Shown in pieces: positions 1-64,000 of a DNA stretch of 64,000 nt. Source of the DNA: Polytrichum commune (lineage: Eukaryota; Streptophyta; Polytrichopsida; Polytrichales; Polytrichaceae); NCBI GenBank assembly GCA_950295325.1, contig OX485803.1, positions 59,721,554-59,785,553 on the forward strand, given 5' to 3'. Below the pieces are notes generated by a model. The model did not search any database, was not told the DNA's origin, and worked only from the letters and a program-made list of their open reading frames with translations. Position 1 is the stretch's first letter, and every line of letters starts with the position of its first letter. The position numbers and the translations under genes were made by a program.

Positions 1-840
1 GTGTTTCCAATGTTTAAAGGCTTATGTGAGTGCATTGAGTGTGATTTCATATAAAATCCATCTAACTTGAGTGATTGGAGAGTGCAGAAGACATATTTGA
101 GAGAAAATGCATTCATTTGAGTGAAACAAAATCTAACTTGAGTTATTAAAAGTCTTAGTCCACATTTGAAAGTAAGTGGATTCATTTGATGTGTGATAGA
201 TCAAACTTGAGTGATTAGAATGTCTTCAAGCATTTTGGAGAGGAGTGGACTCATTTAAGGTAAAAAAAATCTGACTTGAGAGATTTGATGGTTGTAGGGC
301 ATATTTGAAAGCAAGAGCTCTTATTTGTTGTGAATTGGATTTGACTTGGGTGATTTGAAAGTCTAAGAACCCATTTGATACCCCGAGAGCATTTTTGAGT
401 CCAAATGGATCTTATTTGAGTGCATTGGAGTGGAACCATAATGTTTGATGGCAAGAAGGTTCATTTGGAGTTTGAAATGATCTAAGTTGGTCATTTGAGT
501 ATTGAAATGTTGACTTGAGGGATAGGCTAGTCATTTGAATTCAAGAGGAGCATACTTGATTGATTTGAATGTTGAAAAACATATTTGAGGGATAATGCTA
601 AGCATTTGAATGACTTGAGTGTCTTAAGACTTCTCTTGATGTGGAGAAAATATGACTTGAGGTATATGAAAGTGTAAGGCACATTTGACGTGAATTAGAC
701 TTACTTGAGAGATTTGAGTGTCCAAAGTGGTCATTGAGGTGAAGAACATCTGATTTGAAAATTTTGAGCATCCAAATGTTTTCTTCAAGCGAAGATGACA
801 TATCTTAAGAGCGAAGTGGCTAGAGTCATAGACAAGTTCT
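1..840. repeat. Degenerate ~70-bp tandem repeat (minisatellite-like)
   Basis: The words CTTGAGTGATTT, CATATTTGAG and TTCATTTGAGTG recur in the same order. Copies of the CTTGAG(T/A)GATT anchor lie near 66, 133, 208, 273, 343, 513, 555, 613, 655 and 703, mostly 65-75 bp apart. Units differ by substitutions and small indels, so the array is old. It abuts the start of a Copia gag fragment at about 845; whether it belongs to that element cannot be decided here. No coding potential is seen. Confidence 0.6.
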
Positions 841-844
841 TTTA

Positions 845-1701
845 AAGTTCAAAATGGAGATGGTTTTGGCTTTCGTGGACCTTTGGGACATTGTAGACGG
901 ATTTGAGAAGGCTTCACCTTCCAATGTGGATCCCAAAGTGTTGAAGGAGTACTAAAGGCGCGTGAAGAAGGCCATGTCCACCGTTGGCTTCAATTTGGCG
1001 GACAACCAATTTGTCCATATCAAAAGTTGTAAAGGACCAACAAAGGCATGAAAGACCCTTTACAACATTTACGAGATGAAGAATTTGTCTAACATTCTTT
1101 TTGTGCATCGCAAATTCTTCATGTGCAAGATAGAAGAAAATCACAACTTGTTGGACCACATCAACAAGGTAAAAACGCTTGTAGATTAGCTCGCATGTTT
1201 GAAGGTACCCGTGCGGGAGGAACATCATCATGACTTTGCTCGAGAGTTGGCCGGCCTCGTATGAATATTTGATCATTGATTGAGAGACAATGCTGATGAA
1301 GGAGTTGACGATGGAGTACGTGACGGCACGTTTGATACACAAGATGTCAAAACGCAAAGAAAATGAGTCTAAGGTGAAGATGTGGGGATGGTGTCACGTA
1401 AAAGCAAAATGGACAATCCACCTTTGCGGCAAGGCGTAAAGACGTACTTCTATTACAACAAACATGGCCACATTGCACAATTTTGCCACAAAGCAAAGAA
1501 CAAAGAAAAAAAAAATGCCATCAATGCGAAGGACGAGAACAATTTTATACCTAAATTTACAAATTGTACACATGCGTGTGTTTGGAAGCCTTATGTTTGC
1601 GATGGTTTTGGACGAGAAGAGGGGCAAGCTCAATGCCAAAAAAATCAAATGCATGTTTCTCGGATATTGCGAAGGTACGAAGGCATATAGGCTGATGTAT
1701 T
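845..1701 (+). pseudogene. Ty1/Copia retrotransposon gag-pol remnant, 5' part
   Basis: From about 850 the plus strand reads as a Copia gag (UBN2-type) with words such as YEMKNLSN and DHINKVKTLVD, interrupted by several in-frame stops (for example TAA near 955, TGA near 1,050 and TAG near 1,187). A zinc knuckle follows at about 1,443-1,490 (motif around YFYYNKHGHIAQFC), in which the two first cysteines of the normal CX2CX4HX4C pattern are tyrosines. After a frame change the sequence jumps to the region after the integrase core (VFGSLMFAM, KCMFLGYCEGTKAYRL). Protease and the integrase catalytic core are therefore deleted. The remnant is split at 1,702 by a hAT insertion and resumes at 2,479. 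It cannot encode a functional product. Confidence 0.85.
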
Positions 1702-2478
1702 CAGGGTTGTCTATCGCGATGTCCTGCCACCGTCATGACGTGTCGTGTCGGGGCGGACCCCTCCGTCACGACATAATAGGGTCCACGTAGGGTCATACTA
1801 GGGGGAAGCTAGTAGGGTGGGTAAAATACTTACCTTCTTGCCAAGGTGGCATCCAATGTGGCAGAAAAATCCGACGTGGATGTGCATATTTCCCTTGCCA
1901 GGTAAATCATTTTGCCTTTGTGTTTATCATTCTGTTAAAATCAAAGTAGTAAAATATGACAAATGAGGGTGGGGGGGAGGGGAATGGAGCGGACGGGGAC
2001 GGGAACGGGGGCGGGAGCGGATGCGGACGGGGGGAACGCCGGATGGAGGGCCGGATGGGGGCCGGATTGGGGTTCGGATGGGGGGGGGGGGGGGGGGGCG
2101 GGTTCGGATTAGGGGGGGCCGGGTTCGGATGGGTGGGGGGGGCGGATGGAGGCCGGATGAGGACCGGATGGGGGGCCGGATGGGGTGCCGGATGGGGGAG
2201 GGGAACGTAGGGAGCGGGGGGAACGGGGGGGGGGGGGGGATGGGCGCTAGTAATTTTTTTCCCACTTTACCTCTACTTTGCTGACATGGCACCATACGTG
2301 GACATCGTAAATCCTACGTGTCCTGATTGGGGTAATGTAATTACACAAAAAAATACGGTAAAATTCAAGTTCGTCAGGATAAAGACGGCATCCGGCATAA
2401 TGTCGTGACAGATACGTGTCGTGACGCCACGACATTATGTCGGGATTAGCCTCCGCCACGACACAATAGACAACCCTG
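1702..2478. mobile_element. Non-autonomous hAT element inserted in the Copia remnant
   Basis: The ends are inverted copies of CAGGGTTGTCTAT, the CAGGG start being typical of hAT transposons. The 8-bp direct repeat GATGTATT flanks it at 1,694-1,701 and 2,479-2,486, which is the hAT target-site duplication length. Removing it rejoins the Copia reading frame (KAYRLM before, YLETKKI after), so the insertion is proven by the interrupted frame. The 777-bp interior has no transposase. It holds GTCGTGACG-type motifs near both ends and a G-rich core of about 280 bp at 1,970-2,250 (CCGGATGGGG-like units and long G runs). Confidence 0.9.
1970..2252 (+). repeat. G-rich simple repeat core of the hAT element
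   Basis: Imperfect units of the type GGCCGGATGGGG and GGTTCGGATGGGGG are mixed with G homopolymers, the longest near 2,082-2,097 and 2,229-2,240. Open frames across it in several frames, rich in Gly/Arg or Pro, are by-products of composition. Many G-tracts lie close together on the plus strand, so G-quadruplex formation is possible. Confidence 0.8.
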
Positions 2479-2885
2479 GATGTATTTAGAAACAAAGAAA
2501 ATCATAAAAAATAATGATATTGTGTTTATGGAATATAGTGGGAGCATTAAAAACGATTTGGAGATTCGTCCAAGTGGGAGTAATAGAGGCCCTACGATGG
2601 TGGTAATGGTGGACGAATTTTCAAATGACCTTTGTTTGATGATGGTGGACAATTCGTGGATGACAATGAGCAAGTGGGAAGTAATGGAGTCATAATTTAG
2701 GAGCCACGTGAAAGAACAACAAACAACGACATTATTGTTGAGAACTTTGGTGAGGAACGGCGATATCCCACGAGGGAGCGGCGACCACTCAAAGATTGGT
2801 GGGAAGACCACATTTTGCCTCAGCATGGTGAGGAACGGGCAAATGTGGCATTATTTGAAGATCCTTTGAGTTGGAATGAAGCAAT
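2479..2885 (+). pseudogene. Ty1/Copia remnant, continuation after the hAT insertion
   Basis: The frame resumes as MYLETKKIIKNNDIVFME and continues through the linker between integrase and reverse transcriptase, including SGSIKNDLEIRPSG, DWWEDHILPQHGEE and NVALFEDPLSWNEA near the end. This is the segment that precedes the Copia reverse transcriptase. A TAG stop (2,698) and frame changes break it. The reverse transcriptase and RNase H regions are absent after about 2,890, so the element is internally deleted at several places. Confidence 0.8.
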
Positions 2886-3330
2886 AATGAATAATATGAG
2901 GCAACTTTTGGGTAACGTTAGAACCTCATTATATAGGATTGAGAAACTAAGAAACTCAATAGTATTATAAGTCTTTGAGTATTCGCAAAGTGAGAGTGTT
3001 AAAGATGAAACATAAGGTTGTTTGTAGTCATAGAAATGTATTATTAGAAGTAGTAAAGTTGTAATAAGCCTACAAGGTTGGTCCGTAGTGAAAGAAGAAT
3101 TATCCCATATTGTTTGTAGCAACCAAGGTGACCATAAGCAATAAAGGGCAAGACAAGGGGTGGAGAAAACTATTTTACTCCAAGCATTGTTCATATGCCT
3201 TTGTGTATGTATAACTTGCTTGTGCAATCTCATCTCTAGTCCTATTGAGTTCCAATACTAAGAAGGTCAAAAAGAAAGAGGAAATTGCCTTTTTCTAATG
3301 CAAAGAAGCCATACTTGCTTGGGACCCGGA
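2886..3330. other. Gene-free stretch between two retroelement remnants
   Basis: AT-rich sequence with a TATATAGG word near 2,930 and an AATAAAGG word near 3,140. It could contain decayed Copia LTR sequence, but no second LTR copy is visible in the window for comparison. No coding potential. Confidence 0.35.
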
Positions 3331-4660
3331 CTAGTGGAGATGGATCGAAGGTTACCGCTTCTTTATTTGTACCACACAATTTGGTAGACTCAGTCATCAA
3401 TAAGATATCCAACATGACTAGAGCAGTGGATAAATGGCAATGTTACTTTTTGGGTAACTACAAGTTTGACTAGTTCCAGGTGTGGGACCCAACACGCTCT
3501 GGCAAAGAAGCCACATTTATGTGGTCTATTTGGCTCAAGGCAACTGCAATCAATGAATGGAGGGCACAAATTGCCTTGGCATCCACCTTTAAGCAATTTG
3601 TGTTTTGCCTACCTCACACGAGTAGGTCAATTAAACATTAGTTCTAGGATTGCATTCAAGCACGGAGAGCTTGGCGATGGGCCACTTTCATCATGCATGA
3701 ACTTTGCGGGGTTTGTACTGGTAATTATGATAGCTTCCATTGGAAATGAACCCTTTTTGGAGAGAGGACTCCTAAGAAGTTTGTCAAGAATATGAAGATT
3801 TAGCACCTTCGTTGGGGCATTACTCTTTTGACTATATGGATTGAGCGGAATGACCGGGTGTTCAACCAAGAACAACGACATGAATCTAAGGTCAAACACC
3901 TCATTTGGAATAATCTCATTTTGTATGGCAAGCTCATATGGGAGAGGGTGATTAAGTATGTGGAGATTAACACCTATTTGATCGAAGCCCACTTCAAAGG
4001 CTTCAACAAAACTTGGGGGTACTAGGAACATCCTTTGTAGACGTGACAATTTAAAAATAAGTCGGAATTGGAAACATCAATGTATGTAGGTAGTTTGTCA
4101 TGGTGGTTATAGTAGAGGCGCCTATTCCTGATCAAGACCCCATCAACAATCTGTAGGGTACCGGAATTTTGATAAGGTTGGAACCAATAGTGCCATGACA
4201 TATGTCTTTGAGTGCTAAAGTGATGAGGAATGAGTGGTTCAAATGAGCGCTTATGGGAGACTCTAAACATTGGTAACATGTTCAGGTCAACTTTATGGCT
4301 CCAAAAATTCACAATAATTTCAATTTGAGGAATAAAATTACTAAAATCTTTAAAGTCCCACCCAATTTCTATCTTCCTACATGGGAAAAATTTGCACCAA
4401 CTTACATTTCTCCAAATATTGTGCAAAATCTCTTAAATTATCCTTTATGGGCACCTCTACTCTAGTTAATTGGTGGCTTTTGGGGTTGTCCTCGGCTAGT
4501 TGGGCAAGGGTGGTCTTTGGTTGGGTTCTTGTTACTTGGTTTGTTGTTGATGTTTACGTGGCGGTGTGACACATATGAGGGGTTCCACCTCCCCTTCAAG
4601 TGTGCGTGTCTTCCTTGGTTCTTGATGCATTTGGCGTTGGTTTGTTGGCCTTCTATCTCA
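3331..4660 (+). mobile_element. LINE (non-LTR retrotransposon) 3' end: RT zinc-binding region plus 3' UTR
   Basis: The plus strand reads as the C-terminal zinc-binding (zf-RVT) part of a plant LINE polyprotein: VWDPTRSGKEATFMWSIW, then FCLPHTSRSIKH and DCIQARRAWRW, then LTIWIERNDRVFN and a C-terminus NILCRRDNLKISRNW at 4,025-4,080. The C-x-C...H...C spacing followed by AxxxW is characteristic. In-frame stops (for example TAG near 3,646 and 3,805, TGA near 3,748) and a frame change near 4,018 show it is dead. From about 4,085 to 4,480 lies 3' UTR sequence with a second copy at 23,439-23,800. The tail to about 4,660 ends in a short A-run. Confidence 0.75.
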
Positions 4661-5354
4661 AAAAAAGATTTTTTTATTTTTTATTTATAAAACAAAAAAT
4701 CCTACATGCTTGAAGTATGAATTTTTTTTTATGTTATTTTGGCCCACATGGTATTGGGCACTACTCTACACTAGTAGATACCTTCCATCCACGTAGATTG
4801 TCACCTAGTGGGCCACAAACCCATCAAAAAATTAGATGACAACCCATTTCGGATGGCATGAGCATTTAAGGGTTAACCACATGTCTTTTTTGTGTCCATT
4901 ATTAGATCCACACCTAACCACACACCACTCATATATAGGTTCCAATTAAGAATAGTAACCAAATTAGGCCTGTGCATCTTAGTGAGTAGAATGCTAGTTG
5001 TAAAGAACCAATAAGCTACTTGATAATTAATAAACCAATAAACATTACAGTAAATGCTCATGGCTAATTTATCTCTGCCCATGTACATTGAGCAATGTCA
5101 GGTGTATATGCAATTGATTTCCTAAATTTCACATGCAGGATGTAAGGACATGAACAAACAAGCAATTTATGATAGAAATGATCTTACCGCCTTGTCGACA
5201 ATACTCATGTCTGCTACCTTTGGAAATATATGCGCCATTAGTGCAATGAGTCCATAGTATACATTTTTGCATTCCTGATTAAATGATCTTGATAATGAGC
5301 TGTGGCTGATGAAGAGATGAGATGGATGAATCAAAAAAACACAAAATCTTGTGT
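4661..5354. other. Gene-free stretch with a fragment of a dispersed repeat
   Basis: AT-rich spacer. Positions about 4,850-5,010 resemble the 3' half of a repeat also found at 33,277-33,612, 33,715-34,065 and 60,525-60,945 (shared words: CACATGTCTTTTT, AGATCCACACCTAACCACA). The last ~250 bases are probably the 3' UTR of the minus-strand LEA-like gene. No other feature seen. Confidence 0.5.
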
Positions 5355-7906
5355 TCATGACTCGGTCTTGTCAAGATCGCCGGGTTTTTTCTCCTTCATG
5401 CCTACCTTCTCTGCCAGTCTCTCTGCCTCTCTCTTCACTGCCTTTGCAGCTTCCACTCCCACCTCTTTCAGGCCCTGTGTCGTCTCCTTCGTTTTCTTTG
5501 GGATGTCTTTTACCTACAGAATGAGAACAACCAAATGACGTCTAGAATCTAAAGATATGCCTTAATAGATAGATGAAAATGCCGACTTCATGAGAAAGCA
5601 AGCATAAATAAAAGAGCCTTCTTGCCTGCAGGCTATTGCTGCCTTTTGGTTGGGGGTCTATGGTGTTTAACAGACCAGTCTTGGCAAGCCAAAGAACGCT
5701 TGAAAGTCCATTGGCTTGGGACCTAAAAAATGAGAGCTCAAACTCTTGACATTCCTAAGCAACCTATATGAGGTAGCTTAGTATTTTGATCGAGCACTTG
5801 TCAACTATTTGTCACAAGCATTCTACATGGGATCCATCAAGGCGCCATCTAAACATTATAAGCAGGGTAGAAAGCTCTCAAATTGAGAGCACGAGTATGA
5901 AGCCTCTCACCATTGAGAAGGCTCATTTCTTCAATCTCTCAATCTTCGAACAACTCCATCTCTCTAGTGTAAAGGGCCCTTAGTATGCAGACAATTTGTA
6001 GACAAGAACCATATGACATAATGCTGTAGGCAATGAGCAGGTTCAACACTTCGGTGATGAAACACTAATTTTTTGAGGTGACGCATGGGTCTTTGTAGAG
6101 GTTCCGATTGATTGAAAAGTGACAAGTGGCACTTTCCTTAAGATTTGAAATAATTTATGCCAAACCTGCTTATCACCTACAGTAACCACAGTATGATGGT
6201 GTGTAAATCTCACCATGTCCCTTGAAGTATCCATCTCTCTGTGCGCATGATCCTTTACTTTATCAACTGCAGATTTGAGTTTTGCCCCTGACTCGTTTGC
6301 AGTCTCTTTGACGGACCCCTTCGTCTTATCCCATGCCTCTGCCCCTTTCGCAGCTTCATCCTTCGTTTTTAACACAATCTTCTCACTTGGATCCTGAAAT
6401 GGAAACAAACCTCAACGCATAAAACCCCCAGGGATTCGAACCCTGGGTCTCCAAAACAACAAGGACATATCCTCCCCACCATTGACAACCCTGACCTGTG
6501 GTAATCAACTCTCCAACCCAAATCCCTTGGTGATATACCCCCCCCCCCCACACCTAAGACCATCACCCCCAGTAAGTTATCATACAGGTGGCGAAGAAAC
6601 TCTACATATATGGTTGCCCTCATAGGGGCTGGCGTTTACATCTACATCTATCTGTGAAGCCGTAAACTCCGAGAACTTAGTGCATGTGGATGTAGCCCTA
6701 CAGACAAGGAATATCCTTGTTACAGGAGTTATGTGTACAATGCAAAATATCCTGCTATAGCTCTATTTAGTTTTGTTTATGCTAGCAAGAACCCTTTCAA
6801 GACGCCTTGACTGTTACAATGTGCCAATTTAAGAGTCATGCACTCAAATCTCTCGTAGTTCCAGATTTTTTTGGTAGTCATGTCTGCTTTTCGTAGGCTA
6901 CATTCGTTATACTTCAAACCATGGACCTATTTTACAATGAAAGAGAACCAAAGAGAAAATAGAACACTGTCCATTAGGTCAAGACATGGAGAAATTTAAT
7001 TACTTACGAGAGCGTCATCGGCAAATAATCGACGCAAGACGTTCTGATTTGAGGAGGGTAATGCTGCTGCAGCAATGAGTTGAGGTTGCCACCAAACCTG
7101 GACATCAATCAAAAAATCCAGTGCTCAAAACGTAGACCATGCACACTTAGTTCTCCAACTCATAAAAACGCACATTTAAATCGTGGATGCCAGCAGCACA
7201 AATCAAAAGAGGTTCATACAAATTGGAAGCATCTTCAGAATCTGGTAGGTAGCTGCTATGTCGGTGAATCTGGTTTATAAATACTATGTCAGTGGATTTG
7301 CATGTGTAATAGGCATTATTTAAGAGTATCTATTCTGAGATAATTTAAAAAAGTTTCCTAGAAGTGAAAACAAATGCCTAGGGGTCTGGAAGGCGACCCC
7401 TGCTTTAGGTTAAAATGCTTTTAATTGGCTCTAAAAACATCGATAGTTAAAAGTGTAAACCTTCTCTAAATTAGACGCAAATGGTATCAATAGACTCCTC
7501 TCAATGCCCTCATACCCACCATGCTAATCCTCGTTGTGAAATAAAAATCGATCACTCATCAGAAGCAATCTAAATTTGACGGGAGGTTGTGGTTTGGTTC
7601 AAATCTTGAAGGTGAGACGGTTGGTTACGGAGGAGATCAAGATGGAACAACGACGACGACGACGACGACAACCACAAAAATTTGAAAACTAATATTGCAA
7701 TGTAAGAGCAGATGCAATGAAAGAAAGATAAGATTCGCCAATTCCAAGCCAACGCTTTACATTCTTATTACATGTATCCCCAACAAGAATGATCACAGCT
7801 GAATCGTTGCAATAAATTGCTCTACATGCACACAAACCTGAAATCTAAATGGCGAGAAGGAGGGTAACCGTCTTGCCTGCTGCAGCTTGAAGGACCTCGA
7901 AAGCAT
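5355..7906 (-). CDS. LEA-like (group 3 / LEA_4 type) protein with organelle presequence, 4 exons
   Basis: Exons, in order of transcription: 7906-7838, 7097-7008, 6393-6214 and 5513-5355, all phase 0 with GT-AG introns; 165 residues. Residues 1-23 (MLSRSFKLQQARRLPSFSPF and on) are rich in Arg/Ser and lack acids, as in mitochondrial or dual-targeting presequences. From about residue 54 the protein is hydrophilic and repetitive with Lys/Ala/Glu/Thr: DEAAKGAEAWDKTKGSVKET, then AVDKVKDHAH and EAAKAVKREAERLAEKVG near the end. That is the amphipathic-helix style of LEA group 3 proteins, which protect membranes and enzymes during desiccation. Each splice joint keeps the frame, which supports the model. 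Intron 2 carries a tRNA-like SINE head. Exact family membership and the target organelle are inferred; the closest named homologue is not known to me. Confidence 0.75.
6420..6500 (-). mobile_element. tRNA-derived SINE-like head (A and B boxes) in LEA intron 2
   Basis: On the minus strand a perfect B-box-like T-arm (CAGGG TTCGAAT CCCTG) lies at about 6,427-6,446. An A-box-like TCAATGGTGGGGAGG lies some 40 bases before it (about 6,472-6,486). The flanks do not fold into an acceptor stem, so this is not an intact tRNA. A tRNA-related SINE with Pol III promoter remnants fits best; its full length is not defined. Confidence 0.4.
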
Positions 7907-8058
7907 GGTGAAGATTTTTTGATGGAAATTGCAGTGTGTTACGTCGTGCAAGTAAGTTAGACTCAGGGAAGCAGCGGATGGGACGTTGGAAACACTGGCT
8001 CACAGGCTCCCAAGAGCATGGCAAGCAGGAACAGAATGAGCAAGCGGGACAATCATCG

Positions 8059-8068
8059 GACACGTGGC
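8059..8068 (-). promoter_or_regulatory. G-box / ABRE-like site upstream of the LEA-like gene
   Basis: GCCACGTGTC on the minus strand (CACGTG core at 8,061-8,066), about 155 bases upstream of the LEA ATG. This is the abscisic-acid response element consensus bound by bZIP factors in LEA promoters. Function is inferred from the motif and the gene type; the transcription start is unknown, so it could lie in the 5' UTR. Confidence 0.5.
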
Positions 8069-8100
8069 ATACTCGAAGTTGTTGGGTTCTCCACGGAGAG

Positions 8101-8112
8101 ACGCGTGTCCTG
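8101..8112 (+). promoter_or_regulatory. CE3-like coupling element
   Basis: ACGCGTGTCCTG matches 11 of 12 bases of the coupling element CE3 (ACGCGTGTCCTC) known from a barley ABA-induced LEA promoter. It sits 33 bases from the ABRE-like site, on the opposite strand. Confidence 0.4.
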
Positions 8113-8194
8113 CAGTTTTCCTTCCTTATAACAATGTCAATGCGCGGACATAAGTCATACACAATTTCTACAAGCCTCGCCAAGTCTTTTTTTT

Positions 8195-8224
8195 AATAAA
8201 TAAATAAATATTTATTTATTTATC
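8195..8224. repeat. AT-rich palindrome
   Basis: ATAAATAAATAAATA is followed directly by its reverse complement, giving a near-perfect palindrome of about 28 bp. It may be simple sequence or a small cruciform-forming site. Confidence 0.7.
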
Positions 8225-8559
8225 AAATTCATTTTTAGAATTTGGGGTTTTAACTTTATTTTATACACTGTCTATTGCCAAGGATAAAATAAAAATACAC
8301 TCACATAGGACATAAGGTAGGAAAACAAAAAACAGTGGATGACCACAGCCATAACATCACTTAGCACTTGATGCTCACTTGGTGAGCCCTCGAAATATAA
8401 CAGTCAGATGCTCATAAAGTTGTGCAAGAAGACTTAGATTTTAACTGAGTTCCTCACATCGGACTATTATATTCCAAGGGCTTACATCGTTGAGTAATGT
8501 TATGGTTGGTGCATTAGACTACGAGTAGAATGAATCTTGTGTGCATCCAAAACGACTAA

Positions 8560-8890
8560 TAGTGGTTGTCTGAAAAGGATGTATTCATAGGCTGGATGCA
8601 GTGATTGGCTGTATAGGTTTTGTTTTACACCACTTGTGGGTGTCATTGAATTAACTATTTTGTGTGCATTTGCATGCATAGTAGGCTATTTGGAGGCTCA
8701 AATTAGGGAGACTCTATTGTGCAAGTAGGGTGTTTTACTTACTTGCCTCTTTAAGTAATTATTTACATGGAATAAAATTACAAAACAATTAGCATTCCCA
8801 TCATTTCCTCTGCTCCAACTCTACAAATATTGCACAAATTTCAAGCCACTCTTTCTAACAAAATCAAATTATTTTCATTGTTTTCTATAT
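8560..8890 (+). repeat. Dispersed repeat family F, copy 1
   Basis: Shares a long run of words with 13,660-13,985 in the same order: TTTTGTGTGCATT, AGGGAGACTCTA, TTATTTA-ATGGA, CATCA/TTTCCTCT and a 29-base match ending AGCCACTCTTTCT. About 75-80% identical by eye. No ORF; probably a non-autonomous transposon or retroelement fragment. Confidence 0.65.
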
Positions 8891-9420
8891 TTTGTGTTTG
8901 TTGATGATCAAAATATGAGGAATGAATCCCCATCCAAGGGCACCCAAATAGTGCAGTTTTTAAACCCCAAATCTTCATTAACCTTAAAGTATTCATCTAG
9001 TTTGAGATGTGCATTAGAGGTTAATTCTAGAGATGTCATTTTTGACATAATTAGCTAAAAATGAAATTATTTATGTGAAATACATGCTTCCTTGCATAAA
9101 GAGGCTTAGGTGGACCTCTTAGATGAGTAGAGGTTGACTCCTAAATGCCTTAAAAAGAGGGTTGACTTCACAATTGCAATCTTAGAATGATATTTGACAT
9201 GCAACCATACATATGGGTGGGTTCTGTAGTCACAATAGCAAGTAAAGGTTCACAACACCTACCGACGGGGAGGGTGAAAATGCCGATCACTAGGTGGAGC
9301 CTTTATATTACTATCTAGAAACAGATAATCCCCTAAGTCAAGGTCAAAGACCCTCACTCAATCTCCTAAGGTTTATTGGGATGAACTAACAACAAACCTC
9401 ACCGAGTTACCAAGGGTCCC
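8891..9420. other. Gene-free stretch
   Basis: AT-rich spacer between repeats; no ORF, motif or repeat recognised. Confidence 0.5.
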
Positions 9421-10078
9421 GGGGGGTGGACTCTTCATACAACGTACAAACTAACGTGAGTGTAAGAAGGGATATAATTTGAGGCATTAGCATACATGGT
9501 ATGCATATGGGAGAAGAATGTAGTGTACATTTAGAAAGGCTTATTAAGAATTTTGAAGTAAATGTAAATGAACAAAAGGGGGCCCTAGATTTAGAGGGAA
9601 AATTGACAATACATGTGTTAGTTTCATCCAATTTACGTTTTCATCCATTGTTGTCATATGGTAATAGTCCTCAATGACTACCTTGTCCATTCTTGTTAGG
9701 GTTTGCATTTGGGTTTTAGGTTTTACAAACTAAAAGCTCTTGGAGCACTCATGGGCTCCCTTGAGTTTTGCTCTTTGGGAAGTAGCTAACGATATCGTGC
9801 TCTTGTCTTTGTTTGTTTGATGCAATTGTTAAGTTACATGCTATGGATGGAAAAACGTTCAATGGCTTTCTCATTGGAAAGTGATAATGGATTATAAATG
9901 TAGTGGAGGCATTTATCACATTAGATTCAAAAGCTTAGTATAAACTGAATCCATTTTTTAGCCTACTCTTTATATGTGTACATTAATTTTTCTCTGTAAA
10001 CTTCTCGTATATAGGGGTTTAATGTCATAGTGACCCACGCATATCACTTACATATCCAATGAAGAGTCCACCCCCCGA
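9421..10078. mobile_element. Candidate small terminal-inverted-repeat element
   Basis: GGGGGGTGGACTCTTCAT at 9,421-9,438 is matched by its exact reverse complement at 10,061-10,078. The flanking sequences are similar (GAGTTACCAAGGGTCCC to the left, GAGCTAAGGGTCCC to the right), which could be a degraded target-site duplication. The 658-bp interior has no coding potential. Superfamily is unknown. Confidence 0.4.
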
Positions 10079-10186
10079 GCTAAGGGTCCCACCACATGAC
10101 GAAAAGTTTTCCAAAAGGGAGCTCACATGTGGCAGATTTACAATTACATGGCAAAGGAGAGACATTAAACAAAATTCGGGGACTAC

Positions 10187-10272
10187 TATAGTGCTCGAAA
10201 ATCCTAGAAGTGGAGAGGAATTAGAAAAAACTTTGGAGAGTAGTGCTCGGAAGTCCTAGAAGTGGAGAGGAA
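10187..10272 (+). repeat. Short tandem duplication
   Basis: TAGTGCTCG(A/G)AA(A/G)TCCTAGA with the following AGTGGAGAGGAA occurs twice, about 53 bp apart. Confidence 0.8.
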
Positions 10273-10273
10273 C

Positions 10274-10437
10274 ATAACATTATTCAGATCCATAATTATA
10301 TTTTGTGAGACTAAGAGTATTCCATGAAATATTCTCGGATATTTTTCAAGTTCAGACTAAATGTGGAAAATATATAGGAAATTCTATGGGATATTTGTAG
10401 TTCTACAAAACACTGTTATGAATCTGAATAATGTTAT
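10274..10437. mobile_element. MITE-like element with ~24-bp inverted ends
   Basis: Left end ATAACATTATTCAGATCCAT; the reverse complement of the right end is ATAACATTATTCAGATTCAT. The 164-bp unit is AT-rich and non-coding. No clear target-site duplication. Confidence 0.65.
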
Positions 10438-13400
10438 AAATAGTAAGAATTGGAAGAGGGAACCATTTTCATTGGAAACCATACTTTGTGATGCCAACAT
10501 GGTTGCCACACCCCAGTAGAAGAAGACCTCTTATGTTTATAGATCATGTAGTGATGGCCTAAGGTTGAATCTTGGAAATGCAACCCATTCATGTGTGTCC
10601 CCTATTTGAGCCTATACATAAAAAGGTTGAGTTCCCCTCAATGTTATTCAAACATGGAGTTAACCATGAAGGCCTAATATGAAGTTGAGGCTCTCAACCT
10701 CAAATGAATAGATCTTGATCATAAACACATATATTTTAAATATGCAATTAAAACTTGTTTTATTGTGCAACTATCGGGAGCATGTATCATCTGGAAAAAG
10801 CTTGATTAGAGAGAAAAAGAAGAAATTCACAAGTTATTATATACACTTCTTGAAGTGCTCACATCTCATGAAATGTTTTGGCATTGCTTCCACTTGAAGA
10901 ACGTATATTGTTTGTGCTTTCCATTATGGAATTTATGATATTTATAGTATCCTACGATAGCTACTATGATATCCTATGACTATATGATTTTAGCCAATCT
11001 TATAAAGTATCTCATAAAACCACACTAAGATTTTTGTTCATAGTGATTTATTTTTATTTTTTTGTAGTAAATACATTATGGGCGAGTCAGAAAAGATTTC
11101 TCCAAATTCCAATCATATGGATCATTATACAGTGCTTTACAACATCTCAAAAAAACCCACTAGAAGCATGAGTTTATGATACATCTTACAATGTGAAATA
11201 GCCACAAACCTTACGAATGCAATATTAATTTTTTCCTCACAAGCAGATGTAGCCTCTTAGTGGGAGAATCGCGACTTAAGGTTAAATTATGTGAGACATG
11301 TTTGTTGTGTTCGTCTTATGTTTTGGAAACTTAAGCTCATGCCAATTGGCACACAATCCTTTATGGCACTCACGAAAATACCCCCATTTTCACCTCCATG
11401 AAAGAGGGGCATTGGGACATGACATCTCACTTACTGGCACAATTAACAAAGGATGACTTATACATGAACAAATATCCTAGGAGAAAAATATAAAGTTTGT
11501 CGAGATAATTTTGTGGAAGAATGCCAACAAAGGCCAAATTGTTGTACAGACCTTAGGGAGACCTTGTGTTATTTGCCTGATAAGAATAAACTCTATCCCA
11601 TCATCCCAAATAGTGAGACGAATTTCATCCATTGCAAGGAACGCCTTAGGGAAGGAGGAAAGGACTCCCCCAAACCTTAATGAGGAGCTCATTCCCCCCC
11701 CCCCCCCCTCATCATGTGTTCATGTGGCTAACAAGGGTGTGTGAGCTCAGAGGGGTGTGAAAATTTTGAGTGTGGCGTGGCTAGGCTATGAGTTCCATCT
11801 TTTTTTTCCCCTTTACAATGCTTTGAAGATTGCTTGTGGAGTGTACGCATTTTGGGTTTAGGAACTTGTTGTGTGAGGAGGATGCATTCATTCAGTGGGC
11901 CTGGATGTCTTCAACCATTGCAAGGCCATTCATTCTCCTAGCTTGATCACGTCATTAGATTTGAGCTTGATTGCCAAATACAAATGATTTGATAATCCTA
12001 CGATTTGTAAGCTTTTCACAATATAGGAGAGATACATGTGCAACAAACTATTGTATTTATCTTCATTTCTTGGTAATTAATCCTCAAGCGATGATTTAAA
12101 TATGTAGATAGAATGAATACTTATCGTGTACAACATCCATAACTAGCTAGTCACATTTTAGGGTCAGAAATTGAACTTTAACTAGTGCGAGTGATTCCTC
12201 AACTTCACTTAGCTATCGTTGTGATGAGAATCTTGGTGATCCATCCAAGGAGGTGAGAATCCAAGGAGCTAAGAATGGTGAATTGGTTAGATTAACATTT
12301 AAGAAGGACATTGATTTGTAGTCTAATGATTCTTCGATTTGTGAAAAGCAAGCTTGCAGTGATTATGATTTGCTCAACCTTGTTTCTACTCACTGTCACC
12401 AACTACATGTGTAGCTTTTGCATCTATACTTCATGATTTAATACACATGTAGTTCCGTGATCTATACTCATCTTTTCTCATAAATGCCATATATAAAAGT
12501 ACCTTAGTTAGTCAACTAAATAGTAACCAATTCTTAAACAAAGCTAGTTTGACTTGTGAAAAAAATTGGTATATTTTAATCATTCTACTAATTATCTAAG
12601 TATTGCTTCTTCTACTTTTGCTTGTCTATTGGATTGGGCTCAAATTGCAGAGTATACTTTGAGCAAAGGCGGTGAACATTGAAGACATTTGCTACAAAGG
12701 TTGGGGGAAAGTGAACAATGGGGAGAGTTGCAATTGCAATTGCAACTAGTGTGGCAACGTCACAAATGTGGGATTCTATTGGATAGGAAGGGTGCAGAAG
12801 ATGCAAAGGAAAGTCAAATCAAAATAGGGACTATCAAGACAACCTGAGGACCTTTTAAACAAACCATCATCCAATGGGAAGAAAATTGGGTCTAGTTGCA
12901 ATATTATGGTCTTATTGTACGGGTTTTCTAAAGATAGAGGCTCTTTGAATTACAAATATGATGCTTTGAACTATAAGTGGATAGATGACAATTTAGTTGT
13001 ATCAACCATGACAATGACATATCAACCATCCTCCAAGTTGTATGCATTGGATAGCAATGATGCTAAGTGTCTAGCAGAATTCATTTCTACTTGAGGTTTA
13101 GTTGTCTATGTATATGCTAGACCTTATTGGTTCATACTTAAACCATTTGTGATACTTTCTTTACATTGTATCTCATCAAGAATGATTTTCATTGCTATGT
13201 TTTTGTTTATTGGAATCTTGAAAAATGCCTCTATTACTTCTAGTCCAACTTTCAAAGTTTTTAATTCCTTAAGATAAATACATGGTTATGGATATATAAG
13301 CTCTGGAATTTTATAATTAACATATCATCCCATCAAAAAGGCTTGAATTCCAATAATATATAATTATATGGTCCGTAGAATCTATGCCCAAAAATACCCC

Positions 13401-13659
13401 CAAAAATATGTTGGATATCACACACATATGCAACATTTTAAACTAAGTGACCCCCCCCCCCCCCTCCGCCGGATCATACTTCCAACCCCTCATTTCTTGG
13501 ACCAATGGTGTTTGTCGTTGCGGATTACTTCATGCAACATCTAGATTTGCACAAAGGGGCTCTATTGACCTTCCTTCTAGGCACTTCATTGTCTCATGTC
13601 ATAATATTGACACTCTATAATTGTGTGGACCCAAAATGGCTAATTATAAAAGTGATGGG
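10438..13659. other. Gene-free stretch, 3.2 kb
   Basis: AT-rich sequence with only short random ORFs (the longest about 77 codons). Poly-C runs occur near 11,694-11,708 and 13,450-13,464. I recognise no gene, RNA or transposon in it. Confidence 0.5.
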
Positions 13660-13985
13660 TCGAAAAAGATACAATGATAGGCCAGATTCAATGTTTAACC
13701 AAATGGGTCTTGTTTCACACACATGTGATCATTTTTGGGTGCCATTGAGTTAACCATTTTGTGTGCATTCATACGTAGAGTGGGATATTTTGATGCTAAA
13801 ATAAGGGAGACTCTACTATACAAGTATTTGACTTACTTTCCTCTTTGCAAAATTGTAACTCATTATTTATATGGATTAAAATTAGGAACCAACTTGCATT
13901 CTTCATCACTTCCTCTACTCCACCTCTGAAAAATATTGCACAAATTTCAAGCCACTCTTTCTGGCTAAATTAACTTGTTTTCACC
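13660..13985 (+). repeat. Dispersed repeat family F, copy 2
   Basis: Second copy of the repeat at 8,560-8,890, in the same orientation, lying about 330 bp from the 3' end of the ANGUSTIFOLIA-like gene. Confidence 0.65.
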
Positions 13986-14312
13986 ATTCACCATGCTACC
14001 TTAAATGATTCGTGTAATAATAAAAAGCTGAAAGTAGCAACATTTTGTATTGCTATGATTACAAAGGGCCACCTACTGTATGAACTGCTTTTTCAAGACC
14101 AAAATAGAGTGGCAGGGGCAGACTTGCTTTTGTTATGGGACTCTACACATTAGCTTTCAAATAGCCTCTGGTTCACTTGAAAATAAGTATGTTATAGATA
14201 CACGATTTGTTAGAAGCAATGCCAACAAGTCAAGTCTCAAAAGGACACTCAATCAGCTCCTTCCCATGATGAATATACGTATGTATATATATATGCTCAG
14301 AATTTCTTCTCC

Positions 14313-17300
14313 TCATGCCTGATAAAAAAGTTGTTTGCTTCGGAACTCGTGAGAAGCTCCTTCCCCGGCCCGTTGCATTGTCCCTGACCTAAGGTGGTGC
14401 GCCTTGTCTTGTTTCTCAACTGATTCCTTTTGCCAAGGAAGGTCTTGGAATTTTTCATCCTCATCTTCTGAAGTAGTATTTCCTGGAATAATTCCACCCA
14501 CAAAAAAGGAACGCAGTATAGCTGCTGCTTTTGCCCGAATCTCAGCCCATACCTCCTCACTGTAGTCTGCACTGCGAGGAAGGATCAACACATTCGGCAT
14601 TTCCCTAACCTGTTTCAGAAAAAAAAAACTTATAATGCATTAATGACTGGCAATATGGTGAGGGCTCCTTTAGTGCGTTCATGTAGACATATATAATCAC
14701 AATCATCACTGACATGTTTGTCCCCCTTGGCATGTTGAAGTTAAGATAAATGATCCCACTGACAAGATCATAGTGACACCAGGTTTAAGTTGCTTCCAAT
14801 TTATATGTATGTCACAGAGAATGTTACATTCCATCAGAGGATATGTGCCGCAGAATAAACAGTTGCATAAACGTTTTGAAATTGCATCATTTGAAAAACT
14901 AACAAACTATGTGGTTTACAGAGGATGTTTGTACCCAAGCTTCAAGCCATTGAGGGCCTTCAATACCATCTAGTGCACAGCCTGCAACTGTGCCACTGAT
15001 TAGTGCTTGCTTCAATGCACAATCATCCACAAGGTGACTACTACTGGTATTCACCACCACCGCACCTGCCAAAACATTCCCCCACCATTCAATTTTGTTG
15101 CAGATCAATTTCTATCAAATCGCAAAAAGACATGTTCAATCCAACATTTAATGGCATACTGGTGATCAGTAAACTTCAACCATGCTCATTAAGCTTGACC
15201 TGATCATAACTTTTTTGAGTAGTGTTAGAAAGGCCCTTTTTTAATTTGAGCTCAAGGTCAATTATCGTCATGGAAAAGCTGGAAATTACTTTTTCAGTGG
15301 ACAATGCTGAAGTGTAACATACCTGGTTTAATATGTTGTAGACTATCAGAATTGATAAGCTGTACAGTGTCATTTGTGAGTGCACAATGAAGGGATACTA
15401 TGTCACTATTTGAGAGCAGGTCCTTGAAAGTATCGACTTTCTTTGCTCCTTCAGGGAAGGCTCTCTTCCTAGGCTGATCAATCCTTGCCTGACAGGTGAG
15501 TTTCACATGAACACTATTAAGAAGCCTTGTCACATGCCTCATCACTAAGTCATTCATCACTGTGTGACTCTAGACATTATTCCAACAATCACATCGATAA
15601 TTCTTGAAAGCCTGAACACTAACATATGGATCCCCCCACTTACCATATTCTTGATTGCAATTTGTAACTAAACTGTGCACATTTCTCCTGAGCAGAGAGA
15701 AATGTCAATAACTTTCATTAATGATGGGGTAGTCTGAATCAAAGCAAAGCCCTTCAATTCGACCGCACAAGAATGATCAGAGGAATTCTATAAGTATGCA
15801 ACACAAGCTCTCTGTAGACAGATGCAACGTGCAGTATGGGAGCTAAGGACAAGGCTAGAAGAATAAGACTATTAGGTCATGTGTGCATTCCTTGGGCAAC
15901 CAAGGCCATGATGTGGTTTTTCTTGTGTTAGGCACACTAGATATGATATTTAGTGTCACCAAATTCTAATTGTCTTGCCCAATACTAATTGTAAACCGCA
16001 GTGTAGTGTCACCAACACTAAATGTTAACCCAACATAATTTGTCATTCCTTGTAAATTATTTGGGGGATTATAGATTAACAGTGTTGCAATTACTGTCAC
16101 TTACCAAGTGATTTCGCATCCAAATTTCAATCATCCATGACAATATTTCGTCACAGGTTGCTGACAAGAGAAGGTAGGGTCATTTGGCCAATGGATGAAC
16201 CCATCCATCATCCATGACAATAATTGTTCACTTATTCATAAGAAGTGTCATCCGAAAAGTTACCAGTGACATAAAATACCATATGACACTAAATATCATA
16301 TATTAGTGTAGTAGTTGTGTGACCTTTTCCTTGGCGATTATGCCTCTGCTTTTTCCTTGGAAAACATAGGCATAATCTTGGAAACCACTACACCATTTAT
16401 GGTGTTTAGTGTCACTTACTGTTTGGAGTTACCAAGTAAAGATGTTAATGTTCTATAGTGTCCAAATAACCAATTTGACCTTTTTTGGTAAAATATGAGA
16501 TCTGTAGTAGAAAGTTATAGCTCAACGTAACTCCAAATAGTAAGTGACACTGAATACCATAAATGGTGTAGAGCTTAGTTGAACACAGCGTGTATATATA
16601 TATATATATAAGGAATGCATAAGGAAGATAAGAAGGGACAGAAAAGAGGGGAAAATTACAACGAAGGACGAGGAGAGGAAGGAAGGGTGTAAGGGATGGA
16701 GGGGAGGTACATTTTACTTGTTTTTCTGTAGTCATCGTCCCAATGATGTGACACCTCTGTAGAATTTTCTTTCTCTAAGTATTGGGATAGTGGTCAGCAG
16801 AGTGATAATTAAGTAGAGGTGAAATTTATAATGAAATGCAATGAAAAGCGAACCAGCGAAGGACCTCGCTATTTACAATGATGTGCGCATTTCAAAATGA
16901 CCAGAAGACTTCTGAAGTATGCAAAAACAAGCTCTGTAGATAGATGTGCGTCGAACCATCTGTTATAATTATAAACAAAGTAAACCAGCAGAAGAAGACC
17001 CAGCTGTTGAATTAAATAAATAAAAGGTTCACATGAAAAATTTCAGCAGGTAGGTTTGCCATGCTAAACTCACCTCCTCCTCGGGGTCGAAATATATGAC
17101 CTTCATTCGAAATGCGAGGCTTCGACTTGCAACTGCGCATGCGGATGCCGTGGCACCCACAATCCCAAGCACCATCCCTTTGGACCGCCGCATTCCTCTA
17201 CACGAAGCATGCATGTTTCCCAGCCACCCTGCAGATGCATATCCATGAGAGGCCAGCACATGAGTGTGCCTCAAAAGCCCCAGCAACAATGCCATCACCG

Positions 17301-17733
17301 TATCGGCAATCTCTTCGGCTCTGCCACTGTCTACATGCACCAGCTGCAACCCTAACTCACTTGCCAAGGCAGTGTCGACTGTCTTGTCTGTGCAGCTCAA
17401 AGTGAGGATTAGCTGCCATGGTTGCAACCGTCTTTGCGCAGCACGTGGAAGATATGCCAAAGAGTGGAGCAAGACCGCACCTGCTGCCTCAATTTTGCCC
17501 TCCGCAACTTGTGCTAAGCTTACATGCTCGATGGTTGCCACGCCCCTTAGGGCTACTTCTTCGAGAATGCAGTCTGGTAAACAATTGAGGGCAACCACGG
17601 AAGGCAGTCCAGATGATGCCTCTTGACCATTTCCAATGCTGGCAGCATCCGGTTCAGATGTCAGTGCGAGTGTGCTAATCTTCTCAACCACACCTCTTTT
17701 CTTCTCTGTTTTAGGGTGATGTACCTTGCCCAT
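14313..17733 (-). CDS. AN: ANGUSTIFOLIA / CtBP-like protein (D-2-hydroxyacid dehydrogenase fold), 4 exons
   Basis: Exons: 17733-17074, 15488-15323, 15065-14935, 14609-14313; 417 residues; phases 0, 1, 0. The ATG at 17,733 is the first in frame after an upstream TAG. The product matches plant CtBP homologue ANGUSTIFOLIA: LHSLAYLPRAAQRRLQPWQL, the degenerate NAD motif GIVGATASA with SRSLAF, the DPEEE end of exon 1, LHCALTNDTVQ and QHIKPG, then CALDGIEGPQWLEAW and VLILPRSADYSEEVW. The Arg and His catalytic positions of CtBP dehydrogenases are replaced (NTSSS; PRSADY), as in plant AN, which acts in microtubule organisation and cell shape rather than as a confirmed dehydrogenase. The C-terminus after FFVGGIIPGN is only about 60 residues (SEDEDE and on), whereas Arabidopsis AN is about 636 residues; no further exon is visible downstream. 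Intron 1 (1.6 kb) holds two MITEs. Confidence 0.88.
15935..16311 (+). mobile_element. MITE family A, copy 1 (AN intron 1)
   Basis: Ends are inverted copies of a tip close to CTACACTAAATATGATATTT; each tip is itself almost palindromic (ACACTAAATAT / ATATTTAGTGT). The 377-bp interior is shared with 28,483-28,842 and, in reverse orientation, 37,192-37,575 (words CCAACACTAAATGTTAACCC, CATCCATGACAATATTTCGT). Non-coding. Confidence 0.85.
16388..16571 (+). mobile_element. MITE family B, copy 1 (AN intron 1)
   Basis: Left end CTACACCATTTATGGTGTTT with AGTGTCACTTACT; the right end is its inverted counterpart (AGTAAGTGACACTGAATACC with ATAAATGGTGTAG). Inverted repeats are about 45 bp in a 184-bp element. 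The tip resembles family A, so the two may share a transposase source. Confidence 0.85.
16596..16611. repeat. (TA)n microsatellite
   Basis: A short run of alternating T and A within AN intron 1. Confidence 0.9.
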
Positions 17734-18090
17734 AGCTGGATGATGACACTCTTTCACCAGTGAGAGAGGTCCACTGCTCTAGGCTTGATATTTATATGTG
17801 TCAACCATGACTGCTGAGATGAGATACTCAAACTGTGCCCATTGTAGCATAACTGCACACTCGCATGTCAATAAAGATCGAAAAAAAATGATGAGATAAA
17901 CATATTATCGCAATAAGAATCTAATGTCCATCCCCATGGTGAGACGAGCAGATTGCCAAAGTCTGGCATAATTGAAGGAACCCTGGACTCTGAAGAGACG
18001 ACACCGTATGGAAATGATGCGCTAGCCTCCCCGGTCTTCCTTGCAGCGGCCACAATGCCAGCTGATTTTCTCTGGTAACAACCTTATGCT
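17734..18090 (-). other. Upstream / probable 5' leader of the AN-like gene
   Basis: No competing ORF of quality; an in-frame TAG precedes the ATG. Probably 5' UTR and proximal promoter of the minus-strand AN-like gene; the transcription start cannot be placed. Confidence 0.4.
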
Positions 18091-18575
18091 CCAGGAGTAC
18101 AGAGCACGGTCTCACCTTCGCAAAACCTCACCGCCTAAAATGTTGGTCACCGTTGGAATGCAATCCTCAATGGCATGTAATCCTCGGAGCATACCCACAC
18201 ATCCTCATCTCCCAATTTTCACTATCGTTTCCCGGATGAAAATGCTTCCATACATTTATGAACCTAAACGCTCCCAGACTCACAATGAAGGCACCAATGA
18301 GCTCCAGAAACGAAATGCCACTGAAGTAATAATCTTAAGCCAGGAACACAGAACACGGTCTCAGCGGAGCAAAACCTCGCCGCCTACAACGTCGGTCACA
18401 AATGGCATATAATCCTCGGAATACATCATACACCATCATGCCCTGATTCTCACACCATATCCCATCATTTCCCGGATGAATACGCTGACTATGAAACCCT
18501 AAATGCTCCCGAATCGCAATCATGAAGGCCCCAATGGGCTCCAAAATTTAAATGCCACTGGACGAGGATGTAATT
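18091..18575 (+). repeat. ~245-bp tandem duplication upstream of the AN-like gene
   Basis: Two successive segments (about 18,091-18,340 and 18,341-18,575) share words in the same order: AGAGCACGGTCTCA / AGAACACGGTCTCA, AAAACCTC(A/G)CCGCCTA, TAATCCTCGGA, TTTCCCGGATGAA, CCTAAA(C/T)GCTCCC and AATGCCACTG. Divergence of roughly 20% indicates an old duplication. It lies 360-840 bp upstream of the AN start codon. Confidence 0.75.
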
Positions 18576-19190
18576 AGTACCAAGGTGAGTTTCGAGTGCC
18601 GCCATCATCCATGCCAGCATCACCGCACGCACATTGAACAGCCTGTCTGCAGCCAATAGAAGGTTTGCAGATCGCTGACATGCGGAAGCCAAGGCAAGGC
18701 AAATTAAGGCAAGGCAAGGGAGGAGATTGAAATATGGACAACGCAGTCTGACACAAGTGTCAGACCGCCAAATTCCAATACAAACCAAACCTGCCACAGC
18801 ATCAATGCGGTCTGAATGGGTGGGGAAAGATTCCTGCACTTCACTGCAATAACAGAACTAACACCTAATTATGATGGCAACAGCCAGGAAGATGGCAGCG
18901 GATGGCCGGTGAGCAGAGGAGGAGACGAACTAGAGCAATGGAATTCAGTTAAGGTAGAAGCTCTGGCACATGGCCTTGGCTTCCATAGCCTGGGCGGCCC
19001 TTCACGGACCTGGGCAGAAACAGTAAAAAGTTAAAAAAAGTTAAAAAGTTAAAAAAACTGAACGCGACAGTAAAAAAATTGGTCAAGCAAGTTTTATTTA
19101 TTGTTGGGTAAAATGTAGCCAGTGTGTTTATTGCGTTGGGGGTAAAACGCAGTCTGCGATTCTACCGTTTTTTGTGCGTGATTTTACACA
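18576..19190. other. Gene-free stretch
   Basis: Contains short A-rich repeats (AAAGTTAAAAA units at about 19,025-19,060). No gene or RNA recognised. Confidence 0.5.
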
Positions 19191-19396
19191 CAAGTGATAT
19201 TTCATCCAAATTCCAATCATCCATGACAATATTTCATCACAAGTTGTTGACAAGAGAAGGTAAGGTTTTGGCCAACGGATGAAATCATCCATCGTCCATG
19301 ACAATATTTGTAAACTTATTCATAAGTAGTGTCACCCGGAAAGTTACCATAATGACATTCGATACCATATGAAACTAAATATCATATTTGATGTAG
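19191..19396 (+). mobile_element. MITE family A, 5'-truncated copy
   Basis: Matches the right half of family A (TCATCCAAATTCCAATCATC, GACAAGAGAAGGTA, CATCCATCGTCCATGACAAT) and the right tip, degraded to ATATTTGATGTAG. The left half is missing. Confidence 0.8.
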
Positions 19397-19926
19397 CTAC
19401 CCCCATCTTCTCAAATCCGGGTCAATCTACTAACCTCCTTCTCCAAGTTAAAACCTCCTCCTCCTACTAAAAGTGGTATACAATCCTTTAGTGACCGGCA
19501 CTTGTAAGTTTAAGATTCTTTATTGAGCGTATGGAAGCCTAGCGGCCCATGTTCACGGCCCCCACTTTATAGTGGACTGCCATAATGTGGTTGGATGGCG
19601 GCTTGTGCTTAACTACATGCAAACACCTCCAACCCATTATTATCTAGAATCTAGTGGGTGAGTGGCCTACTCACCCTAAAACCAACACCCCACCCAAAAC
19701 CAACACTTATAAACACCTCCCAAATGCCAACACTCTACTACCTTGAACCATTACCCATGATGTAGGAGTCCCCAAGCTCACGGAGTGTTGGTTTCAGGTG
19801 CCATTAGTGGCCCCACCTTATACCAGCCTCCACTACCTCCATGTAGGGTAAGTAATGGGCTCCACTCTATCTCAAGTCGGTGTAGGGTGGCTTGTTGGTG
19901 CCTATTCTAGACATTCTATAGTAAAG
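19397..19926. other. Gene-free flank of the foldback element
   Basis: No coding potential. The last bases before the insertion (TATAGTAAAG) resemble the LINE 3'-UTR copy at 4,107-4,118, so the foldback transposon probably landed in a LINE copy. Confidence 0.4.
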
Positions 19927-20160
19927 GGGGGCTGCCTAAATACCCCCGACGAGCGTTGTAGCTGTCAGGGCGGCGGGCAAGGGCAGCCCCAAAAAAGCCA
20001 GAGGTTCGGACACCCAACCCTGGCCTAATCCCCCGACCCTGTCCACCCGGTGTCCAGCCCGGCCTCCAACATGGATTCCCGCCTGACCTCCAGCCTGGAC
20101 AGACGCCCGGTTTTCCGGCCGGCTTCCAGCCTGGCTGCCCGCCCCGCCCTCCACCTTTAC

Positions 20161-20545
20161 TAGTGCACCCGCCTTTCATTTGAATTTTTTTGGTTTTGCT
20201 ATGCTCATGGCTGTTGCAATGATGTGAGGAGCTTTGGTGTGTTTGTCAAGAACATGGCGGCGGCCATGCATATGCACTAGATCTTGGTTCTGAGGTTGTA
20301 GGATAGGGCGCTGCTCCAAAAAATGGAATGGATCCATGAGAGGGACACAATTTAGTGCACCCGCCTTTCATTTGAATTTTTTTGGTTTTGCTTTGCTCAT
20401 GGTTGTTGCAATGATGTGAGGAGCTTTGGTGTGGTTGTCAAGAACATGGCGGCGGCCATGCATATGCACTAGATCTTGGTTCTGAGGTTGTAGGACAGGG
20501 CGTTGCTCCAAAAAATGGAATGGATCCATGAGAGGGACACAATTT
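20161..20545 (+). repeat. 192-bp tandem duplication in the left arm
   Basis: Two units start TAGTGCACCCGCCTTTCATT at 20,161 and 20,353. The mirror duplication is present in the right arm at about 22,827-23,203, so the duplication preceded or accompanied formation of the inverted arms. Confidence 0.9.
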
Positions 20546-20559
20546 CATGGCATCCGGCC

Positions 20560-21240
20560 AAGCACATGAACCACATCTTGGATCTGAGGGCGATGGACAG
20601 GGCGTTTTTTGTTTAGGGTTGCAATGGATCCAAGAAAGGGAGATAATTTTGTGGTGGTAGCGAAGCCCATGGACTGGATCTTGGATCTGAGGGCGATGGA
20701 CAAGGCGTTTTTGGTTTAGGGTTGCAATGGATCCAAGAGAGGGGAACATTTTCATGGGAGTGGCGGAACACATGAATTGGATTTTGGATTTGAGGGCGAT
20801 GGACAGGGCGTTGCTAGTTTAGGGTTGCAATGGATCTAAGATAAGGATACAATTTCATGGCATGCGACCAAGCACGTGGACTGAATCTTGGATATGAGGG
20901 CGATGGACAAGGCGTTTTTGGTTTAGGGTTGCAATGGATCAAAGAGAGGGACACAATTTCATAGCATGCGGCCAAGCACATGGACCAGATCTTGGATCTG
21001 AGGGCGATGGACAAGGCGTTTAGGGTTTGAGGTTGCAATGGATCTGAGAGAGGGGCACAATTTTATGGCATGCGGCCAAGCTCATGGACCAGATCTTGTG
21101 TTTCAGGGCGTAGGACAGGGCGTTGATCCCCTGAATGTAATGGATCCAAGAGAGGAAAACAATCTCATAACATGCGGCCAAGTATATAGACCAGATCTTG
21201 TGTTTCAGGGTGTAAGACAAGGCGATGATCCACTGAATAC
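20560..21240 (+). repeat. ~104-bp tandem repeat array inside the foldback element
   Basis: Seven units; the anchor GATCTGAGGGCGATGGACA or a variant occurs at about 20,581, 20,685, 20,787, 20,891, 20,995, 21,097 and 21,201. Each unit also has GGTTGCAATGGATCCAAGAG and GGCATGCGGCCAAGCACATG. Open frames across it on the minus strand are repeats of this unit, not a gene. Confidence 0.85.
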
Positions 21241-21484
21241 AATGGACGGAAATGAGGGAAATCCTTTAAGAATATGGAATTTTGGAGGTGACCCTGAACT
21301 TGCATAGGAGCGATCTACAGTCCATGGACACAGTGGCTACAATGCATATGCAATGGATCTTGGGACAGGAGATGATGCAAACACTTCGGAATTTGATTTC
21401 ATGGCTACTCACAGACTTGGACGATGACCACCTGGAGGATATTTAGTAGATCACAACGTCAACCATGAAAGCCATGCATCTCAC

Positions 21485-21862
21485 CTGAATACAAATGATG
21501 CAGATTTGAATACGCCAGAGTTTATTTCTGTGATGGAAGTACAAATTTCAATCCAAGAGAAGAAGATCCGTCCGTCATGGAGGAATTTGTACCAGAGAGT
21601 CTTGGCATCTGTCCAAGTACCACCTCCTGGCCCTTTTGACAGGACAGATTTAAAGTGGGAGGCCAAGTCCAATCACGGCAATGGTAACATAAAGGATACC
21701 CAGAAGGCTACAATTCATTGGGCTCGGCTAGATGATTTTTTGGAAGGAGAAATGTCAACCCGGCAGTTCCCTTGCACCTTTCATGAGGAATCTAGGCAAT
21801 GCATAAAGAGACAAGACAGGAAGCAAGTACGTGCCGAATCTGCAATTCAAAAGATCAAGTAA
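21485..21862 (+). pseudogene. ORF fragment in the foldback element, unknown function
   Basis: An open frame of about 118 codons from the ATG at 21,506 (in-frame back to about 21,485) ends in TAA at 21,860-21,862. The text is protein-like (RPSWRNLYQRVLASVQVPPP, FPCTFHEESRQC) with Cys/His residues. I do not recognise the family. Its place, ahead of a zinc-finger-like segment at 22,160-22,665 in the same element, suggests an exon of a transposase-associated gene. Confidence 0.4.
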
Positions 21863-22159
21863 CGATTCTTGCGTTTTTTTTTAGGTGTTTTGGGTTTAGG
21901 GTTTAAACATGTAATGGAATTTGCATTTATCCCCTTCGAATTTTGGTTTTTAGATAGCATTGAAGCCTGTCATACACGCATCCTCTGCATGACCTAGTCC
22001 ATATTGTGAACATGTGGTCTATCACGTCGTGAGAGCTTGAACTAACCATGAGACGTGTCCTCCAATGTAGTTATTGGTGCCAATATGGGCCAATGGACTA
22101 CACTAGACAATACAAGGTAGAGGTCCAGAAGGTGTTTGCACATGTGCTATTGGAGAAAA

Positions 22160-22665
22160 AAAATCAACATCTCATCGACAAGCATTACAGAGGGCGCAAA
22201 AACTTGTAGAAAAGGCTCAGAAGGACGCAACATCAAAACCACAATGTCAGAAGAAAGGAAGGACAGAGGCTGTTCTAGATCTCAATGAGGACGATCCTGA
22301 TGAGGATCTCCAGGATCAAGCCAGGGTGCAAGATGCATAGGCCAAGCTCCTTCAGGCACAAACCCTCATCCAGGCATCTACGAAGCCTAAGAGGAAAACT
22401 AGGGTTGGTAAGATCCAGGCTGGAATGTCCATCAAGAGAGGATGTCAATGTAATTTTGTTGCCAAACAATTACTTCTAGATGAATCTCTTTGCACAATTC
22501 ATTTTCATTGCATGACACATACTAATAAGGACGGAAAGCCCTGTCATGGCACTGAGTTTGGAAGGCAGAGGGCTGGCTTATCGGGTCGTTTGTCCACGAC
22601 AACAAAACAATGGATAGCTGATACACTTAGATCTCGGAAGTCGTCTGCTCATGTTATGGCAGAGC
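22160..22665 (+). pseudogene. Zinc-finger-like transposase N-terminal fragment
   Basis: One frame runs from KLVEKAQKDA through LDLNEDDPDEDLQDQ, is broken by a TAG at 22,338-22,340, and continues through KPKRKTRVGK and RGCQCNFVAKQLLLDE to THTNKDGKPCHG before entering the right arm. The C-x-C followed by clustered His and Cys (HFHCMTH, CHG) resembles the WRKY-GCM1/FLYWCH-type fingers at the N-terminus of Mutator-like transposases. The DDE catalytic region is absent, so the copy is non-autonomous. Confidence 0.45.
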
Positions 22666-23438
22666 CCTCAGATCCAAGATCCAGTCCATGGGCTTCGCTG
22701 CCACCACGAAATTGTCTCCCTTTCTTGGATCCATTGCAACCCTAAACAAAAAACGCCCTGTCCATCGCCCTCAGATCCAAGATGTGGTTCATGTGCTTGG
22801 CCGGATGCCATGAAATTGTGTCCCTCTCATGGATCCATTCCATTTTTTGGAGCAACGCCCTGTCCTACAACCTCAGAACCAAGATCTAGTGCATATGCAT
22901 GGCCGCCGCCATGTTCTTGACAACCACACCAAAGCTCCTCACATCATTGCAACAACCATGAGCAAAGCAAAACCAAAAAAATTCAAATGAAAGGCGGGTG
23001 CACTAAATTGTGTCCCTCTCATGGATCCATTTCATTTTTTGGAGCAGCGCCCTGTCCTACAACCTCAGAACCAAGATCTAGTGCATATGCATGGCCGCCG
23101 CCATGTTCTTGACAAACACACCAAAGCTCCTCACATCATTGCAACAGCCATGAGCAAAGCAAAACCAAAAAAATTCAAATGAAAGGCGGGTGCACTAGTA
23201 AAGGTGGAGGGCGGGGCGGGCAGCCAGGCTGGAAGCCGGCCGGAAAACCGGGCGTCTGTCCAGGCTGGAGGCCAGGCGGGAATCCATGTTGGAGGCCGGG
23301 CTGGACACCGGGTGGACAGGGTCGGGGGATTAGGCCAGGGTCGGGTGTCCGAACCTCTGGCTTTTTTGGGGCTGCCCTTGCCCGCCGCCCTGACAGCTAC
23401 AACGCTCGTCGGGGATATTTAGGCAGCCCCCAGTAAAG

Positions 23439-23800
23439 GCACCCATTCCCAATCAAGACCCCAACATCAATCTATAGGGTATTGAAATTTCAATCAGGCA
23501 TGGACTGAATTTAAATCTTGCTAGGATTGAATTTCGATCTGGTGGAATCAATAGTACCATGTCACATGTCATGGTTTTGAGTGTTGAAGTGAGGAGAAAC
23601 GATCGATTATGGCAGACTCTAGACATTGATAATATGTTCAGACCAACTTTAGGTCTAAAAAAATTAGAGTGATTTCAATTTAAGGAATAAAATTACCAAA
23701 AATTTACAGTCCTCTTTGTTTCTATCTTTATACACATGAAAAATTTGCACCGCCTTATACTTCTCTATATTTGGCAAACAAATATCTTAAGTGATCGATT
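23439..23800 (+). mobile_element. LINE 3'-UTR fragment, second copy
   Basis: Follows the right target duplication and matches 4,113-4,480 (ATCAAGACCCCA-CATCAATC, GCAGACTCTAGACATTG, AGGAATAAAATTACCAAA, GAAAAATTTGCACC). About 75% identical by eye with small insertions. Confidence 0.7.
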
Positions 23801-24787
23801 ACAGGCGCCTATTTTTATTCATGAAGCCAAGGAGGTAGACCCACAAAGCACAAAGGGGGTCAGAATCCGGGATGCAAGGTGACGGTTTTGCAACCGAACT
23901 AGTTGGGATCATGGAGGTGGCCATGTGGCCTTCTGCACCATTACTATTTTGGCTTTGATATAGCTTGGGTCTAGTACACAACTATGTTGTGTTGGTTCTA
24001 GTCAATGAAGGTGGGGGTCCTCATCATTTGCAAGGTCGTCATATACAGGGCCTAGGAATTGGTTTAAGGAAGCTAGTGGTTTTGACCTTAAATATTAATC
24101 AAATAATTAATTGAGGCTAAATTCTTTTGTTGTTGTTATACCTATGTTTGGCCCAAAGGTTAATATGAATAAATTTTTATATATCAACCAAATAGTCATA
24201 TGTATGTGTAATAACTTAAAGTGTTGGTTTAAGCATCCTCTACGTTGTAACATGTCTACAATTACTAGTGTGGCGACTGCTGAATGGCTCCTACCATTAG
24301 GGATCACTTCATAGTTGATTTGGCCAGTGAGAGCCATTGGCTGTAACTAATGTTGGTATGAACCATTGACCAGTGACCCGCACCAATATGTGTGGGTGGG
24401 CTATTAGTAACTGGGAAGGAGACCCATTCTAATAGTTAGGTAGCTAAGGCGGACTCATTCAAGGGACGTTTACACTCAATGAACAAAGAGAACCAACCTT
24501 TGATTGAGTTTGAGGAATGATTGGTTGAAATCCAAGACTTCATGGAAGTTACCCATCTTTTTAGAGGAATTTAGAGAATATACCTCAAATTAATAAACAA
24601 AGAGCCAAAAGATGTCAACATGTAACTAGTTGGACTTGGAAGCACTAGGATCTCAACCCATTACATTCAAAAATCTCCCAGGCACTATTTAAGCTTACAT
24701 TGGGGGTGGGGGTAGTGGTTTCCTTTCTTTGGTTCTTTACATGGATAAGATAAATGTTAACCATTCCTACGACTATATTTGACCCAT
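23801..24787. other. Gene-free stretch
   Basis: Only short random ORFs. No gene, RNA or repeat recognised. Confidence 0.5.
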
Positions 24788-24940
24788 CACTACTAGCATA
24801 TGAGTCCTATGCAATCGTCCCATGTCAATGAACGAACAATGCAAATCTACCATTGGGCTAGACTTGTAAATTTTCAAGTTACGTAGGACAAGGTTTCTAG
24901 TGATGTATGTCAATTTTCTAGGACTCATATGCTTGTAGTG
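24788..24940. mobile_element. CACTA-type MITE (family D), copy 1
   Basis: Left end CACTACTAGCATATGAGTCC; the reverse complement of the right end is CACTACAAGCATATGAGTCC. The 3-bp direct repeat CAT flanks it (24,785-24,787 and 24,941-24,943), the CACTA target length. The 153-bp element is non-coding and has a second copy at 37,828-37,984. Confidence 0.85.
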
Positions 24941-27230
24941 CATCAACCCCCTTACTTTGCGTGGTTACTCACTCTTGGGGCATGTTCATGTTTATGTGAC
25001 ATCATTAGAGAGTTTCAAGGCCAAGGTCCAAGGAAAAAGTTGAGGAGGCAGTCACTTTAAAAGGTCATTTACACTATGAGTGGTTGTGGTTGTGGTTTAC
25101 TTTCTTTGATTCTATTACCTAGGAGAATGTGCAATAAGCCAACTATCCCAACAAGCCCCTTCCTTGGGGTGCTTGTCTTGTTTATGTGGCATCACTAAAG
25201 AGCTTCAAGACCGAGGTTTGGATTGCAAGTTCAGGAGACAATTCCTTTGACAATACAATCCAAAGCCAACAAGGATAATAATCACTTTAATTGTTTTCTC
25301 AAGCCCAAGACCTTAACCAATGATAGATTGTGATTTAAAAGACCCACCCCACCATCAACCACAACCGCACGGATTCTCACAAGACAAGTGTGAATGACAA
25401 GCATCATAGTTGTTGTTGATTACAACAATTAACCACGATCACGACCATAACCACAACCACATCCACCATTGCAATGTAAATGGCTCTTCAATCCCTTTCC
25501 CTTGTAGGAAGAACACTAAAAGCATTTCTAATCAGACCACCACATCTCCTTCCACTTGCTTCTCCAAAGTGGCGGCATAGGAGCTTGTGAAGTGGTGTAT
25601 GGAGAGGATTTAACCTGTAAATATAATTAGGCTCATGGGGAGGTTTGTGTGGTTGGTCATTGTTGCATGATCATACAAACATGCAATTATACGCTATAAT
25701 CTTCTAACTTCTAGACACATGGACAACTAAAAACTTCCATGAACAATCCTAACTTTATAGAGATGTCATTCATTTAGTTAGAAGGGTGCATATGTTTTAA
25801 ATAAACTATTGAATTAGATTGAAGTGATTTAAACGATTTTGGATTTTTTTTTGCTTTGGCCTTTAAGGGCTATATTGGTGGAGGTACCACTACTACAACA
25901 CCAATAGCTAAACTAAACGTAATCGCAACATGTGTAATATTAATGAGATGCAAGCACAGTGTAGTGGACAACTCTTGATCCATACATTGGTTTAAATGAA
26001 AGCGATTCAAAATTATATATTGAGTTTGATTTTTTGTGAAAAATCATATACATTTTAAAAACACATTGGTGTACAAAGCCAAGCAACTTATGTTGGCAAA
26101 AAAAATTTCAAAAAATGTCTACATATTTTAGAAGAAGATGCAAGTGGTATGCAAGTAGGTGGTATTGAACAAGTAATTGTCTAATATTTAAATATGATAA
26201 AGTTACATTAATTGATAAAATTATGATGACCTCAATTTCATAATGAATTCAAAGAAAATGAATGACAATTAACTCCAAAAATATGTAAAGTCATGAAATT
26301 TACATCTAAAATCAAACTGTCATTTTCTTTTGAGCATCAAATTTAATATTAAATATTTAAGATCTCATCTTGATATTCTATATTTGAGTACTTAAAAAAC
26401 AATAGAAGGCACCATGAAAATTTTCCAATTTTAACAACATTTGACTACTACTTTTAGACGTTTGACCAAAAACGAACCATGATGCCATTTTTTGGTCTAC
26501 TTAACCAAGCTTGCACCCCATTGGGCATGTGTTAATATCTATATAGTAAGGTAACATGCCCTATTATAGATCTTGAGCATATTTTGCTATTTATTACATT
26601 GGTTGTTGGCATAAATGTTTTTCATGTGTTGAGGAAGTGAACAAAATTTTGCCATATATTTTTTTGAATTTTTTTGAAGTAGTTGTGTATTCTCAAAGTA
26701 TTTTTGCTAGAGTGTGCTATAATAGATTTCAAAAGGTTACAATTTAGACTCAAACACCTCCTATTTTTGGGAATCAATCCTTTTTCCATCTATGACCTCT
26801 TAGTCTATCTTTACACACTCATCATGTGTCTTGGAACCAACACCTAATGAACTAATTACACACTAACTTGGCTAAAATTATACTTGCCAAGTGGCTTATA
26901 TCCCAACACCCTAGCCAACCAATCACATGATAGGAAAAGGAAGGATTTCTCTTGTCCTTGTAATTATGCTTACGTTGTCGTACTTCCTTGGTAAGATGAA
27001 TCCACAAAAGTGCAAGCTTAATTTCATGATTTTTTAACCAATTTAGCAATATGTTCTACCAATTTAATTGGTGTCATGAACCAAGTTTGATATATAGACA
27101 ACCAATTTAGCTTGAACTTTCAACCAATTTCACTACATCTTGTGGAGAATTTCATGATTTGGCACCCATATTCACAACTTCACAAAACCAATTTCATGAA
27201 TTGTATAACCTTATTTCACAAAGAACGGTA
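24941..27230. other. Gene-free stretch, 2.3 kb
   Basis: AT-rich with CCAC/ACAACCA-rich patches at about 25,350-25,470. No gene or transposon end recognised. Confidence 0.45.
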
Positions 27231-27235
27231 CATCA

Positions 27236-28024
27236 TGTATGAGATTCTCTTAATTCATCCTCACAACTAGCTCTACCAAATTTTTGATTTACCTCTCTTC
27301 TCCAACCTTGGACCATGTCTGCAATGATTTCTTGTCTGCCATCATTCATGTGACCTAATAATGGTCATTGATCTTGGAGATCATTCCACCAAACATGACT
27401 TTTGATGTGTCCAAATACTCATTGTGCATCATTTAGAAATGGACTATATGATGGCAAACGGAAGTAGATGTGTCCAAGATCTTCAAAAGCTTGTCGATGT
27501 GTTAATGAGGACAACCTTTGTCTATTAAAGGCTAGCAATGACCTTGAATTCAAAGAACTTATATGTATTGTAGGCAACAAATGTAACATCGTGTGCAGAG
27601 ACTCCTTCATTACTAACGGCAACTACCAAAGATGAATTTCAACCCCTTTGAGTTGGATGAATTCGTTGACAATCTTTGTCCTTGACGTGTCAAATGTAAA
27701 TTGAAACCAATCATATCCACATATACAAGTAGTGATGGCATGTCCCGGCCACCGACTTGGTGACTATATCATTCAACAAAAGTATATTGAAATTTAAAAA
27801 TACGATGGCTTTTTCATTTTACATTCACGATTGTCAATGATACTCTGAATGTCTTCTTCAGAATAAAGCTCACGTGAAGACAATTCTAAAAGCACTCCAA
27901 TCTTGCCATTCTCAATGTTGCTCGTGTTGGGTTGACCCATGGACCTCACTTGACCCTTCCAAGTGACATAGGTCCCCTCAAAATGGACAGTGGTGATCAT
28001 AAACATTTTGACTTCAACAACCAA
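27236..28024 (-). pseudogene. Degenerate Tc1/mariner-type (DDE_3) transposase
   Basis: Read on the minus strand, fragments in changing frames line up with Tc1/mariner/IS630-like transposases: LVYVDMIGFNLHLTRQGQRL (first catalytic Asp region), VAVSNEGVSAHDVTF, RQAFEDLGHIYFRLPSYSPF followed by LN (the PPYSPxLNP box), then VFGHIKSHVW and EIIADMVQGWRREV. An upstream frame at 27,794-28,024 (NIENGKIGVLLELSS, SEEDIQSIID) fits the N-terminal helix-turn-helix part. Stops and frameshifts (for example TGA near 27,421) make it non-functional. Terminal repeats were not found. Confidence 0.7.
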
Positions 28025-28187
28025 TGGATTGCATTTGCAATCCTTATAATAATATAATTAGTGTTCTTGTTGAAGTACGTAGTTGCCCACCCTGGAGAAA
28101 AGTTGGTGTTGGAACTGGATGCTTCTACCTTACATGTTGTGAACCATTACCCCCAAAAACTTTGTGATGTGGTTGAAGACTATTAGG

Positions 28188-28290
28188 CTACACTGTTCAT
28201 GGTATTGAATGTCACTTACTATTTGAAGTTACACAATACTACAACTCTTTACTAAGAAGGTAAGTTTTTACCAAGTAAAACTAATCTTGA
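28188..28290 (+). mobile_element. MITE family B, partial copy
   Basis: CTACACTGTTCATGGTATTG followed by AATGTCACTTACTATTTGAA and GTTACACAATA matches the left half of family B. The right end is not recognisable. Confidence 0.55.
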
Positions 28291-28482
28291 ATGAAAAAAA
28301 ATCAAGAGACCCTTGCCTCCAAAAGCTCTTTCATGAAACCCCTATCCCCAAAAGCTCACAGGGGCAAGGTTAACATCTGCCGTGAGTGAGCTTGAATGAG
28401 TAGCCAAAAATATAACAAGATCTTCACAAACCTCTCGCATGATAAGGTCATGACACAACCCTCATACATGGGAGAAAAACAA

Positions 28483-28842
28483 CTACACTAAATGTGATAT
28501 TTGGTGTCACCAATTCTAATCGTCTTGCTCAAAACTTATTTAAAACCGTGGTGTAGTGTCACCAACACTAAATGTTAACCCAACATTATTTATCATTCCT
28601 TGTAAACAATTTCGGGGATTATAGATTTACAGTGTTGCAATTATTGTCACTCACCAAGTGATTTTTCATCCAAATTTCTATCATCCATGACAATATTTCG
28701 TCACAAGTTGCTGACAAGAGAAGGTAGGGTATTGGCCAATTGATGAGCTCATCCATCATCCATGATAATATATGTTCAATTATTCATAAGAAATGTCATC
28801 CGAAGATTTACCATATGATGCTAAATATCATATTTAGTGTAG
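28483..28842 (+). mobile_element. MITE family A, copy 2
   Basis: A 360-bp full-length copy with tips CTACACTAAATGTGATATTT and the inverse of CTACACTAAATATGATATTT. The interior matches 15,935-16,311. Confidence 0.85.
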
Positions 28843-28859
28843 TGTTTCCTTGTCCTACT

Positions 28860-29164
28860 CAGGGCTGGCACCACACGGTTTCTTAAAGTTGGTTTTTTCG
28901 TAGTTTTTTTAAAAACCCAATCATTTGAGGTCCAACAAAATTCGGATTGATTCGGTTTTATTCGGGTTTTTTTAGCATTAAAACCAAAAATCCAAGCTGA
29001 AAAAAAGTTGGGTTTTTTCCACCCTTGATGATAACTGCCAGTTGGAATACATATGGCGGCAACTAGAATAAAACCATGGTTTTATTCTAAGAAATTGGGG
29101 TTTTTACATTAAAACCCAAAACCCAATGATTTGGTCAACAAAAGTTGGGTTTTTTCCACCCTTG
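28860..29164. mobile_element. Small non-autonomous hAT element
   Basis: Ends CAGGGCTGG and (inverted) CAAGGGTGG, with the 8-bp direct repeat GTCCTACT at 28,852-28,859 and 29,165-29,172. The 305-bp interior is made of GGGTTTTTT / AAAACCC words and is non-coding. It lies 18 bp from a family A MITE. Confidence 0.8.
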
Positions 29165-29172
29165 GTCCTACT

Positions 29173-31712
29173 ACCTGAAAGTGGGCCTTGCACGGCGTCC
29201 TGGGATTCCGCGGCCCTGGGATTTACTTGCTTGAGCTAGGCCACAACCTCATCTTATCCAGTGTCCAAAGAGATTTTTGGGCATAATCGGTCACCATCCT
29301 AGTGTTTTCAAGTCCAACCAGTTACATGCTGACATCTTCTAGTTTTCCTTTAATTAATTTAAGGTATATTCTTTATATTCCTCTAAAAATGATGGGTAAT
29401 TTTCTTGAAGTCTTGAACTTCAACCGGTCATTTCTCAAACTCAGCCGGTTCATCTGTAAGGAACAACCAGTTCTCCCCGTTCATTTAATCTTACCCTCTC
29501 CCAGAAAATACTTTGGATGCTTGGCTGGAGGAATAAAATTGTGGCTTGGCCATAGCACCAAAAACCACACTCTATGTGCGCTCCAGTTGAAGCGATGACT
29601 TCTTCATGATGAAGTTATTAATAGTCACGAAACTAGGAACAACACCATCAACATTTAGTTGCATCATTAACCCCTAAGTGCCCAAGCCTTTCGGAATGCA
29701 CTTTTCCTAAGAAATATGTGCATGGCTTTAATACAATCCCCAATGGAGGAATTTGTGTTTTATCCAAAATCTAACCGTATAGATGTTTAAAGAACTTGTT
29801 TATTAGTATGCAGACCAATTTTGAGACCGAGATTGCATAAGAGTTGTGAGATTCAAACAAGAGAAATGTATACATTCTTTTTTTTGTATGCCGCCCCTCC
29901 CCACAATGTTGGTATGATTTGCTCATAAGTGTTTTTAGGAGTTTGAGGTGACACGAACAACTCCAACATGTGAAAGAATACGAAAATGTGATTCCAAAGA
30001 CCCTATGTATGCATATAGAGCTATCCCAATCATTTCGCAATCCTCCTTGCAATTCTTGAAATGCATTTTCTTTATTTTAACACTTGACGATTTGATATTG
30101 CAAATTACTTCACATTGGTAATTGTGAATACTAATATTCGACGGTCAAAAATACGGAATTTTTTTACTCTTTCCACTACGACACTTTTCAAAAGAAATGA
30201 ATAATGAGAACTCTTTGGATGTCTAAAACAAGTACAATAGTCCAATAGTAAAGCACTTTCTCCACCCATTCCCTACATCACGGACATATATGCCTTTGCG
30301 ACCCTCTCTAAAATCGAATATTTACTCTTTTTGGTAAAAAATGCCTCAATCCAAAAGTTGCCCTTCCATACTGCCCGCCAAAAAAATTTACGCGGTCAAA
30401 GGAATTTACCTGCCCACACACAAACGAGCCGAAATTTTTGGTCAACCATATATGGTTGCTCGGGCACTTAGGGGTTAAACGTTATGACGCTACGTGGAAG
30501 TTGGAGGATAAGGGAAGGTCAGTGCGTCCATGCATTCTTAGCGAGAAGGATAATCGTTACTTGGCACGAATGGTGCAAACAAAAGAGCAAAGTATTGTAG
30601 TGAAATGTCAAAGGGTTCTTTGAGAGGTTTCAAATATCATAACATCTTCCCAACAAAGTGCAGGCCTTGTTAAAGGTGAAAGGAGGATGCACCAAATACT
30701 AGCCAAGTAGGATAACATTGATACAAAATGAACAACAAATACTTGGTTTTTCCCTATGTTTTGCAATGCCATCCAACGGGGTTCGTGTGTCCTGGAACAT
30801 AATAATGTCAGAGGTGTCAAAAATAATGCAACACCCCAAATTCACATTTTTACCATTTACCATTGGCACGTGGGAGTCTGATCACCATGGAAACTGATGT
30901 GAGATTGGCTACATACTTTATTTAGACGATGTTGGTATAACTTGATGTAAGGATTTCCCGTTTCCAAGATTATGTTAATTTTCTACATTGGTAAAGGATG
31001 TTGCATTACTTTTGGAAGTCACTTATAACATTCATGCATGTTTGGTGAAACTGATAAAATCAAACTCAACTGTTGAGTTTGCTACATTACGGGTGATCAT
31101 GCTCTCATGACACAAAGGCTTTTTTCTTGTCAAGGGGCCAGTGTTAGTTGGACCCCTCTTCCTACTAGTGTAAAGCGCTCCACATGTTCCATGTGGAGAT
31201 ACACTTTAGTTCATAGTCAAAGTAACCGCCACATGAAGATATGATCAAACCACTACTCATGGACACCCGGTGGGTGGAAACACAACACCTCGTCTCTAGA
31301 CATTATGGGTATTTAACTTACACACTTTTCCAACAAATGCAACGTGGTTTCCTCTGATGATGAAAGAGATGCTGTGGGAGGCATCCAAGTAGGTGGTACT
31401 ACGTAGAACTTTAGAACACTTTTTATATATATTCCTGACCTCTTTTTGGCTTTCACGGAGCTGTTTGGTACCTATTATTAAGTCTGTAAACTTCAAATGG
31501 GAGTTGTCTCATGGCAACTTGCTGTCTATAGTTTCTCCCACACCAGCATACCTCTAGAACTAACTTATCCCGAGGAATTATGTCATGAGGAGAATCGAAG
31601 GGTAGTTGGGAGGAGCTGGAGTGCTGATGACATTATGATACACGGGCTACTTGTATGATTAATTGGCACATGTATCATTAAGTTCAGCATGGTCTGAGGG
31701 ATTGATTGCAAT
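29173..31712. other. Gene-free stretch, 2.5 kb, upstream of ENT copy 1
   Basis: Short random ORFs only. AACCGGT / CCAACCAGTT words recur at 29,315-29,475. The ENT promoter must lie at the right end, but no confident TATA or motif is assigned. Confidence 0.45.
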
Positions 31713-34700
31713 ATGGGGGCCGAGATTAATGCGTTTGAGCAACAAGCCCCGCATCCTCCTGTGAAGGTAAAGTTTGTATGTGTATAATTTACATGTTAAA
31801 CATACAGGGTATAGAGCACTGAAGCGGCTTCATTAATATTGAGATCTGGAGGATAGTCACCATGATAAGAAATGAACAAGTGTGCTGTAATTGCAGGACT
31901 CCAAACTTTCTCGAAGTAAAGGAAGCTGATAGTTTTTCATTTTGAGACGTCAGAAGCTTATATGTTACATGGGATTGCATGGTTGGGTCCTTGAAGTACA
32001 TTCACTACAGGAATTGCAAGGTTGTACCGGATGGTTAATTTGAAGTCTATGAATGTGGACTGGAGATTTATAGTAGATCATAAAACCATCTAACCTAGCT
32101 AGTGGAACACGTGATCCTTGTAGTGATCGGAGGAAATCCGTTTCTTGAGCAGAAATCGAATAAGATTTGTTCTCACAAGATTTAAGAATGTTACATTTGT
32201 TTCATCTTAGGAATTTACAACAGTGACATTACTACAATAGTGGGGACGTCAACCTTTCAAGTATGGGCATGTTACAAATGACATGAATGAGCTGTGTTTC
32301 CAAGATTCAGCCTTAACTCGGTCAGGAAGGGCCCATTGTTAAGGTTATTGGGAACGAGCCTTGCCATTGAATGCTTAGAAAATCAGCATCAATGGTCCAT
32401 GTGGTATTAATGCTCTTAGTTGGCCTAGTTTGAGGATGTTTTGGAGGAGTGGCAAGTGTCAATGTCCTCACAGAAGTTTATTGAGATATAGCACTTTCAG
32501 AGAAGCCCCTTTTGCCTCTTGTCTAATTTCATGTTATTCTAGGTTTAAGCCGTTTGCACAGCGAATGAAAGGCGATTTCCGGTTAGGGCTACTCTCTCCT
32601 CTCACCAAAAATCTTCAAACTACTATGGTTGTGCAACATATTCATGAAAAGAAAAAAACACCGATGTATGAGTATTCTATGTGCAGGACCATTTCTGGGC
32701 ATGTGTGCTGTGCATGTTGCTCGGGACAACGTTCCTCTTGCCCTGGCAAGTGGTCATCACCGTCCAAGATTACTACTATGTTTTATTTCCTGTGAGTACA
32801 CCAACACAAATTACAGTTGCAGTTCTTAAGGGAGTAAGCGGAATGCAAGTAGCAACATTGGTAGCAATTTTGCTATTACTGGCTTTAGGTAATGTTTTTA
32901 CCAGTGGCTCTGACTGTTGATCTGAAATGTAGCACTGCCTTCTTAGTTTGAGTTTAGAAGGATCTCTAATATGGAATAATTTTATCTGTCTGGTGATGGG
33001 CAGCATTACCACCCTTCTCGAGTTTTCACATTGATTTACGAACCCATGGCACTGCTCTTGACCTTCACCTTCACCTGGTACGAGGCACGCGTCAGCTCCC
33101 GGATGCGAGTCCTTGTTGGCTATGGCAGTTTCATTACCATCCTACTGTTGATGATTTTAGTAAGTGACATTCTTTCACAATATCCTCTCATACTCATCAT
33201 CAAATTATTGTCCTCCATCGATCATTACATCCAAGGTAGATATAGGTCTTAAATGGTTACTTTTTCCAAACAGCCGACTTCTCCTGGGATATGAAACACG
33301 CAATTGGTAAGTGATGGTTAGCAAGTCCAAATCAAAGCTGTAGCCACTTTCCTCATAATTTTGGAAGCTCACATGCATATCTTGTTCATTATGAAAGTGA
33401 GGATTCTTGTGCTAATTAAATGGTCATATAGCTCTCCCTCCCCCCAATCAAGTTGATTGTAGAATGGTTATTTTGAGCATGTCATTTTCGTATCCGTTCT
33501 TGGAGCCACACCAAACCACATACCACTCAAATATTTGCATCCTAATAAGAAAATCAACCAAATAAGGGTTGTCTACCTTAATTGATCTAATTGCAAGTTG
33601 CCGCGGACAACTCCATAAGCTGTACTTAACATGCTAATGGTTGCACATACTACAAGAATTGAGGTTCAATAAGGTACACGTGTGTTATTCGGATACTTTT
33701 CTCTCTACACCCGCTTCTTGTAGGACATGAAACACACAATTAGTGTGAGATGATTTGCAAATCCAAATCGTGTCTGTAGCCATTTGCCTCATAATTCGAG
33801 AGCTCATATGACTATCTTATTCACTATCAAAGTGAAGATTCTTCTGCTCTTGAGGTGGTCATATACGTCCCCCTATCATGTTGACTGTTGAGCCAAGAAT
33901 AGTCAGCATATTTTTAGCATGCAGTCCCATCTCTTTTAAACACATGTCTTTTTGGTGTCCGTTCTTAGATCCACACCTAACCACATATCACTCAAATTTA
34001 GTAATCTCTGTTATTGCTATGTTGGATCTAGGCACGCCTACCTTAGCTAAGTTAACACAAGCTATTTAAATGAAAGATGGAATGATCCTCAATTTGCTTG
34101 GAAGCAGATGTCAAACTCTCAGTGATAGATGATGGCAATTATGAAACTAATTCTAAGATATTTGATCCTCCAGGTGGATCTCGCAACAGCAGGTCATGGA
34201 AGTTTGGGGGCTTACATAGCTTTGTGTTTCATTATTGCTGCACTGGGAAGTTTTGATGGGGTTGCACAAGGTGCACTCCTTGGTGATCTCGCATATATGA
34301 AACCAATTTATATGCAGGTTCTAATTTGCTCTCTCTTCCACTTTTTTCTCTGTGCATGCTAGATCCATGAATTAAACGCCACTCTTGACCCGCTTCAAAC
34401 AGGAACTGAATGTGGTGTTGTTTCTTTTCTTTTCCTTTTGAATGTTGCAGGCCTACGTTGCTGGAATTGCAATGTCTGGGTTAGTTGCAAGTGTATTGCG
34501 CTTGGTCACAAAGGCCGCGCTTGGTAACAGTCACTCAGGACTTCGGAAAGGCGCCTGTGAGTTTCCATTCTTTAAAAAAAAAAATTTGGTTCAGTATGGG
34601 ATATATTATAGAGACATATGATATAATTTAATGTAGCAAGCTCAGATATGGCAGCTGACATCTGTTGATCTGATGTTTGGTGCGTGTACCAATGTTGGTC

Positions 34701-36806
34701 TGGTATGATCTTTTATTGATACCATTTGGGTTTCTGTAATGAGGAATTCACTTTCTTTCATACCAGTAGGGTATGCGTATTTGATGGTATTTTTGTATTT
34801 GATACCATTCGAGTCTATTTAGTAAGCAAGAACTCAAATAATAACTCGGGTATGCAAAGATTCTCTTACCCTGACATAGCCACCAAATTTCAATATTTGT
34901 TTGGTTTCACAATTTTGATGCCCACAGGTAGGTTCTTTGTTACCATTATTGATTTGAATATTGAAACCATGCATTCACCTTGTATACCAGACCGACACCC
35001 ATGCACACCTTCATGTAAATCTGTGCAGTGACTTTTTTCGCGATTACAAGCTTTGCACAAATCGCTGCGTTTTTGCTCTACGCCTTTGTGTTTCCCAGGT
35101 TGCAAGGAGTAAAAGATTACCGATTGAAGGCACAACAACAGGGCTCCTGTACAGTTGTTGATGATCTTGCTGCTGTTGGGATACACACAGACCTCAAGGT
35201 ATGTTTTGTTTATTTCCACTGAACAGATGATGTTGCTCCGAGGAAAAACTTCTCAAATGCCAGGTGATGTGAAAGAATTAAGATCTCAATGAGAGACATC
35301 GAGATGTTCAATGGACGATGTAAGAACTTGAGTGTTTTGTTTGCTTCCAGCCATGCCAAACTCGACAGAATTGGAGTCAAATTGCATTGAAAAAAAGGAA
35401 TAATGAACACTCAAAAGACCAGGTTTCTTGTCATCTTTTTACGTCATGTCACATGAATTTACAACTCTCAACTTACTGGCACACAAGAATCACAATTCTA
35501 GTCAATGGTTATTAGAATTGGGACCCCTATTTTTTTTAAAAATAAAAAATCAGCTACCAATACGCCCAATCAACAGTTGTTAAAAAAATTGCAAAGTGAG
35601 AAATGCTGATTGTAAAAATGTGGTTTCCCACTGGCAACAAATCCCTGTACCTATTTCTGACCATAGTTTTTTGAATGCCTGCAGGACGCTGAAGCTGGAA
35701 AGGTTTCACGCCTGAGTATATTTCAACTTTGTGCCCAGAATTGGGACTCTGCAGTTGGCCTGATGGTTCTATACGCAGTGTCGGTGTCTATAATTCCAGG
35801 GTTCTTGTACGAAGACACTGGGCACCACAAGCTAGGGTCATGGTAAGTGGATTGAAAATTACTGGAGATTTCTTAGAATACCTAAGAAGGTGCTCTATTT
35901 CATCTTCAATAGTGCCGAAATGTACTTTCCACCCAGGATTCAAATGGTCTCATCCAATCTAGGAACAACATGTGGCAAAGCTGAGGAGAACACAATGAAA
36001 CCTTTGTCAGAGTAGAGAGCCCTCCGCAGTATGTTTGGTATTTGAGGATCAGACAGTTCTCATTAATCTCACTACAATGGAACTGTAAATTTATGTCTGT
36101 GAAGATGGCTGACATACAAGTAGCTGTTTGGGTGGACAGGTATTCATTGGTTCTGATCACCTTATACAACTTGGCGGACCTCATCAGCCGTTATTTCCCA
36201 CTTCTCTACCTCTGGGATTCACGGAAGGGATTGTTCACTGCATGCCTTTCTCGTGCTCTTTTCATCCCATGCTTCTACTTCACTGCCAAATATGCCGACG
36301 CAGGCTGGATGATTTTCTTGTGTGCAGCCCTCGGCCTCACTGGTGGATACCTGACTGCCAGTGTCTTCATGACTGCGCCGCGCGGGTATAATGTATGCAA
36401 TCCACTGATAGAACCTGTTGGATTGTCGCATTGAATGATCTCCACTTAATGCAAATAGATAGTACCTGCTCTCTTTCTCCTCCCTAACTTGTTGAATTTG
36501 GTCGCATTTGTAAGTTAATCCAACAACTTCGTGAATTAACCCTAAACTCTCATCTCTAAAACCCTTCACCCCAATTCCTGCAGAAACTTTCCATTGCTTT
36601 CTTCAGTTGGGTGTAGCTTACGATGAGCTCTCTATTACTCTATGTTTCTGTCCAATGCAATATTGAAAAATAAATGCTTGTGCGGACACCATTTGCAGAG
36701 CCCGGAGAAATACGCGCTTGGAAATATCTTGGTGTGCGCATTGAGTATTGGCCTTGCAGTTGGTGCTGTTGCAAGCTGGCTTTGGCTAATTGGCATTGGC
36801 TGGTAA
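31713..36806 (+). CDS. Equilibrative nucleoside transporter (ENT), tandem copy 1, 9 exons
   Basis: Exons: 31713-31766, 32687-32791, 33004-33159, 34174-34317, 34451-34556, 35029-35198, 35685-35842, 36140-36392, 36699-36806; 417 residues, phases 0,0,0,0,1,0,2,0. ENTs move nucleosides across membranes, in plants at the plasma membrane or tonoplast. Family marks: TM1 segment FLLPWQVVITVQDYY; HYHPSRVFTLIYEP after it; AQGALLGDL in a mid helix; the basic-Gln loop YRLKAQQQGS; IIPGFLYEDTGHH; SRALFIPCFYF; APRGYN then SPEKYALGNILV and the C-terminal LIGIGW. The length and about 11 hydrophobic segments fit the family. The short first exon (MGAEINAF and on) is predicted from frame and a good donor only. 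The TM1 residue after PW is Gln rather than the usual Asn. Introns carry dispersed repeats (introns 3 and 5). Confidence 0.9.
33277..33612 (+). repeat. Dispersed repeat family E, copy 1 (ENT copy 1 intron 3)
   Basis: Shares ordered words with 33,715-34,065 and 60,525-60,945: ACTTCTCCTGGGATATGAAA, GCAA(G/A)TCCAAATC, CTGTAGCCA, CTCATAATT, AAAGTGA(G/A)GATTCTT, AAATGGTCATATA. Non-coding. Confidence 0.7.
33715..34065 (+). repeat. Dispersed repeat family E, copy 2 (ENT copy 1 intron 3)
   Basis: Direct repeat of copy 1, about 440 bp downstream in the same intron; the 3' part (AACACATGTCTTTTTGGTGT, AGATCCACACCTAACCACAT) also matches about 4,877-4,930 and 45,908-45,960. Confidence 0.7.
34715..34975 (+). 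repeat. Dispersed repeat family H, copy 1 (ENT copy 1 intron 5)
   Basis: Matches about 39,985-40,310 in the same orientation: TACCATT(T/C)GGGT, AA(A/T)GATAA(T/C)TCGG, TATGCAAAGATTCT / TATACAAAGGTTCT, CCTGACATA / CTTGACATACCC, GGTTCTTTG(T/A)TACCA. Non-coding. Confidence 0.6.
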
Positions 36807-37191
36807 ATCCACTTTGATTAGAAGAGTATTAGAGTCCGGATGGCAAGTTGGTGTATACCAGTAATTTATTCAGCAGCTACGCTAGCAAATTTAGATCTCA
36901 AAGAGAGCTTAAACTTTAGTACAAAAGAAATAAGAAAGCATTTGATCCTTCCTGCAAAAACGGTCCAAGCGACGAGTCTTTGTTATTGTCATTCTTCAGT
37001 GAGGTGTCAAAGAATAGAACTACATCTATTGGACCCCCTATTGGCTAAGTTATAATATCCTCAAGAGTTCCTTCTGCATATTCTTTGCCCAATCCTCCTG
37101 GCTCTTAATTAATACCATGTACGGCACTGATTTTTGGATGTGTTAGTTTATTCTGTGGTCAATAATAACTCCACATTGTATAATTGTTGAA
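36807..37191. other. Gene-free stretch after ENT copy 1
   Basis: Likely 3' UTR and terminator region of ENT copy 1; no sharp poly(A) signal is assigned. Confidence 0.35.
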
Positions 37192-37575
37192 CTACACTAA
37201 ATTGAATATGATATTTAGTGTTGTATGCTATTTTATGTCACTAAGGTAACTTTTTGGATGACATTTCTTACGAATAACTGAACAGATACTGTCATGGATG
37301 ATGGATGAGTTCATCCATTGGTCAAAACTCTACCTTCTCTTGTCAGCAACTTGTGATGAAATATTGTTATGGATGGTTAAATTTTGGATGAAAAACCACT
37401 TGGTAAGTGACAATAAATTGCAACACTGTAAATCTATAATCCCTGAAAATATTTACAAGGAATGACAAATATTGTTGGGTTATCATTTAGTGTTGGTGAC
37501 ACTACACTGCGGTTTACAATTAGTTCTGAGCAAGACAATTAGAATTGGTGACACTAAATATGCTATTTAGTGTAG
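37192..37575 (-). mobile_element. MITE family A, copy 3 (inverted)
   Basis: Full-length 384-bp copy in reverse orientation between the two ENT genes; tips CTACACTAAATTGAATATGA and the inverse of CTACACTAAATAGC. It has an extra few bases in the left tip. Confidence 0.85.
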
Positions 37576-37827
37576 CTTTAAGGTGGTCAGCAACGATCTC
37601 ACTAACCACGATCAAGGTTGAATGTGAATGCAGTACTATATTTGACGTGCTATTTATGTATGAGGATGATCTAAACTAAAGCATTTTCCACCTTAAGTGT
37701 TCTCTTGCCCCCGTTGTTGAAATGGTTTAGATTTGAAACCCTTCTGAAACTCATACATCAAATGCACATACGCCCTTACAAAAGCATTGATCAAACCTTA
37801 GACTTGCAGCTCCTTAACATGTCGCCT

Positions 37828-37984
37828 CACTACTAGCATACGAGTCCCATGTAATCGTCTCACGTCGATGAAAGAACCATGCAAATTAAATCTACCATTG
37901 GGTTAGATTTGTTAAATTTTCAATTACGTAGGACAGGTTTCCAGTGATGTAGGTCAATTACCTGGGATGCATACGCTCATAGTC
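37828..37984. mobile_element. CACTA-type MITE (family D), copy 2
   Basis: CACTACTAGCATACGAGTCC at the left; the right end is the inverse, with a degraded tip (ATAGTC). The interior matches 24,788-24,940 (CAAATCTACCATTGGG equivalent, TACGTAGGACA). Confidence 0.75.
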
Positions 37985-38757
37985 TCTGCTTAAATCTTTG
38001 TCAAACACGGACTTGGATAAAAACCAAACACTATTCATGAGAATATGCTACACCTATTCACCTTATTTGCAAGTTCAAGTTCCTTTGCTCATTCTCCATT
38101 GTATGTCGCTCTCACAACTATATTTCTCTCGCCTATATATGCTCTTGGGAGAGATTCAAATTCCTTCCATTAAACCTCCACAAGGGGGGTAGCTGGCGTT
38201 CCACTAGAAAACATGGTGCGATAAAAGATAAGGTCCTATTTGAAGTTTCGAATCACAAACTATAAAAATCTTAGAAAAGTTTAGGGTATGAGAGATTCAA
38301 CTTAGAGCATACATCAAATATGCGGAATATCCCATGCACATGCCCATTACTTCACAACCCTCCTAAAAATACCCCTTTTATCGAGGGTGATTCTTATCTC
38401 CATAAGGTAGTGACCATGTACCTCCATAACCTGCATCCATTCATCACTAGATTCGTTAATTAGAGGCTTTGGAAAGTCTCAAAATAAATGCAAATGGTTT
38501 AATATCTGGTTCGATTTCTTATTGTGATGACATATATTTGTGCCAAATTGGTTAGTGTCGCCCATACAAATCGCTTTATTAAGTCACATTGAATATATTT
38601 TGTATTTTTCTTGTTCTTTATTTGAAGACCATGTCCTTAAATAGTCTCAAAATAATGAAAAAGTCTCCAATTACCGAATATAGTGAATTTTTATTTGCAT
38701 TTTCATTTTTAAAATCCGGTGTTGGTTGGTTTCAGGGGTTGCTATTCCATTAGCGCC

Positions 38758-38781
38758 CTGACATGAGCATGCTCATGTCAG
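38758..38781. repeat. Perfect 24-bp palindrome
   Basis: CTGACATGAGCA is followed directly by its reverse complement. GCTCAT units are also repeated in tandem at about 38,860-38,883, in the same neighbourhood. Confidence 0.9.
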
Positions 38782-38784
38782 ACC

Positions 38785-39343
38785 CCTCGGTTATAGGGGT
38801 TATAGGGTTTTGACCCTCGATTATATCGGCAGGTTTGAAAAAGTTGATGATAGGGCTTGCTCATGCTCATGCTCATGCTCATGTCCTAGCTTCACTCGTT
38901 GGTTCCAGCATGGAATTTTTAGGGGCTTTGTTCGTTTGCAAAACTATTATGTTCAAAAACTAGTTGACAATAGGATTCCACTCAGAACTCCTGGCTTTGA
39001 GGTCACATCTACGATGTGATTCCATGAATACAATTGACTGAAATATGGTGGCCAACATCAATCCTTGAGGCGTCAATCCCGTGTATTTGATTTTGAGTCC
39101 TGGATAGATGAACATGGTTCAGTCGCAGGTTGTTGAATGAGTGAATGAGTATAATATGGTAAGATGAACATGCGCAGAAGGATCCAGTACTACTTCTCAT
39201 ACTTTGAGTGAGCTCCATTGAGTACTTGGAGCAATGTAGTACCACTCATTTCCATACCAGATATCCTCTATTTGGAATAACACACGTTTGGGCAGTATCA
39301 TGTGTATAGTGTGGGGATTGGCTTACTTAATTATGACTACGCT
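38785..39343. other. Gene-free stretch
   Basis: Contains the short (GCTCAT)n run; otherwise nothing recognised. Confidence 0.5.
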
Positions 39344-39654
39344 GATTATCCCAATTAGTGCATGTTGATATTCGGAGTTACGCAGTTCAATAACGCCTTA
39401 CTCAGGAGTTCAATTTCTACTAACGAAAGTTGAAAAGGTTTCTATTTAGACATGTTCAACATGTTACTACTCGGAGTTACGCAATGCTATAATTGCTATT
39501 CAACAAGAATGTAATATTTTACCAAGCAAAGTCATGTATGTTTTATAATGTCCAAACGAGCTATTGAGCTTTCGTTAGTAAAAATTGAACTCTTGAGTAA
39601 GATGTTGTTGCACTGTGCGACTCCGAATAGTAGCATGCACTAATTGGGATAATC
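39344..39654. mobile_element. Foldback MITE (family C) with ~83-bp inverted ends
   Basis: Left GATTATCCCAATTAGTGCAT continuing through ATTCGGAGT, CTTACTCA(G/A)GAGTTCAATT and CTAACGAAAG; the right end is the inverse. The 311-bp element has words also found in family B (GGAGTTAC, ATAATGTCCAAA), hinting at common ancestry. Confidence 0.8.
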
Positions 39655-39984
39655 AATGTAGTAAGCAGTCACAATCCTACTATGTAATCAAGGAGTCCTG
39701 CATCGGGATCGTGTTGGCAAGCTGTAAAATGATGGCAAGTGTGGGAGGGCAATCTATATATGCAGTTGGATGGAAAACTAATTTGATGGTGTGAGATTAT
39801 TGCATACACCAACCATCATAGGAAGGTATTTACACCTCAGGTGTCTTAGCTAGCACATCATGTGGAGGACTATTAAGAAGCTCGTGTTACGCACGTACTA
39901 GTCCTTCAATTTTACACACGACAACTTGAATTAAGTCATTTGTGCCCCATGCCTTTTGTGTCATCGATATATGGTGGAACCATT

Positions 39985-40310
39985 ATACCATTCGGGTATC
40001 TATAACAAAGGTTTTATGTTTTTTGATACTAGTATAGTATAAGTGTTGGATAATGTTTGTGTTTTTGAATCCATTTGGGCTTGTATATAATGCAAGAAAG
40101 AATCTACATACCCAAGAAAATTTATTGTAGTATCGATTTAGTTTAGAATGGTATTGATCTAAATGATAATTCGGATATACAAAGGTTCTTTTCACCTTGA
40201 CATACCCATCAAGTCTCAATATTGGACTGGTGTTACATTCTTGATACCTGCAGGACAGGTTCTTTGATACCACTATTGAAATTGATTATTGATACCCATG
40301 CAGCGACCTA
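39985..40310 (+). repeat. Dispersed repeat family H, copy 2
   Basis: Second copy of the repeat at 34,715-34,975, located about 1.3 kb upstream of the ENT copy 2 start codon. Confidence 0.6.
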
Positions 40311-40339
40311 AATATCGGCCCAACAGTGGGTTACACCGC

Positions 40340-40830
40340 ATCGTCACATTGATAGCACAAATGCAGCCGCTAATTTCTGTCTCAAAGATTCAAAGATTCA
40401 CACCATGTCATCATCCACAGGACGATGAAGGTGTGGACTAATTTACCAAGAACTGTTATCAATTCGCTGGGGATCAGGATTAACTAAATACTGGATCTTT
40501 CGAGAAGAATTTCCAGAACTTGGCCATTGTATGGAATACAGATTGACGTGGCACGATATAAAGTCTACCACTGTGAGAGTTGCAGTTTGTATTTCGTGCA
40601 CCACAAATGTGTATCATCGCCATAGCCATCACCATAGCCATTTACACCGACGCAAATGCTGCAGGTTGCTAATTTCTGACTCAAAAACTTTCGCACCATG
40701 TCATCATCCACCGGATGAAGGTTACGGACTGTACCAAGAATTGCCATCAACAAGGGACCCGGGAACTAATTCTGGATCCCTTGAGAAGAATTACCGGAAC
40801 TTCGCCACTGTAGGTGGCAGATTGAGAACA
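40340..40830 (+). repeat. Direct duplication (~290-bp offset) upstream of ENT copy 2
   Basis: Two segments, about 40,360-40,540 and 40,655-40,815, share GCTAATTTCTG(T/A)CTCAAA, CACCATGTCATCATCCAC, ACTGGATC / TCTGGATC, GAGAAGAATT and GAACTT(G/C)GCCA in the same order. Old duplication, non-coding. Confidence 0.7.
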
Positions 40831-41628
40831 TGCCACCAGACAAGGTCGAGCATGAATATTGTGAGCTTTGTATGTGGTTCCAATGTAACCTGTTGGAGGT
40901 GCTTCCGGCAGCAAAGCGTCTATAAAAATTGAAGCAATTGACATGCAGATGGTCTGACTTGCAAGATACAAAGTGTGCATTGACCCAAGGTGGACAAAAT
41001 ACACGTTCGTTAAAGAATGGTGTACTTTAATTTGTTGTCATATGCAGAGTAAAATAATGAGTGAGTCTTTGCAAATCCAAAGCGGTGGGATAGTCCAAAC
41101 TTCAAAGCCATGCCATCGTTCAGGTGCTTTCCCTGCCAGGTGGGCCAGGAGGCACGTGTAAAATGTGGCCACTCTAGATTCGCTAATTTCAGCGATGGAA
41201 TAAGAAGCTCCATCTCATCTCATGCAGAAAGATCACAACAATTAGTAGACCTCAACATTGGAATTCACTTAACTTAGAACTGTGCAGTGATACTTAGAGT
41301 CAGTGGAAATGCATCCGGCTACACTGAGGAGTAAAAGCCTACCTGAAGGGCATTGCAGCAGTTAGTGTAAGCCGAGATCAACATTTTCAAGAAGCTGCTC
41401 ACATTTCCGAGTCAATGTCACAATTCTAATTTCCCTTTTCATTATAAATTTCATCTGTGACTCTCCCCATCATGTTGCTGGCTCAGGGAGCAGTATAGTA
41501 TAGTGCCGTGAGAAGATCATTAACTGGGTAATATTGTGTTTGGGTTTAGTTTTGAGAAAGCTAAATCTCGCACTCAAATGGCTCTGTAGGTTAGCAGCAC
41601 TACTTCGGAGGAGGTAGAACTGCACAGT
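40831..41628 (+). other. Upstream region of ENT copy 2
   Basis: No other gene seen; should hold the promoter and 5' UTR of ENT copy 2. No motif assigned with confidence. Confidence 0.4.
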
Positions 41629-44600
41629 ATGGGGGGCGAGGTGGTAGCATCTGAGCAGGAAGAATGTCCACGCTCTCCTGCAGGAGTGAAGACGGTATGT
41701 GAACATAATTTACGAATTTGATCATCATCTTTCGAGTGGTGATGTCACTGAGTAGCCTGTGTAGTCTTTTGGCGGCCTTTGGCGCCAGTGGAATACTTCT
41801 TAGGTTATCCGGATACCCTAAGAATGATGGCATTTGTTGCACTCCTCTTCAGTTAGTTAAATCTTGGTATATAGGTTGGAAAATTCGGCTTCATGTCCGA
41901 GGATATGTAGGCAACAATGAGATGTCGACTAGTGAGATGAGAGCTTGCCACTTGACCTTGATTCTTGGATATTCAGCCTTGAAGCTAGAATAGAAAGGAG
42001 GTGTTCTTTCAAGGCTCAAGAATGTTAGGATGTTAGCTGAACTACACGAAATGATGAGACATTGTATAAGAGAAAACAAATTTCACTCGGAATCACTACA
42101 TCTCTTCAGACTTAGCTTTATGTACCGAATGACACGAAAAGAGTCTGAAGTTTTATGTCAGCCGCTCCAGCTGCTCCGATGAAGCGATGTGCCATTATTT
42201 TTGTGGTGATGCAACAAAATCCGACGGATTTTGGTCCCCAAACCATTGTGGATGATGACATGAGTTCGTCTACAAGAATCTCTTCAGCCATCTCGCCTGC
42301 ATGACTATAGGAGAGGTTTGAGGAATTAAGGCTTGTTCTGTGTGCAGGACAATTTTTGGGCATCTGTGCTGTGCTGCTGGTTACTTGGAACGGCGTTCCT
42401 GTTTCCCTGGAATGCGATTCTCACCATCGGAGATTACTACTACGCTGTATTTCCTGTGAGTAATGCAAATGGTGCATTTGGTGCATTTGGTGCATGCTAA
42501 GAAACACCGTCTCCAGTAATGGTTGACTGTAAACCCTAATCCTCAAGAGCACTGCCTTTAAGGTATGAATGGGTTGAAATTTTGGTAAACGATGAAGAAA
42601 GTTACATATACTTACTACATGACCAATTATTTTGTCTCTCTAACATTGCATTTCATGTATGCAGCATTACCATCCTTCTCGAGTTTTCACACTGATTTAC
42701 GAACCAGTGGCCTTGGTGTTCACGTGCATCTTCACATGGTACGAGGCTCGCTTCAGCTCCAGGCTTAGGGTTTTGCTTGGCTTTGGTGGATATCTCGTCT
42801 TCCTACTGCTACTAATTGTGGTAAAGTGCAACATTCTTCAAAACTCATGATGCTCTTGTACAAGTTCATGGGTAAAGTTCATCTGTGTAGCACACATTCT
42901 AGTATTTGAAGTGTCGATGAGATACCGTTGCAGAGATTGCTGAAAAAACATCTGTGCTAGTTCCACTGCAAAAACCTCTTAAATCCATTCGTAATTAGCG
43001 GTACAAACTCAGGGGATATAATTGTCACACCTCTACAACATAATATATGAGTAGGAATGGGTCAAAGTGTTGAGATCAATGGTTAGGTGAAATGCAATGC
43101 AATCTGATCCTCGCTGCAGATTCCATGTTATCAACATTCTTGGGATTTTAAGGCTTAGATGTAGCACCTCAGAATGCAAGTTGAGCAATGTTCAACGCTG
43201 AGTTGATTTTGAGACATAATCTATCCTTTGGGCTTCAATATCTTTTCAGTGCCAACCCACGATTTGACTAGTGATTCCTTTAACACTGATTCGACTCACA
43301 GTCCCATCTTCAACTTAGAACTTGTAAATATAGAATGTTTAGACTATGTTTAGTAGGCATTAATTTAGGGGATTGTTAAATCGACCACACATTGGTTGAA
43401 ACAGCCACAGAGATGCGTCACACAGTCACATGACAGGTCAAATTTTGAAGAATTCTAGTTGTAAGTTGAAATGTAAAGGAAGAGGATGCATGATTGATAT
43501 TTTTCTCCTCTTCGTGTATGCAATGAAAAATCAAATTTTGCCAGGTCATGTGACCGCACGTCACATCTTTGCGGTTGTCTTAATAAACTATGTGGTTGAT
43601 TTAACAATCCCCTTAAATCAATGTTATAGTTCGATGTGATTGAATCAATGTATAGTTATTGTTGATAGGTATATGATTCTAGAGGTTTGTGATGTAATGT
43701 CTGGTTATATTGTGAATGGTGTTCTCTCGTGGCAGGTGGATTTGGCATCAAGAGGGCATGGGAGTGTATGGGCTTATGTACTCGTGTGTTTCATCATTGC
43801 CGGCCTTGGGCTTTGTGATGGAACTGCCCAAGGTGCACTTCTCGGTGATCTATCATACATGGAACCAATTTATGTGCAGGTTATCTCCCTCTCTCCATCG
43901 CATAGAGCACTTTCTTAGTTTGTCAAAATCTATCCGTTTTCAAGCAAAATATCCTCATTTTGGAGGAGAGAGCATTATGCCAACACGGAATGCCATGTCT
44001 TACAAATCCTTACCTATAATGCCCTCCACACAAGGAGAAGTACATTTTTTTTTGCAACGTAATGCACTTTGGGTTGGTGGATGTAGGATTTTCTACCACT
44101 CTTCTCGGGCTCCGGCCCTTAGGGTAGTGCCCTCAAATCCCCCAATGCCTTGCCCTCGGTGCATTACCCTATACATAAATCATTTGTTGGCTTATTCTAT
44201 GTGTAATTGTCGTGTCTTTGATATTGCACAATCCATCTCCATGTAGGCCAATGCAATTCTACTGTGCGAAATGCATTGGTCTAGCCCATAGTGCATTTCC
44301 ACTAGTGGAATGAAATTGAATAACAAAAATAAATTGGACAAAAGAAAAGCCTAGAAGAAGGGTATCATTCAATAGAACATTTCGAGGGAAGGAGGAAAGC
44401 CCAACACAAAGTGCCTTCTCATGCTTAAAATGTGAGGGGGATTCCCGTTGGTAACATGGCATGGTGCCACGGGTAGGTCACTTAGTGCATTTTAAAAACG
44501 ACGTGCGGCATATTATAGAGAGGATTAAAATCATTTGAAATAAAAATTATAAAGGAATTCCAAATAATGAAGGGGCCATTAAATGTAGACAATCCCATTA

Positions 44601-47600
44601 TAAGTAAGTTAGATGGACATAAAATGTGGGCCAATATTTTTTTGTAAAATTAATATAAGGGCTGAAGATAAGGATCCTAGAAGGTATATTTAGTATGTTT
44701 GCTATGGTCTCCTATGTGTTTTCTTCATAACTTTGTTTGCAATGATATTATTGTTTGCACCCTTCTTTGTTTCCATGGTTTCCCTTAACACTCGTCAATG
44801 CGTTAGGAAGTAGATTAACTTTTATAACTTAAAAGGAATATAGAGTACACAAAATTACAGTGACTTGGACAATATAAGTAATGGAAGGGTGCAAACAAAT
44901 GGGCCATTTTTGAAATTTAAGTAATTATAGGGAGGCTTTAATTCAGCCCTTGAAGGTAAATAGCCCCAAAACAAAAAACCCCCAGCCGCACGTGGTGCAC
45001 AAAAATGCCTTAGAGTGACCTACCCGTGCATGGTGCATTCCAAGTCCCTCATCCCGGAAAAAGGGAAATTCCACATAGAGGGGGATGGGATGACCAACTA
45101 AGAGGAATGGGTTGGTAAATGTGGCAGGCCTACTCGGCTGGGCTTGCAATGTCAGGGATACTAACCATCTCATTGCGCATGGTGACCAAGGTGTCATTCG
45201 GTAGCGCTAATTCTGGTCTTCGGCGAGGAGCTTGTAAGTAATTCTTACATTTTTGTTTTGTGATATCAAATTTAAATCTCATCTTAAAATCATGTTCTTA
45301 TGTCAAGGAGAAAGCAAAAATACAATTACAAGTGACATTGATGATCAAGATATCAAGTATGTGTTTCTAGGTAAAGGCACTTGAGTCATGTATTTGAATA
45401 TTAATCTTTAATCACATTAAGGCCTTCACATTAATTATAGAAATGTAATTGATGGAATGAATCCATTTTAGATATGGTCTCTTTTCAAACAAGTAGCTAA
45501 AATGAAAGTAAATAGTCTAAATATATACATTTTTGTGCATTTTGGAAGCTCACATAAGTCCTTGGATGCTTAAGTTGAGCATATTTGGATTTATGACATT
45601 TGCCAGAACCCAACTGCCATATGCACAACAATGATCACTAGATGTAACAGACAAATAGAAGTGGACACTTCTAGGGTACTAGCATAAGCTTGTTCGCACA
45701 ACCTACGGGTTTCAGCGTGTTAGTGAAGGTGTGTTAGTTTATTGTTTGTTTGAGTAAATGCACCCAAAAGGGACACTTTTCGCTTCGCCCCCACTTCTCC
45801 TAAGATAGTAAAAATGTAATTCGTCAGAGATACAGAGGTAATACAAATTGAGGTCACATGATTTTGTTAAACACCTGAATTCCGAGCACACAAATCGAGT
45901 CGTCTTTCAAACACATGTCTCTGTGATGTCTGTTCTTAGATGCAGACCTAACCACACCCCACTTAAACATGAGGAGTGTCGGTTTTAGATAATTACCTGA
46001 GTCAGGCGTGCTGCCTGCTTAGCTCACCTTACCTCAATACGTGTGCGCATGCAGTGACCTTCTTTGCCATTTCCATCTTGGTACAAGCGGCTGGGTTTCT
46101 GGTGTATGCCTTTGTGTTTCCCAAGTTGCAGACAGTGAAGTCTTACCGACTTGCTGCACGGCAGCAGGGGTCCTATACAGTGGTCGATGAACTTGCTGCT
46201 GCTGGAATACAAACCAATCTCAAGGTAAGTTAGCACCATCCACATCTCCGCCTGAAGAACTTAACCCTAACTTCCCAAGCAACCCATTTTCTTCCCTACG
46301 TTAACCCCACCCAACGCAGTCATCCACAATCAGAATAACTGTAAACATGAAGCCAGCATGGGTATCTGCCCATAGGCACATGAGCCGTGCAAGTTGGAGA
46401 TCATTGGACTATGTAAGAAAATGTTGAAGTGGGAAATGGTCATGCTTTTGTGTTGTTGGGAGCGCATGTCAGGGTGTCGACTCCAATCAATGTTTGCCAC
46501 TCCAATGCAAACTTTGCGTAAACATCAATGATGTTTATTTCGATAAAGGCAAAATATTCTGATGTTCATGGCAAAACGACCTTTGTGCTCACATGGACCG
46601 TTCAATTTAAGATTTGGAAGATCTCTAATTTTTAAGGAATTATTTGCATATGCATGGGTAGAAATAGGGGATAGATTACATACTTCAAGTGCAAGGTGGC
46701 TCGTTTGTTGTGATTTGCACATTTTGGCACGAGAATTCGTGGAGGTGTTCAATTATTGAGTCGTTCACATCTAGTGGATCACACAAGCATTCCGCTCATT
46801 TTCCATGTGAATTTGATTGGTTAAAGGTCTTTTTGGGGGATAAAACATTACATGTTCTTGTGCATCCCTTCCTTCGATTGTTGTAATCTAAAAAATCAAA
46901 GGGTTATTCATGCCCATATTTTCCCTTGAAATAGCTCATCTTCAATGTTTCAAGATCCTACAAACAAATCCCATTTTAACTTCAAAACTTGTCCATGAAA
47001 ATTCCACAATCAACAGTGAGTGAAATGCACTCAAAACATCCTTCTCATAGGCTTAAGAAGCTAGGGGTTTAAATCACTATGTACATAGTTCAGAAGACAT
47101 TGAAATATTTCCAGTAATATTCTACAGGTTAGTTGCTCGTTTCCCCTTAAAGGCAAACCCAATGCTAGAATGCGCCCCTTGTAGGTACCCGGACTTTAAT
47201 ACTCTCTTGATGCTTGCCTGATATACCCATGCCCAGTCTAGACTCTGATGCATAAAAAAAATTAGCTAGGGGGTTGGATTCAGGGGCTAGCACCTAGCCC
47301 CCTAGATGCTTGCATCAACTCATGTATATTCTAATTTTTCCCCTATTCTAGTCTCAATCTTGAAATGGGCATGGTCAAATTCTAAATTTTAAGCCTTAAA
47401 CAGTGCAGTTTTTAGTGTTCGTAAACAATGAACAATGTCCTGTCAAAATCCAACTAGATATAGAAAGTGAACCAACATTGATCATTGAAGGATGTGTAAT
47501 ACATGGTTGTTTGCACAACACATATCTATGTAAGAAAGCATGCTGCCTATTGTCGATTTTGTTTGCCTAGTAGCACGATTGTCGGGGCTCGTCTAGTAGC

Positions 47601-48223
47601 ACCGTCACAAACGTCTAAATGCAATATATTCTCCTTCATTCATCTATATTTGATATAGAAAGGTAAATTTAAACACCACCCCTAGAAGGCAAGCATACAT
47701 GAGGAGTCTCTTCACCCCAAGAGCAACGGCCACCTATTGGTGGTAGAATTGATGATTTAACTTGACTCAATCTACTTAAAAGAGGGGGTTTGAATGGTTA
47801 TCATGTGGTAGGAGGGGGCATTTGGGGGAAGCGGAGGCCCATATATTATATATTTGATATGTAGATCATATATCATCATTGATTTCACATCGCCTAAATC
47901 ACATCAAATTACAAAATTCAATCAACGCATATCAAACATAGGTTGCAATTCTAATCTTTTGTTTATTTGATTTTCCATTTACAATGTCACCTAAATGAAA
48001 GGTCTAATTTTGAGTATGTGTTGACTACTCATCACTATTTAAGTGATGAGTTAGCACTCATAAACTATCGAATCTGGAAGAAGATGTTTCAACATTAACT
48101 CAAAATAAAGTGTTGTTCACTTGCATTTTGAGATGATGCTTGCTATATCAAATCTGCAATAGGCGACATGTTCTTTAAGTGAGACATTTGGGGTGTTGCT
48201 TGTGGTTATAATCAAGGGTGAAG

Positions 48224-48268
<45 letters not shown>

Positions 48269-51110
48269 GAATTCACTTTGACAAGGTGTCAAATGTAGAA
48301 AACATGCGTTTACCCCAAGAACCAAGGGTAGGGAGAGATGGGTGCCCTCGACAACACTCTGCCCACTAAGATATGTATACCAAAAACCAACACAAAGCTT
48401 AAGTTTACCATCAGCAATTAAAAAGGGATTCCAACGCACCAAAGTATGCCTTCTTGGGCACTTTCATAATCCTCATGTATTCACTTTGCAAGATTTTAGG
48501 GTGTTAATTTTGGATTGGATGTTGGCTACTGCACTCTGTACCTTAGACACCATGAAGCACTATAAGTAGCCTCATTTTTGCAATGGTTCTTGTAGGATGC
48601 AGAAGTTGCCGAACCGGTGCCACGCTTAAGTGTTGTCGAACTATGTGTCCGTAATTGGGACTACATGGTCGACCAAGTGGTCATATACACAATCTCACTA
48701 TGCATATTTCCAGGCTTCTTGTATGAAGATACCGGACACCACAAGCTAGGATCATGGTGTGTCACAAAACCATCCTCATGTTTGGAGCTCTTTGGTATGT
48801 TGTGATGGATTGTTGATGGGATATAGGTACACTATATATTTGTTTAAGTGAGGCATTAAAAATGATATACTATGTTAGTGAGAGTGACCCTCATGACTTA
48901 TCCTATAGCAGCATGTGTCTCATGCCAATATCTCTAGTTGCCTTCGAGTGATTGCAATATCAGGCAAATGGGACAATAACGAATATTATGGGACCACACG
49001 AAATCAAACATATATTGTAGCCTATGTCACCCTTCACCACTAATGTTGACTTATAAGTATAAGTATGTGGGCCTTGTTTCACTGGGGGTCATACGTGTGG
49101 GGGAACCCATACATATTTAGGACTTAAATCGCAACAACACAACAACAACTAATGAGGGCAAGGAGCAAAGAGGGTACGAAAACAAGGATAGTGTAGGGAA
49201 AATTTGGATAGGAACCCATTAAGGTCATGCACGCATCACCAAGGGGGAAGATGAAAACGTTGATTGCTATGTAGGGCCCATAAGTTTGTGATTCTAACCA
49301 GGTGAAAGACCCGAATGAATCTGTTGAGGTTAGATTAGGATGAATCAACAACAATTTGACCTTTAAAGGAGGCATGTTTTACCACACACCCCATAAGAGG
49401 TGTTGGGAAACGGACGCCATGGATGACGACGATGATGATGGGACTTGAAATGGGCAGGTATTCGCTTGTGCTTGTTGCATTATACAACGCGGGCGACTTC
49501 ATCAGCCGCTACTTCACTCTTCTCTACCTCTGGGATTCACGAAAGGGGCTGTTCTTCACATGCCTCTCTCGGGCCCTCTTCATCCCATGCTTCTACTTTG
49601 CTGCTAAGTATGCTACTGCAGGCTGGATGTTTCTCCTGTGCCTCTCTCTTGGCTTCTCCAATGGATACCTCAGCACCTGCATCTTCGTGATCGCGCCGCG
49701 TGGATACAATGTACGTAAAAAAAACTTCCATGCCATCCTCTTGTGTGCCCAATAGCGTTATTTTGTGAAGCCTTGGGTTCAGACTTCCGTTGAGTTGGTT
49801 AAAGCATGAGTTTCAGAACATAATCGTAAAGGTTTGCCAAGTTTTCTTGAGGCTTAAAATGACGTCGTGTTCAATGAGTGGTGTTGGGCTGTTGAAAAAC
49901 CGCGTTCCTAGTTGGTCACACGTGGATGGGTGGGCCGAGCTTGCCTTGCATAGGTCGGTTCATCCGGGATCGAGGGTGATGAACCCCATGGCAAAACCTT
50001 GTTTGAAATCTTAAAGTTTTCTCACACTGTTTGGGATGGCAAGAGGAGTCCAAGATGTTTCACCCGACGTTGCCTCAAATTGCAAAGCTTCGCAAAAAAA
50101 AAAAAAAATCACTAAATAATGGTTTCAAGATTTGTGAGTTGGTTTGAGTAGGTGTATTTGAATGAGGGTAACATTTTTTTTCCATTTGGTGATGATTTGC
50201 GTGGAGGTTCAAGCAAAAAACCAACCCTAATTTAATTTCTTAACTGCTGCCCCTCAAGACCATTATTGACATTCCTATTATAATCTCCTACATAATAGAA
50301 CTTCAATATTTTAAAATTTTGGACTATGAGGAGTCTTCTCTAACCTGCAAATATCTACATGGTTGGATTTGTGTTGGATTTGTGAAGAAAGATTTAGATA
50401 TTTAGCTATGGTTGCTGAAATTAAGGTTACATTTTCTAGGTAGATATGAGGGAAATTGGGCATGGGAAGTTAGGGGTTAATAAAAATTTCTCTCAAAGAA
50501 GGATCAAACCCATTGTTGCCATCCCCCTTTGAAAGTTTACATGCATAAAGTCCTTCGAAGGAGGATGAACTTATCAAATCGTGGTTTGATCCTTCTTTGA
50601 GAAAACTTTGTATTAAGAGCTCGTTGACTCATCGTGTATCGGGGCCTATTTTGAAAGTTGGGTGAAACTTTTGGGACACCGATTTTTAATAGCCCGACGA
50701 CACCACTCTTTACATATGGTAAATTGAGCATGAAGAAAAATTGAATTACTTTGTGTAAATTCTCATTTACTCCGGGTTTGGGACTAAACCCATGGTTTCA
50801 TCTGCTTTACTTCACAAATAACTCTAATGCATTTGAACTTCAGACTAAGGATTTGATCTGACAAACAGAGTTTGTGGGAGCTTCTTGGAGACTTTTAGCT
50901 TACTTTCTTCAAGTTGGATCCCTTCTGGCTGAACATCTTTGTCAATTTTGCTGCACATCTTTGTCCACCAATTTTCTCAGATCTGTTTCGTGCATACTGC
51001 AGAGCCCAGAGAAGTATGCAATTGGAAACATCTTGGTGCTCTCTTTGATTGTTGGCCTTACAGTTGGTGTAACAGCAGGCTGGCTTTGGCTTATAGGAAC
51101 AGGCTGGTAG
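41629..51110 (+). CDS. Equilibrative nucleoside transporter (ENT), tandem copy 2, 9 exons
   Basis: Exons: 41629-41694, 42348-42455, 42665-42820, 43736-43879, 45128-45233, 46055-46224, 48596-48756, 49458-49710, 51003-51110; 423 residues. Exon number and phases (0,0,0,0,1,0,2,0) equal copy 1, so the two arose by tandem duplication. TM1 has the family's normal PWN (FLFPWNAILTIGDYYYAVFP). Other marks: HYHPSRVFTLIYEP, AQGALLGDL, YRLAARQQGSYTVV, FPGFLYEDTGHH, SRALFIPCFYF, APRGYN, SPEKYAIGNILV and C-terminal LIGTGW. The Cys/Trp-rich start (DNFWASVLCCWLLGTAFLF) opens TM1. Introns total about 8 kb, twice those of copy 1. Donor of exon 7 is GTGTGT, weaker than the rest. Expected role is nucleoside/H+ or facilitated transport; substrate preference is unknown. 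Confidence 0.92.
44452..45050. repeat. Imperfect inverted repeat pair in ENT copy 2 intron 4
   Basis: GGGTAGGTCACTTAGTGCAT at about 44,473-44,492, with CGACGTGCGGCA just after, is mirrored by GCCGCACGTGGTG and GAGTGACCTACCCGTGCATG at about 44,986-45,032. The pair could be the ends of a degraded transposon. Confidence 0.5.
45790..46010 (+). repeat. Dispersed repeat family E, partial copy (ENT copy 2 intron 5)
   Basis: CCCACTTCTCCTAAGATAGT and the 3' part AAACACATGTCTCTGTGATG, GACCTAACCACACCCCACTT resemble copies at 33,277 and 33,715. It lies in a different intron from the copies in ENT copy 1, so it was inserted independently. Confidence 0.5.
48224..48263. repeat. (CT)n microsatellite
   Basis: About 20 uninterrupted CT units in intron 6 of ENT copy 2. 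Confidence 0.95.
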
Positions 51111-51910
51111 AACTACCCTCTAAGTTGGGCTTAAGTTGTTAGCGCGATTGTAAAATTAATTAAAAGAATTTGGGGGGGTCCAAATAGTGCAGTACTACAT
51201 TCCAGTGCTAGATTTGCCTCTTTTAGAGTACATAATAGGTAATAAGCAAGAGGTATTAGCAGTATCACAATCTACAGAAATCAACTAGAGTCACATCACA
51301 CTAAGTTGTAACCAAACCAACCAAGATTGTGCTTTCATAGGGAACTCTGATTCTTTAATGGGAGGGATCTCATTATCCCAGATTCAGCAATTCACTTTTG
51401 GAATTCAATTTGTGGATACAGTAGCTCTTGATGTCATTTTTGGCAACAATAAAAGGCAGTACGTCTTTTCTGCACTTTTTGAGCACACTTGGGCTGACCA
51501 TACTCACGCAGGCTGGTTCAGGTATGAGATGCTTTCAAGAATCTTTTGAACCAGAATTTGGTACGACTTTAAGGAGAGTGTGATATGACGTGATGCGAGA
51601 AAAAGAATGCAAGAACAAGTTACAAATCACTCAAAGAAAATCATGCATTGTACATTGTGGTAATTCAAATCCCCCTTTTCGGAGACTCACCGTGTACACC
51701 AGCATAAAGGGAGAAAGCCATGTAATCCTTTGGACTCGGTGGCGTAAGAGGACTAACCAAGTTGAGAACTAAGCTAATAACAGCTGAGGACTAACCAAGA
51801 ATTATAAATCTGGCCACCCTGATACTACAAGCACGTCTTCTTGAGCTGGGTCTAATAATCTTTAGGACAACCTATGCTCACATGGTATTCTACATCCTTC
51901 CTTTGTAAAT
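51111..51910. other. Convergent intergenic region
   Basis: Separates the 3' end of ENT copy 2 (plus) from the 3' end of the SET-like gene (minus). Presumably holds both 3' UTRs; no other feature. Confidence 0.5.
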
Positions 51911-54900
51911 TCACTTCAAAAGAGGAGCGTATTCACTTAGGCAGGGTGCAATGGCACTGTTTGGTAGCTGGCCGATAAGCTCCTCCACCGCCATCAAACT
52001 CTTCCTCAGAATATCTTTCTCAATAGAAAGCAGCTTTTCTGCTACTTTTTTTCTTGCATTTCTCTTTGCATCATCAATCTGCAGAGAGTAAATTGTTCTC
52101 AGGTGGACGAACATCCATACTGATAACTGCATCTTAACTATCTATCCATGCTGATACAGAAGAACTGTATGCCACTATGCCAAAAAGCTGCACCCTGAAG
52201 GTTTAGCCTCACATTCAACACAAAAATACAGCAATATACTTGTCCATTAGTGGCATTGGCATTTTTTTTGGAGCGAGGTGTTGTCACCATTACCATTAAC
52301 TATATTCCATATCTAAGAGACGCCTCCCTAGCAACCCATTTTGGAAACCACCATGAATTTTTTTGAAACAACAGGCCCCTCATCACTGTAGTTTCAAGAT
52401 ATAGACTAACTTGCAGTAAGTTTTAATATGTTTCACACAAAATACTTAACATGCTGAATTTCCTGTGATAAGACAAGAGTAATGACTTCCATTAGGGCAA
52501 GAAATCCATTTCTCGAATGCATGCTCTTGGATCAGAAACAATCTCATCTACACCCACGATTATTGGAGATTTTTGATAAAACCAATGCACCTACTTACCT
52601 CGATGGTGCTGGATGACTTGTAGCCTGCCAACCGTTTCTTAAGATGATCTGACAATTGGTCTAATACAGCTCTTTCATTGCAAGGGCTCACCTGCAATAA
52701 AATCACAGCAAAATAAGCTCTTGCTTTGTTGAATATAAACGCAGTGCATCCTATTTGTAATTGGAAATAAAAACAACCACAGTAAAGGATGCATCCATGG
52801 AAGTTTAAGATATAGCCTTCATCCGCACCCAGTTTGCAAACCAAGAGATGTCTCACTTACAGGGCAAACAGGTCCCTGTGCAAATATGACAGACTCCATC
52901 TCTGCAGGGTCTGACAAATTCGCAAGTCGCAGATATGGGAGCATGTCCAACACAGCCTCCATTTCTTTACCCCTATAAATCTGGACATCCATCACCAATG
53001 CCGTTACAAACTGTGTGCATGGCTTACAAATCGAAATATTGAAGAACCTCTTCAGTAACACCTCCAAACAGGAATTGCTTGGGTTACCAACTTGGTGACA
53101 TGCTTTTAATCCTTATATATTGGCTCAACCTGCCACCCCCAAAATGGCCTGAAACTCCACATCCTTTCTTCCATCCTTTTTTCTGTAGCCAAGGGCAAAG
53201 AAGGTAGAAACTCCCGCTTTAACCAGGACTGCAATAGTCGTCCTCTGGAAGCAGGCAATGATAAGACAGGTTTCCCCAATGTAAAACTCTCCTGATAATA
53301 TTTCATCCCTTATTGAAAAGTAATATGAATCTCAGTGCATATTAGTCCCCAAATGTAACGAAATACTCACTTGGAATGTCTGCACAGTTAAGCGATTGTT
53401 CTTCTGTACTATGCTCCTCTTCTGCTGGTAGAGAGGATCTTCCGTCTCCAACGATGCCTACGTACCAAACACACTGGTCATGTTCAAGAAAATCCAGGAC
53501 CTGACAACAAAACATCCTACCTTCATCTGAGAGAATAATTAGGTGCTTTCTGAGAAAATTCGGATGATTACCTCAAGTGCAATGCGATCATATGGATTAT
53601 CTTCATCTACAAAACCATAATTGAGCAGCAACCTTGAATTCGGCTGCGGGCCACACCTGTTGACCCCTCCCAGAGTGAACATAAGATTTGCACAGAATGG
53701 ATAGAACTTGTACTTATATTTCTTGTTCTCACCACAATCTAGAATCACAATCTGAAATGGTCAGGCCGGTGCCATAGTACAATGAGATTACTGACAGAAA
53801 GGCATCACAAGTATACCAGACGGAGATAGGATCGCCAGCCTTGTAAGCACGATCCACTTCTAGCTGTACAAAATCTCCAGAAGCCTTCAGCATTGCTTTG
53901 CAGTTGCTCTTGTAGGCCAAGAGGGGAGGCCCTAATGGTACTAAAGCAAACCGTCTTGCTAGGCTCACTCCCTGTTTAGAAGTAGGACCACAAACTGTTA
54001 CCGAAAGCACTTGTACTGTTTGAGGATATCCAGCAGACACTTCGAGATAAAGATCTATGCAGAAATCCACTGCAACAAGCCAGGTGAAGATTCCAACGAG
54101 CACAACTTCACCACTCAGTGATCAATTGATTTGACTTGCAGAGGCTTTCGAGACTCTGCCATGCAGATTCTCGTAGTGCAGGAATTCAGTGAAACGCTTA
54201 GGAAACTTACAACTCAGTGCACTTTCTTGACTGAACATACCTGGAGATGGACAACGCAGGACTGCACAGCAACAAAAGCTTGCTTGAAGATATCAAATGA
54301 GAAGGCCTCTGTTGGTAAGTCAAAAGGATATTGCTGTTTACAAAATCCACATCACAAGAGGTTGATCAGGTGGACTAATGAAAAGTGACACAAACGTCAC
54401 TAAGACCTTGCAAAAATGGATTTTTTAAATTAAAAAAATTAAGTCTGGCAAAAATTCCGATTGTTCTCAAGGAAAATAATACCTTGAATAAAGAGCCTGC
54501 CATGAACCAGACTGTGTCAAGTTCTTCGTATTCTCTTTTGATACCCGCCAATCTCTCTAGTATTATATCCTGTGTCAAACAAATTCAAGAGTTGAAGCCC
54601 AGTACTTAGAATAAAACATTAAGCAAGTCTGCATGGAATGAATTAAACCTATCCTCAAACACCTTGTAAGCAATACTTCGTAAGACGAAGGCGCCTAGAA
54701 TATCAACAGACGTAAATGCCCACATGTTTCCTTGCAATTTTTGATTCACTATTTGGGAATTGACGAGAACGTCGTGAATGACTATGGATCCACACGATTA
54801 GAATGTAAGTACTCGACAGGAGACCTTGTCGATAAACCAGCACTTAGGGCTAAACCTTATACCCTCATAGGACTTCCAACGAAATATTCATCTAGCTCCT

Positions 54901-56074
54901 CTTGAGACCACAGCAGAGGTGACTCCACCGCGAGCTGTCCCCTTCCTCGTTGCCTGTCAAGCTCACGAATGTATGGGTACCAATACGAATTTTTCCCTTG
55001 TTTTTTCTCGTACATAAGATATAGAGCTAGACATGCAAGTTCTGACAGCTTGTTTGTTGTCAACAGCTCAGCTGCAAGTATAAATAAATACCGGAGGTGC
55101 CAATTAGCAATGAGGATGTAAGAAAGAAAAGTGCACCATATGCAACAGGAGAAATCCAAGCCCATATACATACTGCTGTACAGAAATAAAACAACACACA
55201 TCTGTGGAGGCTTACTCACCAACGTCGTTCCTAACATACAAACTGCTTAGACATGCAGAATTCTTCGCACATTTTCTCACAAATTCTCAGATTCACGGTT
55301 TCCAAGATTGATAGCTTTGTGAAGTAAATTAGCTCACATGCAATCACTTGGACTCCTAAATGTACAATTTTTCTCAGCCACGAGATCTATGAAGAAGCAC
55401 AAGGCTCACACGTTGATGGAATTTGACAAGCATACCTATGGTTTCGTCTCCCAGGACCTTCTCCAAGGTCACTACCAGAGTTTTAGGAACAGCTAATGCC
55501 ACTTGTCCAGGCTGCCACACATTTGCCATCATTCAGTCACAAATTCACCAAATGGTGACTTCCAATTGGATTAGAAAAAACATAAAGAATTAACCAATTC
55601 ATCTCGGTGTGCAGAAAACACAGTAGATAATTGCAATTTCAAATACCTCAAAATTCACGCCCATACCTCCAAGTCTTGGCTAGCTACAATGTGATGTATA
55701 GGCCTTCCCTTACGATCCTCCCAAGGCTGGTGATCCGCTAGCGCCACTTTACACTCCGGCATGCCTTGCTCCTGCATCCATTGGTTCAAGTCAATGCTCT
55801 TCTCGTGCTCTTGCTTCTTCTTTTGAGCCACATTTTGCTCATCCTGCTGAACCACTCCCGTACTAAGGGAGCTCCGAACACCACCACCATTGCCTCTTCG
55901 CTTGCTGGATGCCGCAGTTGGAATTTGCAACCCCTGCGGATGAAAATTCGCACTGGAACCTAGAGGAATGAAAGTGTTACCATGGCTATGGCTATTTCCC
56001 CTGTTCCCTCTCAACAATCCTCCACAATGCACCGCAGCGCTGCTGTAGCTGATGCTCGCTACAGAGGCTGGCAT
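51911..56074 (-). CDS. Plastid SET-domain / Rubisco LSMT-like protein (At5g14260 type), 11 exons
   Basis: Exons: 56074-55667, 55511-55436, 55071-54863, 54569-54483, 54333-54241, 53971-53817, 53656-53572, 53457-53371, 52980-52861, 52691-52599, 52078-51911; 526 residues. It resembles Arabidopsis At5g14260, a SET protein of the Rubisco large-subunit methyltransferase group. Residues 1 to about 80 are rich in Ser, Ala and basic residues with few acids, a likely plastid transit peptide. The SET region covers LNQWMQEQGMPECKVALADH, PGQVALAVPKTLVV, LLTTNKLSELACLALYLMYE, PLLWSQEELDEY, ELDTVWFMAGSLF, ARRFALVPLGPPLLAY and LLLNYGFVDEDNPYD. The substrate-binding domain follows (LPYLRLANLSDPAEM, CNERAVLDQL, IAPCLSEYAPLLK). 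The NHS cofactor motif of active LSMTs is not present where expected. The ATG at 56,074 is used because the longer frame begins with GTG. The gene is convergent with ENT copy 2. Confidence 0.92.
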
Positions 56075-56520
56075 TGTAGCCAAAAACCTCACTAAACCCC
56101 TCCAGATTCAACAAAACACCGAAACAAAGAAGAATCCCTGATTTCTCTTCACTCCGGAGACCTTTCCGCAATCTTCTCTTTCCTGCCACTAAGCTCGAAT
56201 GGTCAGAAGCTAAGCTCCCGACTGTTCTGGAAGGCTGAGAGACTTGATGTAATCTCCTTTCGTAAGAGATTTCGGAGCCTCCGCAGAAACGAATTCCCTA
56301 ACTTAAATTTCGTGATGTACCCAATTCTTCCGATTTTGTGCTTGCGTCAGAAGAATTTGGCCTGCGGGAGGCAAGAGATTGGAGAAGCAGAAGGAGACCG
56401 GAGAGGCACAACGCTATCCGCTTCCGAGCTCCCCCTTTCGCTGTTGACAGATGATACTTGAACGAGGAGTCTCATCCATCCCATGTTCATCCATCTGCCC
56501 AATTCTTCCTCAACTTATTT
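56075..56520 (-). other. 5' leader and promoter region of the SET-like gene
   Basis: Sequence upstream of the ATG, CT-rich on the coding strand, without a competing ORF. No TATA box assigned. Confidence 0.4.
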
Positions 56521-57668
56521 ATGGGTTTGAAATGTTATTTTAAAGTGCTATGTGATATTGATGATCAACGTATTACTAAGTATGTTTGGTTCCAAAAGCA
56601 CTCAAGCTGTGTATCTAAATTCTAATAACATCAAGGTATTTAAAATATGTTGAAAGTGCATTCAAAGGATGAATTGAATTTGAGTAGGGTGAATTTTGAC
56701 ATGATTAGGTGAGAGTGATGTTTTGTAGTTCTAATACATGTTTATGTGTAGGGAGAGGCCAAGATTCGGACCACTTGATGAACGCTTAGAGGTTAACACC
56801 TAAAATTAGAGGGGTTAGAGCCTCAATCAAAGATGGCATATAAAAGTATGGTATGACGACCTAATTTGGAGTTCACATACAAAAGGAATATATAAAGAGT
56901 AATTTTTGGACCAAATTTATATGGTTGGAATCAAATGAACACGTAACAAATTTACATAATTGGTCTAAAAGAACAATCTTCCAAAAATGACAATAAATTC
57001 ATATGTGATCAAAATCATTTGAGATGTGTTCTTATTGGTTAAAACTGTGATAGGGGGGGAACAAGAATAAGAAGATTGAACTCAAGAATCTTGTTAGATT
57101 CTTTATAATTAGAAAATTAGTTAAAATATGTTGTTCGAGCATTTCAAAGGCCACATAAAATCACCTAAAGTACATCATCAAATCAATTAGAGATTGGGTC
57201 TGAGATGGCCCTAAACTACCGGATGATAGTGGAGAGGTACCCAAACCGAACACAGTGGTTGGCAGTTCGATTCATGGCCATGAAATTGTCTCTATACTTG
57301 ATGGAAAACTAGCCAGGTGATCAAGTGCCTCTTGTGTTCCCAAAAAAACCTAAAAATATATATAAACAAAAAAAACAACAACAATGAGAGATTTCACACC
57401 CTTTCTTAACCTTTCATTCCCCATGAACTTCAATATTTTAGACCACTCTTTGATGTTGAGGCATTTGAACCCATCACCACCAACATTGCTTGTAGATCCG
57501 CCACTTGGATGTGGGAGTGAACTCTAGAGCGAAGGCAAGGGAACAAGACTCTCTCCATTTTTCACAAAATCTTAGAATTCGAGCAATTGCAAAATCAAAT
57601 TTTCATTTGAGGACAACTAACTTATGTAGTGGAAATATTGCTTTCATAGTGTGTGTTTGTGTGTGTTT

Positions 57669-57689
57669 TTTTTTTTGGGGGGGGGGGGT
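57669..57689. repeat. T-run followed by G-run
   Basis: A T homopolymer of about 10 is followed directly by a G homopolymer of about 11; next to a GTGTGTTTGTGTGTG tract. Confidence 0.9.
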
Positions 57690-59754
57690 GTGACAAGATG
57701 GACGAGCATTGTACTTGAGATGGGCAATGTTTAAGAATATTGAAATACATATTGCATGCGATACTTTGATTTTTGAACTATGGGATTCATATGTTTATTC
57801 TAGAGGGGGTCAAAGTTCATTGATTGGGTGATGAGCGTCTCACATTGGATTTGAATGCTATCTTTGGGGCATATTTGATTTGGGGAACTGCCCAAGCTGC
57901 TATAGATGGTCAATGTTTACAAAGGGTAAGGACCTGAGCAATGCTTCCATGTGCAAGCTTTAATTGCAGTTGAAGCACTTTCCTCCTTCAAATCAAAGGA
58001 CCACATCAAGCCCAAGTGGCGTGCTCTTAGAGTAGAAGTATTGTAGCATGCCACCTCATGGCATCCTCCCCTTCCCCCCACTTTTCCCCTTCCGCATGGA
58101 GATTCTGATATATGTGAAGAATAGTCGCGTGCAAGTCTTGTGAGGATTTGCTTTGATTTGAAGGAGAACGGTGCTTCGAAGTATGGCGGAGGCTTGTAGG
58201 AGGTCATCCAAACTTGAGCAAGGAGGCAACCTTTCTTGTCCGTGAGTACATGTACTTGCCCATAAGAGGTGGTTTCAACCAAGTCCATGGGAACGACCTT
58301 GAGATGGTCAAATAAATGCTCCTAAGAACTAGGAAAACATTATCTACTTCGGCCATGTAGGATTCCAAGTGGACTCATCATCCACAAAGAATGTATGGGC
58401 CCTTCCAAACCGAAGTGTAAACCCAACTTGGACCAAACGATATCAGTCAATCACAACTTTAAGAAAGCAAGGGGTGGGTCCCTTGCTCCGGTCTTTGTGT
58501 AAACCACCATTAAGTATCATCCACCTAGTAGTTTGGGCAACACTCCAAACCAAACATGTTCCACATATAGCACTCATTTTTAATATGTCACCCATCATCT
58601 GATCAATGAGCATTGACCCTCTCTAAAACGCATGTTTCAACTCCAAATTTAAAAACCCAAACTCACAAAAGTATGTTATCTAACGTTGTACACGTATTTC
58701 TAATCTTTTCCATATCCTTCATCCATTCCATCATCCAAATTTGAGCAGATAAACTTGAATTGTCCGAGCTTGAACGAAACCATGGGCTTTCTTCACGAAT
58801 AGACACTAGAAACAACCATGCTCAAAACGCATATTATTACTAAATCTCAACATTCTCAAGCCTAAAGAATTCCTCTTGTTACACTTTTTTTCCTCAATTT
58901 CTTGATGTATATAAGTGAACATGCATCGTCAAATTAAGAGGTTTGAGTTATTGACTTCACATTTCCAACTACATATGTCACCATCATCAAATGAGAAAAT
59001 AAGTAATTTCCACAAAACTTTGTAACATTTGACTTTTTGAGTGAATTTGCGTAAATGAATAGATTTTTTGTTAGTAATCATTTTTTATTGGAGTTTGTTG
59101 GTCCTATCTTGCTCAAGAGTCCCCTTGATACAAGTTAGGGTTTATTGCCTACCTTGTGATAGCTGGCTCCTTGTCTGTATAGCAATATGTGGAAGGAGGA
59201 GGGATATTTGTTTGTTATCAAGTTTCCGTTTGTTGAGAACCAAGTATGTGAGATATTTGATGTGTGTTTGATGTATGACTTTCAATTGATCTAAGTTAAC
59301 CCTTCAACAACAAACAATCTCATATTAGCAAAAGATGAGCATTAGCATCTTTACTGACATGAATTGGAGCCCATTGGTCCTATCCTGCCCAAGGCCCCCC
59401 TTGATCCAAGTTAGGGTTTATTGCCTACCTTGCAATTCCTTGTATAGTGACGAAGTATTGATATATTCCCCTAGATGGAAAGGAGGATAGGTAATTGTTT
59501 CTTATCAATTCTTTGTTTGTTGAAAACCAAGTATTTGAGATGTATGATGGCTAGTTCATGTCTGACTTTCATTGACTTTATGATTTAGCGTTAAATTACC
59601 AATGACAAGGATTGAATCAATGTATGCTAATTCTTAAGCAACAAGCAATATCAAGTTAGCTAAAGGTGCAGTAAACATCTATTCTAAAAACATTGATTTT
59701 ATCCCAACGTCAACACAACATTTGAGTTCCATGTCTTTATGTGTCCTTGGACCT

Positions 59755-59794
59755 TCTTTCTTTTTCTTTTTCTTTTTCTTTTTCTTTTTCTTTG
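59755..59794. repeat. (TTTTTC)n hexanucleotide microsatellite
   Basis: Six to seven uninterrupted TTTTTC units. Confidence 0.95.
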
Positions 59795-60109
59795 TCCTTT
59801 TGGAACAAAGGAGGCACTTGACCACCTAGGTAGTTTTCTGTCAAGTAGAGAGATGATTTCATGACTAGGAATTGAACCACCATCCACTCCGTTCAGTTTG
59901 GGTACCTTTCCACTATCATCCAGTAATTTAGGGTCATCTCCGACCAGTATCCTTGGACAAAATGTAAACATATTGAGAGAACAAGATGTGTCTAGGGCAT
60001 CGGGGAGAATGGAAAAACAATAGAAAGAATGTCTATGGCACATTTACATTTACATTGGAATATAGGCAAAATGAGTCATGGATACATTATTAGGTACAAA
60101 TATTTGGGA

Positions 60110-60341
60110 CAACACTAAATACCTATTGTATTTAGTGTCCCTTATTATTTTGAATTACGCAATACTATCACTATTTTCTGTATATCTCTTTTTCTTTTTT
60201 CTTTTTGCCTACTCAAATTGGTTGTTTGGACATTATACAACATTAACATCTTTACTTCGTTACCAATCACATCAATAGTAAAATGATATAACATTGTGTA
60301 ACTCAAATAGGAAGCAATACTAAATACACCATTTAGTGTAG
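60110..60341 (+). mobile_element. MITE family B-like, copy 3
   Basis: Left CAACACTAAATACCTATTGT with ATTTAGTGTCCC and GAATTACGCAATAC; right GTGTAACTCAAATAGGAAGC with CACCATTTAGTGTAG. Overall 232 bp with ~50-bp imperfect inverted ends. Confidence 0.7.
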
Positions 60342-60524
60342 TAATGTACGTTGAAGTTTGCCTTTATTTTGACAATACTTATATTGAATATGCTTGTGAC
60401 CTCCAAAAGCATACTTGGTGGGTAAAGACTCTCATAGGAGTCTACTATACATATGCAAGCATTTGATGGGAAAGTGGTGCCACACTAAGGTGGATGGGTC
60501 TTAAATTGGTGATATTTTTACTAG

Positions 60525-60945
60525 TCCATTTCTTTTAGGATATGAAAACATGTAATTAGTACAAGATGGTTAGCAAATTCAAATCAAGACTGTAGATACC
60601 GTCCTCATTATTTTTGGAGCTCATATGAATATCTGATTACTACCAAAATGAAGATACTTGGGTTCATTAAATGGTCATGTAAGTCCCCCCTCCCCCCTTT
60701 TAAGTTGATTGTCGAGCCTAGAATAGTTATCATGTTTTGAACATGCATTCCAATATTTTTTCCTTTTTGGTGCAAATTAATTTTAGTTCATTGCTAGACA
60801 ATGACCCGGGAGACCATTCCAATGTTTTTAAACACATTTTTGTGGTATATGTTCTTGCAGCCACACCAAACTGCATACCACTTCAATATGGTGTTCAAAT
60901 ATGAGAAATAACCAAATGAGAGTTGCCTACCTTAGTACCACTTCA
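60525..60945 (+). repeat. Dispersed repeat family E, copy 3
   Basis: Same word order as 33,277-33,612 (TTTTAGGATATGAAAACATG, GTTAGCAAATTCAAATCAAG, CTGTAGATACCGTCCTCATT, AAATGGTCATGTAAG, GCCACACCAAAC), with an insertion in the middle. Confidence 0.7.
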
Positions 60946-62024
60946 TTTTTAATACTTTGAACTGCTTTTGAACTAGAACCCTTGTGTGAACTCCTTGGGT
61001 CAAAAAATGCTCTCATCCAATAGCATTGTTCAATTTCATAGTTTATTTGATCTTGGACTCTAGTGTAAATCCACCCTGAGTATCCAGCCCGTCAACATGG
61101 ATGTCAACAAGGATATGTGTATGCCCGGGGGGTGCACTATACTAAACACATATGACTATAAGTTAGTGCTCCAAAGGGTTATTAAATTGAACTTTGTTGT
61201 ACCACGTAAACTACACAAATTATAACTTACAATTATGTACATGTATGGAGGACCTTTGAAAATATACAACATTTGTACTTGCATGGTAGTGTCAATATGT
61301 TAGATCTTGGTTGTGATTATGGTGTGTGCTTTTTTGGCACACTTGAAGCTAAAATTGTTAAAAAGAAAAAATTTAAAAGAAAAGCAATGAGGTAAACCAT
61401 CTTATTTTATTATAAACACAAATTTTGATTTAAAAAACTCCAATTAGGGTTTAATTTGTTGGGAAGGTTTATAAGATGCGTAGAAAGTTTGGTACTTGTT
61501 GGTTGGAGTATAGGTATCCAATTGAATTGATGGACTGTCCGTCAAACATGAAGATTGGTTTAGGTTGGTATGAAAAAGAACCAACAACAAGTCAACATAA
61601 AATCTTATTGATCATTTGATGGTAGACTTAGAAACAATAATTGCATTAGCTTTTATGACATATATTGCATACTTAGATGCTTATAAGTCACATCCAAGAG
61701 ATGAAAAAATCTTCAACATTAATGGATGCTAGGGTTTTGCATTATACATATGATATGAGTTGATTGTTATTCAAAAGTAGATTTGTACATTTATATTAAT
61801 GACTATATGTGCATGTATTTTTATGTATATTTATCATTGTCATTGTACGTGTATTGCTTAATTTTACAACAACAAACATGTATATAGGGGGTTTTTAGAG
61901 TGCGTTGCAAACACATGTGATGCTTGGTTTTCATGAGAGGTGCACCCCCGGGTGTGTATGTGATAATTTGTACATGAACTCTCAAGGAATATAGATTTGT
62001 GCTATGATGTTGAATCCGTATTTA

Positions 62025-62059
<35 letters not shown>

Positions 62060-63436
62060 GAAATAAAGTCATATGTGATAACTGTGATCACATCTATGTG
62101 GTATGCATATGCATCTAGATCATTTATACAAGCTCAATTCTCAATTTAATTAATTTCCTATCATGTATGCTCATGTTGGAGTAACACCATAAATATTTAG
62201 AGTATTTTCGGGCAATTTTGGACAATTTTTATGTCTTTTTCTTATATATCAAAAAGTAAACTTAAACCCCTCTGTATGACACTGAAAAGGGAATGCCCTA
62301 GCGTCAGATTGTAGGAACTATTATAGAGCCTTGGTTGGACAACCAACTAGAATTGGACATGTGTGGAGGATAATCATAGGTCATAGCACTCTTCCAACCA
62401 ACCACTTGTTGATTTATGATAAACTTATGGTACATGAAAATTACTAACCCCAACCTTTCATAGTAGTTGAAAGGTACTACAAAATATGCACAATCATAAA
62501 ATCACCTAATTGAATGGGTCATTTAATTACTTGTGACCGAGATAATACCTCCCAAACATTTATACCCTCACCACACATGGTTCCCATGAGTCACACCAAG
62601 TGTCATCCCTGTCAATTTGAGTAGAGGTGCAAAAGATAGAAGAGCCAGTCAATGAATATTCTCCCACACTTTAAATGATCTCATAGACCTTCGCACTTGT
62701 ATTCACTACTGAACACATGAGGGTGTTTGTCATTTTAGTACATAGTCCAATCTCATTATAGCACATGTGTTTGTGGTGTCCATTCTTAACTACAACAAGA
62801 GATTGTATTGCATGCACCTACCGAAACCGCCCCGAAATAGTATGTTCGTTGGAGGTTACTTTTTAAGATGATTTGACACCATAATGAACTTCAGTAACCA
62901 TGGGCAAAACATTGAAAACAAGGGGCTAATTGCAAGATTGCCTTACCCTGGTATTATCTCGTATACATGGCCAATGATGGTTGGCTCTCCGACCAGGACG
63001 AAACTTTGGCTCTTTTCAGGCACCACTTTACATCAACAATCAATTGCAACTGGACTTCGCTTGAGAAGCGAGTTACTAACAACATATGTAACTGAATCTG
63101 ATTGGATGCCAAACTTTGACCCACTCCATAGACCACCCTAAATCTTTTGCCACAACGCAAAGCCAATAATTTGTACCACAAACATACAAGGGACTTCTAC
63201 ATGAATGGATAAAAGACATACTTGGAATCAACAATCCCTATTGCCTTCGCCATAATAACTTATAACTTATCACTCAAACAATATAAGTTATGCGTCCAGT
63301 TGAGAAGCGGGGCCACACAAGCTTTGTGGTCTATATGTTGTGACCCATGTTTGAGTTATTAATTTCTAAGGAGGACATTTGAGGCACTAGTTGATAATAT
63401 TCATATGAATGATTAGGGTAGAGGTGTTTACTACCG
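60946..63436. other. Gene-free stretch, 2.5 kb
   Basis: AT-rich, short random ORFs only. A short fragment of family E is possible at about 62,745-62,800. Nothing else recognised. Confidence 0.5.
62030..62055. repeat. (AT)n microsatellite
   Basis: About 13 uninterrupted AT units. Confidence 0.95.
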
Positions 63437-63438
63437 TA

Positions 63439-63578
63439 GGGTGTTGTCTCGTTCAACACAATATCACTAGTTCTAGGACTTTTTTTGACACATGTTGTAT
63501 CTACATTGATCAAGACAATGGTCAATCCAATGTGGAAATTAGCTTTCAACACTCAAAGTGTTGAATCAGACAACACCC
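63439..63578. mobile_element. MITE with ~22-bp inverted ends flanked by TA
   Basis: Left GGGTGTTGTCTCGTTCAACA; the reverse complement of the right end is GGGTGTTGTCTGATTCAACA. TA dinucleotides flank both sides (63,437-63,438 and 63,579-63,580), compatible with Tc1/mariner-type TA targeting. 140 bp, non-coding. Confidence 0.75.
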
Positions 63579-63580
63579 TA

Positions 63581-64000
63581 TGGTAATGTTGCACTCATAT
63601 TTATGTACATCCAAATTGGTTGGTTAATTAACCCTCACAAAAATGTGTATTTGAACTACATATTTTCATTTTGGTCAAATTTGTTATAAGTGATCCTATA
63701 TGAAGTGCACTTTTCAAAATGATTGAATGCCTTCATGTTATTGAAGATTCAAGTTCAAATATGCAGCTTGGGCACCCTTAAATACAACTACGTACATTCT
63801 ACATTGATCATCAATGTCAAGTATGAGTATATTTTTATTTTATCCTTGATAGAAGATATTGTATAACAAAAAATTCAAACCCATGAATATATAAATTTGA
63901 AATTTGAACTTCGTGAGGCCCATATAAATTGTGTTGATGACCGTATATCGAGACCATGTTTCATATGAGTGTTTAAAACGAATACTTATGTTATTACTAA
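63581..64000. other. Gene-free window end
   Basis: AT-rich; no feature recognised. Confidence 0.5.

Follow-up and report, generated by a model that had tools for sequence, protein, structure and literature searches.

A probable non-autonomous foldback transposon with compound arms in the genome of Polytrichum commune

The element and its surroundings

The window analysed here, a 64-kb stretch of the Polytrichum commune genome (contig OX485803.1), contains at 19927-23431 what is very probably a genuine, non-autonomous foldback DNA transposon of about 3.5 kb, the boundaries of which become 19928-23430 if its target site duplication (TSD) is read as 9 bp and not as 7 bp. Long inverted arms with internal repeats and a TSD at the arm ends are the features by which it belongs to the foldback class. 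A foldback-type DNA transposon with compound arms had already been proposed in an earlier, sequence-only reading of this DNA, and the proposal is backed by the structure, by the TSD and by a related repeat that is free of the element. A blastn comparison of the element with the whole window (E up to 1e-3) gave matches nowhere but within the element itself; as there is a single copy in the window, its mobility is deduced from its structure. The element seems to carry no working enzyme gene of its own.

The window holds 50 open reading frames (ORFs) of at least 100 aa. Twenty proteins from this list, some of them trimmed and one of them from the element itself, were scanned against profiles, and five of the 20 reached E 0.01 or better: one with a dehydrogenase NAD-binding domain, two nucleoside-transporter ORFs, one with a retroviral polymerase SH3-like domain and one that matched perilipin weakly (E 0.0034). 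The first of these is an ORF on the minus strand at 17029-17778 with a D-2-hydroxyacid dehydrogenase NAD-binding domain (E 2.2e-5; 24.3 bits against a cut-off of 25.1), which we take to be CtBP/ANGUSTIFOLIA-like. The SH3-like domain (E 8.1e-16) is encoded at 1440-1790, presumably in a piece of a Copia-type retroelement. The two nucleoside-transporter ORFs (36135-36434 and 49360-49755) lie within colinear blocks at 32675-36805 and 42336-51109, which share 71-79% identity and are probable tandem gene duplicates. Repeats are also found around the element. A dispersed family of about 380 bp, with copies 82-88% alike, occurs at 15934-16312, 28485-28843, 37191-37573 (minus strand) and, in part, at 19191-19396, so that a partial copy stands to the left of the element. 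Four imperfect palindromes with a MITE-like look were found by blastn within the window (10274-10437, 16388-16571, 39336-39662 and 50477-50616), each about 71-72% identical to its own reverse complement.

With tips of five G at both ends, the element is flanked by a perfect 7-bp duplication, AGTAAAG, at 19920-19926 on the left and 23432-23438 on the right. With a four-G tip, one base shorter, the same bases give a 9-bp duplication in which TAGTAAAGG (19919-19927) faces CAGTAAAGG (23431-23439) with 8/9 positions matching. No other duplication was found for equal tips of 3-6 G, lengths of 6-11 bp and at most one mismatch. The 7-bp flanking duplication described from the sequence alone was thus present in perfect form, and the accompanying objection that its length was 7-8 bp and not 9 is weakened: 8 bp gave no fit, and 9 bp fits with one mismatch. 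TSD-like matches of comparable freedom arose in 201 of 200,000 random flank pairs drawn from the window. The 9-bp reading needs one mutation, which would be a T-to-C change in the right flank provided that the T of the left flank and of the related repeat is ancestral, whereas the 7-bp reading needs none and is the more parsimonious on this copy.

The flanks, once joined across the element, were found to match an element-free repeat on the plus strand at 4108-4456, in two segments: 4108-4169 (82% over 62 bp) and 4164-4456 (73% over 301 columns). The match starts ten bases to the left of the insertion point. Seven of these ten are the duplicated bases and three belong to the left flank alone; further left, no convincing likeness was seen between the left flank and this relative. 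The right flank (23432-23810) is therefore an older repeat, with the element sitting at or near its edge. As the edge of the element-free relative falls at the insertion point, it favours insertion, albeit one-sidedly.

Arms, repeated units and the order of events

The left arm (19927-20694, plus strand) and the right arm (22664-23431, minus strand) are inverted repeats of 768 nt each, and the inner end of the right arm lies within a unit of the 104-bp type described below. Their alignment is ungapped and contains 9 mismatches in 768 positions, eight of which are transitions, so that the arms are 98.8% alike (1.2% divergence); the near-identical arms of about 760 bp noted earlier are confirmed at this slightly greater length. 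The outer 234 nt are GC-rich, with 67.5% GC in the left arm (19927-20160) and 67.9% in the right. Within this tip, the 9-mer GGGGCTGCC stands at 19928 and, inverted, at 19982; its four occurrences in the 64 kb are two per arm, one at the extreme end and one inverted 54 bases inward. A copy of the motif, which was picked after being seen, arises in 960 of 100,000 shuffles of the tip region. It could be a putative binding site or an alternative cutting site. Hairpin formation by the tip was not significant (z-score -1.47, 19 of 200 shuffles folding equally well), and the tip pattern gave no match in viral_contigs, a viral collection in which a negative says little.

Inwards from the tip, a 192-bp unit is present twice in each arm, as had been proposed. 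On the left, the outer copy (20161-20352) and the inner copy (20353-20544) are on the plus strand; on the right, the inner copy (22813-23004) and the outer copy (23005-23196) are on the minus strand. The four copies are 97-98% alike, the phase of the unit being free by one base, and the two inner copies are identical. A tandem array of units of about 104 bp runs from the left arm inward on the plus strand (20452-21246), in agreement with the sequence-only reading; Tandem Repeats Finder (TRF) reported it in two rows, 20519-21200 (79% matches) and 20452-21246 (78%), and its units share 61-84% identity with a reference copy. The array extends past the arm on the left side only and the right arm stops within one such unit. 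The 104-bp units can be aligned with the inner half of the 192-bp unit (about 20260-20352), which is itself one of them; this points to one common ancestral repeat for the array and the 192-bp unit.

The differences between the copies set these events in order. The two outer copies differ from each other at three sites (20201, 20304 and 20326) and agree with each other against both inner copies at three further sites (20211, 20242 and 20311). Because the outer copies share these sites and the inner copies are identical, the unit had doubled before the arms were last homogenised. With 7e-9 substitutions per site and year, a rate which may not be that of the host, the 9 differences in 768 sites place this homogenisation roughly 0.8 million years ago. 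The element had been called recent; at 1.2% divergence the term fits the last homogenisation of the arms and not necessarily the insertion, which is possibly of another age. With units that are far more diverged, the array appears considerably older than the divergence of the arms. As to the origin of the right arm, either it was copied from the left arm, with the copied tract ending within a unit, or the array once stood on both sides and was lost on the right through a deletion that also took part of the centre.

The central region and its coding signal

Three frames on the plus strand occupy the centre: an open frame of 144 codons at 21428-21859, a second of 77 codons at 22107-22337 that ends in an in-frame TAG, and the continuation of that second frame after the TAG (22341-22663), which contains a Cys/His cluster. 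From 22664 the last runs within the right arm, where it remains open to 22745. A right arm that starts within an open frame would be expected of a transposase gene with an internal deletion or of a captured fragment.

Coding signal was measured as 3-base periodicity, scored against 2000 mononucleotide shuffles. The 77-codon frame reached 3.63 (0/2000 shuffles), and the signal was weak in the 144-codon frame (1.64; 70/2000) and in the Cys/His frame (1.69; 68/2000). A segment from 22184 to 22663, the start of which was picked by eye, scored 3.05 (1/2000), the 99th percentile of 249 window segments being 2.88. The stretch at 21247-21427 scored 2.1 (13/2000), and values of 0.67 were obtained both at 21863-22106 (1003/2000) and in the 104-bp array (950/2000). 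For comparison, the ORF with the dehydrogenase-type match scored 3.21 (0/2000) and a nucleoside-transporter ORF 0.91 (524/2000), the latter a sign that real exons can escape this measure. The length of the frames was also considered as evidence of coding and was rejected, since the longest central ORF (144 aa) was equalled in 60 of 1000 dinucleotide shuffles and in 27 of the 192 segments of the same length taken from the window.

All 20 frame segments of the centre that reach 40 aa, on both strands of 21180-22720, were searched against Pfam, six of them at E up to 10 and the other 14 (10 + 4) at E up to 1. For the frame at 22341, one scan stopped at 22664 and another, with E up to 0.05, ran on to 22745. 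None of the 20 segments gave a match at E 0.1 or better; 16 gave nothing, and the other four gave unrelated matches at E 0.12-0.46 (UPA, AAA_lid_1, EMC6_arch, HTH_micro and Rpp20), all below the curated cut-offs. Two of these values (0.21 and 0.46) came from the 77-codon frame, and the 144-codon frame had no family match. Profiles of MULE DDE, FAR1, SWIM, P-type and other transposases were likewise unmatched in the 20 segments, domains which a non-autonomous copy may lack. The profile search that had been suggested for the centre thus returned neither a MULE nor any other transposase.

The translation does contain the Cys/His cluster reported earlier, but the frame that contains it gave no match to six metal-binding patterns (C2H2, THAP, BED, CCHC, SWIM and WRKY/GCM1-type); judged by eye, this frame may resemble the finger region of MULE/FAR1 proteins. 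A pattern search for relatives of the 108-aa frame picked out 32 stretches in viral_contigs and 452 in genome_contigs, none of them confirmed; these collections consist of viruses and prokaryotes, so that negatives there say little. A sequence search of solved structures gave no match for the 144-aa frame, and the two obtained with the 108-aa frame (E about 0.9) were judged to be due to chance. AlphaFold models of two central frames, computed without an alignment, were poor (pLDDT 51.5 and 37.0). A Foldseek search with the better of these models returned 419 matches at E up to 10, the best at 0.63 and none at or below 0.001, and was discarded as meaningless. Of the captured or relic transposase fragment that had been proposed for the centre, the strong periodicity at 22107-22337 speaks in favour, while the weak signal at 22341-22663 and 21428-21859 and the unmatched profiles speak against; the identity of the centre as a transposase relic is plausible but unproven.

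Class of the element and its probable driver

The explanation towards which we lean, with somewhat better than even confidence, is that of a non-autonomous cut-and-paste foldback transposon driven by a Mutator-like (MULE) transposase, whose arms were homogenised after the doubling of the 192-bp unit and whose centre is a transposase remnant. The 3.5-kb element would have been inserted at its present site by a transposase, most likely of the MULE type, supplied in trans from elsewhere in the genome. This enzyme would bind the tips, and perhaps also the repeated units as additional sites; after cutting at the GGGG(G)CTGCC ends it would join these to a staggered target, thereby creating the flanking duplication. 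The arms would have been made alike by inverted copying or gene conversion once the 192-bp unit had doubled, and the centre would most likely be what remains, at the 5' side, of a transposase gene that has lost its catalytic part, the right arm starting inside its open frame.

A MULE driver is favoured by the availability of a 9-bp TSD reading and by the statement in PMC4079207 that the majority of foldback elements are Mutator, a similar grouping being given in PMC3169594. Counting against it are the perfect TSD of 7 bp, which falls outside the 8-11 bp described for MULEs in PMC6446971, and the unmatched transposase profiles. Against the explanation as a whole stand the uneven coding signal, the single copy in the window, the left flank, which beyond the duplicated bases has just three in common with the element-free relative, and the poor AlphaFold models. 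According to PMC3169594, several superfamilies have given rise to foldback structures: Galileo carries a P transposase, and FARE and Tm1 carry Mutator-type ones. Because the same bases can be read as 7 or 9 bp, the length of the TSD provides no ground for excluding MULEs. The MULE superfamily is favoured over others, although we do not file the element as a MULE.

FARE is a foldback family of Arabidopsis. Compared by description and not by sequence, both it and the present element are plant foldback elements, but FARE contains a transposase with a MULE domain (PMC3169594), for which the present element gave no match. Tetris of Drosophila virilis, likewise compared by description and not by sequence, is apparently also non-autonomous, with long arms in which an outer flanking domain is followed by tandem units (about 220 bp in Tetris) and with a variable centre of no apparent coding capacity; it differs in its animal host and its TSD of 8-10 bp, according to the account in PMC4079207. 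Duplicated segments in long arms at both ends are also described for MULEs with multiple long terminal inverted repeats (TIRs), which are mostly non-autonomous and in some cases hold gene fragments (PMC3310237). In these, whole or near-whole TIRs are doubled, whereas here the doubled 192-bp segment excludes the tip. Tm1 and Muta1 are presented as Mutator elements with composite, foldback-like arms, but with short arm repeats (12-15 bp), TSDs of 8-10 bp and animal hosts (PMC3169594, PMC5225508).

The best surviving alternative retains a MULE-type element and takes its centre to be a piece of a host gene, captured as in a Pack-MULE, or else non-coding filler instead of the remnant of its own transposase. 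We consider this unlikely, yet deserving of attention: plant Pack-MULEs with repeated arm segments are on record in PMC3310237, the central frames match no transposase profile and periodicity is weak in two of the three, but these frames match no host gene profile either. Distinctly less probable is a driver outside the MULEs that makes 7-bp duplications, as Galileo of the P superfamily does in Drosophila. The perfect 7-bp duplication with five-G tips at both ends agrees with it, and Galileo offers a precedent: as reported in PMC3573991, the two TSDs are identical in most of its copies, each non-matching flank in its 12 chimeric copies is 7 bp long, its arms extend to about 1.2 kb, one group has arm tandem repeats of about 210 bp, and the arms were lengthened by recruited inner sequence. 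Against this stand the 9-bp duplication with one mismatch on the same bases, the Cys/His frame without a THAP pattern and the absence of a P-type or other transposase profile match, and Galileo has a Drosophila host. More doubtful still would be a plant foldback family with true 7-bp duplications, driven by a non-MULE transposase whose zinc-cluster region lies beyond current profiles. Finally, a local inverted duplication or an assembly artefact would agree with the single copy in the window but is very improbable, as the arms end at the flanking duplication, the array runs past the arm on the left only and the related element-free repeat spans the right flank and the duplicated bases.

A full-text search of open-licence papers, which cannot match DNA sequence, found no record of the element. 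In kind it is an already known, well-preserved but ordinary example, each of its structural features having precedent. The long, near-perfect inverted arms may give rise to hairpin RNA and so feed small-RNA silencing. The interest of the element lies in the nested history of unit doubling, arm homogenisation and subsequent divergence. Taken without further copies, this amounts to routine repeat annotation; if more copies of the family exist, it would illustrate cleanly how the arms of foldback elements lengthen and remain similar.
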